A stretch of DNA of 64,000 nt, from the NCBI GenBank assembly GCA_014649555.1, contig BMTG01000001.1, positions 248,001 to 312,000 on the forward strand, read 5' to 3'. A model generated the notes under the pieces. That model was not told where the DNA came from. It saw only the letters and a list, made by a program, of their open reading frames with translations, and made no database searches. Source of the stretch: Streptomyces globisporus. Lineage in GTDB: Bacteria; Actinomycetota; Actinomycetes; Streptomycetales; Streptomycetaceae. Positions 1 to 64,000 of the stretch are shown here, in pieces (position 1 is the first letter of the stretch; the number at the start of each line of letters is the position of its first letter). The position numbers and the translations under genes were made by a program.

Positions 1-24
1 GACGTGCTGCCGCTGCTCACCTGA
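1..24 (+). CDS. 3' end of an upstream gene (partial)
   Basis: The first 24 bases read as an open frame DVLPLLT followed by TGA. This would be the last seven codons of a plus-strand gene that begins before the window. Seven codons are too few to identify it, and the frame may be chance; no other gene starts or ends in the 114 bases that follow. Confidence 0.3.
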   Translation, partial: DVLPLLT

Positions 25-138
25 CCTGTGCCTGTGCATGGACGAGGACCTCGCGTGGGACATGTGGTGCGGTGGTACGGGAGCTGCCGCCCCGGAGCCA
101 GTTGCACCTCCCGCGGCCCGGAACGGCAGCAGAAGCGT

Positions 139-531
139 TCAGCAGTCCCGTAGTTCGGGCGACTGGTTGAGCAACTGGCCCCTCACCGAAGTGAACTTGG
201 CCAGTCGGTCGTCGACCGAGGCGTCCAGCGGGAACACCGCGACGCGGTGGCAGTTCTGGAATGCGAGACGCACTCCGAAGTGCCGCTGCAGCGCGCCGCG
301 TATCGCATCACTCGCGAGCGCGCGCAGCAGCTGACCACGAGCCTGCTCGTTCGGCGGCGGCGTCTGGTTGTCGGCGAACTCTCCGCCGTCGACCTTCAGC
401 TGAGCCACCAACGAGCTGATCATCTCCCATGCGAAGGGCAGGGAGGTCCGGACGCAGTCGACGAAGTCGGCTTCGTCGACCTCGCCTCGCTCGGCCTGAT
501 CCAACAGCGCCGGTGAGACGTCGAGCGACAT
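139..531 (-). CDS. SCO5389-family conserved hypothetical protein
   Basis: This encodes a soluble acidic protein of 130 residues with no signal peptide or membrane segment. The start is the ATG at 531, beginning MSLDVSPALLDQ, because GGAG lies 6-9 bases upstream on the minus strand; the frame stays open further upstream but without a ribosome binding site. From memory it matches the small protein encoded beside nucS in Streptomyces (SCO5389 family). Its function is unknown to me. It is divergent from nucS, with about 270 bases between them that must hold both promoters. Confidence 0.75.
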   Translation of the reverse strand: MSLDVSPALLDQAERGEVDEADFVDCVRTSLPFAWEMISSLVAQLKVDGGEFADNQTPPPNEQARGQLLRALASDAIRGALQRHFGVRLAFQNCHRVAVFPLDASVDDRLAKFTSVRGQLLNQSPELRDC

Positions 532-803
532 GGGTTCTCCTCTCGCGACCCCGGAGAGTGGCCGGGGCCTTACGGGCAGGGAAGGGGGGCGACGACGCAG
601 CGTGCACGGGCGGCGACCTCCTGCTTCCACGGTAAGCGCGCAGTCGGGGCCGCACCAGGAGATTGGGAACACAACCGGCCAATAACGAAGGGGCGCAAAG
701 AGGGGCAAGCCCGCGCCGCCTCCGCGCGGCGTGCACCGAGTGACAGGAGGCGACGGGTGGGGAAATCGCGTCGGGCCCCTGTCGTCGAGTAGCGTTGCCG
801 ACC

Positions 804-1475
804 ATGCGTCTCGTCATCGCCCGTTGCTCCGTGGACTACGCGGGCCGGCTCACAGCCCACCTGCCCTCCGCCCCCCGACTGATCCTGGTGAAGGCGGACG
901 GAAGCGTCTCCATCCACGCCGACGACCGGGCGTACAAACCGCTCAACTGGATGTCCCCGCCGTGCACCCTGAAGGAGGGCGTCGGCGGTGAGGAAGGCGT
1001 CTGGACCGTGGTGAACAAGGCGGGCGAAAAACTGATCATCACGATGGAGGAAGTCCTCCACGACTCGTCGTACGAGCTGGGCGTCGACCCGGGGCTCATC
1101 AAGGACGGCGTGGAAGCACACCTCCAGGAGCTGCTCGCGGACCGGATCGAGATCCTCGGCGAGGGCCACACCCTGATCCGCCGTGAGTACCCCACCGCGA
1201 TCGGCCCGGTGGACATCCTGTGCCGGGACGCGAACGGGCAGACGGTGGCCGTGGAGCTGAAGCGGCGCGGTGACATCGACGGCGTGGAGCAGCTGACGCG
1301 CTATCTGGAGCTGCTGAACCGCGACCCGCATCTGGCGCCGGTGCGGGGTGTCTTCGCCGCGCAGGAGATCAAGCCGCAGGCCCGGGTGCTGGCGACGGAC
1401 CGGGGCATCGGCTGCCTGGTCCTGGACTACGACGCGATGCGGGGCATCGAGGACGACAAGCTGCGGCTGTTCTGA
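804..1475 (+). CDS. nucS: Endonuclease NucS (EndoMS), mismatch-specific
   Basis: NucS is the actinobacterial and archaeal mismatch-repair endonuclease that cuts both strands at G-T, G-G and T-T mismatches, replacing MutS/MutL. The 223-residue product has the N-terminal beta-rich DNA-binding/dimerisation domain and a C-terminal RecB-like nuclease domain with the D-ExK signature: D137 in GPVDILC, and E151 and K153 in VAVELKRR. The C-terminus ends in LRLF, resembling the sliding-clamp-binding tail of mycobacterial NucS. The ATG at 804 was chosen because it gives the family start MRLVIARCS; a TTG nine bases upstream is also possible. It is monocistronic and ends in a strong terminator. Confidence 0.95.
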
Positions 1476-1495
1476 CCCTCCGGCACCTCTACGGC

Positions 1496-1543
1496 AGAGA
1501 GCCCGGGTGGTTCACGCGGAAGCGTGAACCACCCGGGCTCTCT
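1496..1543. terminator. Bidirectional terminator between nucS and the facing gene
   Basis: A perfect 22-bp inverted repeat (1496-1517 and 1522-1543) with a GGAA tetraloop lies between two convergent genes. There is no long T-run, as is usual in Streptomyces terminators. Confidence 0.85.
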
Positions 1544-1559
1544 GTTCGTCCGGGCCCGC

Positions 1560-4061
1560 TCAGGCCGCCGGGTCGGACTCCGGTGCGCTCGCGGACTCGA
1601 CGGGGGCGGAGGCGGATTCCACCGGGCCACTGGCCGAGGAGGAGTTCTCCGCCGGGGGCGGCTCCGGCCCGTCGGTGGGCGGCTCGGTCGGCGGAGTCGT
1701 CGGCGTCTCGGTGGGCGGAGTCGTCGGCGGCGTGGTGGGCGGGGTCGTCGGCGGCTTGGTGGGCTTGGTCGGCTTCCCGGTCGGCGTCGGCTCGCCCGGC
1801 GTGCTGCTCTCCCCGTCCGTCGGTTCGCCCGTCGGTGACGTACCGCTCGACGAGGAGGCGCTCGGGGAGGGCGATCCGGAGGTGCTGGGGCTCGCGGAGT
1901 CCGAGGCGCTCGGGGTCGCGGACGTCTCGTCGGTGGCCGCCCCGGTCGGGGACGAGCCGTCGTCCGTCTCGTCCGCGGGCAGGCCGTCGTCGGCCGGGTC
2001 CTCGGTGGCGGTCTGCTCGGTGGTGACGTTGCGGCTGTCCGGCTCGTCGCCGTCCGAGGTGACGCCGAGGGTGACGACGGTGCCGAGCACCGCGATGAGC
2101 AGGGCGCCCGCCCCCGCGGCGGCCAGGTTGCGCCGGGCGCCGCCCAGGACGGCCCGGCCGGAGACCTTGCGCGCGGCGGGGCCGGGCGGCAGCGAGGAGA
2201 TGACCGTGGGCTCCTCCTCGGCGGTGTTGCGGAGGAACAGCGGCGCCCCGGGTATCCCGCCCAGCGGCGCACCCGGAAGGTCCTGGCGTACGGCGGTCGT
2301 CTCGTCGCCCGAGGGAGCCCCGCCGAGGGGGGCGAAGTCGCCGGAGCGGTCCGCGACCAGGGCGAGGGCGCGGCGTCCGGCCACGGCCCCGGACTTGTCG
2401 GCGAGCACGCCGCGCATCCCGATCGAGGTCTCCAGCTCGGTCCGGGCCCGGTCCGGGTTGCCGGTGCAGAGCGCGAGGACACCCAACTCATGGTGGAAGT
2501 AAGCCTCTTCGGCGACCTCACCGGCGATCCTGGCGGCCTCCTGGCCGATCCTGAGCGCCCGCTCCCAGGCTCCCCAGCCCAGACCCGCGGCGAAGGCCGG
2601 GGAGGCGCTGCGGGCCAGCAGGACGGCCGCGCTGGCCGCTCCCGCCTCGTCGCCCGGGACCAGCCGGGCCAGGGCGGCGACGATCGCGTCGGCCTCGGCG
2701 ACGGCCCGCTGCGGGGTGACCGAGGGGTGCGAGGTCCACCAGGCGTAGTGCTGGGCGGCCGTACGGGCGTGGGTGGCGGCCTCGTCCTCGTAACCGGCGG
2801 CCACGAGCTGGGCGAGGACCCCGGCGGCGAGGCGGTAGCGCGGGCCGGCCGGGGAGAGCAGATGGCAGCCCGCGAGTTCGCCGAGCGCGGCGTCCGCGTG
2901 GGTGTCGCCCACGAGGGCCGGCAGATGGGCCTGGTGGGGCACCTCGCCGCCGAGCGCGACGGCGAAGCGCAGGGTGGCGCGGGCCGCCTCGCTGAGCCGG
3001 GAGGCGAGCAGCTCGGCGGGCGCGGCGCCCTCGCCTAGGCTCGGCAGGGGGACGTCGAGGCCATCGGCGGAGGGCGCGGCGGGGGGCGGCGGCGCGTCGT
3101 CCGCGCGTGGCTCGAAGTAGTCGTACTCGTCGAAGGCTTCCTCGGGGGCGGCGCTCAGCCGGTCGCGCTGGACGAGGAGGGATCCGGCCTGGACGAAGCG
3201 GAGCGGCAGGCCCTCGGACTCGAACCAGAGGTCGCCCGCCCAGTTCCGCTCCTCCTCGGTGAGGGGGCGCTCGACGACCTTCTCCAGCAGAGCCAGCGAG
3301 GCACCCCGGCCGAGGCCGGCGAGGAGGACCTCCTCCAGGTGGCCGTCGACGCCGGGGGTGGTGTCGGTGGTGGCGGCGAGCAGGAAGGCGCACTCGGGGG
3401 TGGCGGCGAGCAGTTCGTCGAGGGCCGCTCCGCCGATCTCCAGGTCGTCCACGGTGACGACGGCTCCGATGGAGCGGACGAGCGCGAGCAGTTCGTCGCG
3501 GTCGGGGCGGTGGCCCGGCGCCTTGTAGACGGCGTCGAAGAGGGCGTGCAGGAGGTCGGCGCCGGTGCGGCCGCGGCCGTTGAGGCGGACGACCCCGTCG
3601 GGGGCCAGGTCGGCGCAGTCGGAGGCGACGGCGTCGAGCAGGGCGGTGCGGCCGGATCCGGGCTGGCCGGTGAGGCGGACGCTGCGGCCGCGCGCCAGCA
3701 GGCGGACCAGGCGCTCGCGCTCCTCCTGGCGCTCCAGGAGCGGCAGCTGCGGGGCGGGCGGACCGGCGGGCACGGGGGGTGCGCCGGCGCGTTCGTGGTC
3801 GGCGCGTTCGGCGGAGGTGCGGCGGACCGGGGCGTCGGGCCCCGAGCCGGGCGGAATCGCCTCGACCTCACTGCCGTCGACGGGGTTGACCGTGAGCAGC
3901 AGGTCGCCCGCGGTCAGCTGGACGACGCGGACCTGCTGCGGTGTCTGCGGGCCGAAGTCGGCGCCGCCGGAGTCCCGGGACGGCCGTCGGTGGCCGGGCT
4001 CGCCGCCGGAGCGGTCGTGGCCCTGCCCGTACTCATCGGGTGCCCGGTGTGTCGGGTCCAT
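1560..4061 (-). CDS. ATPase-like multi-domain membrane protein
   Basis: An 833-residue protein. After a disordered N-terminal 100 residues comes a P-loop ATPase-like domain with a variant Walker A at 132-139 (GQPGSGRT, Arg in place of the usual Lys) and a hydrophobic Walker-B-like strand ending VVTVDDLE. A helical, TPR-like middle follows, then one membrane segment near residues 640-665, and a Ser/Thr/Pro-rich tail of about 165 residues with TPPTTPP repeats that should lie outside the cell. The layout resembles STAND/AAA signalling ATPases, but no output domain is recognisable. The start ATG at 4061 has GGGGGA upstream. From memory it corresponds to SCO5388. Substrate and role are unknown. 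Confidence 0.8.
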   Translation of the reverse strand: MDPTHRAPDEYGQGHDRSGGEPGHRRPSRDSGGADFGPQTPQQVRVVQLTAGDLLLTVNPVDGSEVEAIPPGSGPDAPVRRTSAERADHERAGAPPVPAGPPAPQLPLLERQEERERLVRLLARGRSVRLTGQPGSGRTALLDAVASDCADLAPDGVVRLNGRGRTGADLLHALFDAVYKAPGHRPDRDELLALVRSIGAVVTVDDLEIGGAALDELLAATPECAFLLAATTDTTPGVDGHLEEVLLAGLGRGASLALLEKVVERPLTEEERNWAGDLWFESEGLPLRFVQAGSLLVQRDRLSAAPEEAFDEYDYFEPRADDAPPPPAAPSADGLDVPLPSLGEGAAPAELLASRLSEAARATLRFAVALGGEVPHQAHLPALVGDTHADAALGELAGCHLLSPAGPRYRLAAGVLAQLVAAGYEDEAATHARTAAQHYAWWTSHPSVTPQRAVAEADAIVAALARLVPGDEAGAASAAVLLARSASPAFAAGLGWGAWERALRIGQEAARIAGEVAEEAYFHHELGVLALCTGNPDRARTELETSIGMRGVLADKSGAVAGRRALALVADRSGDFAPLGGAPSGDETTAVRQDLPGAPLGGIPGAPLFLRNTAEEEPTVISSLPPGPAARKVSGRAVLGGARRNLAAAGAGALLIAVLGTVVTLGVTSDGDEPDSRNVTTEQTATEDPADDGLPADETDDGSSPTGAATDETSATPSASDSASPSTSGSPSPSASSSSGTSPTGEPTDGESSTPGEPTPTGKPTKPTKPPTTPPTTPPTTPPTETPTTPPTEPPTDGPEPPPAENSSSASGPVESASAPVESASAPESDPAA

Positions 4062-4299
4062 CGCAAAGTCCCCCAGACGCGTCGTGCGCGGTTGCCCCTC
4101 CCGGCCTCACACGCGCCCCGCTGTCGCTTCCGGTCCGGTGTCCGCCATGGGTTCGTTGTCATTCGGCGGACGGCCGAACCCTAGACCTTGGCACAGTATT
4201 CATGAAGCGCCGGGGTACCACGCCGTCCAGGACGTCACGTTCCGGTGAGGATTGCGTGACTTCCGCTCCTGATGCCCGTGCCCGTCCGCCGGGCACTCC

Positions 4300-4623
4300 T
4301 CAGACGCGGGGCAGCGACTCCGCGGCGATGCCGCCCTCGATGGCGAGGATGCGGTGCAGCCGGGTGGCCACCAGGAGGCGCTGCATCTGCGGTGGCACGC
4401 CGCGCAGCACGAGGCGGCGGCCCGCCCGTCCGGCCCGGCGGTGGGCCCCCATGATGACGCCGAGCCCGGTGGCGTCCCAGGAGTCCAGCTCGGTCAGGTC
4501 CAGCACGAGGTCGCCGACGCCGTCGTCCACGGCGGAGTGCAGGACCGTACGGGCGTCCGCCGCGCTTCGGACGTCGAGGCGGCCCCCGACGACCAGCTCG
4601 GCGTGGTCGCCCCTGATATGCAT
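4300..4623 (-). CDS. STAS-domain anti-sigma-factor antagonist
   Basis: A 107-residue single STAS domain of the SpoIIAA/RsbV type. Such proteins release a sigma factor by binding an anti-sigma kinase, and are switched off by phosphorylation. The usual DSSGLG phospho-site reads DATGLG here (residues 50-55), so Thr52 sits where the phosphorylated Ser normally is. The ATG at 4623 was chosen because GGGGAG lies seven bases upstream; the frame extends to a GTG at 4689 without a ribosome binding site. No anti-sigma factor or sigma gene is adjacent, so its partner is elsewhere. Confidence 0.88.
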   Translation of the reverse strand: MHIRGDHAELVVGGRLDVRSAADARTVLHSAVDDGVGDLVLDLTELDSWDATGLGVIMGAHRRAGRAGRRLVLRGVPPQMQRLLVATRLHRILAIEGGIAAESLPRV

Positions 4624-4899
4624 ATGCGCTCCCCGGTCATACTCCGTAGTAGGTCCGTCGGTCTGTCTGTCCGTCTGATCCGCCGTCACGTCGGCCGTGC
4701 CTCTGCCACCACTGACTGCCGCAGCGACGGGGAAGTTGCCGTCTGTGAGCGAACCGATACCGAATTCACTCGGTGGAGTGACTCCGGTTCGTCGGCTCCT
4801 GGTCTCCGCCGGATAGAATCCCCGGCTCCCCCGGCCCGGACGGCGGCGGGCCGGCCGGGCCGAGGGGGCTGATCCGATCAGGATCCGCCGAGGATCCGG

Positions 4900-5748
4900 T
4901 CAGTACGTGTAGAAGCCCTGCCCGCTCTTGCGCCCGATGTCACCTGCGTCGACCATCCGGCGCATCAGCTCGGGGGCGGCGAACTTCTCGTCCTGCGACT
5001 CGGTGTAGATGTTGCTCGTGGCGTGCAGCAGGATGTCGACGCCGGTCAGGTCCGCGGTGGCGAGCGGGCCCATGGCGTGGCCGAAGCCCAGCTTGCAGGC
5101 GATGTCGATGTCCTCGGCGGTCGCGACGCCCGACTCGTACAGCTTGGCGGCCTCGACGACGAGCGCCGAGATCAGCCGGGTGGTGACGAAACCCGCCACG
5201 TCGCGGTTGACGACGATGCAGGTCTTGCCGACCGACTCGGCGAACTCCCGTGCGGTGGCGAGGGTTTCGTCGCTGGTCTTGTAGCCGCGCACCAGCTCGC
5301 AGAGCTGCATCATCGGGACCGGCGAGAAGAAGTGCACGCCGACGACGCGCTCCGGACGCTCGGTCACGGCCGCGATCTTGGTGATCGGGATGGCGGAGGT
5401 GTTGGAGGCGAGGACGGTGTGCTCGCCGACGACCTTGTCGAGAGTGCGGAAGATCTCGTGCTTGACTTCGAGCTTCTCGAAGACGGCCTCCACGACGATG
5501 TCCGCGTCGGCCACGGCGTCGAGGTCGGTGGTCGTGGTGATGCGGGCGAGCGCGGCCTCGGCGTCGGCCGCCTCCAGCTTGCCCTTGGCGACGAACTTGT
5601 CGTACGAGGCCTTGATCCCGTCACGGCCCCGGGTCAGCGCGGCATCGGTGACGTCCCGCAGCACGACGTCCCAGCCCGCCTGGGCGGAGACCTGCGCGAT
5701 CCCGGATCCCATGAGTCCGGCACCGATGACGGCGAGCTTCCTGGCCAC
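4900..5748 (-). CDS. 3-hydroxybutyryl-CoA dehydrogenase
   Basis: NAD(P)-dependent oxidation/reduction between 3-hydroxybutyryl-CoA and acetoacetyl-CoA, in butyryl-CoA or PHB-type metabolism, cytosolic. The 282-residue length is standard. The Rossmann GxGxxG is residues 9-14 (GAGLMG), the catalytic His lies in GVHFFSP, and the C-terminal dimerisation domain ends in SGQGFYTY, typical of the family. The GTG at 5748 is chosen because AGGGG lies about seven bases upstream and gives the family start MARKLAVIGAG; the frame extends 39 codons further without support. Confidence 0.95.
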   Translation of the reverse strand: MARKLAVIGAGLMGSGIAQVSAQAGWDVVLRDVTDAALTRGRDGIKASYDKFVAKGKLEAADAEAALARITTTTDLDAVADADIVVEAVFEKLEVKHEIFRTLDKVVGEHTVLASNTSAIPITKIAAVTERPERVVGVHFFSPVPMMQLCELVRGYKTSDETLATAREFAESVGKTCIVVNRDVAGFVTTRLISALVVEAAKLYESGVATAEDIDIACKLGFGHAMGPLATADLTGVDILLHATSNIYTESQDEKFAAPELMRRMVDAGDIGRKSGQGFYTY

Positions 5749-5897
5749 GTTCGCACCCCTTGGTTTCTGTTCGCCCGTGCGCTTGAGTTCACGGGGGTTC
5801 ACATACTCTCCGGCGGAGGTTAGTACCCGTCGGGCGTGCTGGGGCGGTGAAGAGATGCGCGTCACGTCTCAGATGACGGACATCACACCGGGACGCG

Positions 5898-6185
5898 TCA
5901 TTCGGCTCCGCGCCGCGCGTAGTTGAGGACCTGATCGCTGAGCAGCCCCTCGATCTCGTCGAGGACGCCGAGGGCGTCGTGGGAGACGTCGACGGCCTTG
6001 CGGCCCTTCGTCATCTCCTGGCTGACGTAGCCGACGAGGGCGTGCTCGATCCAGGCGATCTGGCCGCCGACGAGGAGCGGCAGCGGGTCGTCCTCGCTCG
6101 CGCCGGTGTCCTCGCGCAGGGTGGCGACGACGGTCTGGAGCACCTCCTGCTGGAGGTACCAGAGGCGGGCCTTGAGGGCGGCCAT
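5898..6185 (-). pseudogene. Remnant of a TetR-family regulator (C-terminal part only)
   Basis: The frame encodes the ligand-binding C-terminal half of a TetR-type repressor (RLWYLQQEVLQTVV, then IAWIEHALVGYVSQEM) and ends with a normal stop. The N-terminal 100 or so residues, including the helix-turn-helix, are missing. The sequence just upstream (right) of about 6185 belongs to another truncated gene on the opposite strand. A 95-residue product could still be made from the ATG at 6185, but it could not bind DNA. Confidence 0.75.
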
Positions 6186-6405
6186 GCTGCTCTCCGGTCT
6201 GATGCTGCCCATCACGCTCGGCCCCGGCTGGCTCGACGTGCTCTCCCATGTCACGCCGTTCCGCTATCTGGTGGACGCGGTGCGGGACGCCTACAGCGGC
6301 TCGTACGCCACGCCGCACATGCTGTACGGGGTCCTGGTCGCCGCGGGTTTCGCCGCTGCGGCCGTGACAGTGGGCACACGGGTCTTCCGGCGGGCCGGAG
6401 CATAA
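6184..6405 (+). pseudogene. Remnant of an ABC-2 transporter permease (C-terminal part only)
   Basis: The frame reads LLSGLMLPITLGPGWLDVL and then FRYLVDAVRDAYSG before a hydrophobic last helix and VFRRAGA stop. This is the typical C-terminus of an ABC-2 drug-export permease. The first 180 or so residues and the partner ATPase gene are missing. It abuts the headless TetR gene, so a single deletion probably removed the head of the regulator, the ATPase and most of the permease. Confidence 0.75.
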
Positions 6406-6418
6406 CTACGCTGACCCC

Positions 6419-6991
6419 ATGGTCAATCTGACGCGCATCTACACCCGGACCGGCGATCAGGGCACGACGGCCCTCGGCGACATGAGCCGCACCGCCAAGA
6501 CCGATCTGCGGATCTCGGCGTACGCGGACGCCAACGAGGCCAACGCGGTGATCGGGACCGCCATCGCGCTCGGGCGGCTGCCCGAGGACGTGGTCAAGGT
6601 CCTCGTACGGGTCCAGAACGACCTGTTCGACGTGGGCGCGGACCTCTCCACCCCGGTGGTCGAGGACCCGAAGTACCCGCCGCTGCGGGTCGAGCAGTCC
6701 TACATCGACAAGCTGGAGGCGGACTGCGACCGCTTCCTGGAGGAGCTGGAGAAGCTCCGCAGCTTCATCCTCCCGGGCGGTACGGCGGGGGCGGCGCTGC
6801 TGCACCAGGCGTGCACGGTGGTCCGGCGGGCCGAGCGGTCCACCTGGGCGGCCCTGGAGGTGCACGGCGAGTCGATGAACACCCTGACCGCCACCTACCT
6901 CAACCGCCTCTCCGACCTCCTGTTCATCCTGGCGCGGAGCGCGAACAAGGAGGTCGGGGACGTGCTGTGGGTGCCGGGCGGCGAGCGGTAG
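6419..6991 (+). CDS. Cob(I)yrinic acid a,c-diamide adenosyltransferase (PduO type)
   Basis: Transfers the 5'-deoxyadenosyl group of ATP to cob(I)alamin to make coenzyme B12. The 190-residue protein begins MVNLTRIYTRTGDQGTT, the N-terminal ATP-binding signature of the PduO family. It later carries RRAERSTWAAL and LNRLSDLLFILAR, which form the conserved trimer active site. The start codon lies only 14 bases after the permease remnant, so it may depend on whatever promoter survived the upstream deletion. The next gene faces it. Confidence 0.93.
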   Translation: MVNLTRIYTRTGDQGTTALGDMSRTAKTDLRISAYADANEANAVIGTAIALGRLPEDVVKVLVRVQNDLFDVGADLSTPVVEDPKYPPLRVEQSYIDKLEADCDRFLEELEKLRSFILPGGTAGAALLHQACTVVRRAERSTWAALEVHGESMNTLTATYLNRLSDLLFILARSANKEVGDVLWVPGGER

Positions 6992-7001
6992 GCCCTGGAG
7001 C

Positions 7002-7574
7002 CTAGAGCCGGTCGGCCGGCTCCCGGTCAGTCACCGCGTCCTTGGGGACCTGCTTCGGGAACACCGTGTAGCCGCCGGCGATGATCAGGTTGATCCCGAT
7101 CACGAGGCCCATCTTCTGCTGCCAGGACCGCAGCGAGCTGATCGCCCCGTCCGGGCCGACGTACCAGACGGCCGCCTGGAGCAGGGTCAGGGCGACCACC
7201 GCGGCGAGGATCCAGCGGGCGGCCGTGCGCCACTCGTGGATCGCGCGGGCCGTGCCGTACTTCGGCGGCCTGACCGGCGGCGGACCGCCGAACCAGCGGT
7301 GGGCGACCCAGGCGTCCACCTTCTTGATGGTGTGGTGGCCGAGGCCCACCGTGAAGCCGATGTAGACGGCGGCCAGGCCGTGCTTCCAGTCCGGCTCGGC
7401 CCCGCTCCTCAGGTCGATGGCCGTCACCACCAGCAGCACGACCTCCAGCAGTGGCTCGCACAGCAGCACGGCCGCGCCGAGCTTCGGCTTCCTCGCGACG
7501 TACCGCAGGGCCAGTCCGGCGGCCAGCAGAACCCAGAATGCGACCTCGCAGGCCACGACCAGTAGGGCGATCAC
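7002..7574 (-). CDS. Conserved integral membrane protein
   Basis: A 190-residue protein with about five hydrophobic segments (starting VIALLVVACEVAFWVLLAAG) and a cytosolic-looking loop with WFGGPPPVRPP. There is no enzymatic motif. The GTG at 7574 is the likely start, since GGAGAGA lies just upstream. From memory, orthologues sit beside cobO in other Streptomyces. Function is unknown. Confidence 0.75.
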   Translation of the reverse strand: MIALLVVACEVAFWVLLAAGLALRYVARKPKLGAAVLLCEPLLEVVLLVVTAIDLRSGAEPDWKHGLAAVYIGFTVGLGHHTIKKVDAWVAHRWFGGPPPVRPPKYGTARAIHEWRTAARWILAAVVALTLLQAAVWYVGPDGAISSLRSWQQKMGLVIGINLIIAGGYTVFPKQVPKDAVTDREPADRL

Positions 7575-7709
7575 GACTCTCTCCTCCCGTTCCCCTCCAG
7601 CCTCCCGGCCGCCGGGCGCGGTTACGTCGTCGGCGGTGACGAAACCGGGCTGCATCCTTCGATGTACTCGTGGATCGGCCCGTGATGGGAGGTCCGGGGG
7701 TGGCGGTGC

Positions 7710-8924
7710 GTGTTGGATGGAGGGGTGCTCACCTCGATCCGCCCCGACCGCGACGCGGTGGCCCTCGCCGTCTCCGGGCTGCTCGGGGGGCTGCTGCTGT
7801 GGCTGCTGGGCCTCCACACCCAGGGCGGCCACCCCTTCTCCGCGCCCTGGGTCACCCTCGTACCGCTGACCGCCATGGCCGCGGCCGAACTGCTGCGCCG
7901 CAACGCCCCGCGCACGGCGCTGACCGTCGGCGCGCTCGCGCTGGTGGCCGACCAGTTCACCCGGGGCAGCCTCGCCACCATCCTGATGTTCACGGACGTC
8001 ATGTACGCGGCCGTGCTCTACGGGACCCCGGCCGCCGCCCGCCGCCTCCCGGTGGCCACGCTGCTGGTCACCGTGGCGTCGACGATCGGCTTCCTGGCCT
8101 GGTTCCGCAAGCCCGAGGCGCTGCTGATCGGCCTGGTCATCGGACTGGTCTCCTTCATCCCCGCCCTCACCGGGGTCAGTGTGCGCAGCCATCGCACCGC
8201 CGCCGAAGCGGCCCGGCTGGCGGCCGCGCAGACCGCGCGGCTCGCCGAGATGGACCGGACGCAGGCGGTGATCGCCGAGCGGGCCCGGATGGCCCGGGAG
8301 CTGCACGACATGGTGGCGGGCCACCTCTCCGCCGTGGCGATCCACTCCACGGCGGCCCTGTCCATCGACGAACCGGAGACCTCGCGGAACGCGCTGAAGG
8401 TGATCCGGGAGAACAGCGTCGAGGGGCTCGCGGAGATGCGCCGGCTGATCGGGCTGCTGCGCGAGGGCGGCCAGGACGACGCCCCGGCCCCGGCCCCGAC
8501 GCTGGCGGCCCTGGACACCCTGGTCGAGCAGACGAACGCCAACGGGGCGTCCGGCGGGCTCGTCTGCACCCTGGAGGACACGCGGGACCGGGGAGCCGAG
8601 GCGCTGCCGACGCCGGTCGAGCTGGCCGCGTACCGGATCGTGCAGGAGTCCCTGACCAACGCCCTCAAGCACGCGGCGCCGGGCCCGGTCGTGGTGCGGC
8701 TCGGCCGGACCGGGGAGCTGCTGACGGTCGAGGTGACCAGTGTGTTCGGCAGCCGGACCGGGCCCACGGCGCCCGGCTCGGGGGCGGGTCTCGTGGGCAT
8801 GCGGGAGCGGGTGGCGCTGCTCGGCGGAACGTTCGGCGCGGGGGCCGAACCGGGCGGCGACGGCGCGAAGATCTGGCGGGTGCGGGCCGAACTGCCCGTA
8901 CGGGAAAGGGAGATGCGGGAATGA
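7710..8924 (+). CDS. Sensor histidine kinase, HisKA_3 (NarL/DesK class)
   Basis: A 404-residue kinase. Several N-terminal membrane helices (to about residue 150) are followed by a HisKA_3 dimerisation domain with the phospho-acceptor His in MARELHDMVAGHLS. A short HATPase_c domain follows, with NALKHA (N box) and GAGLVGMRERVALLGG (G box). It should phosphorylate the response regulator encoded immediately downstream; the stop overlaps that gene's ATG by four bases. The start is uncertain: GTG 7710 or GTG 7725, both near GGAGG. Signal unknown. Confidence 0.9.
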   Translation: MLDGGVLTSIRPDRDAVALAVSGLLGGLLLWLLGLHTQGGHPFSAPWVTLVPLTAMAAAELLRRNAPRTALTVGALALVADQFTRGSLATILMFTDVMYAAVLYGTPAAARRLPVATLLVTVASTIGFLAWFRKPEALLIGLVIGLVSFIPALTGVSVRSHRTAAEAARLAAAQTARLAEMDRTQAVIAERARMARELHDMVAGHLSAVAIHSTAALSIDEPETSRNALKVIRENSVEGLAEMRRLIGLLREGGQDDAPAPAPTLAALDTLVEQTNANGASGGLVCTLEDTRDRGAEALPTPVELAAYRIVQESLTNALKHAAPGPVVVRLGRTGELLTVEVTSVFGSRTGPTAPGSGAGLVGMRERVALLGGTFGAGAEPGGDGAKIWRVRAELPVREREMRE

Positions 8925-9592
8925 CGATCCGGGTACTGGTGGCCGAGGACCAGGCGGCGGTGCGCGCGGGGCTCGTACTGATCCTCTCCAGCGCACCGGA
9001 CATCGAGGTCGTCGGGGAGGCGGGGGACGGCGAGGCGGCGGTGCGCCTGGCCCGTGAACTCCGGCCGGATCTCGTCCTGATGGATGTGCAGATGCCGCGG
9101 CTGGACGGGGTCTCGGCGACCCGGCAGGTGGTGGCGGAGGAACTGGCGGACGTCCTCGTGCTGACCACGTTCGATCTGGACGAGTACGTCTTCGGGGCGC
9201 TGCGCGCGGGCGCCTCCGGGTTTCTGCTGAAGAACACCGACGCCCGCGAACTGCTGGAGGCGGTGAGGACAGTGGCGCGTGGCGAGGGGCTGATCGCCCC
9301 GGCGGTGACCCGTCGGCTGATCGCCGAGTTCGCCGGAGCGGGCGCGGGAGGCGGAGCCGTACGCGAGCGGAGCACGGTCGATCCGGCGGTGCTGGAGGCG
9401 CTGGAAGCGCTCACCCGGCGTGAGCGCGAGGTGCTGGGGTGCTTGGGCGAGGGGCTGTCCAACGCGGACATCGCGCTGCGTCTGTCGATGGCCGAGGCCA
9501 CCGTGAAGACCCACGTCAGCAGGTTGCTGGGCAAACTGAAGCTGCGCAGCAGGGTCCAGGCGGCGGTACTGGCACAGGAGTTGGGGATCTGA
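8921..9592 (+). CDS. LuxR/NarL-type response regulator
   Basis: A 223-residue regulator. The receiver domain carries phospho-acceptor D55 in DLVLMDVQMPRLDG, and the C-terminal LuxR-type helix-turn-helix reads LTRREREVLGCLGEGLSN onwards. Translationally coupled to the kinase (ATGA overlap). The pair lies directly upstream of the chitinase gene, as I recall for S. coelicolor and for chitinase-linked chiS/chiR pairs, so chitinase control is a reasonable inference but not shown by sequence. Confidence 0.93.
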   Translation: MTIRVLVAEDQAAVRAGLVLILSSAPDIEVVGEAGDGEAAVRLARELRPDLVLMDVQMPRLDGVSATRQVVAEELADVLVLTTFDLDEYVFGALRAGASGFLLKNTDARELLEAVRTVARGEGLIAPAVTRRLIAEFAGAGAGGGAVRERSTVDPAVLEALEALTRREREVLGCLGEGLSNADIALRLSMAEATVKTHVSRLLGKLKLRSRVQAAVLAQELGI

Positions 9593-9608
9593 GCCGCGGA
9601 TCGAACTT

Positions 9609-9650
9609 TGGTCCAGACCTCTTGACGGTTGGTCCAGACCTTTCTACTGT
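9609..9650 (+). promoter_or_regulatory. Chitinase promoter with two 12-bp direct repeats
   Basis: TGGTCCAGACCT occurs at 9609-9620 and again at 9630-9641. Between and after them is a sigma-70-like promoter: TTGACG at 9622-9627 and TACTGT at 9645-9650, 17 bases apart. Such direct repeats over the -35 region of Streptomyces chitinase genes are known to mediate chitin induction and glucose repression. The repeat also resembles the DasR operator core. Confidence 0.9.
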
Positions 9651-9758
9651 CACCGAACACACACTGCGGTGAGTACGAGAGCACCCGTACTCAGGGCGGC
9701 GCAGGGTTTGCAGTCCACGAATCACCCCCGTTTGTTGGACCTCACCCGAGGAGCACCG

Positions 9759-11630
9759 TTGAGCACTGAAACCCCCCAACGCCGTTCCAGATTCAGATGG
9801 ATGCCCGCTGTCAGCGGCAGATCCAAGGTCGTCGCGGGCCTGACCGCGCTGGTCGTGCCGCTGGCCGCGATGGTGGGGCTCGCGACCCCCGCCTCGGCGG
9901 CCACGTCGGCCACCGCCACGTACACCAAGAAGTCGGACTGGGGCAGCGGCTTCGAGGGCCAGTGGACGGTGAAGAACACCGGCACCACCGCGCTCTCCTC
10001 CTGGACCATCGAGTGGGACTTCCCCTCGGGCACCGCCGCGGGCTCCGCCTGGGACGCCAACCTCACCAAGAGCGGCAACCACTACACCGCCAAGAACCTC
10101 TCCTGGAACGGGACCGTCGCGCCCGGTGCCAGCGTCAGCTTCGGTTTCAACGGCACCGGCTCCGGCTCCCCCAGTGGGTGCAAGCTGAACGGCGCCTCCT
10201 GTGACGGCGGCTCCGTGCCCGGCGACAACGCGCCCTCCGCCCCCGGCAAGCCCACCGCGAGCGACATCACCGACACCTCGGTGAAGCTCAGCTGGACCGC
10301 GGCCACCGACGACAAGGGCATCAAGAACTACGACGTCCTGCGCGACGGCGCGAAGGTCGCCACGGTCACCGGCACCACGTACACCAACACCGGCCTGACC
10401 GCGGGCACCGACTACTCCTACGCCGTGCAGGCCCGGGACACCGCCGACCAGACCGGTCCGGCGTCCGCCTCCACCGCCGTACGCACCACCGGTGGCGGCG
10501 GCGAGCAGCCCGGCGGCGACAAGATCAACCTGGGCTACTTCACCAACTGGGGCGTCTACGGGCGCAACTACCACGTCAAGAACCTGGTGACGTCCGGCAC
10601 GGCCGCGAAGATCACGCACATCAACTACGCCTTCGGCAACGTGCAGAACGGCAAGTGCACCATCGGCGACTCCTACGCCGACTACGACAAGGCGTACACC
10701 GCCGACCAGTCCGTCGACGGCGTCGCCGACACCTGGGACCAGCCGCTGCGCGGCAACTTCAACCAGCTGCGCAAGCTGAAGGCCAAGTACCCGCACATCA
10801 AGGTCCTCTGGTCGTTCGGCGGCTGGACCTGGTCCGGCGGCTTCGGCCAGGCCGTCCAGAACCCCGCCGCCTTCGCCCAGTCCTGCTACGACCTGGTCGA
10901 GGACCCCCGCTGGGCCGATGTCTTCGACGGCATCGACCTGGACTGGGAGTACCCCAACGCCTGTGGTCTGACCTGTGACACCAGCGGCCCGGCCGCGATC
11001 AAGACCATGGCCGACGCGATGCGCGCCAAGTTCGGCGCGAACAACCTGGTCACCGCCGCGATCACCGCGGACGGCTCCAGCGGCGGCAAGATCGACGCCG
11101 CCGACTACGGGGGCGCGGCCCAGTCCTTCGACTGGTACAACGTGATGACGTACGACTTCTTCGGCGCCTGGGCGGCCAAGGGCCCGACGGCCCCGCACTC
11201 CCCGCTGACCTCGTACGCCGGCATCCCCCAGCAGGGCTTCACCTCCGCCGACGCCATCGCCAAGCTGAAGGCGAAGGGCGTCCCGGCCAAGAAGCTGCTC
11301 CTCGGCATCGGCTTCTACGGCCGCGGCTGGACCGGCGTCACCCAGGCCGCCCCCGGCGGCACGGCGACCGGCGCGGCCCCGGGCACGTACGAGGCGGGCA
11401 TCGAGGACTACAAGGTCCTCAAGAGCTCCTGCCCGGCGAACGGCACCATCGCCGGCACCGCGTACGCCCACTGCGGCACCAACTGGTGGAGCTACGACAC
11501 CCCGGCCACCATCGGCTCGAAGATGACCTGGGCGAAGAACCAGGGCCTGGGAGGCGCGTTCTCCTGGGAGTTCTCCGGTGACACCACCAACGGCGAACTC
11601 GTGACCGCGATCGCCAACGGTCTCAAGTGA
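9759..11630 (+). CDS. chiC: Secreted GH18 chitinase with CBM2 and FnIII domains
   Basis: Hydrolyses chitin outside the cell. The 623-residue precursor has a twin-basic signal peptide ending near PASAATS, and a family 2 carbohydrate-binding module (SDWGSGFEGQWTVKN). A fibronectin type III domain (APSAPGKPTASDITDTSVKLSW) comes next, then a Gly-rich linker, and a GH18 catalytic domain with the DxxDxDxE motif in DGIDLDWEYP, the last Glu being the proton donor. The TTG at 9759 is chosen as start because GAGGAG precedes it and the signal peptide then has a normal length; the open frame reaches back to 9669. The symbol is by analogy with S. lividans ChiC. Strong promoter repeats lie upstream and a terminator downstream. 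Confidence 0.92.
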   Translation: MSTETPQRRSRFRWMPAVSGRSKVVAGLTALVVPLAAMVGLATPASAATSATATYTKKSDWGSGFEGQWTVKNTGTTALSSWTIEWDFPSGTAAGSAWDANLTKSGNHYTAKNLSWNGTVAPGASVSFGFNGTGSGSPSGCKLNGASCDGGSVPGDNAPSAPGKPTASDITDTSVKLSWTAATDDKGIKNYDVLRDGAKVATVTGTTYTNTGLTAGTDYSYAVQARDTADQTGPASASTAVRTTGGGGEQPGGDKINLGYFTNWGVYGRNYHVKNLVTSGTAAKITHINYAFGNVQNGKCTIGDSYADYDKAYTADQSVDGVADTWDQPLRGNFNQLRKLKAKYPHIKVLWSFGGWTWSGGFGQAVQNPAAFAQSCYDLVEDPRWADVFDGIDLDWEYPNACGLTCDTSGPAAIKTMADAMRAKFGANNLVTAAITADGSSGGKIDAADYGGAAQSFDWYNVMTYDFFGAWAAKGPTAPHSPLTSYAGIPQQGFTSADAIAKLKAKGVPAKKLLLGIGFYGRGWTGVTQAAPGGTATGAAPGTYEAGIEDYKVLKSSCPANGTIAGTAYAHCGTNWWSYDTPATIGSKMTWAKNQGLGGAFSWEFSGDTTNGELVTAIANGLK

Positions 11631-11670
11631 TCCCCACGCCGTAGCGCGAAAAGCACGACCCCGGAAAAGC

Positions 11671-11708
11671 GCCGGGGAGACGGGTCCGCCCCCCGTCTCC
11701 CCGGCTTT
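11671..11708 (+). terminator. Terminator of the chitinase gene
   Basis: A 14-bp GC-rich inverted repeat (11671-11684 with 11692-11705) followed by TTT. It lies between the chitinase gene and the facing DUF2550 gene and can serve both. Confidence 0.8.
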
Positions 11709-11735
11709 CGCTGTGTACGACGGTGTTACGGCCCG

Positions 11736-12182
11736 CTACGCCACGTTCACCCTCTGGCCGGGCGGCGCCGCCTCCAGCCAGGCCAGGAAGCCGGTGAGGG
11801 CGTCCTCGCTCATCGCCAGCTCCAGGCGCGTCCCCCGGTGGAGACAGCCGAGCACGACGGAGTCGGACAGCAGCGCGAGCTCCTCCTCGCCCTCCGGCAT
11901 CCGGCGGGCGATCACCTCGATCGCAGAACGCTCCAGGCCCCGGCGGGGGCGAGGAGCGTAGGAGAAGACCCGGAACCAGTCGACGCGGTCACCGCTGTAG
12001 CGGGCGACCCCGTACACCCAGCCTTTACCGAGGGAGTCCGGTTCCTCGGAGACGTCCCAGCGCAGACTGCAGTCGAAGGTCCCTCCGGAGCGCTGGATCA
12101 GCCGCCGGCGCAGACCGAAGACGAACAGTCCCAGCAGGACCATGACGACGACGGACAAGCCCACCCACAACGCGAGGACCAT
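11736..12182 (-). CDS. DUF2550 single-pass membrane protein
   Basis: A 148-residue protein with one N-terminal membrane helix (ALWVGLSVVVMVLLGLFVFG) and a cytosolic beta-rich domain; the family lies next to atpC throughout actinomycetes. The ATG at 12182 was chosen because GGAGG lies nine bases upstream. It ends EAAPPGQRVNVA. Its role is unknown; constant linkage to the ATP synthase operon suggests, but does not prove, a connection. Confidence 0.85.
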   Translation of the reverse strand: MVLALWVGLSVVVMVLLGLFVFGLRRRLIQRSGGTFDCSLRWDVSEEPDSLGKGWVYGVARYSGDRVDWFRVFSYAPRPRRGLERSAIEVIARRMPEGEEELALLSDSVVLGCLHRGTRLELAMSEDALTGFLAWLEAAPPGQRVNVA

Positions 12183-12244
12183 CTCCACCGACCTCCTCGC
12201 ATCGTCGAGTAACGAACACCGCAACCGTATTGCACCTGCATCGC

Positions 12245-12291
12245 CTCAGCCGCGACACGGCTGGATCGCTCCAGCTCGGGCCGCGGCTGAG
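12245..12291 (-). terminator. Possible terminator of the atp operon
   Basis: A 10-bp inverted repeat (12245-12254 and 12282-12291) encloses a second hairpin with a 6-bp stem and TCGC loop (12260-12275), 25 bases after the atpC stop. No T-run follows on the minus strand, so this is a structural guess. Confidence 0.45.
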
Positions 12292-12315
12292 TAAAAACAA
12301 CTGTCCGTGGGGGTG

Positions 12316-12690
12316 CTAGAGCACCGCCACCGCACGCAGACGGATCTCGGCGCGCCGCTCAGCGGCAGCGTCGGCATCCGACTTCGCGAGCTCCAGCGCC
12401 CGCTCGGCGCGCTGGACATCGATCTCGTCGGCCAGCTCGGCGATCTCCGCCAGCAGCGACAGCTTGTCGTCCGCGAACGAGATGAATCCACCGTGCACGG
12501 CGGCGATCACGGTACCGCCCTCGCTCGTGCGGATCGTCACCGGGCCCGATTCCAGCACACCGAGAAGCGGCTGGTGACCGGGCATGACGCCGATGTCGCC
12601 GGACGTGGTACGCGCGACGACCAGGGTGGCCTCGCCGGACCAGACACTTCGGTCCGCGGCGACCAGCTCGACATGCAGCTCAGCAGCCAA
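12316..12690 (-). CDS. atpC: ATP synthase F1 subunit epsilon
   Basis: A 124-residue central-stalk subunit that couples rotation to catalysis and can inhibit ATP hydrolysis. It has the N-terminal beta-sandwich ([14 protein letters not shown], then [11 protein letters not shown]) and a C-terminal helical pair rich in Ala, Glu and Arg. Last gene of the atp operon. Confidence 0.95.
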
Positions 12691-12799
12691 GGGTGGCTCC
12701 TCGGGTCACCACCCGGCCGCCCGGCCGGGTGTTGGGTCAATTCTACGGGGCGTGGTGAGGGGGGCGGGACACACCCACCCCCCTCGGTGAGCCGGAGGC

Positions 12800-15159
<2,360 letters not shown>

Positions 15160-15162
15160 CGA

Positions 15163-16734
15163 TCAGCCCTCGCCCAGGAGCTTGCCGTCCGAGGTCTCGA
15201 ACTGCTGCTTGAAGGCGGCGATCGCGTCGGCGATCGACTGCAGCGTGTCGTCGGACATCTTGCCGCCCTCGGCGATGCTGGTCAGGAGGTCCTTGCGCTC
15301 ACGGCGCAGGAACTCCAGCAGCTCGCTCTCGAAGCGACGGATGTCCTCGACCGGGACGTCGTCCATCTTGCCCGTGGTGCCGGCCCAGACCGAGACGACC
15401 TGCTCCTCCATCGGGAACGGGGCGTACTGCGGCTGCTTCAGCAGCTCGACCATGCGCTTACCGCGCTCCAGCGAGGCCTTCGAGGCCGCGTCCAGGTCGG
15501 AACCGAAGGCGGCGAAAGCCTCCAGCTCGCGGTACTGGGCGAGGTCCACGCGAAGCCGGCCGGAGACCTGCTTCATGGCCTTGTGCTGGGCGGAGCCACC
15601 GACTCGGGAGACCGAGATACCGACGTTGAGCGCCGGACGCTGACCCGCGTTGAACAGGTCGGACTCCAGGAAGCACTGGCCGTCGGTGATGGAGATGACG
15701 TTGGTCGGGATGAACGCCGACACGTCGTTCGCCTTGGTCTCGACGATCGGGAGGCCCGTCATCGAACCGGCGCCCATGTCGTCGGAGAGCTTCGCACAGC
15801 GCTCCAGCAGACGGGAGTGCAGGTAGAAGACGTCACCCGGGTAGGCCTCGCGGCCCGGCGGGCGACGCAGCAGCAGGGACACGGCGCGGTAGGCGTCGGC
15901 CTGCTTCGAGAGGTCGTCGAAGATGATCAGGACGTGCTTGCCCTGGTACATCCAGTGCTGGCCGATGGCCGAACCGGTGTACGGCGCCAGGTACTTGAAG
16001 CCGGCCGGGTCGGACGCCGGGGCGGCGACGATGGTCGTGTACTCCAGCGCACCGGCCTCTTCGAGCGCACCACGCACGGAGGCGATGGTGGAACCCTTCT
16101 GACCGATGGCGACGTAGATGCAGCGGACCTGCTTGTTCACGTCGCCCGAGCGCCAGTTGTCGCGCTGGTTGATGATCGTGTCGACGGCCAGCGCGGTCTT
16201 ACCCGTCTGACGGTCGCCGATGATCAGCTGACGCTGGCCGCGGCCGATCGGCACCATGGCGTCGACGGCCTTGTAGCCGGTCTGCATCGGCTCGTGCACC
16301 GACTTGCGGACCATGACGCCAGGGGCCTGCAGCTCGAGGGCGCGACGGCTGTCGGTCTCGATCTCGCCGAGACCGTCGATCGGGTTGCCGAGCGGGTCGA
16401 CGACGCGGCCGAGGTAGCCCTCGCCGACGCCGACGGAGAGCACCTCACCGGTGCGCTGCACCGGCTGGCCCTCCTCGATTCCGCTGAACTCGCCGAGGAC
16501 GATCGCACCGATCTCGCGCTCCTCGAGGTTGAGGGCGAGACCGAGGGTGCCGTCCTCGAACTTCAGCAGCTCGTTCGCCATGGCGGAGGGCAGACCCTCC
16601 ACCTTCGCGATGCCGTCGCCGGCAACGCTGACCGTACCGACCTCCTCGCGCGAGGCCGCGTCCGGCTGGTACGACTGGACAAAGTTATCCAGTGCGTCCC
16701 GGATCTCCTCCGGCCGGATCGTGAGCTCCGCCAT
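15163..16734 (-). CDS. atpA: ATP synthase F1 subunit alpha
   Basis: The non-catalytic nucleotide-binding subunit, 523 residues, with P-loop GDRQTGKT and the alpha-subunit signature region [18 protein letters not shown]. The ATG at 16734 gives the family start [16 protein letters not shown] 128-base gap separates it from atpH, the largest among the F1 genes from atpH to atpD, and holds a hairpin. Confidence 0.98.
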
Positions 16735-16781
16735 CTGGGTTCCCTGCTCTCCTTGTTGGGCCCGAAGTTTCTTAAGGGGGT

Positions 16782-16799
16782 CTGGGGGCCGACCCCCAG
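16782..16799 (-). other. Intra-operon hairpin between atpH and atpA
   Basis: CTGGGGG and CCCCCAG (16782-16788 and 16793-16799) form a 7-bp hairpin with a CCGA loop in the 128-base atpH-atpA spacer. It may act in mRNA processing or stability, which could help raise alpha/beta output relative to upstream genes; this is inference. Confidence 0.4.
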
Positions 16800-16862
16800 G
16801 AATCTTCTGCAATTTCTGCACGGCCCAACCGGGCCGCTGGTCTTGCTAGGTCTTGCTCTGTC

Positions 16863-17678
16863 TCAGCCGGCGATGCGACGGGTCGCCTCGTCGAGGCGCT
16901 CCGCGACGGTGCCGTTGATGATCTCGTCACCGACACGCACCGAGACCCCGCCGAGGACCGAGGGGTCCACGTCCAGGTTCAGGTGCATCTCGCGGCCGTA
17001 GAGCTTCGCCAGAGCGGCGCCGAGGCGCTGCTTCTGCCGGTCGCTGAGCGGCACCGCCGAGGTGACGACGGCGACCATGCGGTTCCGGCGCTCCGCGGCG
17101 AGCTTGGACAGCGAGTCCAGCCCTGCTTCCAGGCTACGTCCACGCGGGTGGGTCACGAGGCGGACGATGATCCGCTCGGTGACCGGCTGCGCCTTGCCGC
17201 CGAGCAGGCTGCGCAGCAGCTCGCCCTTGGCGGACGCCGTGGCCGTACGGCTGGTCAGCGCGGAACGCAGCTCCGTGTCGGAGCCGACGATCCGGCCGAA
17301 CCGGAACAGCTCGTCCTCGACGTCGTCGAGGCTGCCGCCGCGCTGGGCCGCGGTGAGGTCGGCGGTGTTCGCCAGCTCCTCGACCGAGTCCACCAGGTCA
17401 CGGGACTGCGACCAGCGGGACCTGACGAGTCCGGAGACCAGGTCGACGCACTCGCCGCCGACCTGTCCGCTGAGCAGACGCGTGGCCAGCTCGGCCTTGC
17501 TCTCGCCGCTCTGGGCCGGGTCGGTGAGAACCCGGCGCAGGGATACTTCGCGGTCGAGCAGCGAGGTGACCGAGGCCAGCTCCTCGGCGAGCTTCGCCGC
17601 GTCGACCGACGTGTTGTCGGTCAGCGCGTCGAGACGCTCGCGTGCGGCAGCCAGTGCTTCGCGGCTCGCGCCGTTCAT
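16863..17678 (-). CDS. atpH: ATP synthase F1 subunit delta
   Basis: The peripheral-stalk connector between subunit b and the alpha crown, 271 residues: the long actinobacterial form, compared with about 180 in E. coli. The C-terminal half (MHLNLDVDPSVLGGVSVRVGDEI) is the conserved OSCP/delta signature. Its start overlaps the atpF stop by four bases. Confidence 0.97.
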   Translation of the reverse strand: MNGASREALAAARERLDALTDNTSVDAAKLAEELASVTSLLDREVSLRRVLTDPAQSGESKAELATRLLSGQVGGECVDLVSGLVRSRWSQSRDLVDSVEELANTADLTAAQRGGSLDDVEDELFRFGRIVGSDTELRSALTSRTATASAKGELLRSLLGGKAQPVTERIIVRLVTHPRGRSLEAGLDSLSKLAAERRNRMVAVVTSAVPLSDRQKQRLGAALAKLYGREMHLNLDVDPSVLGGVSVRVGDEIINGTVAERLDEATRRIAG

Positions 17679-18211
17679 CGGGCGGCCTCGGCCTTCGCCT
17701 CGAGCTCGTCGAGGAACCGGTCGACGGTGCCGCTCTGCCGGGCGTGGTCCTGGAGGGACTCGCCGACGAGCTTGCCGGCCAGGTCGGTGGCGAGCTTGCC
17801 CACGTCCTGACGCAGCGCCGAGGCGGCGGCCTTGCGGTCGGCCTCGATCTGGGTGTGGCCGGCGGCGATGATCTCCTCGCGCTGGCGCTGACCCTCCGCC
17901 TTCATCTCCTGGATGATGACGGCACCCTGCTCCTGCGCCTCCTGGCGCAGACGCGCGGCCTCGTGACGGGCCTCGGCGAGCTGGGCCTTGTACTGCTCAA
18001 GAACGCTCTGCGCCTCGGTCTGAGCCGCTTCGGCCTTCTCGATGCCACCTTCGATCGCCTCGCGACGCTCGTCCAGGGCCTTGTTGATGGCCGGGAGGAG
18101 CTTCTTGTAGAACGCGAAGAAGACAATGCTGAAGCAGATCAGACCGATGACGATCTCGGGCCAGACCGGCAGCAGCGGTGACTGCGGCTCCTCGGCTGCC
18201 AGATGCAACAT
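17675..18211 (-). CDS. atpF: ATP synthase Fo subunit b
   Basis: The peripheral stalk, 178 residues: one N-terminal membrane helix (PEIVIGLICFSIVFFAFY) followed by a long charged alpha-helical stalk rich in Ala, Glu, Gln and Arg. Located between c and delta, as in other actinomycetes. Confidence 0.96.
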   Translation of the reverse strand: MLHLAAEEPQSPLLPVWPEIVIGLICFSIVFFAFYKKLLPAINKALDERREAIEGGIEKAEAAQTEAQSVLEQYKAQLAEARHEAARLRQEAQEQGAVIIQEMKAEGQRQREEIIAAGHTQIEADRKAAASALRQDVGKLATDLAGKLVGESLQDHARQSGTVDRFLDELEAKAEAAR

Positions 18212-18252
18212 GGTGGACCTTTCGTCGGAAACGTATCGTCAGGTCGCCGGGA

Positions 18253-19387
<1,135 letters not shown>

Positions 19388-19605
19388 CAGGAGCTCCTTC
19401 TGCATGGCGCATGGATACGGCTACCTCGTTGTATCGGAGCGGCTGGCAGCCGCAGGTCGGCACCGGACTGGTTCTTACGGTGAGGAGGCGGCGGCCGGGC
19501 CCGAAGCCTCGCGATGTATCAGGCGACAGCCGTGTTGTCCGCGCCCGCAGTACCGCAACCGAGACCGGACGATAGCAGCATGTCGAACAGGGCTTTATCC
19601 CGGCC

Positions 19606-20046
19606 CTACTGGTCATGCTTCCCCTCGGTTCCGCCCGGGGTCTTCCCGCTCTCCCCGTCGGGATCGACGTACAGGGTCTTGCTCCTGGCGTGCAGCACGG
19701 TCTGCGTGACGATCCACGTGATCACCGAGACGACCAGCGTGAGGGCGAAGACCTGGAGGTCGAAGAGAGAGGTGTTCCTGATGGCCATGATCAGGCCGAG
19801 CAGGAGCACGAGCTGGACCGAGTAGACCAGCAGCCCCATGCCCTGGAAGAGGTGCGGCATCGACTTGGCGACCCACTGCAGCGCCAGCTGTCCGAGGGCC
19901 ATGAAGAGGATGACCACCACACAGCCCACGACGGCGCCGATCGCCCCCTTGCCGCCGACGACGAGCCCGCCGACGAGCGTGGCGATGGCTCCCACCGCGG
20001 CGGTGGGGGTGGCGATGCGCAGTACTTCGCGCATGTCGGACTGCAT
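19606..20046 (-). CDS. atpI: AtpI-like membrane protein
   Basis: First gene of the atp operon: a four-helix membrane protein of 146 residues with a charged C-terminal tail. AtpI proteins help assemble the c-ring or carry Mg2+; the actinobacterial role is unproven. The ATG at 20046 (MQSDMREVLRIATPTA) has GGAG upstream; an in-frame ATG at 20091 has none. Confidence 0.85.
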   Translation of the reverse strand: MQSDMREVLRIATPTAAVGAIATLVGGLVVGGKGAIGAVVGCVVVILFMALGQLALQWVAKSMPHLFQGMGLLVYSVQLVLLLGLIMAIRNTSLFDLQVFALTLVVSVITWIVTQTVLHARSKTLYVDPDGESGKTPGGTEGKHDQ

Positions 20047-20313
20047 GGCGGCAGCTCCACTGGTCTGAGAGGAGGAATGGGGCGTCGTCATGGACGAGCG
20101 TAGGCCCGGTCCGCGAGGCGGTTTACCAGGCCAATGGACCGTCCTACCAGGGTCCTTCGGCTCCGTCACCGGGTCTCGTGAACGGTATCACAAACTATTT
20201 GATGAGGTCTTTACCTGGAAAGTGTGCCAACTGTCACACATGAGAGTTAACCCGCGCGTGTGTGCACGACAAGCCGTCGCAATGTCTGCTAATGCACCGT
20301 GACTTCCGAATCG

Positions 20314-21699
20314 TCAACGGGAGGAGTCGACGGAACGGCGATCGGAGAACCGCGAACGAGGGCCGATCGCGGTAGCGCCGTTGACGCCGGACACCCCGAC
20401 CGCCACAGGGGCCCGGTCGGCGGCTTCCTCGCCCATCTGAGCGCCCCCCGCGCCCTGTTGGGCCCCGGAGGTCACAGGCACCGGCTGCTCGCCGGAGGAG
20501 GGCGAGGGGGAGGAATCCTGCTCGGTGGCGCCGTGACGGTAACGCGGCGGCACGAAGCGGTTGGCCCAGTGCGGGGTACGCGGGGTGAAGCGCGGCAGCA
20601 GCAACAGGATCAGACCGACCGCGCTCGCCCCCACGATCACGAAGACGATCCACATCGAGGCCGAGTGCACGGAGTAGCTGACCGTGCCGAAGGCGATCAG
20701 GGCCGACCAGAAGTACATGATCAGCACGGCCCGGCTGTGCGAGTGCCCGATCTCCAGCAGCCGGTGGTGCAGGTGGCCCCGGTCGGCGGCGAACGGCGAC
20801 TGGCCGTTCCAGGTACGCCGGACGATGGCCAGGATCAGGTCGGCGGCCGGAATCGCGATGATCGTCAGCGGCAGCAGCAGCGGGATGAAGACCGGGAACA
20901 TCGCGTGGGTCGCCCCGCGCTCACTGCCCTCGAAGAAGATCCGCATGTTGTCCGGGTCGACCTGGCCCGTGATCGAGATAGCGCCCGCCGCCAGCACCAG
21001 GCCGATCAGCATCGAGCCCGAGTCGCCCATGAAGATCCGCGCCGGGTGCATGTTGTGCGGCAGGAAGCCGAGGCACATGCCCATCAGGATCGCCGAGAAG
21101 AGCGTCGCGGGGGCCGCCGCCTCGATCCCGTACCCCATCCAGAGCCGGTAGGCGTACAGGAAGAACGCCGCCGACGCGATGCACACCATGCCCGCCGCGA
21201 GCCCGTCCAGGCCGTCGACGAAGTTCACCGCGTTGATCGTGATGACCACCAGCGCCACCGTGAGCAGCGTGCCCTGCCACTGGGTGAGGGCGACCGTGCC
21301 GACGCCGGGGATCGGCAGCCACAGGATCGTGAGCCCCTGGATGACCATGACGGCGGCGGCGATCATCTGACCGCCGAGCTTGATCAGGGCGTCGATCTCG
21401 AACTTGTCGTCGAGCACGCCGATCAGCCAGATCAGGGCGGCTCCGGAGAGCAATGCCCGTGGCTCGTTGGAGAGTTCGAAGACACCCTGCAGATTGAACA
21501 GGTGGTCGGCGACGATCAGCCCCGCACACAGCCCGCCGAACATGGCGATCCCACCGAGCCGGGGTGTCGGCTCGCGGTGGACGTCGCGCGCGCGGATCGC
21601 GGGCATCGCCCCGATCGCGATGGCGAACTTACGCACCGGTCCGGTCAGCAGATAGGTCACCGCTGCCGTGACACAGAGCGTCAGCAGGTAATCACGCAC
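20314..21699 (-). CDS. WecA/TagO-like undecaprenyl-phosphate N-acetylhexosaminyl-1-phosphate transferase
   Basis: Transfers a sugar-1-phosphate from a UDP-sugar to undecaprenyl (decaprenyl) phosphate, starting a cell-wall polymer. The 461-residue protein has about ten membrane helices. Its polyprenyl-phosphotransferase motifs are GVLDDKFEIDALIKLGGQ, NAVNFVDGLDGLAAG (catalytic Asp) and the loop DRGHLHHRLL. The C-terminal 80 residues are a disordered Ser/Pro/Gly tail. The GTG at 21699 gives the family start MRDYLLTLCVTAAVTY. It lies between atpI and a glyA paralogue, as in other Streptomyces. Confidence 0.92.
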   Translation of the reverse strand: MRDYLLTLCVTAAVTYLLTGPVRKFAIAIGAMPAIRARDVHREPTPRLGGIAMFGGLCAGLIVADHLFNLQGVFELSNEPRALLSGAALIWLIGVLDDKFEIDALIKLGGQMIAAAVMVIQGLTILWLPIPGVGTVALTQWQGTLLTVALVVITINAVNFVDGLDGLAAGMVCIASAAFFLYAYRLWMGYGIEAAAPATLFSAILMGMCLGFLPHNMHPARIFMGDSGSMLIGLVLAAGAISITGQVDPDNMRIFFEGSERGATHAMFPVFIPLLLPLTIIAIPAADLILAIVRRTWNGQSPFAADRGHLHHRLLEIGHSHSRAVLIMYFWSALIAFGTVSYSVHSASMWIVFVIVGASAVGLILLLLPRFTPRTPHWANRFVPPRYRHGATEQDSSPSPSSGEQPVPVTSGAQQGAGGAQMGEEAADRAPVAVGVSGVNGATAIGPRSRFSDRRSVDSSR

Positions 21700-21795
21700 G
21701 GGCTGCCCCACAGGTTTCGCCGGCCATCTCAGCCCCACACCCTAGTCTCTGATACAAGGACTCAACGGTACGGGTGATGGTTCCATGCGCCTCGC

Positions 21796-23091
<1,296 letters not shown>

Positions 23092-23240
23092 GGGACGGCT
23101 CCGGGCCTGGAGGTGGGTGCGCCGGCGAGGGGTGCCGGTGTCAGCTCCAACGTACGCCGGGGCGGGGCGGCGTGCCCGCTGTCGGAGGGCGCCGTACGCC
23201 GGTCGGCGCACCGGCGTACCGCACGGCGCGGGAGGGCCGG

Positions 23241-23882
23241 TCAGTGCGGGGCGCGTACGCCGGTGAGCGCGGTGACGACCGGGTCGAGCGCCTGGTTGAT
23301 CTCGTCGCCGATGGAGCGGAAGAAGGTGATGGGCGCGCCGTAGGGGTCGTAGACCTCGTCCGCCTCGGCGGTCGGGGCCAGCAGCCAGCCGCGCAGCGCG
23401 GCGGCGGCGCGCACCAGGGCGCGGGCGCGCTCGACGACGCCCTCGTCGCGCGCATCGGGCAGGGTGGCCGGGTCTATGGCCCGCACCAGCCGGGTGAACT
23501 CCTTGAGCGTGAAGGTCCGCAGGCCCGCGGAGTGGCCCATGGAGATGACCTGGGCGCGGTGGTCGCGGGTGGCGGTGAGGACCAGGTCGGCGCGGATCAC
23601 GTGCTCGTCGAGCAGTTCGCGGCCGACGAAGCCGCTGGCGTCCGCGCCGAAGTCGGCGAGGACGACCTCGGCGTTGGCCTCCATGGGGGCGCCTTCATGG
23701 CCCCAGGTGCCCGCGCTCTCCACGATCAGGCCGCCGCTGAGCGGGTCGCCGAGGCGGTCCACCAGGGCATGGCGGGTCAGCCGCTCGGTGATGGGCGAGC
23801 GGCAGACGTTGCCGGTGCTGACGTGGAGGATGCGGAAGGTGTCGGTCCGCCCCGCTATGCCACGCCCCTCGGGGGCGGTCAA
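23241..23882 (-). CDS. LMW protein-tyrosine-phosphatase-like protein (nucleophile Cys replaced)
   Basis: A 213-residue protein of the low-molecular-weight phosphatase fold. The P-loop reads S22-TGNVC-R28 (VSTGNVCRSP), whereas active enzymes have Cys at the first position (CX5R). The C-terminal DPYG with the general-acid Asp region is kept. It may therefore be a pseudo-phosphatase or binding protein; I believe the Ser is shared by Streptomyces orthologues, but that is memory. The TTG at 23882 overlaps the sua5 stop (ATTGA), indicating translational coupling. Confidence 0.8.
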   Translation of the reverse strand: MTAPEGRGIAGRTDTFRILHVSTGNVCRSPITERLTRHALVDRLGDPLSGGLIVESAGTWGHEGAPMEANAEVVLADFGADASGFVGRELLDEHVIRADLVLTATRDHRAQVISMGHSAGLRTFTLKEFTRLVRAIDPATLPDARDEGVVERARALVRAAAALRGWLLAPTAEADEVYDPYGAPITFFRSIGDEINQALDPVVTALTGVRAPH

Positions 23883-24526
23883 TTGGCCACCTCGAGGTCG
23901 GGGACCACCTTGCGCAGCTCCTCCGCGGAGAGGGCGCCGGCGCGCAGCAGGACCGGGGTGGCACCGGTGACGTCGACGATGGAGGACGGCACGATGCCGG
24001 GCGTCGGGCCGCCGTCGAGGTAGACGGAGACGGAGTCGCCGAGCATGCCCTGAGCGGCGTCGCAGTCCTCGGGCGAGGGGTGTCCGGTGAGGTTGGCGCT
24101 GGAGACGGCCATCGGGCCGACCTCGGTGAGCAGCTCGATGGCGACCGGGTGCAGCGGCATCCGGATCGCGACGGTGCCCCGGGTGTCGCCGAGGTCCCAC
24201 TGGAGGGAGGGCTGGTGCCGGGCGACGAGGGTGAGGGCGCCGGGCCAGAAGGCGTCGACGAGCTCCCAGGCCTGCTCGGAGAAGTCGGTGACCAGGCCGT
24301 GCAGGGTGTTCGGGGAGCCGATGAGGACGGGGGTGGGCATGTTGCGGCCCCGGCCCTTGGCGTCCAGCAGGTCCGCGACGGCCTCCGCGGTGAAGGCGTC
24401 CGCACCGATCCCGTACACGGTGTCGGTGGGCAGCACGACCAGTTCGCCCCGGCGGACGGCCGATGCGGCCTCGCGCAGGCCCGTGGTCCGGTCGGTGGCG
24501 TCGTTGCAGTCGTATCGCCGAGCCAT
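23879..24526 (-). CDS. L-threonylcarbamoyladenylate synthase (Sua5/YrdC)
   Basis: Makes threonylcarbamoyl-AMP from threonine, bicarbonate and ATP for the t6A37 modification of ANN-decoding tRNAs. The 215-residue protein is a YrdC domain with the basic RNA/nucleotide pocket (LVVLPTDTVYGIGADAF, KGRGRNMP) and SSANLTGHPSP. GAGGAGG lies eight bases before ATG 24526. It sits between prmC and the phosphatase-like gene in a compact translation-related operon. Confidence 0.93.
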   Translation of the reverse strand: MARRYDCNDATDRTTGLREAASAVRRGELVVLPTDTVYGIGADAFTAEAVADLLDAKGRGRNMPTPVLIGSPNTLHGLVTDFSEQAWELVDAFWPGALTLVARHQPSLQWDLGDTRGTVAIRMPLHPVAIELLTEVGPMAVSSANLTGHPSPEDCDAAQGMLGDSVSVYLDGGPTPGIVPSSIVDVTGATPVLLRAGALSAEELRKVVPDLEVAN

Positions 24527-24578
24527 CAGCCGGCCTCCTCGGACAGGTGCGGGTACGGGTGGTGGTGCCGGGGGCCGG

Positions 24579-25424
24579 TCACGGCATGGCCTTGCGGGCG
24601 GTGGCGAACCGGGGGCGCTTGTTGAGGTCGGGGTGGTCGGCCGCGTCGGCCCAGCCCCGCTCCTCGGTGAAGATCCAGGGGACCTGGCCGCCCTGGGTGT
24701 CGGCGTGCTCGATGACGACGAGGCCGCCGGGGCGCAGCAGACGGTGGGCGGTGCGCTCGATGCCGCGGATGGTGTCGAGGCCGTCCTCGCCGGAGAACAG
24801 GGCCATCTCCGGATCGTGGTCACGGGCCTCGGGGGCGACGTACTCCCATTCGGTGAGCGGGATGTACGGCGGGTTGGAGATCACCAGGTCGACCTGGCCG
24901 TCGAGCTCGGGAAGGGCGCTCAGGGCGTCTCCCTTGTGCACGGTGACCCTGGACCCCTCGGCGTTCTTCCGCGTCCACCTGAGGGCGTCCTCGGAGAGCT
25001 CCACGGCGTGCACCTTGGAGCGGGGGACCTCCTGTGCCATGGCGAGCGCGATGGCGCCCGATCCGGTGCACAGGTCGACGACGACGGGCTCGACGACGTC
25101 CATCGCGCGCACGGCGTCTATGGCCCAGCCGACGACCGACTCGGTCTCCGGACGGGGCACGAAGACGCCGGGTCCTACCTGGAGCTCCAGGTAGCGGAAG
25201 AAGGCGCGGCCGGTGATGTGCTGGAGGGGTTCGCGGGCCTCGCGGCGGGCGATGGTCTCCCAGTAACGGGCGTCGAAGTCGCTGTCGGGGACCGTGTGGA
25301 GCGCGCCCCGCTTCACCCCGTGGACGAAGGCCGCGAGTTCCTCGGCGTCGAATCGCGGTGAGGGGACACCGGCGTCGGCCAGCCGCTGGGTGGCCTGGGC
25401 CACCTCGGCGAGCAGCAGGTTCAT
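24579..25424 (-). CDS. prmC: Release factor glutamine N5-methyltransferase
   Basis: Methylates the Gln of the GGQ motif of peptide-chain release factors, using SAM. The 281-residue protein has the N-terminal helical domain, SAM motif VVDLCTGSGAIALAM and catalytic NPPYIP. It lies directly after prfA, its substrate gene, in the same transcription unit. Confidence 0.96.
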   Translation of the reverse strand: MNLLLAEVAQATQRLADAGVPSPRFDAEELAAFVHGVKRGALHTVPDSDFDARYWETIARREAREPLQHITGRAFFRYLELQVGPGVFVPRPETESVVGWAIDAVRAMDVVEPVVVDLCTGSGAIALAMAQEVPRSKVHAVELSEDALRWTRKNAEGSRVTVHKGDALSALPELDGQVDLVISNPPYIPLTEWEYVAPEARDHDPEMALFSGEDGLDTIRGIERTAHRLLRPGGLVVIEHADTQGGQVPWIFTEERGWADAADHPDLNKRPRFATARKAMP

Positions 25425-25470
25425 CGCGGTTCTCCGTACGGTTTACGGGTGTGCGGGGCGGGCGGGTCGC

Positions 25471-26547
25471 TTACGCGTTGGCGAGCTTGGCGGCGGAGTC
25501 GGCGTCGACGCAGGCCTGGATGACGGCGTCGAGCTCGCCGTCGAGCACCTGGTCCAAGTTGTACGCCTTGAAGCCGACGCGGTGGTCCGAGATGCGGTTT
25601 TCCGGGAAGTTGTACGTCCGGATCTTCTCGGAGCGGTCGACGGTACGGACCTGGCTGCGGCGGACGTCGGAGGCTTCCTGCTCGGCGGCCTCCTGGGCGG
25701 CGGCAAGCAGCCGGGACCGCAGGATGCGCATGGCCTGCTCCTTGTTCTGGAGCTGGCTCTTCTCGTTCTGGCAGGAGGCGACGACGCCGGTCGGCAGGTG
25801 CGTGATGCGGACGGCGGAGTCGGTCGTGTTGACGGACTGGCCGCCGGGGCCCGAGGAGCGGTAGACGTCGATACGGAGATCGTTGGCGTGGATCTCGACG
25901 TCGACCTCCTCGGCCTCGGGGGTGACGAGCACGCCCGCGGCCGAGGTGTGGATGCGGCCCTGGGACTCGGTGGAGGGCACGCGCTGCACGCGGTGCACGC
26001 CGCCCTCGTACTTCATCCGGGCCCAGACGCCCTGGCCGGGCTCGGTGGCGCCGTTGCCGCCCTTGGTCTTGACCGCGACCTGGACGTCCTTGTAGCCGCC
26101 GAGCTCGGACTCGGTGGAGTCGATGATCTCGGTCTTCCAGCCGACGCGCTCGGCGTAACGCAGATACATGCGCAGCAGGTCACCGGCGAACAGGGCGGAC
26201 TCGTCGCCGCCGGCGCCCGCCTTGATCTCCAGGAGCACGTCCTTGTCGTCGCTGGGGTCGCGCGGGACGAGGAGGAGACGGAGCTTCTCCGTGATCTCCT
26301 CGCGCTGCTTCTCCAGCTCCTTGACCTCGGCGGCGAAGTCGGGGTCGTCCGCAGCGAACTCGCGGGCGGTCTCGATGTCGTCGCCGGTCTGCTTCCAGGC
26401 CCGGTACGTGGAGACGATCGGGGTCAGCTCCGCGTAGCGCTTGTTCAGCTTGCGCGCGTTGGCCTGGTCGGCGTGGACCGACGGGTCGGCGAGCTTCTTC
26501 TCGAGATCGGTGTGTTCACCGATCAGTTCCTCGACCGCCTCGAACAT
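25471..26547 (-). CDS. prfA: Peptide chain release factor 1
   Basis: Recognises UAA and UAG and triggers peptide release at the ribosome. 358 residues. The GGQ loop is [18 protein letters not shown], and the expected anticodon-like tripeptide region lies in the middle domain. The ATG at 26547 gives the family start [16 protein letters not shown]. Followed by prmC. Confidence 0.97.
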
Positions 26548-26663
26548 GCGGGGGCTCCTGGTTGGTCTGAGATCTGCGGGCCTGCTGGGGGGCGTAACTG
26601 CCCGGTGAGGTGTCCGGAGGGGCTCCCCCGTACGGCGGAGAGGCTCCCCCGGCACCCGACCGG

Positions 26664-26713
26664 AAAAAACGCCGGTTCCGACGCCCCCGGGAAGAGGGCG
26701 CCAGGAACCGGCG
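26664..26713 (-). terminator. Rho-independent terminator after rpmE
   Basis: A 10-bp inverted repeat (26704-26713 and 26670-26679) with a GC-rich loop is followed on the minus strand by six T residues (26669-26664). It starts 11 bases after the rpmE stop and separates rpmE from prfA. Confidence 0.85.
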
Positions 26714-26723
26714 CAGTGGCTCG

Positions 26724-26948
26724 CTACTTGCTGGCGGAGCCGGCAGCCTTGCCGAAGCGGGCCTCGAAGCGGGCCACGCGGCCGCCGGTGTCGAGGATCT
26801 TCTGCTTGCCCGTGTAGAACGGGTGGCACTCGGAGCAGACGTCGGCACGGATGGTGCCGTTGTCGATGGTGCTCCGGGTGGTGAACGACGCACCGCAGGT
26901 GCAGCTGACCTGCGTCTCGACGTACTCGGGGTGAATGTCGCGCTTCAA
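26724..26948 (-). CDS. rpmE: 50S ribosomal protein L31 (zinc-binding form)
   Basis: A 74-residue large-subunit protein starting [12 protein letters not shown]. The four zinc-binding cysteines (CTC and CSEC) are present, so this is the C+ paralogue that is exchanged for a zinc-free form when zinc is scarce. It has its own terminator. Confidence 0.97.
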
Positions 26949-27113
26949 GGTGTCTCCTAGTTTCGGGAGGGCACCGGGTCGTCCGCGCGGATTTGCGGGG
27001 CCGTGAACCGGGGCCGACGTACCAGTCTGCCAGGACCGGCCGTATCTCCCAAAACCGGGGGCGGGGCGCGGGTATTCCCGCCACCCGGCCGTGCACCCGG
27101 GGTGACCGGTGGG

Positions 27114-28217
27114 CTACTCGACGACCTTGTCGGCGTCGCCCTTGTCGCCGGCCGACTTCTCGGTGGCGGAGGCGGGGATCGGCCGGTCGTTCTTGAGGGC
27201 GGCCCAGACCTGCCGGCCGGCCTTCTCCTGCGGGAGGACGCGGTTCGGGTCGGCAGGGTCGTACTCGACGGGCAGGGTCACCATGTGGACGTTGTCGGCG
27301 CCGAGCCCCTTGAGGCCGTTGGCGAATCCGGTGAGCCGCTTGACGGAGCCGAGTCCGGAGTCGGTGGTGACGGCCTTGGTGGCGGCGTCCGCGAGACCGT
27401 AGAGCTTCTTGGGGCTGGAGAACACCCCGACGCTCTTCGCCTGGTCCATCAGCGCCTTGATGAACGCCTGCTGGAGCTGGATGCGTCCCAGGTCGCTGCC
27501 GTCGCCGACGCTCTTGCGGGTGCGGACGAGGCCGAGGGACTCCTCACCGTTCAGGGTGTGGGTGCCGGGCTCCAGGTCGAGGTGGCTCTTGGAGTCGTCG
27601 ATCGCGGTCTTGGTGGTGATCTCGACGCCGCCGAGCTCGTCGATGAGCTTCTTGAAGCCGGTGAAGTCGACTTCCAGGTAGTGGTCCATGCGGATGCCGG
27701 ACATCGACTCGACGGTCTTCACCGCGCAGGCGGGCCCGCCGACCTCGTAGGCGGTGTTGAACATCGCCCGGTGCTCCGCGGGGACCTGGTCGCCGGTGGT
27801 GTCGCTCTCGCAGGCGGGGCGTTCGATCAGGGTGTCGCGCGGTATCGAGACGACGCTCGCGGACTTGTGGCCCTTGTCGACGTGGACGACCATCGCGGTG
27901 TCCGAGCGGGCCGCGCCCTCGTCCTGGCCGTACTTGCCGTTGTCGCCGGAGCGCGAGTCGGAGCCCAGCACCAGGATGTCCTGCGAGCCGTCGTCGACGT
28001 CGTCGGGACGGTCGGTGCCCAGCTTGGCGTCGATGTCGATGCTGGAGAGGTTGCCGTCGAGCGCCATGTAGGCGTAGCCGAGCCCGGCCCCGCCGACGAC
28101 CACGACTCCCGCCACCGTCCAGGCCGCGATGACCTTGGTGCGGTGCCGGCGGGTCGGCTTCCTCCGTCGGCTGCCGGTGCCGCGTATGCGGCCCGTGCCC
28201 CTGCTCTGCTCGCTCAC
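27114..28217 (-). CDS. LytR-CpsA-Psr family cell-wall polymer ligase
   Basis: LCP proteins attach lipid-linked anionic polymers to peptidoglycan outside the membrane. The 367-residue protein has a basic cytosolic N-terminus ([12 protein letters not shown]) and one membrane anchor ([22 protein letters not shown]). Its LCP domain has [22 protein letters not shown] and [19 protein letters not shown], which carry the Asp and Arg residues that bind pyrophosphate. It could attach the polymer begun by the WecA-like enzyme about 7 kb away, but that link is inference. Confidence 0.92.
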
Positions 28218-28326
28218 GCGTCTCCCTCGTCACTCCTGTGTGCCCGTGTGCCCCCTGCCGTGGTGTTCCACGCGCGGTCGGCTGTCCTGGAGGACGGCCG
28301 AAGCACCAAGAAGGGTTGCATACGTG

Positions 28327-28364
28327 CCTGTGGCCCCCGTCGGAGGACGGGGGCCACAGGTCTT
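28327..28364. terminator. Terminator downstream of the trypsin gene
   Basis: A perfect 15-bp inverted repeat (28327-28341 and 28346-28360) with a GGAG loop, 44 bases past the protease stop and upstream of the LCP gene. Confidence 0.8.
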
Positions 28365-28403
28365 ACGGGCGTACGAGCCGTGGGGCGGCGTTCACCTGGG
28401 GGT

Positions 28404-30125
28404 TCAGCCGACGGTGTAGTAGCTGTTCCAGCCGCTGCCGAGCTTGATCTGTGTGGCGAAGATCTCCGAGTCGGCCTTTCCGGTGCCCTTGAGGAGATAC
28501 AGGTCGCCGGCGGTGGAGCGGGCCACGAGGTCGGCCTTGGCGTCGCCGTTCACATCGCCCGGCGTGACCAGGAGGTTGTACGACGACCAGTTGCTGCGGA
28601 CCTTGACCGGCTCCTCGAAGGGGGCCGTGGACTTGCCGGTGCCCTTGACCAGGTAGAGGTCGTTCGTACCGCCGCGGCGGATCAGCAGGTCGTTCTTGCC
28701 GTCGTAGGTGAGGTCGCCGTGTCCGCGCACCTGGTTGTAGGCCTGGTAGCCCGTGGCCGCCTTGACCGGGGTGTTGAACTTGCCGTTGCCGTAGCTCGGG
28801 TACGTCCTGAGGTCGCCCGTGGAGGTGACGGCCAGGATGTCGCCCTTGCCGTCGTTGTTCACATCGCCGGGGGCGACGATCGCCCGGACGGTCTTCCAGT
28901 TGCTGAAGATCTTCGTCTTGGCGTACGTCGAGCTGCTCGCCGAGCGGTGCAGCCAGTAGACGTCCCCGGTCGAGCCCTCCCGGGCGATCAGGTCCTGGTA
29001 GCCGTCCCGGTCGAGGTCCGTCTGGATGAACAGGTTGTACGCGCTGTAGGACCCGGCGAGCACCTTGCGCGCCGCGAGCTTCTCACCGGAGGAGGGGAAG
29101 GTGTACGCGGTCGAGCCGGTGGAACGGGCGAACACGTCGGCCCGGTGGTCACCGCTGAAGCTGGTGTCGTCGATACGGGGCTGGATCGACCGGTAGTAGG
29201 TCGACACCTTCGTGTAGGCGTCGTACGTGCCACTCAGGTTGCACGCCTCGGCGCTGGTGGCGGGACCCCAGGAGGTGATGCCGATGATGCGTCCGGAGAC
29301 GAACATCGGGCCGCCGGAGTCACCGGGGCAGGTGGCCTTCCCGGTGGAGTCGTTGCCGGTGCCGCCGATGCCCGCGCAGATCATGTGGCCGGCCTTGTAG
29401 GCGCCCGGGACACCGATGGCGCCGTCGAGGTTCTCGGAGCACTCGGCGTCCGAGCGCAGCGGCTGCTCCAGCCGCAGCAGGGTGTCCGACAGGGGCGAGA
29501 AGTCCCAGTCCGAACCCGTCATGCCCCAGCCGTAGGTGGTGGCCTTCGTCCCCGCGACGTACCGGGCGGTGTCACCGTACGAAGCGGGCTGTGCCGGGGT
29601 GTAGTTCAAGGGCTTGGAGAGCGTCAGCAGCGCGATGTCGTTGTCGATCTCGGCCGCGTTGTACGAACCCGCGAAATAGGAGCGGGATATCCGTGCGACG
29701 GTCCCTTCGTCGTTCGGCCCGCCCGCCAGTTTGGCCGTTCCCGCGAGCACCATGCCCCGGTTGACCATATCGAGGGCCTTGCCATTCTCGTCGGTGACGC
29801 AGTGGGCGGCCGTCATCACCTTGTTGGGGGCGACGAGAGTGCCGCCGCAGGAGAAGTAGAACAGCCCGTCGTTGTCGTACTCGAAAAGCAGCTGCACCAT
29901 CCAAGGTGCGTCCTTGAAGGCGGTGTTGGTGCCACCGATGATCTTCGGCGAGAGCTTCTGCGGGCTCACCACCTCGACGCCCTTCGGCGGCAGGAAGCGT
30001 TCACCGCTCTCCGCGGCCTGGGCTCCGACGGTCAGGCCGCCGCCCAGCAGTGCCAGCGTTGCGGCACCGACGGCCGCCAGGCGGCCGATGATTCGTACTG
30101 ATCCGGCATGACGCGATATGCGCAC
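28404..30125 (-). CDS. Secreted trypsin-like serine protease with FG-GAP/VCBS repeats
   Basis: A 573-residue extracellular protein. A signal peptide (GRLAAVGAATLALLGGGLTVGAQA) and a propeptide lead to the trypsin start IIGGTNTAF. The catalytic triad is His in MTAAHC, Asp in DNDIALL, and Ser in CPGDSGGP. The C-terminal 220 residues form repeated FG-GAP/VCBS blades with Asp-rich loops (DLDRDGYQD, DVNNDGKGD, DVNGDAKAD) that probably bind calcium. The propeller may anchor or position the enzyme on a surface or polymer. Confidence 0.93.
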   Translation of the reverse strand: MRISRHAGSVRIIGRLAAVGAATLALLGGGLTVGAQAAESGERFLPPKGVEVVSPQKLSPKIIGGTNTAFKDAPWMVQLLFEYDNDGLFYFSCGGTLVAPNKVMTAAHCVTDENGKALDMVNRGMVLAGTAKLAGGPNDEGTVARISRSYFAGSYNAAEIDNDIALLTLSKPLNYTPAQPASYGDTARYVAGTKATTYGWGMTGSDWDFSPLSDTLLRLEQPLRSDAECSENLDGAIGVPGAYKAGHMICAGIGGTGNDSTGKATCPGDSGGPMFVSGRIIGITSWGPATSAEACNLSGTYDAYTKVSTYYRSIQPRIDDTSFSGDHRADVFARSTGSTAYTFPSSGEKLAARKVLAGSYSAYNLFIQTDLDRDGYQDLIAREGSTGDVYWLHRSASSSTYAKTKIFSNWKTVRAIVAPGDVNNDGKGDILAVTSTGDLRTYPSYGNGKFNTPVKAATGYQAYNQVRGHGDLTYDGKNDLLIRRGGTNDLYLVKGTGKSTAPFEEPVKVRSNWSSYNLLVTPGDVNGDAKADLVARSTAGDLYLLKGTGKADSEIFATQIKLGSGWNSYYTVG

Positions 30126-30206
30126 GCAAGTCTCCCGTTATCCAGGGGCATCAAGTGGAGGTGCCGTAAGTGGGGGGAGAGTGACGGCGAATTGATATTA
30201 CATGCA

Positions 30207-30243
30207 GAAATCCGCCCCGTCACCGGAGTAACGGGGCGGATTC
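30207..30243 (-). terminator. Terminator of rho
   Basis: A 12-bp inverted repeat (30209-30220 and 30231-30242) with a 10-base loop follows the rho stop by 38 bases; on the minus strand it ends in a short T-rich tract. Confidence 0.8.
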
Positions 30244-30279
30244 AAGAGGCGGTTGGGAAAAACCCGCCGAAGGGCTGCG

Positions 30280-32325
30280 TCAGTCGTTGCCGTTTCCGCT
30301 TCCCGGCGTCGTCTTCTGGATCTGGAGCAGGAACTCCGCGTTGGACTGGGTCTTCTTCATCCGGTCCAGGAGGAGCTCGATCGCCTGCTGCTGGTCGAGC
30401 GCGTGCAGCACCCGGCGCAGCTTCCAGACGACCGCCAGCTCGTCGGTGCCGAGCAGGATCTCTTCCTTTCGGGTGGAGGACGCGTCGACGTCCACCGCCG
30501 GGAAGATGCGCTTGTCCGAGAGCTTCCGGTCGAGCTTGAGCTCCATGTTGCCGGTGCCCTTGAACTCCTCGAAGATCACCTCGTCCATGCGCGAGCCGGT
30601 CTCGACGAGCGCGGTGGCCAGGATGGTCAGCGAGCCGCCGTCCTCGATGTTGCGCGCGGCGCCGAAGAAGCGCTTCGGGGGGTACAGCGCGGTCGAGTCG
30701 ACACCACCGGAGAGGATGCGGCCGGAGGCCGGCGCCGCGAGGTTGTACGCGCGGCCCAGGCGGGTGATCGAGTCGAGCAGGACGACCACGTCGTGACCCA
30801 GCTCGACGAGGCGCTTGGCGCGCTCGATGGCCAGCTCGGCGACGGTGGTGTGGTCCTCGGCGGGACGGTCGAAGGTCGAGGAGATGACCTCGCCCTTCAC
30901 CGACCGCTGCATGTCGGTGACCTCTTCCGGACGCTCGTCGACCAGGACGACCATCAGGTGGCACTCGGGGCTGTTGACCGTGATCGCGTTGGCGATGGCC
31001 TGCAGGATCATGGTCTTGCCGGTCTTCGGCGGGGCCACGATGAGCCCGCGCTGGCCCTTGCCGATCGGGGCCACCAGGTCGATGATCCGCGTCGTCAGGA
31101 TGTTGGAGTCGGTCTCCAGACGGAGCCGGTCCTGCGGGTAGAGCGGGGTCAGCTTCTGGAACTCGGGGCGGCCGCGGCCGGACTCCGGCGCCATGCCGTT
31201 GACCGAGTCGAGGCGGACCAGCGCGTTGAACTTCTCGCGCCGCTCGCCGTCCTTGGGCTGGCGCACCGCGCCGGTGACGTGGTCGCCCTTGCGCAGGCCG
31301 TTCTTGCGGACCTGGGCGAGCGAGACGTACACGTCGTTCGGGCCCGGCAGGTAGCCGGAGGTCCGGATGAACGCGTAGTTGTCGAGGATGTCCAGGATGC
31401 CCGCGACGGGGATCAGGACGTCGTCGTCGGCCACCTGCACATCGCCGGCGAAGTCGTCGCGCCCGCGGCGGCCGCGGCGGTCGCGGTAGCGGCCACGACG
31501 GCCGCGGCGGCCGCCCGCCTCGTCGTCGAAGTCGTCCTGCGGACCGTTGTCACGGTTCTGCTGGCCCTGTCCCTGCCCCTGGCCCTGGCGCTGGCCCTGG
31601 CGCTGCCCGCCGCCGCCCTGCTGGCCCTGGTCGTCGCCCTTGCCGCGGCGGTCGCGCTGGCGCTCACGGCGGCCCTCGCGGTCACCGCGGTCACCGCGGT
31701 CACGGCCCTGGCGGTCGCCACGACGGCCCTCGGCCGTGTCGGTGGCGTTCTCGGCCCGGGCGTCGCCCTTGGGCTCGGCCCGCTCCTCGGTCTTCTGCGC
31801 GGCCTCGGGCTCCGCCTTCGCCTTGACCTCGGTCTTCGCCTCGGTCTTGGTGTCGGGGCTGCCCGCCTGCGCGGTGGCACGGCGGCGACGGCGTTCGCCC
31901 GCGGGCTGGTCGTCGTTGGCCGGCTGGCCGGGGATGTCGATCTGCTGCTGGGCGGCCGTGCTCTTCTCGGCGGCGGCAGCGTCCTCGTCCCCGGTGCGCG
32001 CCTTCGAGGTCGCGCGGCGCTTGGGCTTGCTCTCCGCCTCGGCGGGGGCCTCTGCGGCCTTGGAGGAGGCCTTGGGGGCGGCGGATCCGCCACCCGCCTG
32101 CGCCTCCTTGATGACCTCGATCAGCTGGCTCTTGCGCATCCGCGCTGTGCCCCTGATACCGAGGCCGGACGCGACCTGCTGCAGCTCGGCCAGGACCATG
32201 CCCTCAAGGCCGGTGCCGGAGCGGCGGCGCCGTGCGGTGGTGCCAGTGGCAGCACCTTCGGCGGGCGCGGCGCTGTCGACGTTCTTGTCGGCAGTGACGC
32301 CCATCAGATCGGTGGTGTCGCTCAC
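30280..32325 (-). CDS. rho: Transcription termination factor Rho with long charged insertion
   Basis: An ATP-dependent RNA translocase that terminates transcription. The 681-residue protein has the N-terminal Rho_N domain (LAELQQVASGLGIRGTARMRKSQLIEVI). It is followed by about 200 residues of Arg/Gly/Asp/Gln-rich low-complexity sequence (many RGDR, GQGQGQ and RRGRRG blocks), then the RNA-binding cold-shock-like fold and ATPase core with PPKTGKT. The insertion is typical of high-GC actinomycetes and is thought to add RNA affinity. GTG 32325 has AAGGA seven bases upstream. Confidence 0.96.
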   Translation of the reverse strand: MSDTTDLMGVTADKNVDSAAPAEGAATGTTARRRRSGTGLEGMVLAELQQVASGLGIRGTARMRKSQLIEVIKEAQAGGGSAAPKASSKAAEAPAEAESKPKRRATSKARTGDEDAAAAEKSTAAQQQIDIPGQPANDDQPAGERRRRRATAQAGSPDTKTEAKTEVKAKAEPEAAQKTEERAEPKGDARAENATDTAEGRRGDRQGRDRGDRGDREGRRERQRDRRGKGDDQGQQGGGGQRQGQRQGQGQGQGQQNRDNGPQDDFDDEAGGRRGRRGRYRDRRGRRGRDDFAGDVQVADDDVLIPVAGILDILDNYAFIRTSGYLPGPNDVYVSLAQVRKNGLRKGDHVTGAVRQPKDGERREKFNALVRLDSVNGMAPESGRGRPEFQKLTPLYPQDRLRLETDSNILTTRIIDLVAPIGKGQRGLIVAPPKTGKTMILQAIANAITVNSPECHLMVVLVDERPEEVTDMQRSVKGEVISSTFDRPAEDHTTVAELAIERAKRLVELGHDVVVLLDSITRLGRAYNLAAPASGRILSGGVDSTALYPPKRFFGAARNIEDGGSLTILATALVETGSRMDEVIFEEFKGTGNMELKLDRKLSDKRIFPAVDVDASSTRKEEILLGTDELAVVWKLRRVLHALDQQQAIELLLDRMKKTQSNAEFLLQIQKTTPGSGNGND

Positions 32326-32713
32326 GAAGGGTCCTTCCCTGGAGCGGACGTCGGCCTTCTGGCTCGGCGACCGGTTGTGCTGTCCGACTGGGTCTGTTGA
32401 TCTTGCTGGATCGCGGACCTTGCCGGGGCGGTGGTCCGCCGGGTACGGCGGAGAGATGAACGTGCGGGGTCCGGCGCGAGATCCCCCTGCTCGGCCCACT
32501 CCTGGACGAGCGAGGGGTGTCGTGCCGGTTCCGGAGCGTGCTCGAAACTGCTCAGGCAGGCTGCTCAGGCAGTTGGGGAGGCTCCCGGAAGAATGGTGGT
32601 CCCGGAGGGGGACACGAAGCAACGCGCCTCAAAGACGTCGGTTGCAGACTTGAGGTTAACACTACCGGCTCCAACAAACATTCCCCCTCTCGCTCACCGG
32701 TAATCACATGCGG
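32326..32713 (-). promoter_or_regulatory. 388-base rho leader / thrB-rho spacer
   Basis: A gene-free stretch of 388 bases upstream of rho. It contains a tandem 12-bp repeat CTGCTCAGGCAG at 32548-32559 and 32561-32572. A long untranslated leader would fit autoregulation of rho, as in other bacteria, but no promoter can be fixed by eye. Confidence 0.4.
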
Positions 32714-33631
32714 TTACGCGGCCAGCGGCAGCACGCTCGCGCCCGTCGCGTCGAGGGCCAGCCGATTCGCCGCCCAGCCCTCCCCCGCCAGTCGGGCGAC
32801 CTTGTCGGCCGAACCCTCCTCCGTCAGCGCCAGGACCGTGGGTCCGGCGCCGGAGATGACCGCGGGCACGCCGTCGGCGCGCAGGCGGTGCACCAGCTCC
32901 ACGCTCTCCGGCATGGCCGGGCCCCGGTATTCCTGGTGGATCCGGTCCTCGGTGGCGGCGAGCAGCAGCTCGGGGCGGCGGGTCAGGGCCTCGACGAGCA
33001 GGGCCGCCCGGCCGGCGTTGAGGGCCGCGTCGACGTGCGGGACGGTGCGCGGGAGCAGGCCGCGCGCCGTCTCGGTGAGCACGGGGCGCCCGGGCACGAA
33101 GACGACGGGCACGACGGAGTCGGCGGGGTCCATCCGGATCGCCCGGGCCGAGCCGCCGTCCATCCAGGCGAGGGTGAATCCGCCGAGCAGACAGGCCGCG
33201 ACGTTGTCGGGGTGTCCCTCGATCTCGGTCGCCAGCTCCAGCAGGGCCGCGTCGTCGAGGCGGGCGTCGCCGCCGGTCGTCACGGCGCGGGCGGCGACGA
33301 TCCCGGCGCAGATGGCGGCGGAGGAGGAGCCGAGGCCGCGGCCGTGCGGGATGCGGTTGGCGCAGACGATCTCCAGCCCGCGGGGCTGGCCGCCGAGCAG
33401 GTCGAACGCGGTGCGCAGGGAGCGCACGAGCAGGTGGCTCTCGTCGCGGGGCAGGCTCTCGCTGCCCTCACCTGCGATGTCGATGTGCAGCCCGGAGTCG
33501 GCGACCCGGACGACGACGTCGTCGTACAGCCCCAGCGAGAGGCCGAGGGCGTCGAAACCCGGCCCCAGGTTGGCGCTGGTGGCGGGGACGCGCACCCGGA
33601 CGGCGGCGGCTCGGAACGCGGGACCGGCCAT
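32714..33631 (-). CDS. thrB: Homoserine kinase
   Basis: Phosphorylates homoserine in threonine synthesis. The 305-residue GHMP kinase has the N-terminal substrate motif VPATSANLGPGFDALGL, the ATP-binding PHGRGLGSSSAA and a C-terminal Gly-rich ISGAGPTVLAL. It lies downstream of thrC on the same strand but is 403 bases away, so it may have its own promoter. Confidence 0.96.
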   Translation of the reverse strand: MAGPAFRAAAVRVRVPATSANLGPGFDALGLSLGLYDDVVVRVADSGLHIDIAGEGSESLPRDESHLLVRSLRTAFDLLGGQPRGLEIVCANRIPHGRGLGSSSAAICAGIVAARAVTTGGDARLDDAALLELATEIEGHPDNVAACLLGGFTLAWMDGGSARAIRMDPADSVVPVVFVPGRPVLTETARGLLPRTVPHVDAALNAGRAALLVEALTRRPELLLAATEDRIHQEYRGPAMPESVELVHRLRADGVPAVISGAGPTVLALTEEGSADKVARLAGEGWAANRLALDATGASVLPLAA

Positions 33632-34034
33632 CGGTCGGACCACTCCTTGTAAGGCGGCGGGGATGCAGTGCGGTGGATCTGCGGCGGCGGGGTCTGCGGG
33701 GACGGGTCGGGGCATGGTGCGCACCGGGGTGTACAGGGGATCCGGTGGCCCGTCCCGCGTTCGCCCACGACGGCTGCCGTACCGCAGCGGACCGTCGGGC
33801 GGATGTCGGGCGGATGGGGTACAGCTTATCGAAGGAAGGTTCTGTCGCGACATAGGGCGCACAGGAGGCGCACGATGCGTGTCGCCCGCCTCCTATGCGC
33901 TCTCCGCCCCGGAAAGAGGGCGGTTGAGCTGGGTTGTCACGGTTGACCGGGTGGCGTGGCCACGGTCGACGGGGTGGCGTCACCGTGGTCCGCCGATGGG
34001 CCGCGGCGGCTGCCGCGGCCCGTGCGGCACCGGC
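33632..34034 (-). promoter_or_regulatory. 403-base thrC-thrB spacer with hairpins and palindromes
   Basis: No gene is seen. Next to thrC is a perfect 10-bp hairpin (33998-34007 with 34012-34021, GGCT loop) that could end thrC transcription. Further on are an 8-bp stem hairpin (33863-33870 with 33887-33894) and a perfect palindrome TGTCGCGACA at 33843-33852. There are also two imperfect direct repeats of a roughly 23-base unit containing GGGTGGCGT around 33940-33988. A separate thrB promoter is likely here. Confidence 0.4.
33998..34021 (-). terminator. Hairpin terminator after thrC
   Basis: A perfect 10-bp GC stem with GGCT loop, 14 bases after the thrC stop on the minus strand. No T-run. Confidence 0.6.
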
Positions 34035-35105
34035 TCAGACGAGCCCGAGCTTCTCGGCGGCGGTGGCCGCGTCGACCGGGACCGTGACCGGCTGCGGGGC
34101 GCCCGCGACGGCCCAGTCGGGGTCCTTGAGGCCGTTGCCGGTGACCGTGCAGACGATCTTCTGGCCGGGGTCGACCTTGCCCTCCTCGGCGGCCTTGAGC
34201 AGACCGGCGACGGAGGCGGCCGACGCGGGCTCCACGAAGACGCCTTCCTGGGAGGCCAACAGCCGGTAGGCGGACAGGATCTGCCGGTCCGTCACCTCGT
34301 CGATGAAGCCGCCCGACTCGTCGCGTGCGGCGAGCGCGTAGTTCCAGGAGGCCGGGTTGCCGATGCGGATCGCGGTGGCGATGGTCGACGGGTCCTTGAC
34401 GACCTCACCGCGCACGATGGGCGCCGAACCGGAGGCCTGGAAGCCCCACATGCGCGGGGAGCGGGAGGAGACGCCGTCACCGGCGTACTCGGTGTACCCC
34501 TTCCAGTACGCCGTGATGTTGCCCGCGTTGCCGACCGGCAGGACGTGGATGTCGGGGGCGTCGCCGAGCGCGTCGACGATCTCGAACGCGGCGGTCTTCT
34601 GGCCCTCGATACGGACCGGGTTGACCGAATTGACCAGCGCCACCGGGTAGTTGTCCGAGAGCGCGCGGGCCAGGGTCAGGCAGTCGTCGAAGTTGCCGTC
34701 GACCTGGAGGATCTTGGCGCCGTGCACGAGGGCCTGGCCCATCTTGCCGAGCGCGATCTTGCCCTGCGGTACGAGGACGGCGCAGACCATCCCCGCGCGC
34801 ACCGCGTACGCCGCGGCGGAGGCCGAGGTGTTGCCGGTGGAGGCGCAGATGACGGCCTTCGCGCCCTCCTCCTTGGCCCGGGTGATGGCCATGGTCATAC
34901 CGCGGTCCTTGAAGGAACCGGTGGGGTTGGCGCCCTCGACCTTGAGGTGCACCTCGCAGCCCGTGCGCTCGGAGAGGACCTGCGCCGGTACGAGCGGAGT
35001 ACCGCCCTCACGAAGCGTGACGACCGGCGTCGTCGCCGTGACCGGAAGCCGGTCCCGGTACTCCTCGATGATGCCGCGCCACTGGTGGGTGCCCTTGCTG
35101 GTCAT
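34035..35105 (-). CDS. thrC: Threonine synthase
   Basis: The PLP enzyme that converts O-phosphohomoserine to threonine. 356 residues. The PLP lysine lies in [14 protein letters not shown], and the phosphate-binding Gly loop is [12 protein letters not shown]. The ATG at 35105 is eight bases from the hom stop (35113), so hom-thrC form an operon. Confidence 0.97.
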
Positions 35106-35112
35106 GGGTCCT

Positions 35113-36414
35113 TTACTCCCCTTCAACACGCATGATGCTGGCGACACCGCGCACGGTGTCGAGCTTGCGCAGCGCTTCGACGGTCCCGGAGAGGGCGGCG
35201 TCGGGCGCGCGGTGGGTGACGACGACGAGGGATGCCTCGCCGTCCGAGTCCGGCCGGCCTTGCTGGCGGACCGTGTCGATGGACACGCCCTGCTCGGCGA
35301 AGACCGTCGCGACCTGGGCGAGGACGCCCGGCTTGTCGGCCACGTCGAGGCTGATGTGGTAGCGCGTGACGACCTCGCCCATGGGGCTGACCGGCAGGCG
35401 CGTGTAGGCGGACTCACCGGGACCGGTGGCCTCGCCCAGTTTGTTGCGGCAGACCGCGACGAGGTCGCCGAGGACCGCGGAGGCGGTCGGGGAGCCGCCG
35501 GCGCCGGGCCCGTAGAACATGAGCTGCCCGGCGGCCTCGGCCTCGACGAACACCGCGTTGTACGCCTCGCGGACGGAGGCCAGCGGGTGGCTGAGCGGGA
35601 TCATCGCGGGGTGGACGCGGGCGGTGACGGAGGCCCCGTCGGCGGCGCGCTCGCAGATGGCCAGCAGCTTGACGGTGCAGCCCATCCGGCGGGCGGAGGC
35701 GATGTCGGCGGCGGTGACCTCGGTGATGCCCTCGCGGTGCACGTCGCCGATCTTCACGCGGGTGTGGAAGGCGATCCCGGCGAGGATCGCGGCCTTCGCG
35801 GCGGCGTCGAAGCCCTCGACGTCGGCGGTCGGGTCGGCCTCGGCGTACCCGAGGGCGGTGGCCTCGTCGAGCGCCTCGGAGTAGCCGGCGCCGCTGGTGT
35901 CCATCTTGTCGAGGATGAAGTTGGTCGTGCCGTTGACGATGCCGAGCACCCGGTTGACCTTGTCGCCCGCGAGCGACTCGCGCAGCGGCCGCACCAGCGG
36001 GATGGCCCCGGCGACGGCGGCCTCGTAGTAGAGGTCACGGCCGTACTTCTCGGCGGCGGCGTGCAGGGCGGCGCCGTCCTCGGCGAGCAGCGCCTTGTTC
36101 GCGGAGACGACGCTCGCGCCGTTCTCGAACGCGGTGGTGATGAGCGTACGGGCGGGCTCGATGCCCCCGATGACCTCGACGACGACGTCGATGTCGCCGC
36201 GCTGCACGAGCGCGGTCGCGTCGGTGGTGATCAGTGCGGGGTCGATGCCCTCACGCACCTTCGAGGGCCGGCGGACGGCCACACCGGCGAGCTCGACGGG
36301 CGCGCCGATGCGCGCCGCGAGGTCGTCGGCGTGCGTCGTCATGATGCGCGCCACCTCTGAGCCGACCACACCACAGCCCAGCAGCGCCACCTTCAGCGGA
36401 CGCGTACGCATCAT
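35113..36414 (-). CDS. hom: Homoserine dehydrogenase
   Basis: Reduces aspartate semialdehyde to homoserine. The 433-residue protein has the Rossmann motif [12 protein letters not shown], the catalytic region [11 protein letters not shown] with [16 protein letters not shown], and a C-terminal ACT domain ([18 protein letters not shown]) for threonine feedback. Two consecutive ATGs (36414 and 36411) follow GAGG; either could be used. Confidence 0.96.
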
Positions 36415-36509
36415 CCGACCTCGTTTCTCATACATGCTCATTGGGGACCAGTCTCACTCACCGGACGGGAGTTTCTGACCCCCGTCCGGATCCTGAGATG
36501 ACTATTTCA

Positions 36510-37901
36510 TCAGCCGACATCGAGACGCAGGAGATCTTCCTCCGTCTCGCGCCGGACGATCACACGCGCCTCGCCCTCGCGCACCGCGACGACCGGCGGG
36601 CGCAGCGCGTGGTTGTAGTTGCTCGCCATGGAACGGCAGTACGCGCCGGTGGCGGGGACGGCGATCAGGTCGCCGGGCGCCAGGTCGGCGGGGAGGAACG
36701 CGTCCTTCACCACGATGTCGCCGCTCTCGCAGTGCTTGCCGACGACCCGGACGAGCATCGGCTCGGCGTCCGAGGTGCGCGAGACGAGCGCGACGCTGTA
36801 CTCGGCGTCGTACAGCGCGGTGCGGATGTTGTCGGACATGCCGCCGTCGACGCTGACGTACGTCCGCAGCCCCTCCAGGGGCTTGATGGTGCCGACCTCG
36901 TACAGCGTGAACGCGGTGGGTCCGACGATGGCGCGGCCCGGCTCGACGGAGATCCGGGGCGTGCGCAGCTTCGCGGACTCGCATTCCCGCGTGACGATGT
37001 CGCTGAGCGCCTTGGCGATCTCGTGCGGTTCGCGGGGGTCGTCGTCGGAGGTGTACGCGATGCCGAGGCCGCCGCCGAGGTCGATCTCGGGCAGTTCGAC
37101 GCCGTGCTCGTCGCGGATCTCGGCGAGCAGCTGCACCACGCGCCGGGCGGAGACCTCGAAGCCGGCCATGTCGAAGATCTGCGAGCCGATGTGGGAGTGG
37201 ACGCCGATGAGTTCGAGCCCGTCGAGCGAGAGCGCGCGGCGCACGGCCTCGGCGGCCTGCCCGTCGGCGAGCGCGATGCCGAACTTCTGGTCCTCGTGCG
37301 CGGTGGCGATGAACTCGTGGGTGTGGGCCTCGACGCCGACGGTGACGCGGATCTGCACGCGCTGGCGCACCCCGTGGCGCTGGGCGATGTGGGCGACGCG
37401 GACGATCTCCTGGAAGGAGTCGAGCACGATCCGCCCGACGCCCGCCTCGACGGCGCGCTCGATCTCGGCGACGGTCTTGTTGTTGCCGTGGAAGGCGATG
37501 CGCTCGGCGGGCATACCGGCGTCGAGAGCGGTGGTCAGCTCTCCGCCGGAGCACACGTCGAGGTTGAGCCCTTCCTCCTTGAGCCAGCGCACGACGGCAC
37601 GGGAGAGGAAGGCCTTGCCGGCGTAGAAGACGTCGGCGTCGGGCCCGAAGGCGTCGGCCCAGGCGCGGCAGCGGGCCCGGAAGTCGCTCTCGTCGAGGAA
37701 GTAGGCGGGGGTGCCGAACTCCTCGGCGAGCCGGGCGACGGCGATCCCGCCGACGGTGAGGGCACCGTCCGCGTCACGGGTGACGGTGCGCGACCAGACC
37801 TTCTCGTCGAGGGCGTTGAGGTCGGCGGCGGGGGCGGAGTAGTGCCCCTCGGGGAGGACGTCGGCGTGACGGGGGCCTGCGGGGTGTGCGGAGCGGCTCA
37901 T
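36510..37901 (-). CDS. lysA: Diaminopimelate decarboxylase
   Basis: The last step of lysine synthesis, decarboxylating meso-diaminopimelate. The 463-residue alanine-racemase-fold PLP enzyme has the PLP lysine in FYAGKAFLS, the phosphate loop DLGGGLGI and substrate-binding HSHIGSQ. It lies upstream of hom, with a gap of about 95 bases. Confidence 0.96.
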   Translation of the reverse strand: MSRSAHPAGPRHADVLPEGHYSAPAADLNALDEKVWSRTVTRDADGALTVGGIAVARLAEEFGTPAYFLDESDFRARCRAWADAFGPDADVFYAGKAFLSRAVVRWLKEEGLNLDVCSGGELTTALDAGMPAERIAFHGNNKTVAEIERAVEAGVGRIVLDSFQEIVRVAHIAQRHGVRQRVQIRVTVGVEAHTHEFIATAHEDQKFGIALADGQAAEAVRRALSLDGLELIGVHSHIGSQIFDMAGFEVSARRVVQLLAEIRDEHGVELPEIDLGGGLGIAYTSDDDPREPHEIAKALSDIVTRECESAKLRTPRISVEPGRAIVGPTAFTLYEVGTIKPLEGLRTYVSVDGGMSDNIRTALYDAEYSVALVSRTSDAEPMLVRVVGKHCESGDIVVKDAFLPADLAPGDLIAVPATGAYCRSMASNYNHALRPPVVAVREGEARVIVRRETEEDLLRLDVG

Positions 37902-37933
37902 CGTGATGCTCTCTCGGGTCTGTTCTGATCTCG

Positions 37934-39085
37934 TCAGAGATGTTCGGGCGCGCGGATGCCGAGCAGGGACAGGCCACCTGCCAGCACCGTCCCGGCGGCT
38001 TCGGCGATGGCCAGCCGGGCGCGGTGGGCGGCCGAGGGTTTCTCGTCACCGGCGGGCAGGGGCGGGCAGGAGTCGTGGAAGTCGAAGAACGCGTGCGCGA
38101 CGGCTTCCAGCTGCCGGGCGACCCGGTCGGGCGCGCGGTGACGGGCCCCGGCGAGGAGGACGCCGGGGTGGTCGGCGATGAGGTCGAGGAGGGGGCGGGC
38201 GGCCGCGTCGTCAGCGGTCGTCGCGGTGGGCTCGGTGGGGCTTTCGCCGTGCGCGGCAGGGCTTTCGCCGTGCGCCGCGGGCTCGGTGGGGCTTTCGCCG
38301 TACGCGGCTGCCTCGGCGGTGAAGCCGAGGGCGGCGGCCCCGCGGGTGAGGGCGCGGGCCCTGGCATGGGCGTAACGGACCCGGAAGAGCGGGTTGGCCT
38401 CGCCCTGGACGAGCAGTTCGGGGCCGAGGACGGCGCGGTCGTGTCCGGCGGCCCGCAAAAGCCCCCAGCGGGCCGCGTCGGGCCCGAGCCGCTCCAGCAA
38501 CTCCCCCGCGGTGGCCCCGGCGGGAACGGGGCGGATCTCGGTGAGGGGTGTGGGGGGCGTGCCGTACGCGTCGACGGTGACGCCGAGGCGGACCCAGTCC
38601 GGGTCGGGCGCCTGTTCGCAGGTGGTCCGGACCCGGGCGCCCTGGGCGACGAGGAGCCGGCGCACGGCCTGGGCGGTGACGGCGGCGCGGACCTCCCGCG
38701 CGTGGTGGAACTGGTGGATCTCGTCCCGGAGCGCGTCCCCGTGCCCGTACGCGAGGCCCTGTTCCCGTACGGCGGCGAGCACGGCCCGGTCGCTCTCGGC
38801 CGGGGCGTCGAGGGTGAAGCTCAGGAACCCCGGCCCGGTGATCTCGACCCGCCCGACGCCGGGCTCGGCGACGACGCGTTCGCGCAGGATGCGGGCGACC
38901 TCCAGGGCGGGCAGCGCGGCGGGCCCGGCGAGCTGGAGGGCGACGGCGCAGGCGTAGTCGCCGCTGCCGCCGGGCCGGGTCCGCTCCACCCGCACGCGCG
39001 CGGGCACGGGCGCGCGCAACGCATCCTCGTCGACCGCGCGGCGCACGGCGTGCAGCACGGTCCGGGAGAGATCGGCGGGGGTCAC
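37934..39085 (-). CDS. nrtL: ArgS-related anticodon-binding protein NrtL
   Basis: A 383-residue protein with an ArgS-like additional N-terminal domain and a C-terminal DALR-type helical domain, but no synthetase catalytic core: no HIGH or KMSK motif is seen. It cannot be a complete arginyl-tRNA synthetase (usually about 580 residues). The middle contains a tandem low-complexity repeat, (A)HGESPTEP/AYGESPTEP, three times. It lies next to lysA and less than 1 kb from tRNA-Arg(CCG). A tRNA-binding or regulatory role is inference. Confidence 0.8.
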   Translation of the reverse strand: MTPADLSRTVLHAVRRAVDEDALRAPVPARVRVERTRPGGSGDYACAVALQLAGPAALPALEVARILRERVVAEPGVGRVEITGPGFLSFTLDAPAESDRAVLAAVREQGLAYGHGDALRDEIHQFHHAREVRAAVTAQAVRRLLVAQGARVRTTCEQAPDPDWVRLGVTVDAYGTPPTPLTEIRPVPAGATAGELLERLGPDAARWGLLRAAGHDRAVLGPELLVQGEANPLFRVRYAHARARALTRGAAALGFTAEAAAYGESPTEPAAHGESPAAHGESPTEPTATTADDAAARPLLDLIADHPGVLLAGARHRAPDRVARQLEAVAHAFFDFHDSCPPLPAGDEKPSAAHRARLAIAEAAGTVLAGGLSLLGIRAPEHL

Positions 39086-39195
39086 GGGTCAAGCGTAGGT
39101 GAGAAAGGGGGGCACTTTGCGACCCGGTTTCGCCATCCGGTCAGCCGGGCCCGGTTCCACGGCGCGGGGCAGCCGGTCCCGGCCCGCCACGCCGG

Positions 39196-39630
39196 TCAGC
39201 CGGCGGTGCTCCCCGCCCGCCCGGCACCGCGCCGCCCGTCCGCCGATGCCTCTTCCTCCCCGGTCACCAGCCGGCGCACGATCCGCACCAGTTCGCTCGG
39301 CTCGAACGGCTTCGCCAGGAACGCGTCGACCCCGGCCGCCACACCCGCGTCGACCTCGTAGGGCGTACAGGCGCTGATGACGGCGATGGGAAGCCGGCGG
39401 GTGCGGGGGTCGGAGCGCAGCCGGGTGGCGGTCTCCAGACCGTCCAGCCGGGGCATCACGACGTCGAGGGTGATGGCATCGGGGCGGACTCTCCCGACCA
39501 GGTCCAGGGCCTCGACACCATCGGCCGCGGTCACGACCTCGAAGCCCTCCAGCTCGAGATTGACCCTGATCAGCTGCCGGATGACCTTGTTGTCGTCGAC
39601 AACAAGCACGCGGCCGTACGCCCCTGACAC
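39196..39630 (-). CDS. Orphan single-domain response regulator
   Basis: A 144-residue CheY-like receiver (GRVLVVDDNKVIRQLIR, acceptor Asp in AITLDVVMPRLDG, Lys in FLAKPFEP) with a short Ala/Gly/Arg tail and no output domain. No kinase gene is adjacent. The GTG at 39630 gives the family start MSGAYGRVL, as I recall for SCO5351. Confidence 0.88.
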   Translation of the reverse strand: MSGAYGRVLVVDDNKVIRQLIRVNLELEGFEVVTAADGVEALDLVGRVRPDAITLDVVMPRLDGLETATRLRSDPRTRRLPIAVISACTPYEVDAGVAAGVDAFLAKPFEPSELVRIVRRLVTGEEEASADGRRGAGRAGSTAG

Positions 39631-39794
39631 CCTTCGAGAGTAGGTCGGCCGGAGGTGCGGCGTCCGGGTTTTGTCCACTTCCGCCCCGGACGGGTGGCCA
39701 CCGACTTCGCCCGCCACTGCGGCGGAATACCTGTTCACGGACACCCCGTGGGAGCTGGTAGTGTTTCACCCGTCGCAGAGCAGCACCGCGATTC

Positions 39795-39866
39795 GCCCCC
39801 GTAGCTCAGGGGATAGAGCATCGGCCTCCGGAGCCGGGTGCGCAGGTTCGAATCCTGCCGGGGGCA
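39795..39866 (+). tRNA. tRNA-Arg (anticodon CCG)
   Basis: A full cloverleaf can be drawn. The acceptor GCCCCCG pairs with CGGGGGC, the anticodon loop is CTCCGGA with CCG as anticodon, the T arm has GGTTCGAATCC, and the discriminator is A. CCA is not encoded. It decodes CGG, a common Arg codon here. It marks the boundary between conserved genes (left) and the accessory cluster (right). Confidence 0.96.
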
Positions 39867-39884
39867 CCGTAGTTCAGGTGCCAC

Positions 39885-39927
39885 AGACCCTCTGATCAGG
39901 CAGTACGCCGGATCAGAGGGTCTTTTG
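39885..39927 (+). terminator. Terminator after tRNA-Arg
   Basis: A perfect 13-bp inverted repeat (39885-39897 and 39911-39923) followed by TTTT, 18 bases after the tRNA. It also lies just past the end of the opposing biosynthetic operon. Confidence 0.88.
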
Positions 39928-39987
39928 CTGTGTGCCTTCGTGCCTCCATGTGCCGTCCTGCCGGACCCGCACGGGAGGCAGCCGACC

Positions 39988-40860
39988 TCACACGAAGATC
40001 CGCACCGGCGTGGTCGCCGCGCCCCGTTCCCCGCGCATGCGCCGGGTGAAGAGGGTGCCGTGCAGGGTCGGGTCGACGGTGGGCGCGACGCGGTACGGGG
40101 TGCTCCGCAGGGCGTGCCACAGCACGGCCTGGTTGGAGGTGATCACCGGCACGCCCAGCGTCTTTTCGAGGGAGGCGACCGCCCCCTGGCCGGGGAAGCC
40201 GCTGCCGGGTATCAGGACGCTGTCGAAGGTGCCGGCCGGGGCGGCGCGGTAGGCGTCGACGACCTGGCGGTGGACCGCGTCCGGGGCGATCGTCCAGTGG
40301 GCTCCGGCGTCGAAGGCGTTGTACCGCGTGATGGTGTCCCACGGGGAGGACAGGGCGAACTGGACGATCCGGTCGCCCGCCACGCCCGCCGTACGCAAGT
40401 AGGCGTCGGTGGCCCGGAAGGTCGGTTCGGTGAACCAGGGCGGCATCACGACGAGGGGCCGGGTCACCGCGGTGGCGGTGAGCGCTTCGGTGATGGCGGT
40501 GGCCGCCGTGTGCACGGCTACGCCGTGGGCATGCCGTGCGGCCGCCGCGACGAACGCGGTGTCGAAGCCGGGTCCGCCGAAGAAGCTGCTGGAGCCGAAG
40601 CAGAGCGTGATGCTGTCCACTCCGGTCCTGCCCAGGTGGTCCAGGCCGCGGACCACGTCCGGGGCGTCCGCGAGGGCGAGGGCCGGGCTGCCGACGTACT
40701 CGGTGTCGTCGGGGCGGGGGCACTCGAAGCGTGCGGTGTGAACGGACACGCCCGCGGGCGCCATGCGCCAGATCTCCGTCTCCGGCACCGGATCGTTGTG
40801 GATGACCAGGAGGCCCAGCCGGGGTGCGTGGTCCACCGTGCCGTGTGCGGTCGCGGTCAT
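39988..40860 (-). CDS. Asp/Glu racemase superfamily enzyme, maleate isomerase/arylmalonate decarboxylase-like
   Basis: A 290-residue cytosolic protein. The first half has the Cys-containing loop SITLCFGSSSFFGG with C87, matching the first catalytic Cys of maleate isomerase. At the expected second Cys the loop reads LIPGSGFPGQG, with no Cys. One-Cys members of this superfamily act as decarboxylases or isomerases rather than racemases. Its ATG overlaps the exporter stop by four bases, so it is the last gene of the cluster operon. In a maleimide-type pathway it could decarboxylate an intermediate or handle a ring-opened maleamate; this is inference. Confidence 0.75.
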   Translation of the reverse strand: MTATAHGTVDHAPRLGLLVIHNDPVPETEIWRMAPAGVSVHTARFECPRPDDTEYVGSPALALADAPDVVRGLDHLGRTGVDSITLCFGSSSFFGGPGFDTAFVAAAARHAHGVAVHTAATAITEALTATAVTRPLVVMPPWFTEPTFRATDAYLRTAGVAGDRIVQFALSSPWDTITRYNAFDAGAHWTIAPDAVHRQVVDAYRAAPAGTFDSVLIPGSGFPGQGAVASLEKTLGVPVITSNQAVLWHALRSTPYRVAPTVDPTLHGTLFTRRMRGERGAATTPVRIFV

Positions 40861-42377
40861 CGGCCGACGCTCCCCGTCGCGGGCGACTCTCCGGCCAGAG
40901 ACCGTTCCGCGTGGTCGCGGCCCGTGCCGTCCTCGGCCAGGTGGGCGGGCGCGTCCTGGGCGGCCTCCTCGTCCGGGGCGGACGTGGACGCCTTGCCCGA
41001 CGCGGCGAATCCGGTCCAGGCGAGGGCGGCTCCCGCGACGGCCAGTCCGGCGGCCAGCAGGAAGGCGGCGCGGAAGGCGCCGTCACCGATGTCGGCGCCG
41101 AGCACCAGCACCACGACGGCCACGCCGAGCGCGCCGCCCGCGTACTGCGTCGTCGTCATCATCGCCCCGGCCACACCCTGGTTGTGGTCGGCGACGTCAC
41201 GCGTGCCGCCCACGAACATCGAGGTGTAGATCATGCCGTGGCCGAGTCCGCTCACCACCAGACCGGGGAGCAGCGCCGTGAGGTAGTCGTGCGAGGAGGT
41301 GGAGAGGCCCAGCAGGAGCAGTCCCGCCGCACCGATGGCGAAGGCGAGGGTCAGCGTGCGCCGTACGTCCAGGATGTTCAGGAGTCGGCCGGCGAGGACG
41401 TTGCCGAGGGTGATGCAGGCGGCCAGCGGCAGGAAGGCGATGCCCGCGGCCAGCGGCTCGTACCCGCGGCCGTCCTGGAGGAGCAGGGTGACGAGGTAGA
41501 ACTCGACGCCGGCCACGCTCGCCATGTAGAGGGCGGAGGAGCCGCAGCCCACGACCAGGCTGCGGGTGCGCCGGAGCACCGGTGCCACCAGCGGCTGTCG
41601 GCTGGTTCGTTCCCGTACGACGAACAGGGCGAGCAGCGCCGCGCCCACCGCGAGGCTGATCAGGGTGGCGGGGGCGGTCCAGCCCGAGTCCGCGGCCAGC
41701 GTCAGGCTCAGGGCGAAGACCAGGACCGTGGCGGTGCAGAGCACGGCGTTGACGATGTTCAGCGGGACACGCGTGCCGCCCTCGCGGCGTCCGGGCAGCA
41801 GCCGGGGGGCGGCCAGCGCGCACACCACGGCGAACGGCAGGTTCACGAAGAAGGTCCAGCGCCAGGACACCGTGGTCAGCAGCCCGCCGATGACGACCCC
41901 CGCGGCCAGCCCGCTCGCGCCCACCGCGCCCCACACCGCGAGAGCCCGGGTGCGTTCCCGGCCTGCCGGGAAGGTGGTGTTGACCAGGGCCAGGATGGCG
42001 GGCTGGAGTGCCGCGGCGGCGACGCCCTGGGCGCCGCGGGCGATCAGCAGCAGGGAGGCGTCCCCGGCGAGTCCGCCCAGGAGTGAGGAGACGCCGAACA
42101 GGACGAGCGCGCCGATGAACATGTTGCGTGCGCCGAGCCGGTCGCCGATCCGGCCTCCGGCGATCAGGAATCCGGCGAAGAACACCGAGTAGGCGCTGAC
42201 GACCCATTGGACGGCGCTGCCGGACAGGTTCAGCTCCGCGCCCATGCTGGGCAGGGCGACGAAGATGACGGAGAAGTCGAGGGCGATGAGGAACTGGGCC
42301 GCGGAGAGGGTGAGCAGCCCTCCGGTCAGGCTTCGCTCGGACTTCGTCGTCGCGGGAGGGGGGTCGGCGTACTGCAT
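40857..42377 (-). CDS. MFS exporter, DHA2 (14-TM, EmrB/QacA) family
   Basis: A 506-residue proton-coupled drug/metabolite exporter. It has about 14 membrane helices, motif A in GGRIGDRLGARNMF, and motif C-like GAVGASGLAAGVVIGGLL in helix 5, typical of antiporters. Located inside the biosynthetic operon, it most likely exports the product and gives self-resistance. Four-base overlap with the next gene. Confidence 0.9.
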   Translation of the reverse strand: MQYADPPPATTKSERSLTGGLLTLSAAQFLIALDFSVIFVALPSMGAELNLSGSAVQWVVSAYSVFFAGFLIAGGRIGDRLGARNMFIGALVLFGVSSLLGGLAGDASLLLIARGAQGVAAAALQPAILALVNTTFPAGRERTRALAVWGAVGASGLAAGVVIGGLLTTVSWRWTFFVNLPFAVVCALAAPRLLPGRREGGTRVPLNIVNAVLCTATVLVFALSLTLAADSGWTAPATLISLAVGAALLALFVVRERTSRQPLVAPVLRRTRSLVVGCGSSALYMASVAGVEFYLVTLLLQDGRGYEPLAAGIAFLPLAACITLGNVLAGRLLNILDVRRTLTLAFAIGAAGLLLLGLSTSSHDYLTALLPGLVVSGLGHGMIYTSMFVGGTRDVADHNQGVAGAMMTTTQYAGGALGVAVVVLVLGADIGDGAFRAAFLLAAGLAVAGAALAWTGFAASGKASTSAPDEEAAQDAPAHLAEDGTGRDHAERSLAGESPATGSVGR

Positions 42378-42477
42378 GGTGAGCCACTTCCGTTCGTGCG
42401 TGGGATGCGTGGGGGCGGATGCGTGTGCGGGGTTCGTGCGGGGGATTCGTGCGGGGGGAGCAGGAAATGAGGGGGTG

Positions 42478-43197
42478 TCAGGGGAGCGGTACGGGGGCCG
42501 CGCGCGGGGCCGGGGCGGTGGGCGGCGAGGGTTCCCGGCCCAGGCTGCGGGCCAGGTCCGCGACCGTTTCCACCACCTGTACGGCGCCGGAGGCGGTCAG
42601 CTGACGCGCCGACGCTACGCCGTAGGTGACGCCGATGGCCCGCATGCCGGCGCCGGCGGCCATCCGCATGTCGTCGACGGCGTCGCCGACCACCGTGCAG
42701 AGGTGGGCGGGGCTGCCGATCCGTTCCGCCGCGAGGAGCGCAAGGTCCGGGTGCGGTTTGCCGCGCTCCGCCATGCCGTGGCAGATGATGGCGTCGAACT
42801 GGTCGACCAGGGCCGCCGGTTCGAGCAGTTCCATGGCGCTGGGGCGGATCTTGCTGGTGACGACGGCCGTCCGGTAGCCGCTCCGGCGCAGGGTGCGCAG
42901 GAGGTCGGGGATACCGGGGAAGACCAGCGCCGCGGCCTCCGGCACCACGGTCCGGCGGAACAGCTCCCGGAAGAGGGCCACGGCTTCCGCCACCGGTGCG
43001 CTGCCCTCCGGACTGCCCGTCAGATCGGCGAAGACCGCGGTCAGCGGGCGGCCCACGGTGGCACGGACACGCTCGTCCGGCACGTCGCCGTGGCCGGTCT
43101 CGGCCAGGACCCGGTGCAGGGTGTTCGCGATGGCTCCCGGGGTGTCCAGCAGGGTGCCGTCGAGGTCGAAGAGGATCGCGGGGCGCTCGGCGCTCAC
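42478..43197 (-). CDS. HAD-superfamily phosphatase (PGP/PMGP type)
   Basis: A 239-residue phosphatase. The nucleophile Asp11 and acid/base Asp13 are in FDLDGTLLD, motif II in VVTSK, Lys in RGKPHPD and Mg2+ acidic residues in GDAVDDMRMA. The GTG start overlaps the stop of the PsuG homologue (GTGA). In C-nucleoside pathways such a phosphatase removes the 5'-phosphate left after ribose-5-phosphate coupling. Confidence 0.88.
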   Translation of the reverse strand: MSAERPAILFDLDGTLLDTPGAIANTLHRVLAETGHGDVPDERVRATVGRPLTAVFADLTGSPEGSAPVAEAVALFRELFRRTVVPEAAALVFPGIPDLLRTLRRSGYRTAVVTSKIRPSAMELLEPAALVDQFDAIICHGMAERGKPHPDLALLAAERIGSPAHLCTVVGDAVDDMRMAAGAGMRAIGVTYGVASARQLTASGAVQVVETVADLARSLGREPSPPTAPAPRAAPVPLP

Positions 43198-44174
43198 TGG
43201 GACTCCCCCGCGCGCTCCGCCAGTTCGAGGGACATCTGCACGGCGAACTCACCGGCGAGGGTGGCGGTCGACAGCAGCACCGCGCGGTTGGCGGCGGAGG
43301 TGCGCCCTTCGGTCGCTTCGGCTATCGCCTTGAGGAGGTACGGCGTGATGGCGGGGCCGGTCACTCCCGCGGCCTCCGCGAGGGCGGTGGCGTCCGCCAG
43401 AGCCGCCTCGATGTCCGCGGTCGGGATGCCGTCCGCTTCGCTGATGGGGTGGGTGACGAGCAGGGAGGTCTCGTTGCCGACCTGCCAGTGGGTGGCCGCC
43501 ACGGCGGCGATCTCACGGAGGTCGTCGATGCGGTGCGGGTTGCGGACTCCGGTGCTCACGCTGAGGTAGGCGGGGAAGTCGTCGCAGCGGTAGCCGACGA
43601 CGGGGATCCCCGCGGTCTCCAGCCATTCCAGGGTCCACGCCGGGTGCAGCATCGACTTGGCCCCCGCGCAGACCACGGCGGTGCGGCTGCGGGTGAACTG
43701 CACCAGGTCGGCGGAGATGTCGAAGCTCTGCGGGGCGTCCCGGTGGACGCCGCCGATGCCGGCCACGGCGAACACCGGGATGCCCGCGAGGTCGGCCGCC
43801 AGCAGGGAGGAGGACACCGTCGTCCCGCCGGCGCCGCCGCCCGCCAGGGTGAGGCCCACGCCCCGGGTGCTGACCTTGGGGATGGAGGTGTCGGTGGCGA
43901 ACTGCTCCAGGCGGTCCTTGTCCATACCGACGAGGATCTTGCCGCCGAGCAGGGCGATCCGGGCGGGGACCGAGCCCGAGGCGCGAACGGCCGCGTCGAT
44001 GTCGAGTGCCAGGTCGAGGTTGGCCGGGAAGGCCGGGCCCTGCGGAATGGCCGAGGACTCCAGGGCGACGACCGGCCGTCCCTCGTGCAGCGCCTCGGCC
44101 ACCTCCTCGTCGAGGACCAACAGGTCGGGGTCTGCGGCGAGGGCCCGGTGCAGGGCGGTGGTCACAGCGGTCAT
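43194..44174 (-). CDS. Pseudouridine-5'-phosphate glycosidase (PsuG) homologue, likely C-glycoside synthase
   Basis: A 326-residue IndA/PsuG family enzyme. PsuG makes or breaks the C-C bond between ribose 5-phosphate and uracil through a ring-open lysine Schiff base. The lysine is K173 in VVCAGAKSML, the conserved Glu is E39 in VVALESS, and IGGVHR and FDISADL are kept. The base-facing loop differs from PsuG (SAIPQGPAFP instead of TxxxHGxPxP). That change, its place with an A domain, carrier protein and HAD phosphatase, and the absence of a pseudouridine kinase point to use in C-nucleoside antibiotic synthesis, as for SdmA of showdomycin. Confidence 0.88.
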   Translation of the reverse strand: MTAVTTALHRALAADPDLLVLDEEVAEALHEGRPVVALESSAIPQGPAFPANLDLALDIDAAVRASGSVPARIALLGGKILVGMDKDRLEQFATDTSIPKVSTRGVGLTLAGGGAGGTTVSSSLLAADLAGIPVFAVAGIGGVHRDAPQSFDISADLVQFTRSRTAVVCAGAKSMLHPAWTLEWLETAGIPVVGYRCDDFPAYLSVSTGVRNPHRIDDLREIAAVAATHWQVGNETSLLVTHPISEADGIPTADIEAALADATALAEAAGVTGPAITPYLLKAIAEATEGRTSAANRAVLLSTATLAGEFAVQMSLELAERAGESQ

Positions 44175-44251
44175 GGTGGGACTCCTTGGGATGACAAGTC
44201 GTTCTGGAAGGCGGGGAGTTGCATGGATCCGGGCGTGCGAGGTCCGGGGAT

Positions 44252-44959
44252 TCAGGCCTTGACGGCGGGCTCGGCCTCGTCGGCCAGCGAGCCGCCCGGG
44301 ACCGTCCCGTCCCCCTCGACGAACCGGGGGTGGGAGCGGCGCATGGAGGCCATGACGAACTCGTAGGGCAGGTCGTCGAAGGTGCCGTGGTCCTTCACGA
44401 ACTCCATGGCCCCGCCCTCCTGGCCGTACGGGTGGTGGAGGCTGTCGCCACGACCGTCGAACTCCAGCGCCTGCATGCCGTACAGCTTGCAGAGCAGCTT
44501 GTTGAAGACCGGGGTGGCCTTCACCCAGGCGCCCTCCAGGTAGACCTGGGTCAGGCCGTGGAAGAAGACGTCGCCGCCGATGTGGGCGAGCAGGCGGGGC
44601 GAGGCGAGATGGTTGCGGACATCGCCGTAGACCAGCCGGGAGGGGATGCCCAGGGCTCGTACCGCCGCCGCGTACAGGGCGGACTTGTGCAGGCAGAAGC
44701 CGGAGCGGGCAAGCGCGGTGCTGGAGGCCTTGAGGCCGGTGACGGACAGGTCGGCGCCGTAGACCTCGTAGTCGACGGTGTCGCGGACCGCGTAGTACAG
44801 CTTCACCGCGTTGGTGCGGCGGTCGGCGGAGCGGTCGTCGACCACGTGGTCGACGAACTCCTGGACCGCGTCCGTCTCGTAGTCGAGGAAGGAGGTCGGC
44901 CGCGTGAGGTGGAGAAACGGGTCGAGCGGGGCGGCGGATGCGGGCAGAGGGGAGGTCAT
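44252..44959 (-). CDS. Transglutaminase-like cysteine enzyme
   Basis: A 235-residue protein of the transglutaminase/arylamine-acetyltransferase-like fold. The Cys-His pair is C89 in SGFCLHKSALYAAAVRAL and H134 in VFFHGLTQVYLEGAWVKAT; at the usual third position (WxxxDP) Asp is replaced by Thr149. Related enzymes in thiotemplate clusters transfer or hydrolyse carrier-bound acyl groups. Release of the pyrrole carboxylate from the carrier protein is the natural guess here. Start ATG 44959. Confidence 0.72.
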   Translation of the reverse strand: MTSPLPASAAPLDPFLHLTRPTSFLDYETDAVQEFVDHVVDDRSADRRTNAVKLYYAVRDTVDYEVYGADLSVTGLKASSTALARSGFCLHKSALYAAAVRALGIPSRLVYGDVRNHLASPRLLAHIGGDVFFHGLTQVYLEGAWVKATPVFNKLLCKLYGMQALEFDGRGDSLHHPYGQEGGAMEFVKDHGTFDDLPYEFVMASMRRSHPRFVEGDGTVPGGSLADEAEPAVKA

Positions 44960-45033
44960 GGCGGTCCCGTGGGTCGGGCGGCGCGAGGCCGGGTGGCAGG
45001 GGCGGGGGCCGGGTGGCAGGGGCGGGGGCCGGG

Positions 45034-46173
45034 TCAGAGGCCGAGGAGCGCGGCGATGCGGTTGCGCTGGATCTCGCTGGTGCCGGAGTAGATCGTTCCG
45101 GCGATGGAGTTGCGCAGGTCGCGCTCGACGCCGTGGGCGGTGAGGACGCCGCGTCCGCCGTGGATCTGAACGGCGTCGAGCGCGGTACGGACGTTGGCCT
45201 CGGAGACCACCGTCTTGGTCGAGGCGAGGTCGAGGGAGGCGTCCTGCCGCTCCTCCACCTTGGCGCCGGTGTCGCGCAGCCACTTGCGGGCGGTCTCGAC
45301 CTCGATGCTCATGTTGGCGATCTTGTGGGACACGGCCTGGTAGCTGCCGATCGGCTTGCCGAACTGTTCGCGCTTCCTGGCGAAGGCGATCGTCTCCTCC
45401 AGGCGCCGGGTCATCTCGCCCAGGGTGATGGAGAAGGCGAACAGCACCTCGCGCTTCATCACGTAGTCCAGGACCAGGAATCCCGCCCCTTCCTTGCCGA
45501 CCCGCTGGGCGACGGGAACCCGCAGGCCACGGAAGTCCAGGGTGCCGATCGGGCTGGTGCGCAGCCCGATCTTGTCCATGGCGGGACCCACGGTCAGACC
45601 GGGTGTGCCCGCCTCGACGAGCAGGCAGGTGAGGCCGAACGGGCCGGGGTCGCCCGTGCGGACGTAGAGCAGGAACAGGCCGGCCACGGGCGCGTTGGTG
45701 ATGAACATCTTGCCGCCGTCGACCACGTAGTGGTCGCCGTCCCGTACGGCGGTGGTCGCCGTGTTCATCGCGTCGGAGCCTCCGGACTCCTCGGTGATGG
45801 CGTGCGCCGTGATCGTCTCGCCGGAGAGGATGCCCGGCAGGTGACGGCCTTTCAGTTCCGCGCTGCCGAACCGCTGGAGGGGAACGCCCACGGAGACCAT
45901 CTGGGTGGAGGTGGAGAAGGAGAGGCCGGAGTCGCGGGACACGTGCCCGAGCCCCTCCAGTACCCGCATGGTGTCGGTCAGCGACCTTCCGTGGCCGCCG
46001 TGTTCGGTGTCGAACGGGGTGCGCAGGATGCCGGACTCGCGGACGGCGGACCACTTCTCGTGGGAGAACTCCGCTTCCCGGTCCAGCGCGTCGAGGTCGG
46101 TGTTGAGCCGTTCGGCCCAGGGGGTCATCAGGGTGAAGAGATCGTCGGGGGGCGCGTTCGGGGGGCGGGGCAT
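45034..46173 (-). CDS. Acyl-CoA-dehydrogenase-like flavoprotein, probable carrier-bound aminoacyl dehydrogenase
   Basis: A 379-residue FAD-dependent desaturase. It has the FAD-binding ITEESGGSD and the C-terminal signature IYSGTSEIQR. The medium-chain catalytic Glu of that signature (YEGT) is Ser363. Ungapped alignment to the residues after it places E242 (MKREVLF) at the isovaleryl-CoA-dehydrogenase base position, which prolyl-carrier dehydrogenases of pyrrole pathways also use. It should oxidise a ring attached to the carrier protein. A 143-base gap separates it from the ectC-like gene. Confidence 0.85.
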   Translation of the reverse strand: MPRPPNAPPDDLFTLMTPWAERLNTDLDALDREAEFSHEKWSAVRESGILRTPFDTEHGGHGRSLTDTMRVLEGLGHVSRDSGLSFSTSTQMVSVGVPLQRFGSAELKGRHLPGILSGETITAHAITEESGGSDAMNTATTAVRDGDHYVVDGGKMFITNAPVAGLFLLYVRTGDPGPFGLTCLLVEAGTPGLTVGPAMDKIGLRTSPIGTLDFRGLRVPVAQRVGKEGAGFLVLDYVMKREVLFAFSITLGEMTRRLEETIAFARKREQFGKPIGSYQAVSHKIANMSIEVETARKWLRDTGAKVEERQDASLDLASTKTVVSEANVRTALDAVQIHGGRGVLTAHGVERDLRNSIAGTIYSGTSEIQRNRIAALLGL

Positions 46174-46316
46174 GAGGTTCCTTCGTCAGGAGGGGCGAGG
46201 GCCCGTCGGGGCGCACGGCATGAGGGTGCGCGGCGCCCCGACGGCGGGGAGGCAGGGCGCGGCCGGCCCCTGGCGGGACGCGGTGGGTGCGGCATCGGCC
46301 GGGGAGGGCGTACGGC

Positions 46317-46691
46317 TCAGTACTGGGAGAAGCCGTCCTCGGAGAGCGTGTGCTTCTCGTTGCCGACGATCGGCGGGTTGAAGACCGATATGAGGTGCAG
46401 ATCCTCGTCGTCGGAGGCCACCAGGTAGTGGGGGTCGTGCTGGTCGAGGGCGTAGATCATGCCGGGCAGGATCTTGTGGTGGGTGCCGTCCTTCTCGACG
46501 ACCTCGCCCGAGCCGGCCACGCAGAAGCAGGCCTCCAGGTGGTTGCGGTACTGGAGGGCGCTCGTGGTGCCCGCTCGCACCAGCGTGACGGCGACGGCGA
46601 AGCCCATCTCGTCCGCCTGGGTGAGCAGTCGGTGGCTGGTGCCGTTGCCCCACTGGACGGGAACGACGTCGTCGACACTGCGAATGATCAT
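46317..46691 (-). CDS. Ectoine-synthase-like cupin (EctC family)
   Basis: A 124-residue single-domain cupin colinear with EctC. Iron-ligand equivalents E53, Y80 and H88 are kept at a constant offset from Paenibacillus EctC Glu57/Tyr84/His92 (numbers from memory), and the C-terminal VFNPPIVGNEKH is the family signature. No ectA, ectB or ectD is nearby, so it does not make ectoine. EctC is known to cyclise glutamine slowly to 5-amino-3,4-dihydro-2H-pyrrole-2-carboxylate, which suggests that this homologue closes the five-membered ring of a glutaminyl thioester. Confidence 0.85.
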   Translation of the reverse strand: MIIRSVDDVVPVQWGNGTSHRLLTQADEMGFAVAVTLVRAGTTSALQYRNHLEACFCVAGSGEVVEKDGTHHKILPGMIYALDQHDPHYLVASDDEDLHLISVFNPPIVGNEKHTLSEDGFSQY

Positions 46692-46748
46692 GAGGAACTC
46701 CTTGGAAAGTGAGGAAGAAGGACCGGGGGTGCGGAGGAGCCGGCGGGG

Positions 46749-47015
46749 TCAGGCCGCCAGGGCGCGCGAGTTGGCGCCGATGAACGCGGTGATGGCGGCG
46801 ATGCTGCGGAAGTCGGCGGGGCCGAAGTCCAGCTCGTCGACCGGAAGTTCGTAGAGGCGTCCGATGTGGGAGACCATCCGGACCAGACCCAGGCTGTCGA
46901 TCACTCCGTTGGCGATCAGGTCGTAGTCGTGGGTGAGGTCCGCGCAGTCCTCGCCGTCGAGGAACGTGGCCACGATGTACTCGTGGATCTCGGCCGCTAT
47001 GTCGGTACTGGTCAT
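46749..47015 (-). CDS. Stand-alone peptidyl/acyl carrier protein
   Basis: An 88-residue acidic four-helix carrier protein with the phosphopantetheine site S41 in GVIDSLGL. Its ATG overlaps the stop of the adenylation-enzyme gene by four bases, so that enzyme is its likely loading partner. No phosphopantetheinyl transferase is encoded nearby. Confidence 0.92.
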   Translation of the reverse strand: MTSTDIAAEIHEYIVATFLDGEDCADLTHDYDLIANGVIDSLGLVRMVSHIGRLYELPVDELDFGPADFRSIAAITAFIGANSRALAA

Positions 47016-48478
47016 GCTGACTCCTTGAGGCGATCGGCCTTGATGAGGCCGCGGTCGGGCTTGCCGGTGGACGTGCGGGGCAGAGGGGCCTCGGTGACGC
47101 GCACCGAGGACGGGATGGCGTGGCGGGGCAGGTGGCGGCCGGCGTGGGCGCGCAGGCCCAGTCCGGTGAGGGAGCTGGTGGGGCGGCGCACCACCTGGGC
47201 GTGCAGGCGGACTCCGGCCTGTTCGTCGGGGAGGGCGACCACCACCGCCTCCGTGACGTCGGGGTGGGAGGCGATGACGGTCTCCACCTCCAGGAGGTTG
47301 GTGCGCACGCCGCGGATCTTGACCTGCCAGTCGGCGCGGCCCTCCAGGTACAGCAGGCCGTCCGTGCCACGGGTGACGAGGTCTCCCGTGCGGTAGTAGG
47401 GGTGACCCTCGATCTCGGTGAACGCCTTCGCGTTGAGGGAGGATTCGAGGTAGCCGCTCGTCTGGAAGGGGGTGGTGACCAGCAACTCCCCCATGCCGGG
47501 GCCGGAGAGCCGCTTCCCTTCGGGGGTGAGCAGTTCGGCGCGTACGCCCTCGACCGGGCGGCCGATGGGCAGCCGGCCCTCACAGGTGGCGGGTGAGAAG
47601 GGGTGGATGAAGGAGTCGTTGGTCTCCGTGCAGCCGAACACGTTGTGGAAGCGCGCCCCGGGGAACGCCGCGGCCAGCGGGCGCAGCAGGTCCGGCCCGA
47701 GCGCCTCGCCCGTGGTGACGACCTGGCGGACGGTGGGGAAGGCTGTGCCGTCACCGGTCAGCAGCCGGTGCAGCAGGGGCACGCCCTGGACGAAGGTGAC
47801 GGTGTGCGCGGCGACCAGGTGGCGCAGGTGGGCGCCGTCGGCCGCGCGGTCCTGGTCGACCAGGACGACCCGGGCCCCTTCCCGCAGGAACGTCCAGACG
47901 TCCAGCAGGGCGAGGTCGAAGTTGAGCGGGGCGTAGGAGAGGCTCGTGTCGTCCGCCGTGAGGCCGAAGTCCCGTGCGGCCCAGTCCGCGAAAGCGGCGA
48001 AGCCGTCGAGGGGAATGGGCACGATCTTGGGTGTGCCCGTCGAGCCCGAGGTGGTGAGGAGCAGCCGGGTGATCCCGGGGTCGGGCGTGCCGAACCGGGA
48101 GGCGTCGGCGGCGTCCTGGGCGACCGGCTCGGCCGAGATGACACCGTTGTCGGTGACGACCAGCAGGTGGGAGGCGCGGGCCTGCCGGCACAGCCGGTCC
48201 CGCGCCGCGCCGCCCAGGTCCGGAGAGGGCGCCAGCACCACCAGGCCTTCGCGGAAGGCCGCGAGCATCAGGGCGAGGGTCTCCGGGGACTTGTGGGCCG
48301 GAACGCACACGGTGTTTCCCGCGACCGGTCCCAGCCGGCCGAGCCGGTGGCGGAACGTGCGTACGGTGTCGGCCAGTTCCCGGTAGGTGACGGTGCGCCG
48401 GTGGCTCACCAGCGCGACCCTTTCGGGTCTGTTCTCGCCGTGGGCGAGAACGGCATCGACGAGCTGCGGTGACGGCAT
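47012..48478 (-). CDS. Stand-alone NRPS-type adenylation enzyme
   Basis: Activates a carboxylic acid with ATP and loads the carrier protein encoded next. 488 residues. Core motifs seen are LTTSGSTGTPK (A3), NFDLALLDVW (A4) with D188 at the amino-group-binding Asp position, NVFGCTETND (A5), YRTGDLV (A7), GRADWQVKIRGVR (A8) and the catalytic Lys473 in TSTGKPDR. Asp188 indicates an amino-acid substrate; glutamine is inferred from the ectC-like partner. First gene of the operon. Confidence 0.9.
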   Translation of the reverse strand: MPSPQLVDAVLAHGENRPERVALVSHRRTVTYRELADTVRTFRHRLGRLGPVAGNTVCVPAHKSPETLALMLAAFREGLVVLAPSPDLGGAARDRLCRQARASHLLVVTDNGVISAEPVAQDAADASRFGTPDPGITRLLLTTSGSTGTPKIVPIPLDGFAAFADWAARDFGLTADDTSLSYAPLNFDLALLDVWTFLREGARVVLVDQDRAADGAHLRHLVAAHTVTFVQGVPLLHRLLTGDGTAFPTVRQVVTTGEALGPDLLRPLAAAFPGARFHNVFGCTETNDSFIHPFSPATCEGRLPIGRPVEGVRAELLTPEGKRLSGPGMGELLVTTPFQTSGYLESSLNAKAFTEIEGHPYYRTGDLVTRGTDGLLYLEGRADWQVKIRGVRTNLLEVETVIASHPDVTEAVVVALPDEQAGVRLHAQVVRRPTSSLTGLGLRAHAGRHLPRHAIPSSVRVTEAPLPRTSTGKPDRGLIKADRLKESA

Positions 48479-48980
48479 GGAGGTTCCCCTGTCGGATCGG
48501 ATCGCGTGGAGCGGTGGGAAGCGGCGCTTCGGTGCTGTACAGCGGGGCGACGGTGCCGCGCTGTGGAGCAGGTCGTGCGGACGTTCTCCCGTGACCTCTC
48601 CGCTGCGGTACCGAGCGGCCGGGTCGTCGGGCCCGGCGCTGCGGTGGGTTGTTCGGTCATCACCATGCGAAGCGAGCGGAAGCCCTCACAAGCGGTGTCC
48701 TGGCTTCTCGTCAGGTCCGCCCGACTCCGTCAGATACGCCGACTTCGTCAGGTCGCACGCCGGGGGTGCGCGGGGGCGGCATGCGCCCCGGGGTGGTGCC
48801 CCCACCACACCTCCAGGCCTCCCGGGAGTCCGCAGGACCGGCTCGGACCGGCCCCCATGGTGGTCCGGCCACCACCCGCACGCCGGATGGGGTCGTCGTG
48901 ACACCTCTGCCCATGACCGCCGGGGCGGGCAGAGTGACGGTCATCGGGAGAGGCAGCGAACAGGACAGGGCGGGAGAGGC
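48479..48980. promoter_or_regulatory. 502-base divergent control region of the cluster
   Basis: No gene is seen between the adenylation gene (left, minus) and the transposase-like gene (right, plus). It holds three spaced copies of a CGTCAG-centred repeat (48709-48714, 48728-48733 and 48746-48751). GGGAGAGG at 48972-48979 is the ribosome binding site of the right-hand gene. The operon promoter must lie here, but no -35/-10 can be fixed by eye. Confidence 0.6.
48703..48755. repeat. Three iterons of a CCGACTYCGTCAGGTC-like motif
   Basis: CTTCTCGTCAGGTC, CCGACTCCGTCAGATAC and CCGACTTCGTCAGGTC follow each other with CGTCAG starting at 48709, 48728 and 48746 (steps of 19 and 18 bases). The same motif occurs twice at 57006-57037, on the far side of the cluster. 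Confidence 0.7.
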
Positions 48981-50303
48981 ATGAGCAGAGCAGTGATGTC
49001 GGGCCGCGCGGCCGGACCGGGTCTCGGCCGGCTGGAGGTCGTGGAGCCGACGGACACCGTCACCGAGCTGTTGGCCACGCTGATCTCCCCGGTCCTGCGC
49101 CGCAGGGACCAGCGCAGGCGGGCCGAGCAGTACGTACGGGGTCTGCTGTCGGTGGACGGCCGCAAGTCGGTGCGCAGGATCGCCAGCAGTGTCGGCGGGG
49201 GCGCGGCCGAACAGGGCCTGCACCACTTCGTCGCGCACTCCACCTGGGAGTGGAACGCCATGCGTGAGCGGCTCGCCCGTCACGTCCAGGGGGTGATGCC
49301 ACCACAGGCGTGGGTGGTGCAGCCGGTGTCCATCCCGAAGGTGGGCGTCCATTCGGTGGGGGTGCACCGCCGGTTCGTCCCTCATCTGGGCCAGGCCGAC
49401 AGCGGCCAGCAGGCGTTCGGTGTCTGGTTCGCCGCCGAGGACATGAGCGTGCCGGTCAGCTGGCGGCTGCACCTGCCGGGTGACTGGGTGCACGACGAGG
49501 AGCACAGGAGACGGGCCGACATCCCCGCTTCGGTGGTCGAGGAGACGCTGGAGGAGTGCGCTTCGGCCTCGGTGCTGGGCGCCGTGCTCGGTTGGCGGGT
49601 GCCGAGGGCGCCCGTGGTGATGAGTGCCGCGGGCCCTGACGTGGGGGGCACGATGCAACGTCACCGCGCCGCCGGACAGCCGTTGTTGCTGCGGATCTCC
49701 GGGACGACGGGGCTGACCGTGGCCGACCCGTCGATGCCCGGGCACGGTGCGGGGCGGGTGAGCGCGCACCGTATCGCCGCGTCGGTACGGGCGCTGCGCC
49801 GCCCCGTCGGGTGGCCGGTGCCGGGCGGCGCACCGGGCGAGGCCGGCCGCTCCTCGGTGGTGGCCGTGCGCGTGGTGCTGCCCGCCCCGGGACCGCGGGC
49901 CTCCCGCGCGGACGCCGGGCGGCCGACGGGGCTGCTGCTGGCGGAGTGGCTCGATCCCGACGGACCGCCGGCCGGGTTCTGGCTCACCGAGATGGCCGAC
50001 ACCCCGGTTCCGGCGCTGGTGCGGCTGGCCAGACTGGCCGACCGGGTGGCCGGGGACTTCGCGACGCTGGGCGACAGGGTCGGGCTGCGGGACTTCGAGG
50101 GCCGGTCCTTCACGGGATGGCACCGTCATGTCACGCTCGCCTCGATCGCGTACGCGGCCATCGCTCTCGGCGGCCGTGACCCATGGTCGGGGCCGGAGCG
50201 TCTCGGTGGGCCCGGGCCGACGGTCGGCTTCGGAGCGCCGGCGGGTCTGAGCGGGCCGACGGGGCCAGACGGGGTCGAGGCGCTCTTCGCACCGACCGGC
50301 TGA
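48981..50303 (+). CDS. IS701-family transposase-like protein, catalytically degenerate
   Basis: A 440-residue protein alignable by eye to IS701 transposases through the N-terminal RAEQYVRGLLSVDGRKSVRRIA block and the IPKVGVHSVGVHRRF block. The first catalytic Asp pair (normally xDDTGFxKKG) reads VVQPVSIPKVG, and the second (TADExYG) reads MSAAGPDVGG, so the DDE triad is lost. No terminal inverted repeats are seen around it, and the frame is intact. The DNA-binding N-terminal region is kept, so a domesticated DNA-binding regulator is more likely than an active element. GGGAGAGG precedes ATG 48981. Confidence 0.75.
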   Translation: MSRAVMSGRAAGPGLGRLEVVEPTDTVTELLATLISPVLRRRDQRRRAEQYVRGLLSVDGRKSVRRIASSVGGGAAEQGLHHFVAHSTWEWNAMRERLARHVQGVMPPQAWVVQPVSIPKVGVHSVGVHRRFVPHLGQADSGQQAFGVWFAAEDMSVPVSWRLHLPGDWVHDEEHRRRADIPASVVEETLEECASASVLGAVLGWRVPRAPVVMSAAGPDVGGTMQRHRAAGQPLLLRISGTTGLTVADPSMPGHGAGRVSAHRIAASVRALRRPVGWPVPGGAPGEAGRSSVVAVRVVLPAPGPRASRADAGRPTGLLLAEWLDPDGPPAGFWLTEMADTPVPALVRLARLADRVAGDFATLGDRVGLRDFEGRSFTGWHRHVTLASIAYAAIALGGRDPWSGPERLGGPGPTVGFGAPAGLSGPTGPDGVEALFAPTG

Positions 50304-50355
50304 GGCCGATGCCGAGGGTCCGGCGGCCTGGAGGTCACCGCGGCGCGCCGCCGGT

Positions 50356-50460
50356 CGTCAGGGATGCGTTGCGGTACGCGGCCCCGCTGTCGTCAGGGAC
50401 GCGTTGCGCTACGTGGCGCCGCTGTCATCGGGGACGCGTTGCGGTACGTGGCGCCGCTGT
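50356..50460. repeat. Three tandem 35-bp repeats
   Basis: Units at 50356-50390, 50391-50425 and 50426-50460 share the pattern CGTCAGGGACGCGTTGCG...CCGCTGT with only 3-6 differences between copies; a fourth copy starts (CGTCAC) at 50461. They fill most of the 168-base gap between two convergent genes. Purpose unknown. Confidence 0.9.
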
Positions 50461-50471
50461 CGTCACGGTGC

Positions 50472-52556
50472 TCACGGGCCCGGACGGGAAGGCGGTCCGC
50501 CCTCGTGCTCCAGCACCTGGCGAGCGCGTTGCAGGCGCAGGGCGAGTTGCACCTCCAGGGCGCGGGCCGGCTCCTGCCAGTCACTGCCGAGCAGGTACGT
50601 GATGCGTTCCAGGCGCCGCGACACGGTGTTGGGGTGGACGTGCAGCGTCTCGGCGGCCCGGGTCGGGCTGTTGCCCGAGGTGAAGTACTCCTCCAGGGTC
50701 CGCAGCAGCTCGGTCGCCTGCTGACTGTCGTAGTCCAGCACGGGGCCCAGCGTCGAGGCGATGAATCCGCCGACGTCGTGCCGCTCCGACAACAGCAGCC
50801 CCAGAAAGCCGAGTTCCCGCTGGGAGGCGGCTCCGCCCGTGCCGCCCAGAGCGGTCAGTGCGTCCAGGCAGCGCTGTGCCTCCTGGTAGGTGCTCCGCAC
50901 GGCTCCCAGGGCGGTGACCGGTCCGGCGGCTCCCGCGGTGACGGGGTGGGCGAGCACCACGGACAGTTCCCGGGACACGGTCCGCCCGGCGGCGGTGGGA
51001 TCGTCGCCCGGCACCAGCAGCACGATGTGTTCCCCGTCGACGTACTTGAGTCCCGACAGCTGATGCACGTAGGACGAGGCCCATACGACCGCCCGGCCCT
51101 GCGCGCCGCCTTCGGGACGGGCCACCACGACGACATGCGGCTGAGCGAGGTTGACGCCGAGCCGGCGGGCACGGGTCGCCAGTTGTTCCGGGGAGAGCTG
51201 GGAGGCGAGTAACTCGTGGAAGAAGTCGTCGCGGACGTGTGCCTCGGCCACCACCGTGCTGCGCTGCATGAGCATCAGTACGGCGACCGTCTGGGCGGTG
51301 AGCGCCATCAGCCGTTGCCGGTCGTCCTCGGCCGGCCCCGGCCCGTGGACGACGAGGGTGCCCAGGTGCTCCGCGCCGCCGGTCACCGCGTGGACCCACA
51401 CCTCGGTGTCGTCGTCCGCCGTGCTCTCGCAGCGGATCGGCTCTCTGCGCGCGTAGGAGTCCAGGGAGGCCCGTACGAGTGCGGCCTCGTCGACGGAGAG
51501 CGGCCCTCGTCCGGTGGTGCCGTCCCCGGCTTCCGTACCGGCGCTCCTGGCTGCGGACGACCGCGCGGCGGACGGTTTCGGCGCGCTCGGTGAACCGCCG
51601 CGCGCCTGGCCGGTGGCGGGCGCCGGGAATCCCGCGGTCCGTTCCAGATCCTTGCCGACCGCGTCGCGGACCATCAGTTCCGAGCCGAGTTCGCCGGCCG
51701 CCCGCCCGAGCAGGGTGTGCAGATCGCCCCCGTGGAGGATCAGGTCGATCAAGTCGCTGTGGATCCCGTGCAGTCGGGCGGCGGCGGCCGAGCGTCCCCA
51801 GGCCCGGCTGGTGTCCTCCTCCAGCTCGGTGACCTCGCTCCGCGTCTGCTCCAGCAGGCTGGTCCGTTCGATGGCGACGGCCGCGAGGTCGGCCAGCGAG
51901 CTCATCAGGGATATCTCGTCGGGCACGAAGTGCCGGATGTTGCGGTCGGCGGCGTAGAGGACGCCGAAGGAGGAGTCCGCGTGGCGCAGCGGGACGGCGA
52001 CGATGGCCCGGAGTCCTTCGACCCGCACGACGTCGTCGATGACCGCGGCGTGTTCGAAGGACTCGTCGCGTAAGTAGTCCGAGGTCCAGAAGGGGGCGGA
52101 GCCCTGCCGGGCCTGTCTGCCGACGCCGCCGTCGTTCGGCACCTCGAAGCCGACGGTGATCGCCGAAGCGTTGCCGTCGGCGGCGCGCACGCGTGACAGC
52201 GCGCCGGCCGAGTCGTGCAGGCTCACCCAGGACATGTCAAGGCCGAGCAGCAGCCGGGCCCGCCGGGTGATCACCTTCAGCAGGGCGTCCAGGTTGTACG
52301 GGAGCGTCAGGTCACGGGCGGTGTCCACCAGGGCGGACAGTCCCGCCTCCCGCTGCTGACGCCGGCCGAACAGCTGGCGCACGCTCAGCGCGTGGTCCCT
52401 GGCCTCACCGAGCCGGGCGAGGGCATCCGCCGGGGCGCCCTCGGCCGCGGCGCGGCGCACCGGTTCCTCGAACCGGTCCACCGGCGCCTCCTGCGCCAGC
52501 AGTTCCAGCATGCTCAGTGCGTGGCCGTCGAGCGAGCCGTCCGCATCGGGCGACAT
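50472..52556 (-). CDS. GAF-domain PucR/CdaR-type transcriptional regulator with a TTA codon
   Basis: A 694-residue regulator. An N-terminal helical region precedes a GAF domain (about 75-240) with LLLGLDMSWVSLHDSAG and GVLYAADRNIRHFVPDE. A linker, a second sensor-like region and a C-terminal PucR helix-turn-helix (TLHVHPNTVSRRLERITYLL) follow. Codon 162 (DYLRDE) is TTA, at 52073-52071, so translation should need the bldA tRNA. ATG 52556 with GGGAGG upstream is preferred over a GTG at 52598. It is the best candidate for pathway-specific control of the cluster. Confidence 0.9.
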   Translation of the reverse strand: MSPDADGSLDGHALSMLELLAQEAPVDRFEEPVRRAAAEGAPADALARLGEARDHALSVRQLFGRRQQREAGLSALVDTARDLTLPYNLDALLKVITRRARLLLGLDMSWVSLHDSAGALSRVRAADGNASAITVGFEVPNDGGVGRQARQGSAPFWTSDYLRDESFEHAAVIDDVVRVEGLRAIVAVPLRHADSSFGVLYAADRNIRHFVPDEISLMSSLADLAAVAIERTSLLEQTRSEVTELEEDTSRAWGRSAAAARLHGIHSDLIDLILHGGDLHTLLGRAAGELGSELMVRDAVGKDLERTAGFPAPATGQARGGSPSAPKPSAARSSAARSAGTEAGDGTTGRGPLSVDEAALVRASLDSYARREPIRCESTADDDTEVWVHAVTGGAEHLGTLVVHGPGPAEDDRQRLMALTAQTVAVLMLMQRSTVVAEAHVRDDFFHELLASQLSPEQLATRARRLGVNLAQPHVVVVARPEGGAQGRAVVWASSYVHQLSGLKYVDGEHIVLLVPGDDPTAAGRTVSRELSVVLAHPVTAGAAGPVTALGAVRSTYQEAQRCLDALTALGGTGGAASQRELGFLGLLLSERHDVGGFIASTLGPVLDYDSQQATELLRTLEEYFTSGNSPTRAAETLHVHPNTVSRRLERITYLLGSDWQEPARALEVQLALRLQRARQVLEHEGGPPSRPGP

Positions 52557-52843
52557 GACGTGGTCCCTCCCAGGAGGCCGCAATTCCTCGTCAGGCACAG
52601 GTCATATCCCCGGGCCCTTCCCCCATAGAAGCCTCGAGGAACGTAATCCACATCTCATCAGGTGGTCAACACCACTTGACCGCCGTCACCGGAGGTCACA
52701 GCGGTTACGGGTGACGGGATCACCACCCCGCCGGGCGGACGGTGTCGTCGCGTCACCTTCCGGCGGGAAGCGGCGACGGACCACGCTGTGCATGCAGGCG
52801 TTGCAGAGAGTAGCGCCGTCGCCGAAGGAAGAGGTGGGGTCCC
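52557..52843. promoter_or_regulatory. Divergent region between regulator and methyltransferase genes
   Basis: This 287-base region carries both ribosome binding sites and an inverted repeat GTGGT-CAAC-ACCAC (52662-52675) that could be an operator. It also carries CTCGTCAGG at 52587-52595, a 9-base match to the first iteron at 48.7 kb. Confidence 0.5.
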
Positions 52844-53740
52844 GTGTCAGCCGTACCCGTCGCATCCGTCGTCTCCGCACCCCGGGCCGTCGTACCCGCA
52901 CCGGCCGGTCCCGGCACCGCTCCCACTCCCGGGTGCCCGCGTGAGGCCGAGGCACACCAGGTGCGGAGTTTCACCAGATCCCTGAATCGCAGCCGCCAGT
53001 CGCTGACCCGCGCCGACCGGCCCCGCACCTTCGCCCTCGGGGGCCGGGAGTGGGATCTCCTGGACGAGGTCTTCGCCCCGGTCTACTCGCCCTCGACCGG
53101 CGTGGGCCTGGACTTCCTGGGCCTCAACGACCCGCGGCCGGCGGACACCGACCGCCGGGAAGCGGCGGTCACCACCGCCTTCGCCCCGGACGTGTCCGGC
53201 AGGCGGGGTTCGTTCCTGGAGATCGGCTGCGGCGCCGGAGTGATCGCCGTGACGGCCGCCCTGGCGGCCCACGGCCCGGTGGTGGCCTGCGACATCAGCC
53301 CCCAGGCGGTGGAGAACACCGCGCGGAATGCCGAACGGCACGGCGTGCAGAGCCGGTTGAGAGCGGTGTGCGGTGACCTGTTCGGCGGGCTGGACGACGG
53401 CGAGCGCTTCGACACGGTCTTCTGGAGCTCGAACTACGTCCTCGGCCCCGCCGACTACGTCTACGAGTCGGTCCACGAGCGCGCCTACGTCGACACCGGC
53501 TACCAGGCCCACCGGCGCTACCTGGAGGAGGCGCCGCACCGGACCACCGCATCGGGCGCGGCCCTGCTGCACTTCAGCAGCCGGGGCGACGTCGCCCTGC
53601 TCCACCGCATCGCCGCGGAGAGCGGCCGCGAGCTGCGCACCCTGGCCGCCTGCCTCGTCCAGGAGGGCGAGTACGGCAACGACCTGGTCGAGCACATGCT
53701 GTTCCAGATCCTTCCCGCCCCGCGCTCCCGCCGAGCCTGA
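52844..53740 (+). CDS. Class I SAM-dependent methyltransferase
   Basis: A 298-residue protein. After an Ala/Pro-rich N-terminus of about 35 residues comes a Rossmann methyltransferase with motif I FLEIGCGAGVIAV (125-137), motif II acidic D150 in VVACDIS and motif IV VFWSSNYVLGP (193-202). The fold is closest to PrmC-type enzymes, but the NPPY motif is replaced by SSNY, so N-methylation of Gln is unlikely. GAAGAGGTGGGG precedes GTG 52844. Its substrate is unknown; it is followed 71 bases later by the pabAB fusion. Confidence 0.82.
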   Translation: MSAVPVASVVSAPRAVVPAPAGPGTAPTPGCPREAEAHQVRSFTRSLNRSRQSLTRADRPRTFALGGREWDLLDEVFAPVYSPSTGVGLDFLGLNDPRPADTDRREAAVTTAFAPDVSGRRGSFLEIGCGAGVIAVTAALAAHGPVVACDISPQAVENTARNAERHGVQSRLRAVCGDLFGGLDDGERFDTVFWSSNYVLGPADYVYESVHERAYVDTGYQAHRRYLEEAPHRTTASGAALLHFSSRGDVALLHRIAAESGRELRTLAACLVQEGEYGNDLVEHMLFQILPAPRSRRA

Positions 53741-53811
53741 GCCGGCGCGCCGCGATGAGACACGCGTCCCCCGTGCACGCAGGCCCCGAGCGAGGGAAGT
53801 CAGACACCGCC

Positions 53812-56007
53812 ATGCGTTCGCTGCTCGTCGACAACTACGACTCCTTCACCTACAACCTCTTCCACTACCTGGCCCGGGTGGGCGGCCGGGAGCCGGTCGT
53901 CGTCCGCAACGACGACCCGTCGTGGCATCCGTCCCTGCTCGAAGAGTTTGACAACGTAGTCATATCGCCCGGCCCCGGTGACCCCGCACGCTCCGCCGAC
54001 TTCGGCATCTCGGCGGAGATCATCGACCGCTCCCCCCTTCCGCTGCTGGGCATCTGCCTGGGGCACCAGGGGATCGGCCTCTCCCGGGGAGCGAGCGTCC
54101 GCAGGGCGCCGGAGCCCCGGCACGGCCGCACGTCGCCCGTACTGCACGAGTCGCAGGGCCTGTTCGCCGGACTGCCGTCCCCGTTCGAGGCGGTGCGCTA
54201 CCACTCGCTGACCGTCACCGACCTGCCCGAGGAGCTGGAGGTCACCGCGTGGACGCCGGACGGTGTGGTGATGGGACTGCGCCACCGGGACCGCCCGCAG
54301 TGGGGCGTCCAGTTCCACCCGGAGTCGATTCGTACTCAGTACGGTCATGAACTGCTCGCCAACTTCGACCGCTTGACCCGGGACCACCGGAGCCGTACCC
54401 GCCCGAGGGTTCTCCTGCACGGCGCAGCCCCGGCGCCCGTCGCCCGACGCGACGCGGCCGAACCGCGCTCCCTCCCGCCCCTCCCCCGGCGCTCCCTGCG
54501 GGTCCTGACCGCCGAGGTACCGACCGGCTGCGACGACGAGACGGTCTACGACCGGCTGTTCCGCGGCGGCGACCACGCGTTCTGGCTGGACAGCAGCCGC
54601 CACGACGGCGGCCGCAGCGGCCGGTTCTCGGTCATGGGCGACGCCTCGGGTCCGCTCGCCAGGGTGGCGACCGCCGACGTGTCCGCCGGAACGGTCACGG
54701 TGCGGTCGAACGGCCCGGGGTCACGGGAGACCGTCAGGAGCGGGTTCTTCGCGTGGCTGGAGCGTGACTGTGCCGCGCTCGACACCGATGTCCCGCCGCT
54801 GCCCTGCGACTTCGCCCTCGGCTGGACCGGCTATCTCGGTTACGAGCTGAAGGCCGAGTGCGGCGGGGAGGCCGTCCACCGCTCCGAGGAGCCCGACGCC
54901 GCCATGGTCTTCGCGGACCGTGCCCTGGTCGTGGACCACCTCACCGGCACCACCCATCTGCTCGTCCTCGCCGAGTCCGGAACCGGACGCGAGGAGGACG
55001 GGGAGGAGGCCGCCCGCGCCTGGCTGCATCACACCCGCTCCCGGCTCGCGGCCCTGTCCGGGGCGGCCCCCGCGTCTCCCCCCGCGGTTCCCGCCGGCTC
55101 CCCGGAGATCCGGCTGCGTCACGACCGCGCCGCCTACCTCGACCTGATCGCCGCGTGTCACGAGGAGATCTCGGCCGGCGAGAGCTACGAGATCTGCCTG
55201 ACCAACATGGCCGAGGCCGACAGCACCGTCGACCCGTGGGAGGCGTACCGCCTCCTGCGCCGGACCAGCCCCGCCCCGTTCGGCGCCCTGCTGAGCTTCG
55301 GTGACGTGTCGGTGCTCTCCACCTCGCCCGAGCGGTTCCTGCGCGTCTCCGCGGAGGGGCGGATCGAGTCCAGCCCGATCAAGGGCACCCGCCCGCGCGG
55401 CGCCACCCCCGCCGAGGACGCCGCCCTCGCCGCGAGCCTGCTCACCGACGAGAAGGACCTCGCCGAGAACCTGATGATCGTGGATCTCGTACGCAACGAT
55501 CTCGGCCGGTGCGCGGAGGTCGGCTCCGTCCGGGCCGACGACGTCTTCCGGGTGGAGACGTACGCGACCGTCCATCAGCTCGTCAGCACCGTGACCGCCC
55601 GCCTCCACCCGGACAGCACCCCGGTGGGATGCCTCCGCGCCGCCTTCCCCGGCGGCTCCATGACGGGAGCGCCCAAGATCCGCACCATGCAGATCATCGA
55701 TCGCCTCGAAGGCGGCCCGCGTGGGGTGTACTCCGGGGCGATCGGCTATCTGTCGCTCTCCGGTGCTGCCGACTTCAGCATCGTCATCCGTACGGCTGTG
55801 GTCACGCCCGGCCGGGTGCGGTACGGGGTGGGCGGGGCGATCGTGGCGCTCTCGGACGCGGCGGCGGAGTTCGAGGAGACGGCGGTCAAAGCCGCCCCTC
55901 TCCTCGCCCTGACCGGCGCGGTCTTCCCGGACCGGGCAGCCCTGTCCGTACCGACCGCCGGAGAACGGCCGTCCGTGCCGGAGCGGCAGGCGGTGGCCGC
56001 CTGCTAG
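53812..56007 (+). CDS. pabAB: Fused aminodeoxychorismate synthase (PabA-PabB)
   Basis: Converts chorismate and glutamine to 4-amino-4-deoxychorismate. 731 residues. The N-terminal class I glutamine amidotransferase has nucleophile C82 in GICLGHQGIG and the His-Glu pair in GVQFHPESI. The C-terminal chorismate-binding domain has K524 in PIKGTRPRG, the Lys of PabB that forms the covalent intermediate (TrpE has Ala), plus DLVRNDLGR and GSMTGAPKI. Fused forms usually belong to secondary metabolism. No pabC lyase is adjacent. ATG 53812 is preferred; ATG 53755 is in frame. Confidence 0.93.
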   Translation: MRSLLVDNYDSFTYNLFHYLARVGGREPVVVRNDDPSWHPSLLEEFDNVVISPGPGDPARSADFGISAEIIDRSPLPLLGICLGHQGIGLSRGASVRRAPEPRHGRTSPVLHESQGLFAGLPSPFEAVRYHSLTVTDLPEELEVTAWTPDGVVMGLRHRDRPQWGVQFHPESIRTQYGHELLANFDRLTRDHRSRTRPRVLLHGAAPAPVARRDAAEPRSLPPLPRRSLRVLTAEVPTGCDDETVYDRLFRGGDHAFWLDSSRHDGGRSGRFSVMGDASGPLARVATADVSAGTVTVRSNGPGSRETVRSGFFAWLERDCAALDTDVPPLPCDFALGWTGYLGYELKAECGGEAVHRSEEPDAAMVFADRALVVDHLTGTTHLLVLAESGTGREEDGEEAARAWLHHTRSRLAALSGAAPASPPAVPAGSPEIRLRHDRAAYLDLIAACHEEISAGESYEICLTNMAEADSTVDPWEAYRLLRRTSPAPFGALLSFGDVSVLSTSPERFLRVSAEGRIESSPIKGTRPRGATPAEDAALAASLLTDEKDLAENLMIVDLVRNDLGRCAEVGSVRADDVFRVETYATVHQLVSTVTARLHPDSTPVGCLRAAFPGGSMTGAPKIRTMQIIDRLEGGPRGVYSGAIGYLSLSGAADFSIVIRTAVVTPGRVRYGVGGAIVALSDAAAEFEETAVKAAPLLALTGAVFPDRAALSVPTAGERPSVPERQAVAAC

Positions 56008-56048
56008 TGCCAGGCGTCGCGCGGCAGGCGGCAGTTTGACGACAGGCC

Positions 56049-56957
56049 CTAGCGATGGCGGCGCAGCAACTCCGCGCCGACCGCCGCCACCTGGACGCCC
56101 TGCCCGGCCAGGGCGTCCAGGGCGCGATTGGCCGGTGCGTCGCAGCCCAGCAGGGTGTCTCCGCACAGACCGCCCCCGACGGCCGCCGCCTCGGCCATCT
56201 CCGCGGTGAGCGCGTGTCCGGTGTTCCAGCCGACCAGCGCCGGGATGTGGCCGGAGCCCGTATCCGTCCACACGAGCTTCGGCAGGCGGGCCCCCGCACT
56301 GCTCAGGGCCCGCCACCGCGCCCCGGCCAGCCGCTCTTCCCTCAGCCGGTAGATCAGCTGGGCGGTGGCCGGCCCCGCCGTACCGTGCAGGGCGTGCGGC
56401 ACTCCGCCCGAGAGCCGGGTGAGCCGTACGTCGACCTCCGCGTCGAGGACCCCCACGGCACAGGAGGCGGCCACCACCAGCGCACTCGGGTCGGCGCCAC
56501 CCGACAACGCCGTCTCCAGGCCGGTGAGCTGGGCGTCCAGCACCTCTGCGTACTGCTCGACCGTGTAGCAAGGGGAGGAGTCGACCGAGATGCCTTCCTC
56601 CAGGCATCCGGCCAGGGCCTGGATCCCGGTACCGTCGGCCGGCAGGCCCACCAGCAGATTCGGCCGGTCGACTCCGCCGCGCAGCACCCGGGCGGACGCT
56701 ATCCAGTCACCGGGCGACGCTTCGCGGGGGCCGGCCGGCGCCCCCACCGGCATGCTCACGAATCCGTCGACGTCGCGCAGGACGTCGCAGGCGGCCCGCA
56801 CCGCGGCGAGTGGCGCGCCGGGCGACATGCGCATCCCCCGCCACCCCTGCCGGGTGACCTCGGGGTTGGGAGGCAGCGTGTCGTTCCACACCAGCCAGGG
56901 GTACACCCCCTCCGCGGCCAGGTCGGCGAGCACGCGGCCGGCTTCAGCACTGATCAT
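56049..56957 (-). CDS. Transaldolase-family protein lacking the Schiff-base lysine
   Basis: A 302-residue protein recognisable as a transaldolase by VDRPNLLVGLPADGTGIQAL, EGISVDSSPCYTVEQYAEVL and the LVWTDTGSGH block. In active transaldolase the first segment reads NLxxKIPAT; here the lysine position is G104, so it cannot form the dihydroxyacetone Schiff base. The N-terminus is also shorter than in housekeeping transaldolases (about 370 residues). It converges on pabAB, 41 bases apart. A non-catalytic or altered role is inferred. Confidence 0.72.
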   Translation of the reverse strand: MISAEAGRVLADLAAEGVYPWLVWNDTLPPNPEVTRQGWRGMRMSPGAPLAAVRAACDVLRDVDGFVSMPVGAPAGPREASPGDWIASARVLRGGVDRPNLLVGLPADGTGIQALAGCLEEGISVDSSPCYTVEQYAEVLDAQLTGLETALSGGADPSALVVAASCAVGVLDAEVDVRLTRLSGGVPHALHGTAGPATAQLIYRLREERLAGARWRALSSAGARLPKLVWTDTGSGHIPALVGWNTGHALTAEMAEAAAVGGGLCGDTLLGCDAPANRALDALAGQGVQVAAVGAELLRRHR

Positions 56958-57005
56958 TCCTCGAGGCTAGGGACAGGACACGGGACGCGACACGCTCCCT
57001 GCCCG

Positions 57006-57037
57006 ACGCCGTCAGGTCCCGGCCGACTTCGTCAACT
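57006..57037. repeat. Two copies of the CCGACTYCGTCAGGTC-like motif
   Basis: CCGACGCCGTCAGGTCCC (CGTCAG at 57010-57015) and CCGACTTCGTCAACTCCC (57030-57035), 20 bases apart, lie between the divergent transaldolase-like and GNAT genes. They match the three iterons at 48703-48755. Confidence 0.65.
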
Positions 57038-57061
57038 CCCGCCAAGGGGGAGAATCGTCGC

Positions 57062-57535
57062 ATGGACATCGAACCCGTCGCCTGGGACCACCCCGATGCC
57101 GCGATGCTGCGCGCCCGGCAGCGCGCCGAGATGGCCGAGCGGTACGGCACCCCTGACAGCGAGTCGGGCAGCGCGCCTTCCGCATCGGACATCGCGGTGT
57201 TCGTCGTGGCCCGGGCGGACGACGGGACCGCCGTCGGCTGCGGCGGGCTGCGCGCCCTGGACGCACGGTCGGGCGAGGTCAAGCGGATGTTCGTGGTGCC
57301 GGACCGGCGCGGCACCGGTGTGGCTCCAGCCGTGCTGGCGGCGCTTGAGCAGTGGGCACAGGAGAGGGGCTGGACCCGGCTGCGGCTGGAAACCGGACCT
57401 GCGCAGCCCGACGCCGTCCGCTTCTACACGCGCTCCGGGTACCGGCGGATCCCCAACTTCGGTGCGTACGCCCAGGTGCCTGACTCCCTCTGCTTCGAGC
57501 GCCTGCTCCCACCGGCATCCGTACCGGCCTCCTAG
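57062..57535 (+). CDS. GNAT-family N-acetyltransferase
   Basis: A 157-residue acetyltransferase. The acetyl-CoA-binding motif is VKRMFVVPDRRGTGVAPAVL, and the later FYTRSGYRRIPNFG is the usual GNAT end. Substrate unknown. It is divergent from the transaldolase-like gene, with the repeat pair in between, and ends at a bidirectional terminator. Confidence 0.88.
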   Translation: MDIEPVAWDHPDAAMLRARQRAEMAERYGTPDSESGSAPSASDIAVFVVARADDGTAVGCGGLRALDARSGEVKRMFVVPDRRGTGVAPAVLAALEQWAQERGWTRLRLETGPAQPDAVRFYTRSGYRRIPNFGAYAQVPDSLCFERLLPPASVPAS

Positions 57536-57557
57536 CGGCACGCGGGTGGCCGGGCGA

Positions 57558-57586
57558 GGGCGAGCGGACTGCGGCCCCGCTCGCCC
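57558..57586. terminator. Bidirectional terminator
   Basis: A perfect 10-bp inverted repeat (57558-57567 and 57577-57586) between the convergent GNAT and secreted-protein genes. Confidence 0.75.
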
Positions 57587-57600
57587 CCACGGGAAGATGA

Positions 57601-58161
57601 TCAGAACTTCCCGTCGACCGGGATCCAGCCGGACCATGCCTCGGGCTGGTAGAACTTTCCGGTGTCGCCGTCGTAGCGCAGGACGCGCAGGCGTACGTTG
57701 CCGGTCTCGCGGTAGTCCTTGTTGCAGGTCGCCCAGGTGTTCACGCCGAGCTTGTTGACGCAGACCTCCTCGGCGCGCCCGTAGTCGGTGTAGACCCCGA
57801 CGGCCGCGGACATGCCGTCCTTCTTGGTGTCGCCCGCCCAGACGATGTCGCCGTTGTGCTGGAAACACCCGTTGGCGCCGTAGGCGGCGGTCGCGCCCAG
57901 GCAGGTGTTGGACGGCGGGGCGGCCTTGGCGGCCATCGCGACCGCCGGTCCCGTCGTCTCGTCCTCGTCCGCCGGGAAGGGAACCTCCGTGCCGGGTTCC
58001 GTGGCGAGGCCTTCGACGATCTTCACGTCGGCGGGCAGCTGGATTTCCACGGGGGTCTCCGGGGCGTCGTCGGCGAGCGCCGGCGTCGCGGTGACGGCCG
58101 AGAGGGCGAGCGCCGACGCCCCGGCGAGAACGCTCAACTTCGAGCGCCAGTTTTCACGCAT
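57601..58161 (-). CDS. Secreted protein of unknown function
   Basis: A 186-residue precursor with a clear Sec signal peptide (KLSVLAGASALALSAVTATPALA-D). The mature part has a Pro/Glu-rich first third, then a compact domain with four cysteines (TCLGA, NGCFQ, EEVCVN, ATCNK) that could form two disulphides and ends WSGWIPVDGKF. I do not recognise the family. Confidence 0.8.
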   Translation of the reverse strand: MRENWRSKLSVLAGASALALSAVTATPALADDAPETPVEIQLPADVKIVEGLATEPGTEVPFPADEDETTGPAVAMAAKAAPPSNTCLGATAAYGANGCFQHNGDIVWAGDTKKDGMSAAVGVYTDYGRAEEVCVNKLGVNTWATCNKDYRETGNVRLRVLRYDGDTGKFYQPEAWSGWIPVDGKF

Positions 58162-58348
58162 GCTTCACTACCCCCGCGCCTGACCTCTGTGGCGAGATCA
58201 TCAATTATCAAAATGTGAACAGGGTGTGAGACTAAGAGATCGCCGTGACGGAAGGAAGGGGCCCCTGTGACGCAAGTGGTTAACGATGCCTGTGATAAGT
58301 GCCCTGATCCGGACCGTCGCACGGGATCCGAAGGCGGTGCGGTACGCA

Positions 58349-58392
58349 GAACGGGAGGGCGGGCACACCAGCGTGTGCCCGCCCTCCCGTTC
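58349..58392. terminator. Strong terminator after the lipoprotein gene
   Basis: A perfect 20-bp inverted repeat (58349-58368 and 58373-58392) with CAGC loop, 33 bases past the lipoprotein stop. Confidence 0.85.
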
Positions 58393-58424
58393 CGGTTTCC
58401 CTCACCCGCTCACCGGGGATGCGC

Positions 58425-58748
58425 TCACGGGAGGGTGGGCGGCTCGGCGGCCCGCTCCCCCTCGGTGGCTTCGGCGAACGAGGGTTCGACGGCGCACTCC
58501 GCCGGGATGTCGGCGGCGGAGCGGGCGCACTTCTCGGGCCCCGCGACGCTCTGTTCGTTCAGTTCGGGCGAGCCCGCCTGACGCTTGCCCGTCTCCATGT
58601 TCTCCGCCAGCCCCTCCACGGAGGCCGGCGCGGTGGTTGCGGCGGGCCGCTCGGCGTCCACGGTGTCCGGCGAGGACGAACAGGCCGCCAGGCCCGCCGT
58701 GGCGCACAGGACGAGGGCGGCCGAGGCCGCGGCGGTACGAAGTCGCAT
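58425..58748 (-). CDS. Small lipoprotein
   Basis: A 107-residue precursor with a lipobox LAAC-SSS after a 22-residue signal sequence. The mature peptide is about 85 residues, acidic, with two further cysteines (EKCARS and AECAVE). No domain recognised. It is followed by a strong terminator. Confidence 0.8.
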   Translation of the reverse strand: MRLRTAAASAALVLCATAGLAACSSSPDTVDAERPAATTAPASVEGLAENMETGKRQAGSPELNEQSVAGPEKCARSAADIPAECAVEPSFAEATEGERAAEPPTLP

Positions 58749-58862
58749 GCAAATCCCCCCTACGCGGATGCCCGGACACCCGGGTCATCAGTCGATCCAC
58801 GGTGCCACAGAGGGGGGTTGGGCAGGCGGAGAACAGGTGAAGAAGGCGCACAGAGTGCCTCG

Positions 58863-60170
58863 TCAGCCGACCGGCAGCCCCGGTGCCGGGCAAGCGTCCA
58901 TCAGTTCCTTCACCTCTCCCCGTACCTTCCTGATCGCCGCCTCGTCGCCCGTGCGTGCGGCGTCGACCGCTGTGGTGATCCAGGTGGCGACCGTGCCCAT
59001 CGCGGAGGCGGGGACGCCCCGGGAGGTGAGGGCCGGGGTGCCGATCCGGATGCCGGAGGGGTCGAAGGGCTTACGGGGGTCGTAGGGGACGGTGTTGTAG
59101 TTGACGACGATGCCCGCGCGGTCGAGGGCCTTGGCCGCGGTCTTGCCGGGGACGTCCTTGTCGGTGAGGTCGATCAGCAGCAGGTGGTTGTCGGTGCCAC
59201 CGGAGACCAGGTCGAAGCCGCGGGCGGCCAACTCCTCCCCCAGAGCCCGGGCGTTGGCCACGACCTGATGGGCGTAGGAGCAGAAGCCGGCGGTGGCCGC
59301 TTCGCCGAGGGCGACCGCGATGGCGGCCGTGGTCTGGTTGTGCGGGCCGCCCTGGAGGCCGGGGAAGACCGCGCGGTCGATGGCGCGGGCGTGTTCGGCG
59401 GTGGAGAGCAGCATCGCTCCGCGCGGGCCGCGCAGGGTCTTGTGGGTGGTGGTGGAGACGACGTCCGCGTGACCGGCCGGTGAGGGGTGCGCGCCGCCCG
59501 CGATCAGGCCGGCGATGTGCGCGATGTCCGCGACCAGGACGGCGCCCGTCTCCCGGGCGATCTCCGCGAAGCCCGCGAAGTCGATCGTGCGGGGAACGGC
59601 AGTACCGCCGCAGAAGATGAGCCTGGGCCGTTCGGCGAGGGCCAGGTCGCGGACCTCGTCCAGGTCGATCCGGCCGGTGTCCCGGCGGACCCCGTACCGG
59701 ACACCGCGGAACCAGCGGCCGGTGGCCGAGACGTCCCAGCCGTGCGTGAGGTGGCCGCCCATCGGGAGGGACATGCCGAGGACGGTGTCACCGGGCTGGA
59801 GGAAGGCCAGGTAGGCGGCGAGGTTGGCCGGGGAGCCGGAGTACGGCTGGACGTTGGCGTGCTCCATCCCGAAGAGGGCCCGGGCGCGGCGGATCGCCAG
59901 GGTCTCGACCTGGTCGATGACTTGCTGGCCCTCGTAGTACCGCTTGCCGGGGTAGCCCTCGGAGTACTTGTTCTGGAGCACGGTGCCCGAGGCTTCGAGC
60001 ACGGCGGCGGAGACGTAGTTCTCGCTGGGGATCAGGCGCAGGGTGTCGGCCTGGAGCTGCTCCTCCGCGCCGATCAGGGCGGCCAGTTCCGGGTCGGATG
60101 CCATGAGGGCCGGGTGGTGGGGCGTGGTGGCGGGGGCGGGGGCGGTGCCGAAGGTGGACCGGGTGGTCAT
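58863..60170 (-). CDS. glyA: Serine hydroxymethyltransferase
   Basis: Interconverts serine and glycine with tetrahydrofolate. 435 residues with canonical motifs: IPSENYVS, NKYSEGYPGKRYYEG with both tyrosines, the PLP lysine in TTTHKTLRGPRGA, and GIRIGTPALTSRG. It is the true SHMT of the window, in contrast to the divergent paralogue at 21796-23091. The leader carries an apparent ZTP riboswitch. Confidence 0.95.
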   Translation of the reverse strand: MTTRSTFGTAPAPATTPHHPALMASDPELAALIGAEEQLQADTLRLIPSENYVSAAVLEASGTVLQNKYSEGYPGKRYYEGQQVIDQVETLAIRRARALFGMEHANVQPYSGSPANLAAYLAFLQPGDTVLGMSLPMGGHLTHGWDVSATGRWFRGVRYGVRRDTGRIDLDEVRDLALAERPRLIFCGGTAVPRTIDFAGFAEIARETGAVLVADIAHIAGLIAGGAHPSPAGHADVVSTTTHKTLRGPRGAMLLSTAEHARAIDRAVFPGLQGGPHNQTTAAIAVALGEAATAGFCSYAHQVVANARALGEELAARGFDLVSGGTDNHLLLIDLTDKDVPGKTAAKALDRAGIVVNYNTVPYDPRKPFDPSGIRIGTPALTSRGVPASAMGTVATWITTAVDAARTGDEAAIRKVRGEVKELMDACPAPGLPVG

Positions 60171-60214
60171 GGAAGACGTCCTTCCGGGTCGGCCGCTGTA
60201 CGCGGCGTGGACCC

Positions 60215-60335
60215 GGATGCCCAGGCGGACGGCTCTCCGGAGATGACGCCCCGGGCACGCCCGGGGTGTGCCGCTCCCTCGTGGTCGGTTCCACGGAGCG
60301 CCCCTGCCCGGGGCGCGCGCCAGTCGCGGCGTTCG
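60215..60335 (-). ncRNA. ZTP (pfl motif) riboswitch upstream of glyA
   Basis: On the minus strand the leader contains, in order, GCGACTGGCG (60327-60318), GTGGAACCGACCACGAGGGA near 60293-60274, a variable hairpin (about 60267-60250) and CCGCCTGGGCA (60228-60218). These are the hallmarks of the pfl-motif aptamer that binds ZMP/ZTP and turns on one-carbon genes, glyA being a common target. The last block ends 47 bases from the start codon, so control of translation initiation or termination is possible. Confidence 0.85.
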
Positions 60336-60462
60336 GCAGTTTAGAGGGTGGGCCGGGGCGGCGGTCGAGAATGCGCGAAGAGGCTGCGGCGACCGTGCGT
60401 GACCGATGGCGGAACGGGGCAGATTCCCGGTGACCTTTTCGGCTCGGCGGTGGGGGACCGTT

Positions 60463-62133
60463 ATGGAGTCCGGTGATCGTTACGGCGTTGCGGGGTACGG
60501 GTCCGGGGGCGACGGGACGGTGCCGCCTCCGCCTTCTCACGCACCGTCCGTCGGGCCGCCGCCGCCCGGTGCGTCGTTACGGGCGGCCGCCGCCGCGTTG
60601 CTCAACCTGACCGGACTCGGGCTCGGTTACGCCCTCCTGGGACGCTGGGGGCGGGCCGCGGTGTGCTGGGCGGCCACGGCGGTGCTGCTGTGGGTGGCGT
60701 TGCCCGCCGATCCGGACGGGGTGCCCGCGGGTGTGCTCGTCGGGTATCTGCTCGTCCTGGTGCTCGCCGCCGTCGACGGGGGCCGGATCGCCCGGCGTTC
60801 GGCCGTGGGCGGGGCGTGGCGGCCCGGGCTGGCGGTCGGTCTCGGCGTGGTGCTGCTGGCCGTGCCGGCAGGTGGAGCCGTGGTGTACGGCTCCGCGCGG
60901 GACGAGGCGCGGGAGCAGATGCTGCTGGAGAGGCTGGAGGCCGGGGACGAACGGGTCGCCACCGCCTCGGGGCAGCCGTTCGAGGCGGCGAAGAGCGAGT
61001 ACGGCAAGGCCCTCGACGTCTATCGCGCGCTCGGCGAGGACCATCCCGGGTCCCGGGCCGCGAAGCTCGTCCCGGACCGGCTGAAGGCGTACTACGACGC
61101 CGTCTCCGCCCCGTACGCGAAGAAGCGGCACTGCGAGGCCGTCGCGCCGTTGACGTATCTGCGGACGCTGCCGGACTCGGTGGACAAGAAGGTGCTGGGC
61201 GAGCTGGCCGCCTGGCCCGACACACCGCTCGCCGAGTCGCTCTACGCGTGCGGCGTCTCGCGTCTGGGCGGGGCGGGGAGCAGCAGCGGAAGCAGCGGTG
61301 GCGGCGATGGCGGTGCGGAGCTGGGCCAGTTGTTGCGTACGTTCCCCGAGTCAGCCTCCGCGCGGCGGGTCGCGCCCGCGATCGACGAGCGGATCAAGGA
61401 CCAGGTCTCGGCGTTGAAGGGGGCCGAGCCGTGTACGGCCACCGAGGCGCTGCGCGGCCTCGGCGCCACCGCGTCCCGGCTGCCCGACGACAGCGTGAAG
61501 AAGCTGCGCGCCGACGCCGACGAGGGGGTCGTGGACGGGGTGTACGCCTGCGGGGTCGACCAGTTCGAGGACGGGAAGTTCGGCGCCGCGCGCACGACGC
61601 TGACCGATTTCGCGCGGACGTACAAGAGCGACGGGCGGGTGCGGCAGGCGCGGAACATCGCGACAGCCGCGGAGATAGCCGACGACCGGCCGGCCGCGGG
61701 CAAGCGGCTGCCGCCGTCGAAGCGGCCCGGCGGGGCCCGGATGGAGCTGGTCATCAGCAATGACGCGCCGAACACGGTCGAGGTCCTCTACACCGGTCCG
61801 GTCACCGGCACCGTCACGCTGAGGGCGTGCGCGGGCTGCGAGCGGTACAGCGCCTCCGAAGGCCCGCGGCGGGCCTGCAAGGCGGGCGGCAGGAACTACC
61901 CGAAGGCCCGGCTCCAACTGCCCGCCGGGGAGTACCACTTCCTCTACAAGCACGGCACGGGCGCGACCGCCCGGGTGGACAGCTACTCCTCCGGGACCAG
62001 GGTCCAGCCGGGCTACACCTACACCAGTTGCACGTACGTCATCGAGCGGAGCCCCTTCGACCTGGACCTGCCGCTGCTCCCCGATCCGATCCAGCCGGTG
62101 GTCAGCCCTTGGGGCGCGGGTTCTTCTCGATGA
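60463..62133 (+). CDS. Membrane protein with large extracellular C-terminal domain
   Basis: A 556-residue protein: Pro-rich cytosolic N-terminus, three or four membrane helices (about residues 45-150), then a helical repeat region with paired cysteines and a beta-rich C-terminal domain with RACAGCERYSA and GYTYTSCTYVIE. ATG 60463 has GGGGGA upstream; an in-frame ATG at 60406 has none. The last 32 bases overlap the 3' end of the facing kinase gene. Function unknown. Confidence 0.8.
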   Translation: MESGDRYGVAGYGSGGDGTVPPPPSHAPSVGPPPPGASLRAAAAALLNLTGLGLGYALLGRWGRAAVCWAATAVLLWVALPADPDGVPAGVLVGYLLVLVLAAVDGGRIARRSAVGGAWRPGLAVGLGVVLLAVPAGGAVVYGSARDEAREQMLLERLEAGDERVATASGQPFEAAKSEYGKALDVYRALGEDHPGSRAAKLVPDRLKAYYDAVSAPYAKKRHCEAVAPLTYLRTLPDSVDKKVLGELAAWPDTPLAESLYACGVSRLGGAGSSSGSSGGGDGGAELGQLLRTFPESASARRVAPAIDERIKDQVSALKGAEPCTATEALRGLGATASRLPDDSVKKLRADADEGVVDGVYACGVDQFEDGKFGAARTTLTDFARTYKSDGRVRQARNIATAAEIADDRPAAGKRLPPSKRPGGARMELVISNDAPNTVEVLYTGPVTGTVTLRACAGCERYSASEGPRRACKAGGRNYPKARLQLPAGEYHFLYKHGTGATARVDSYSSGTRVQPGYTYTSCTYVIERSPFDLDLPLLPDPIQPVVSPWGAGSSR

Positions 62134-63913
62134 CCCGGCCGTCCAGTTCGGCGGTGAGGAAGGCGCCGCCGTGCGCGTCGGAGACGTACACGCGCAGCAC
62201 CGGGCGGTCGTCGTGGAAGGGCGACGAGGGGTCCACGATCACGTAACTGCTCTCCGGATCATCGACGTTGAGCGTCTCCTCCGCCGCCCTCAGCAGGGCG
62301 GGCAGCGCGTCCCAGTCGACGGAGTCCAGGTCGACCGTCGTGGACCCGGACATCAGGGTGCCGCCCATGTCGTCGTTCTTCGCCCGGCCGTCGCGGTAGC
62401 TGAAGCGGTCGTACAGCGCGGCGTTGGACTTCAGCGGCGCCTCGGCGGAGGCGTGTTCGCCGTAGAGCGTGAAGTCGGTGACCTTCGTTCCGCCCATGAG
62501 CGGCTTCAGCGCGTCGATCGCGGCCCGCGCCCCGTCCGGGGTCAGGAGGTCCGCCGTCTCCGGCTCCGGTACGTCCTGCTCGTCGGATCCGTCGGACTCG
62601 TCGGCGATCGGGTCCGGCGTGGGGGCCGGGACCTGCGGTGCGCTCGCCCGGTCGCGCGGGCGGTCGTCGCCGCCGGAGCCCTCGGAGGAGAAGGCGCCGC
62701 TCGTCCAGAGGATGGCGCCCGCGATCACCACGGCCGAGACGACGGACGACGCGGCGCTGATCCGCCAGACCCGGCGCTCGATGCGACGGCCGCGCTCCCG
62801 CGAGGCGGCGTCGGAAGCGGGGGGCGGGGTGCCGTAGCCCGTCGGGACGCGGTCCTCCGGGGCTCCGGATCCGCCGGGCGGGGCGGGTGTCGGGGGCTTT
62901 CGGTCGGAGACCGGTGACCCGAACGGCGCCGCGGGCGTGGCGCCCGGTCGCGGCGGCGGGGTGGCCGACTGCGTGGGCGCGGCGTGTACGGAGGCGGGGT
63001 GTCCGGGTCTCCGGCCTGTGGAGGCGGGCTGTTCCCGTACCGGCTCCGTGGGGGTCGGGGGTGTGCTCCCGCCGCCCCGTGCGGCCTCGGCCAGCAGCCG
63101 GTCGAGGGTATCCGCGTCCGGGCGGGCCGGGATGTCCCGGGTGAGGAGCGCGCTCAGCACCGGGGCGAGGGCCCCGGCCCGTACCGGTGGCGGGATCTCC
63201 TCGTCGAGCACGGCGGCCAGCGTGGCGAGGGTGGTGGCCCGGCGCAGCGGGTGGCGGCCCTCGACGGCGACGTACAGCATCATGCCGAGCGACCAGAGGT
63301 CGGAGGACGGGTCGCCCTCCGTGCCCCGGATGCGCTCGGGGGCTATGTAGTCGGGCGAGCCGATGAGGGCGCCCGTCATGGTGAGGCTGGTCGACTCGCG
63401 GATGGCGGCGATGCCGAAGTCCGTGAGGACGGGGCGGCCGTCGGGGCGCAGCAGGACGTTGGCGGGCTTGACGTCCCGGTGCTGGATCCCGGCCGCGTGG
63501 GCGGCGCGGAGGGCGGAGAGGATGCCGCGCCCCAGCTCGGCGGCGTCGGCGGGCTCCATGGGGCCGGTGGCGAGCCGGTCGTGCAGGGAGGAGCCGGCCA
63601 CCAGCTCCATCACGATCCACGGGTAGCCGTCCTCGCCGGGGTCGACGATGTGGTGGACGGTGACCACGTTGGGGTGGTCGACCCGGGCCAGGGCGCGGGC
63701 CTCACGGAGCACCCGGGCGCGCAGGGTGCGGGCGCCCTCGGGGTCGTACTCCGCGAGCGCCGGGTCCGGGGGCCGCACCTCCTTGAGCGCGACATCGCGG
63801 TGGAGCGCCTCGTCGCGGGCCCGCCAGACCATGCCCATGCCACCGCTGCCGAGCCGCTCGACCAGCGTGAAACGGCCGTCGATCACCCGTCCCGAGGGGA
63901 CCTCTTCGCTCAT
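62102..63913 (-). CDS. Transmembrane Ser/Thr protein kinase (PknB-like)
   Basis: A 603-residue kinase. The N-terminal domain has the glycine loop GSGGMGMVW, VALKEV Lys, catalytic HRDVKPANVL, DFGIAAI and SPDYIAPERI. A Pro-rich linker leads to one membrane helix (SAASSVVSAVVIAGAILW, about residue 400). The extracellular domain of about 170 residues has no PASTA repeats and no family I recognise. Its 3' end overlaps the facing membrane-protein gene by 32 bases. Confidence 0.92.
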   Translation of the reverse strand: MSEEVPSGRVIDGRFTLVERLGSGGMGMVWRARDEALHRDVALKEVRPPDPALAEYDPEGARTLRARVLREARALARVDHPNVVTVHHIVDPGEDGYPWIVMELVAGSSLHDRLATGPMEPADAAELGRGILSALRAAHAAGIQHRDVKPANVLLRPDGRPVLTDFGIAAIRESTSLTMTGALIGSPDYIAPERIRGTEGDPSSDLWSLGMMLYVAVEGRHPLRRATTLATLAAVLDEEIPPPVRAGALAPVLSALLTRDIPARPDADTLDRLLAEAARGGGSTPPTPTEPVREQPASTGRRPGHPASVHAAPTQSATPPPRPGATPAAPFGSPVSDRKPPTPAPPGGSGAPEDRVPTGYGTPPPASDAASRERGRRIERRVWRISAASSVVSAVVIAGAILWTSGAFSSEGSGGDDRPRDRASAPQVPAPTPDPIADESDGSDEQDVPEPETADLLTPDGARAAIDALKPLMGGTKVTDFTLYGEHASAEAPLKSNAALYDRFSYRDGRAKNDDMGGTLMSGSTTVDLDSVDWDALPALLRAAEETLNVDDPESSYVIVDPSSPFHDDRPVLRVYVSDAHGGAFLTAELDGRVIEKNPRPKG

Positions 63914-63979
63914 GGGCCGTAGCGTACGGGGGGCTTCGGACAGCGGGAAGTCGGGGCAGGGCCGGGGGCGGCGGCCCCG

Positions 63980-64000
63980 TCAGGCCGAGGTGCGCTTGCG
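63980..64000 (-). CDS. 3' end of a downstream gene (partial)
   Basis: The minus strand reads ...RKRTSA followed by TGA (63982-63980), continuing out of the window. It is likely the last six codons of another minus-strand gene, too short to identify. Confidence 0.35.
   Translation of the reverse strand, partial: RKRTSA

Follow-up and report, generated by a model that had tools for sequence, protein, structure and literature searches.

C-nucleosides resist cleavage, and to our knowledge few natural ones are known. The biosynthesis of one of them, showdomycin, is described in section 5 of a review (PMC8724604), where free glutamine is cyclised first by SdmE, followed by the A domain SdmC, the carrier protein SdmD, oxidation and hydrolysis, and the enzymes SdmA and SdmB; the sdm cluster is given there as 16 genes in 12.2 kb. 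The review's text on showdomycin does not call SdmE EctC-like (PMC8724604). EctC itself is described as converting glutamine to ADPC at very low efficiency, the equilibrium favouring glutamine (PMC5924519), and the consulted parts of the ectoine literature treat the function of orphan EctC proteins as an open question (PMC6344544, PMC5924519).

Within a window of 64,000 nucleotides of Streptomyces globisporus DNA, we analysed a gene cluster for which biosynthesis of a showdomycin-type C-nucleoside is the main reading, with a probability of about 0.83. Re-checking of the open frames confirmed nine intact genes, all on the minus strand, at 39988-48478, each at the place assigned to it when the sequence-only reading proposed a one-strand operon. 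The several 4-base overlaps claimed at the same time were recovered at three of the eight junctions (A domain/carrier protein, PsuG/HAD and MFS/Amdase), while gaps of 57-143 bp separate the genes at the other five. Third-position GC picked eight of the nine genes, the exception being the transglutaminase-like gene, whose start at 44959 lies inside a far longer mechanical ORF (44252-46216).

Domains were assigned with Pfam and NCBIfam, and the sequence establishes the predicted families, the conserved active-site residues, the linkage of the genes and the placement of the PsuG homologue. Very probably, the gene set converts glutamine to a small ring that is joined to ribose by a C-C bond and exported. 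In the route that we infer, for its substrates as well as its step order, the EctC-like cupin (46317-46691, 124 aa) would cyclise glutamine before loading, and the stand-alone adenylation domain (47012-48478, 488 aa) would adenylate ADPC and load it onto the peptidyl carrier protein (46749-47015, 88 aa). The flavoprotein dehydrogenase (45034-46173, 379 aa) would oxidise carrier-bound ADPC to the 2-aminopyrrole-5-carboxyl thioester; prolyl-carrier dehydrogenases make pyrrolyl thioesters. The transglutaminase-like protein (44252-44959, 235 aa) would release the acid from the carrier, and the PsuG/AlnA-type C-glycosynthase (43194-44174, 326 aa) would link a ring carbon to C1 of ribose 5-phosphate via a lysine adduct, the proposed sugar-binding residue being Lys173. 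The HAD phosphatase (42478-43197, 239 aa, Pfam HAD_2) would strip the phosphate from the C-nucleoside, which the DHA2-type MFS protein (40857-42377, 506 aa, MFS_1 by Pfam, also assigned by NCBIfam) would export; non-enzymatic oxidation to a maleimide may follow.

As in the showdomycin pathway, a dissociated A domain and carrier protein (SdmC/SdmD) are present, together with a PsuG-type C-glycosynthase and a HAD phosphatase (SdmA/SdmB), here encoded by adjacent genes with a 4-base overlap. The flavoprotein and the transglutaminase-like protein are candidates for oxidising the ring on its carrier and releasing it by hydrolysis. The earlier outline of an NRPS-derived 2-aminopyrrole-carboxylate, PsuG-type C-ribosylation, dephosphorylation and export fits the gene content, the active-site residues, the PsuG tree and the enzyme kinds named in the review. 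Since the cyclisation-first order is the one published for showdomycin, the core is known chemistry.

The whole cluster extends over 39988-56957 and comprises 14 conserved genes in 17.0 kb. Beyond the operon lies a conserved arm consisting of an IS701-transposase-like protein (48996-50303, plus strand), a GAF/PucR-type transcription regulator (50472-52598, minus strand, 708 aa), a SAM methyltransferase (52844-53740, plus strand, 298 aa), an extra, fused aminodeoxychorismate synthase PabAB (53755-56007, plus strand, 750 aa) and, as the last conserved gene, a transaldolase-like protein (56049-56957, minus strand, 302 aa) in which Gly replaces the lysine of IKIPAT. The presence of the methyltransferase, pabAB and transaldolase-like genes, pointed out earlier as flanking the operon, is confirmed; none of them fits a plain showdomycin route. 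Other PabA/TrpG- and PabB/TrpE-like genes are carried elsewhere in the genome. The transposase-like protein keeps its place within the subtype but has lost at least the first acidic pair of the DDE residues and the VEETF glutamates; its VVQP and VAGDF stand opposite VVDE and VEETF of a relative at locus L174, an alignment that does not clearly place the middle acidic position. The first acidic pair is missing in 15 of 15 aligned copies, and the protein is probably inactive. A tRNA-Arg (CCG) gene (39795-39868, plus strand) adjoins the cluster, and relatives carry other DNA beside it, so that occupancy of the site varies between them. A second copy of its 3' end was not found in the window with probes of 20-30 bases, allowing up to 2-4 mismatches; a shorter probe of 16 bases matched weakly at a single position, 38510, with 2 mismatches. 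Site-specific integration is therefore not shown, and what can be stated is a variable place beside tRNA-Arg.

Fourteen loci with a PsuG homologue adjoining the module were found (window included), distributed over Streptomyces, other actinobacteria and one Burkholderia, and every one of them has all nine operon genes, which indicates more than a chance association. It is a substantial possibility, if short of an even chance, that showdomycin itself is made and that the arm serves only precursor supply, regulation or self-protection. The nine-gene core covers all enzyme kinds of the published route as the review describes it, and the arm was not seen in eight of the 14 loci, so the core chemistry does not need it. 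However, the other six loci keep the arm, four of them with arm genes only 49-75% identical to those of the window, and this retention despite divergence points to a specific use; at 17.0 kb, the gene set also exceeds the 12.2 kb reported for sdm, a mismatch in size and gene count that bears on whether the clusters are the same, not on the core chemistry. The suggestion that flanking genes could alter the product is strengthened, since a number of relatives conserve the arm together with the operon. The extra conserved genes may change the product relative to showdomycin, and we regard the pabAB/methyltransferase arm as a conserved accessory of this Streptomyces subtype.

The order of loading and cyclisation depends on the A domain, an AMP-binding family member by Pfam and NCBIfam. 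Its pocket code, DLLQVTVDS, shares the first three positions with that of a solved proline ligase (DLLYLALVC), and the code varies little among 48 A domains taken from fetched loci, with Gln231 in 46 and Asp288 in 47. The carrier protein scores below the Pfam PP-binding cut-off (16.8 versus 20.8 bits); its Ser41, in GVIDSLGL, is shared by 95% or more of the sequences in an alignment of 42 homologues. The flavoprotein belongs to the acyl-CoA dehydrogenase family, with the L-prolyl-carrier dehydrogenase model as the nearest and the prolyl-carrier dehydrogenases 4irn and 5zw0 as best solved matches, and keeps the proposed catalytic Glu242. Loading of glutamine (or proline) by the A domain, with the cupin acting later or on another substrate, is unlikely. 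Cyclisation on the carrier is chemically possible, and pocket residue 231 corresponds to position 278 in PheA numbering, where Gln occurs in glutamine codes too. The proline-type start of the pocket and the proline-type partner dehydrogenase speak against such loading, as does the published order, in which free glutamine is cyclised first (PMC8724604, section 5), and together they leave unsupported the glutaminyl-carrier with subsequent cupin cyclisation of the sequence-only reading. With a proline-type pocket and an order matching the published showdomycin route, the A domain most likely loads already cyclised glutamine; as cyclisation would precede loading, failure of the A domain to activate glutamine would leave the pathway standing.

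The transglutaminase-like protein matches Pfam Transglut_core and contains Cys89 and His134; a third triad residue is not evident, with a T at this place in WVKATPVFN. A transglutaminase match alone does not serve as a module marker, as a 47% identical protein of Polaromonas (L110) sits among acyl-CoA genes.

The PsuG homologue matches Pfam Indigoidine_A/PsuG (E 8.3e-94), and its closest PDB relative is AlnA (260 bits), followed by E. coli PsuG (232). In the tree, AlnA groups with all cluster copies (100/99), and six catabolic-type proteins fall outside this set, although the branches of AlnA and of some cluster copies are long, a situation in which, by the tool's own warning, groupings can be spurious. 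The fixed signatures NRxVL[LK]ST and THP of the cluster copies (GRSLLLST and TSP in AlnA) also differ from the catabolic-type N[IL]xxVxxN and A[NH]P; by these signatures, and by the tree with its long-branch warning, the homologue does not fall with YeiN and the housekeeping-type copies. Pseudouridine catabolism by a PsuG glycosidase among unrelated neighbours would involve the same protein family, which the Pfam model alone cannot tell apart, but it is very improbable and was rejected given the tree place, the signatures, a second PsuG copy elsewhere in the genome, itself among the six catabolic-type proteins, and the accompanying aminopyrrole module, which four catabolic-type loci (L005-L008) lack.

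The cupin matches Pfam Ectoine_synth (E 9.8e-34), and its metal site is intact, Glu53, Tyr80 and His88 being kept by comparison with the metal ligands reported for PlEctC (PMC6344544). An ectoine-type compatible-solute locus, as automatic EctC annotation would give (139 versus 128 bits for the NCBIfam ectoine synthase cut-off) and as a genome-mining table suggests by typing a showdomycin-like region 'ectoine,butyrolactone' (PMC8782336), is scarcely credible and was rejected, as ectA and ectB are absent among the neighbours, a second EctC, 35% identical, lies elsewhere in the genome, and none of 29 other EctC homologues from the Actinomycetota scan, those with flanks stored (about 1.5 kb each side), has another window gene alongside. 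Of these 29, one is 62% identical to the window cupin and the remaining 28 do not exceed 49% identity; around the former (L118/L180), no other window gene was found within 15 kb. The idea that all orphan EctC proteins are module members failed in part, with this case and with the orphan genes on rhizobial plasmids (L106, L107, L109), whose neighbours differ.

The last operon gene (39988-40860, 290 aa) encodes a divergent arylmalonate-decarboxylase/EutA-like protein (Pfam Amdase, E 4.4e-12). At the two canonical positions of Asp/Glu racemases, maleate isomerases and arylmalonate decarboxylases, which we take to be the catalytic cysteine sites, it has Phe88 and Gly219, both invariant in 20 aligned members, and its previous label as Asp/Glu-racemase-like is misleading. 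Quite tentatively, the aminopyrrole ring might be the substrate of this protein, which would then rely on acid-base chemistry without cysteine.

A further 29 fetched loci carry the five-gene module without PsuG, and gene sets related to it adjoin TrpA/C/D/F homologues; at five of 33 fetched Streptomyces places of the large scan (L072, L082, L084, L085, L086), tblastn did not show all five module genes. A reading that we hold at somewhat below even odds, taken jointly, is that A domain, carrier, EctC-like cyclase, dehydrogenase and transglutaminase-like protein make up a portable 'aminopyrrole-carboxylate module', with some orphan EctC proteins as its glutamine cyclases. It would feed PsuG C-ribosylation towards a pabAB-dependent C-nucleoside other than showdomycin in the window, a maleimide-like product with the cysteine-free Amdase in the PsuG-free loci, and a tryptophan-like route leading, by way of TrpD/F/C/A homologues, to a fused pyrrolopyrrole. 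No published description of the module or the Trp-like clusters was found among the matches listed, in a search lying mostly outside the subscription literature. What is new comprises the cluster extent with its conserved arm, the cysteine-free 'racemase-like' protein, the PsuG-free module loci and the Trp-adjoining sets. A second well-delimited lineage of showdomycin-type clusters would offer new C-glycosynthases and possibly a new compound, and the near-uniform A-domain pocket in a recurring module gives one orphan EctC class a proposed role that is cheap to test. The PsuG-free loci also suggest that genome-mining clusters tagged 'showdomycin' may be without a C-glycosynthase.

We know of no aminopyrrole module in the alnumycin pathway. 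Its C-ribosyl synthase AlnA (PDB 4ex8), the closest solved relative of the PsuG homologue, shares the [NG]RxxL.ST and T.P features, but its substrate is given as a naphthoquinone (PMC7722734). The L-prolyl-carrier ligases and dehydrogenases (PDB 6o6e, 5zw0, 4irn) resemble the cluster in the stand-alone A domain, the DLL pocket start and the acyl-CoA-dehydrogenase-like partner; their pocket Y/V/C is replaced here by Q/D/S, fitting an amino-substituted ring, and the cluster has an additional cyclase and transglutaminase-like protein. Minimycin/oxazinomycin (MinA-MinC), as the review presents it, likewise involves a PsuG-type C-glycosynthase, a HAD phosphatase and a glutamine-derived base, but relies on a single multidomain NRPS that includes oxidase and TE domains, and a minimycin-type NRPS reading was rejected since the enzymes here are all separate and an EctC-like cupin is present. 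By the review's description (PMC8724604), the enzyme kinds are the same in sdm of Streptomyces showdoensis ATCC 15227, which differs from the 14-gene set analysed here in gene number, in length and in the added pabAB/methyltransferase/transaldolase-like arm.

Gene frames and family searches bear out the nine minus-strand genes that the sequence-only reading had placed at 39988-48478 of the window, part of an 8.25-Mb genome, with Pfam and NCBIfam assigning the families A domain, carrier protein, Ectoine_synth cupin, acyl-CoA-dehydrogenase-like flavoprotein, Transglut_core, Indigoidine_A (the PsuG family), HAD_2, MFS_1 and Amdase. Three of the eight junctions carry 4-base overlaps. The C-nucleoside pathway proposed for these genes stands in its main line, and the order of its first steps is probably wrong: cyclisation probably precedes A-domain loading, instead of following formation of a glutaminyl-carrier. 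The closest named relative found is Streptomyces sp. PTY087I2 (PsuG homologue 98%; DNA identity 93-97% across the common stretch), whose genome paper gives an ANI of 94.7% with S. roseosporus, counts two ectoine clusters and nowhere in its whole text mentions C-nucleosides.

The closest solved relatives of the PsuG homologue are the alnumycin C-ribosyl synthase AlnA (260 bits) and then E. coli PsuG (232 bits). In a tree of 24 rows, where L002-L004 duplicate L090-L092 and the tool warned of long branches for AlnA, L097 and others, all cluster copies group with AlnA (100/99), and the opposite side holds YeiN, four catabolic-type actinobacterial proteins (L005-L008) and the second copy of the own genome (L100). 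Motifs follow the same division: every one of the 14 cluster copies has NRxVL[LK]ST and THP, for which AlnA has GRSLLLST and TSP, and all six rows of the catabolic-type side show N[IL]xxVxxN together with A[NH]P. The lysine of GxK[ST] (Lys173) is conserved in 24/24 aligned rows; by the numbering of PsuG, where it corresponds to Lys166, we take it to be the sugar adduct site. Excerpts of PMC9832568 describe SdmA and MinB as YeiN homologues, with a covalent sugar-lysine intermediate being likely.

Glu53, Tyr80 and His88 of the cupin correspond in the alignment to Glu57, Tyr84 and His92, the iron ligands of Paenibacillus lautus EctC, and each is conserved in at least 95% of 45 homologues. According to excerpts of PMC5924519, EctC can convert glutamine to the cyclic amidine ADPC with very low efficiency and an equilibrium favouring glutamine. 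Later steps would have to pull the cyclisation. The A-domain pocket reads D L L Q V T V D S, and the same columns of the solved L-proline ligase 6o6e read D L L Y L A L V C. Across the fetched loci the pocket is nearly uniform in 48 A domains, of which those in L082, L084 and L085 come without a full module: D in 48, L in 47 and L in 45 at positions 1-3, then Q in 46 (4th), T in 47 (6th), D in 47 (8th) and S in 44 (9th). From these residues we read the pocket as proline-shaped, fitting an amino-substituted ring (ADPC) rather than open glutamine. The best solved matches of the flavoprotein are the prolyl-ACP dehydrogenase 4irn and the L-prolyl-PCP dehydrogenase 5zw0; its Glu242, conserved in 95% or more of 46 proteins, aligns with the glutamate replaced by alanine in chain 6af6. 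The transglutaminase-like protein would act as a thioesterase; at least 95% of 53 aligned sequences share its Cys89 and His134.

Using the PsuG homologue and the transglutaminase-like protein as two queries, we collected relatives of the cluster. In the first PsuG set of seven other loci, genes of the five-gene module (A domain to transglutaminase-like protein) adjoin PsuG in three (L002-L004; longer stretches L090-L092) and are absent in the other four, which are less similar (L005-L008, 42-45%); in the second set they occur in 7/7 loci. All nine window genes are present in each of the 14 loci where a PsuG homologue adjoins the module (window, L009-L015, L056, L071, L090-L092, L097; L054, by its length the same contig as L010, is not counted again). 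The Burkholderia stagnalis plasmid locus L097:6503-15056 carries the full nine-gene set with a nucleoside deaminase, extending the set outside actinobacteria.

Upstream of the operon, six of the 14 loci (window, L009, L010, L011, L012, L015) share an arm of IS701-like, PucR-type regulator, methyltransferase and pabAB genes in identical order and orientation. A transaldolase-like gene follows pabAB in all five arm loci with sufficient flank (window, L101, L102, L103, L105). Past this gene, the more distant L101-L103 match window proteins at family level only (38% for a kinase in L103, 34% for an MFS protein in L102). We therefore delimit the cluster unit at 39988-56957. No arm was seen in the remaining eight loci (L013, L014, L056, L071, L090-L092, L097) within the stretch available for each, L056 being cut at the Amdase end and L013 spanning only 14.9 kb, with an IS701-like match over 67 residues. 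The window PabAB scores 395.8, above the NCBIfam PabB cut-off of 328.4, and is probably an additional copy, since the own genome holds further PabA/TrpG- and PabB/TrpE-like genes elsewhere.

Two arm proteins deviate at catalytic positions. At the two acidic sites that an alignment with the IS701-family protein in L174 resolves, the IS701-transposase-like protein (48996-50303, plus strand) carries VVQP in place of VVDE and VAGDF in place of VEETF, and none of the 15 copies aligned, window and fetched loci together, has the first acidic pair; these proteins are probably inactive and domesticated. The own genome encodes one more of the same kind (L184, 35%), and IS701-like proteins that lack this first catalytic pair also adjoin clusters in L063-L069, L085 and L094. 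In the transaldolase-like protein (56049-56957, minus strand), the lysine of IKIPAT in the own genome's transaldolase, presumably the Schiff lysine, is replaced by Gly, and by Arg or Ser in some relatives; the protein is probably inactive as an enzyme. As both genes are kept in place, their products may serve in regulation or as structural components.

Between the end of the operon and a tRNA-Arg (CCG) gene lie 119 bp. This tRNA adjoins the same lysA side in eight of nine relatives checked (none was found in L175), and in 20 kb taken from each of the eight no cluster gene was found, bar a 25% IS701-family match in L174. In L171, whose lysA is the most similar, the tRNA is separated by 12.7 kb of different DNA from the first gene that this locus has in common with the window's far side (at 60406). 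A search of the window for another copy of the tRNA end found none. An L31-Actinobacteria ribosomal protein leader (Rfam RF03158; 26970-27017, minus strand) is unrelated to the cluster.

The module also occurs without PsuG. Strong transglutaminase matches (E below 1e-50) were obtained in 31 of 392 Streptomyces genomes, the own included, at 34 places. All 33 outside the window were fetched, and tblastn located all five module genes at 28, three of them also with PsuG (L054, L056, L071). The module without PsuG is found at 29 fetched loci, including L094, L096, L098 and L099 from plasmid-collection records and two places in one genome (L078, L079). In type 2 loci (L055, L057-L069 and the S. globosus plasmid L094), it is joined by a second Amdase subfamily, and PsuG is absent within the stretch available for each. 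The cluster at L094:10480-15747 combines the module with a cysteine-free maleate-isomerase/Amdase-like protein; L094 additionally has SMR transporters, a nucleoside deaminase and butyrolactone genes. Showdomycin-like antiSMASH regions appear in excerpts of published work at 47%, typed 'ectoine,butyrolactone' (PMC8782336), 29%, typed 'butyrolactone' (PMC11945845), 17% (PMC10272871) and 52% (PMC8303363). Their gene types lead us to infer that some of these regions lack a C-glycosynthase, and type 2 clusters may be among them.

Type 3 loci, on Streptomyces and Aliiroseovarius plasmids, combine module and tryptophan-type genes: TrpA, TrpC (IGPS), TrpF (PRAI) and a TrpD-fold phosphoribosyltransferase in S. 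xanthii (L095:9724-17062), an annotated TrpD and an IGPS recognised by Pfam in Aliiroseovarius (L096:9911-18527). L108:5155-12099 and L111:5343-12025 have the A domain, carrier, cupin and dehydrogenase with TrpA/F/C by annotation; no transglutaminase-like gene was found in these fetched stretches. The Trp genes suggest that the aminopyrrole acid is handled like anthranilate, and independently support the view that the module makes an aromatic amino acid; such loci could make a fused pyrrolopyrrole through tryptophan-like chemistry.

Aligned with solved arylmalonate decarboxylases, the Amdase/EutA-like last gene product has Gly219 at what we take to be the catalytic cysteine and Phe88 at the presumed first racemase-cysteine position, both invariant among 20 members. 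A Cys directly precedes Phe88 in most type 1 proteins and is absent in L090. The second subfamily, about 28% identical and downstream of the module in PsuG-free clusters, is alike at both positions, with 16 columns invariant over the two. As it accompanies modules without PsuG, the gene goes along with aminopyrrole chemistry rather than PsuG. Its relative EutA is a proposed racemase of the cyclic amidine hydroxyectoine in excerpts of PMC5924519. Our guess for the window protein, of low confidence, is that it decarboxylates or protonates the ring without using a cysteine.

As a control, 29 EctC homologues from an Actinomycetota scan, with stored flanks of about 1.5 kb a side, have no other window gene beside them, with identities to the window cupin of at most 49% in 28 and 62% in one. 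The homologue at L180:6968-7339 is 62% identical, with other window genes absent in 15 kb. Orphan EctC genes also lie on rhizobial plasmids, at positions 9001-9387 of L106 (beside a biotin-carboxylase-like protein and GNAT), L107 (adenylate-forming enzyme, methyltransferase) and L109 (methyltransferase, carbamoyltransferase, PKS); their differing neighbours mark them as a second kind.

As far as the literature was searched, three things are new: a delimited Streptomyces subtype that carries the conserved arm, a class of cysteine-free Amdase-like proteins, and a module reused in other clusters. The window unit (17.0 kb) cannot lie inside the S. showdoensis sdm cluster (12.2 kb), this size mismatch being the sole evidence here that the two differ. 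The showdomycin-type pathway itself is not new. In the published route, as the review PMC8724604 describes it, SdmE cyclises glutamine, SdmC activates the cyclic product and SdmD carries it, followed by oxidation, hydrolysis, SdmA, SdmB and non-enzymatic conversion to showdomycin. The window operon shares this logic, and the published order places cyclisation first.
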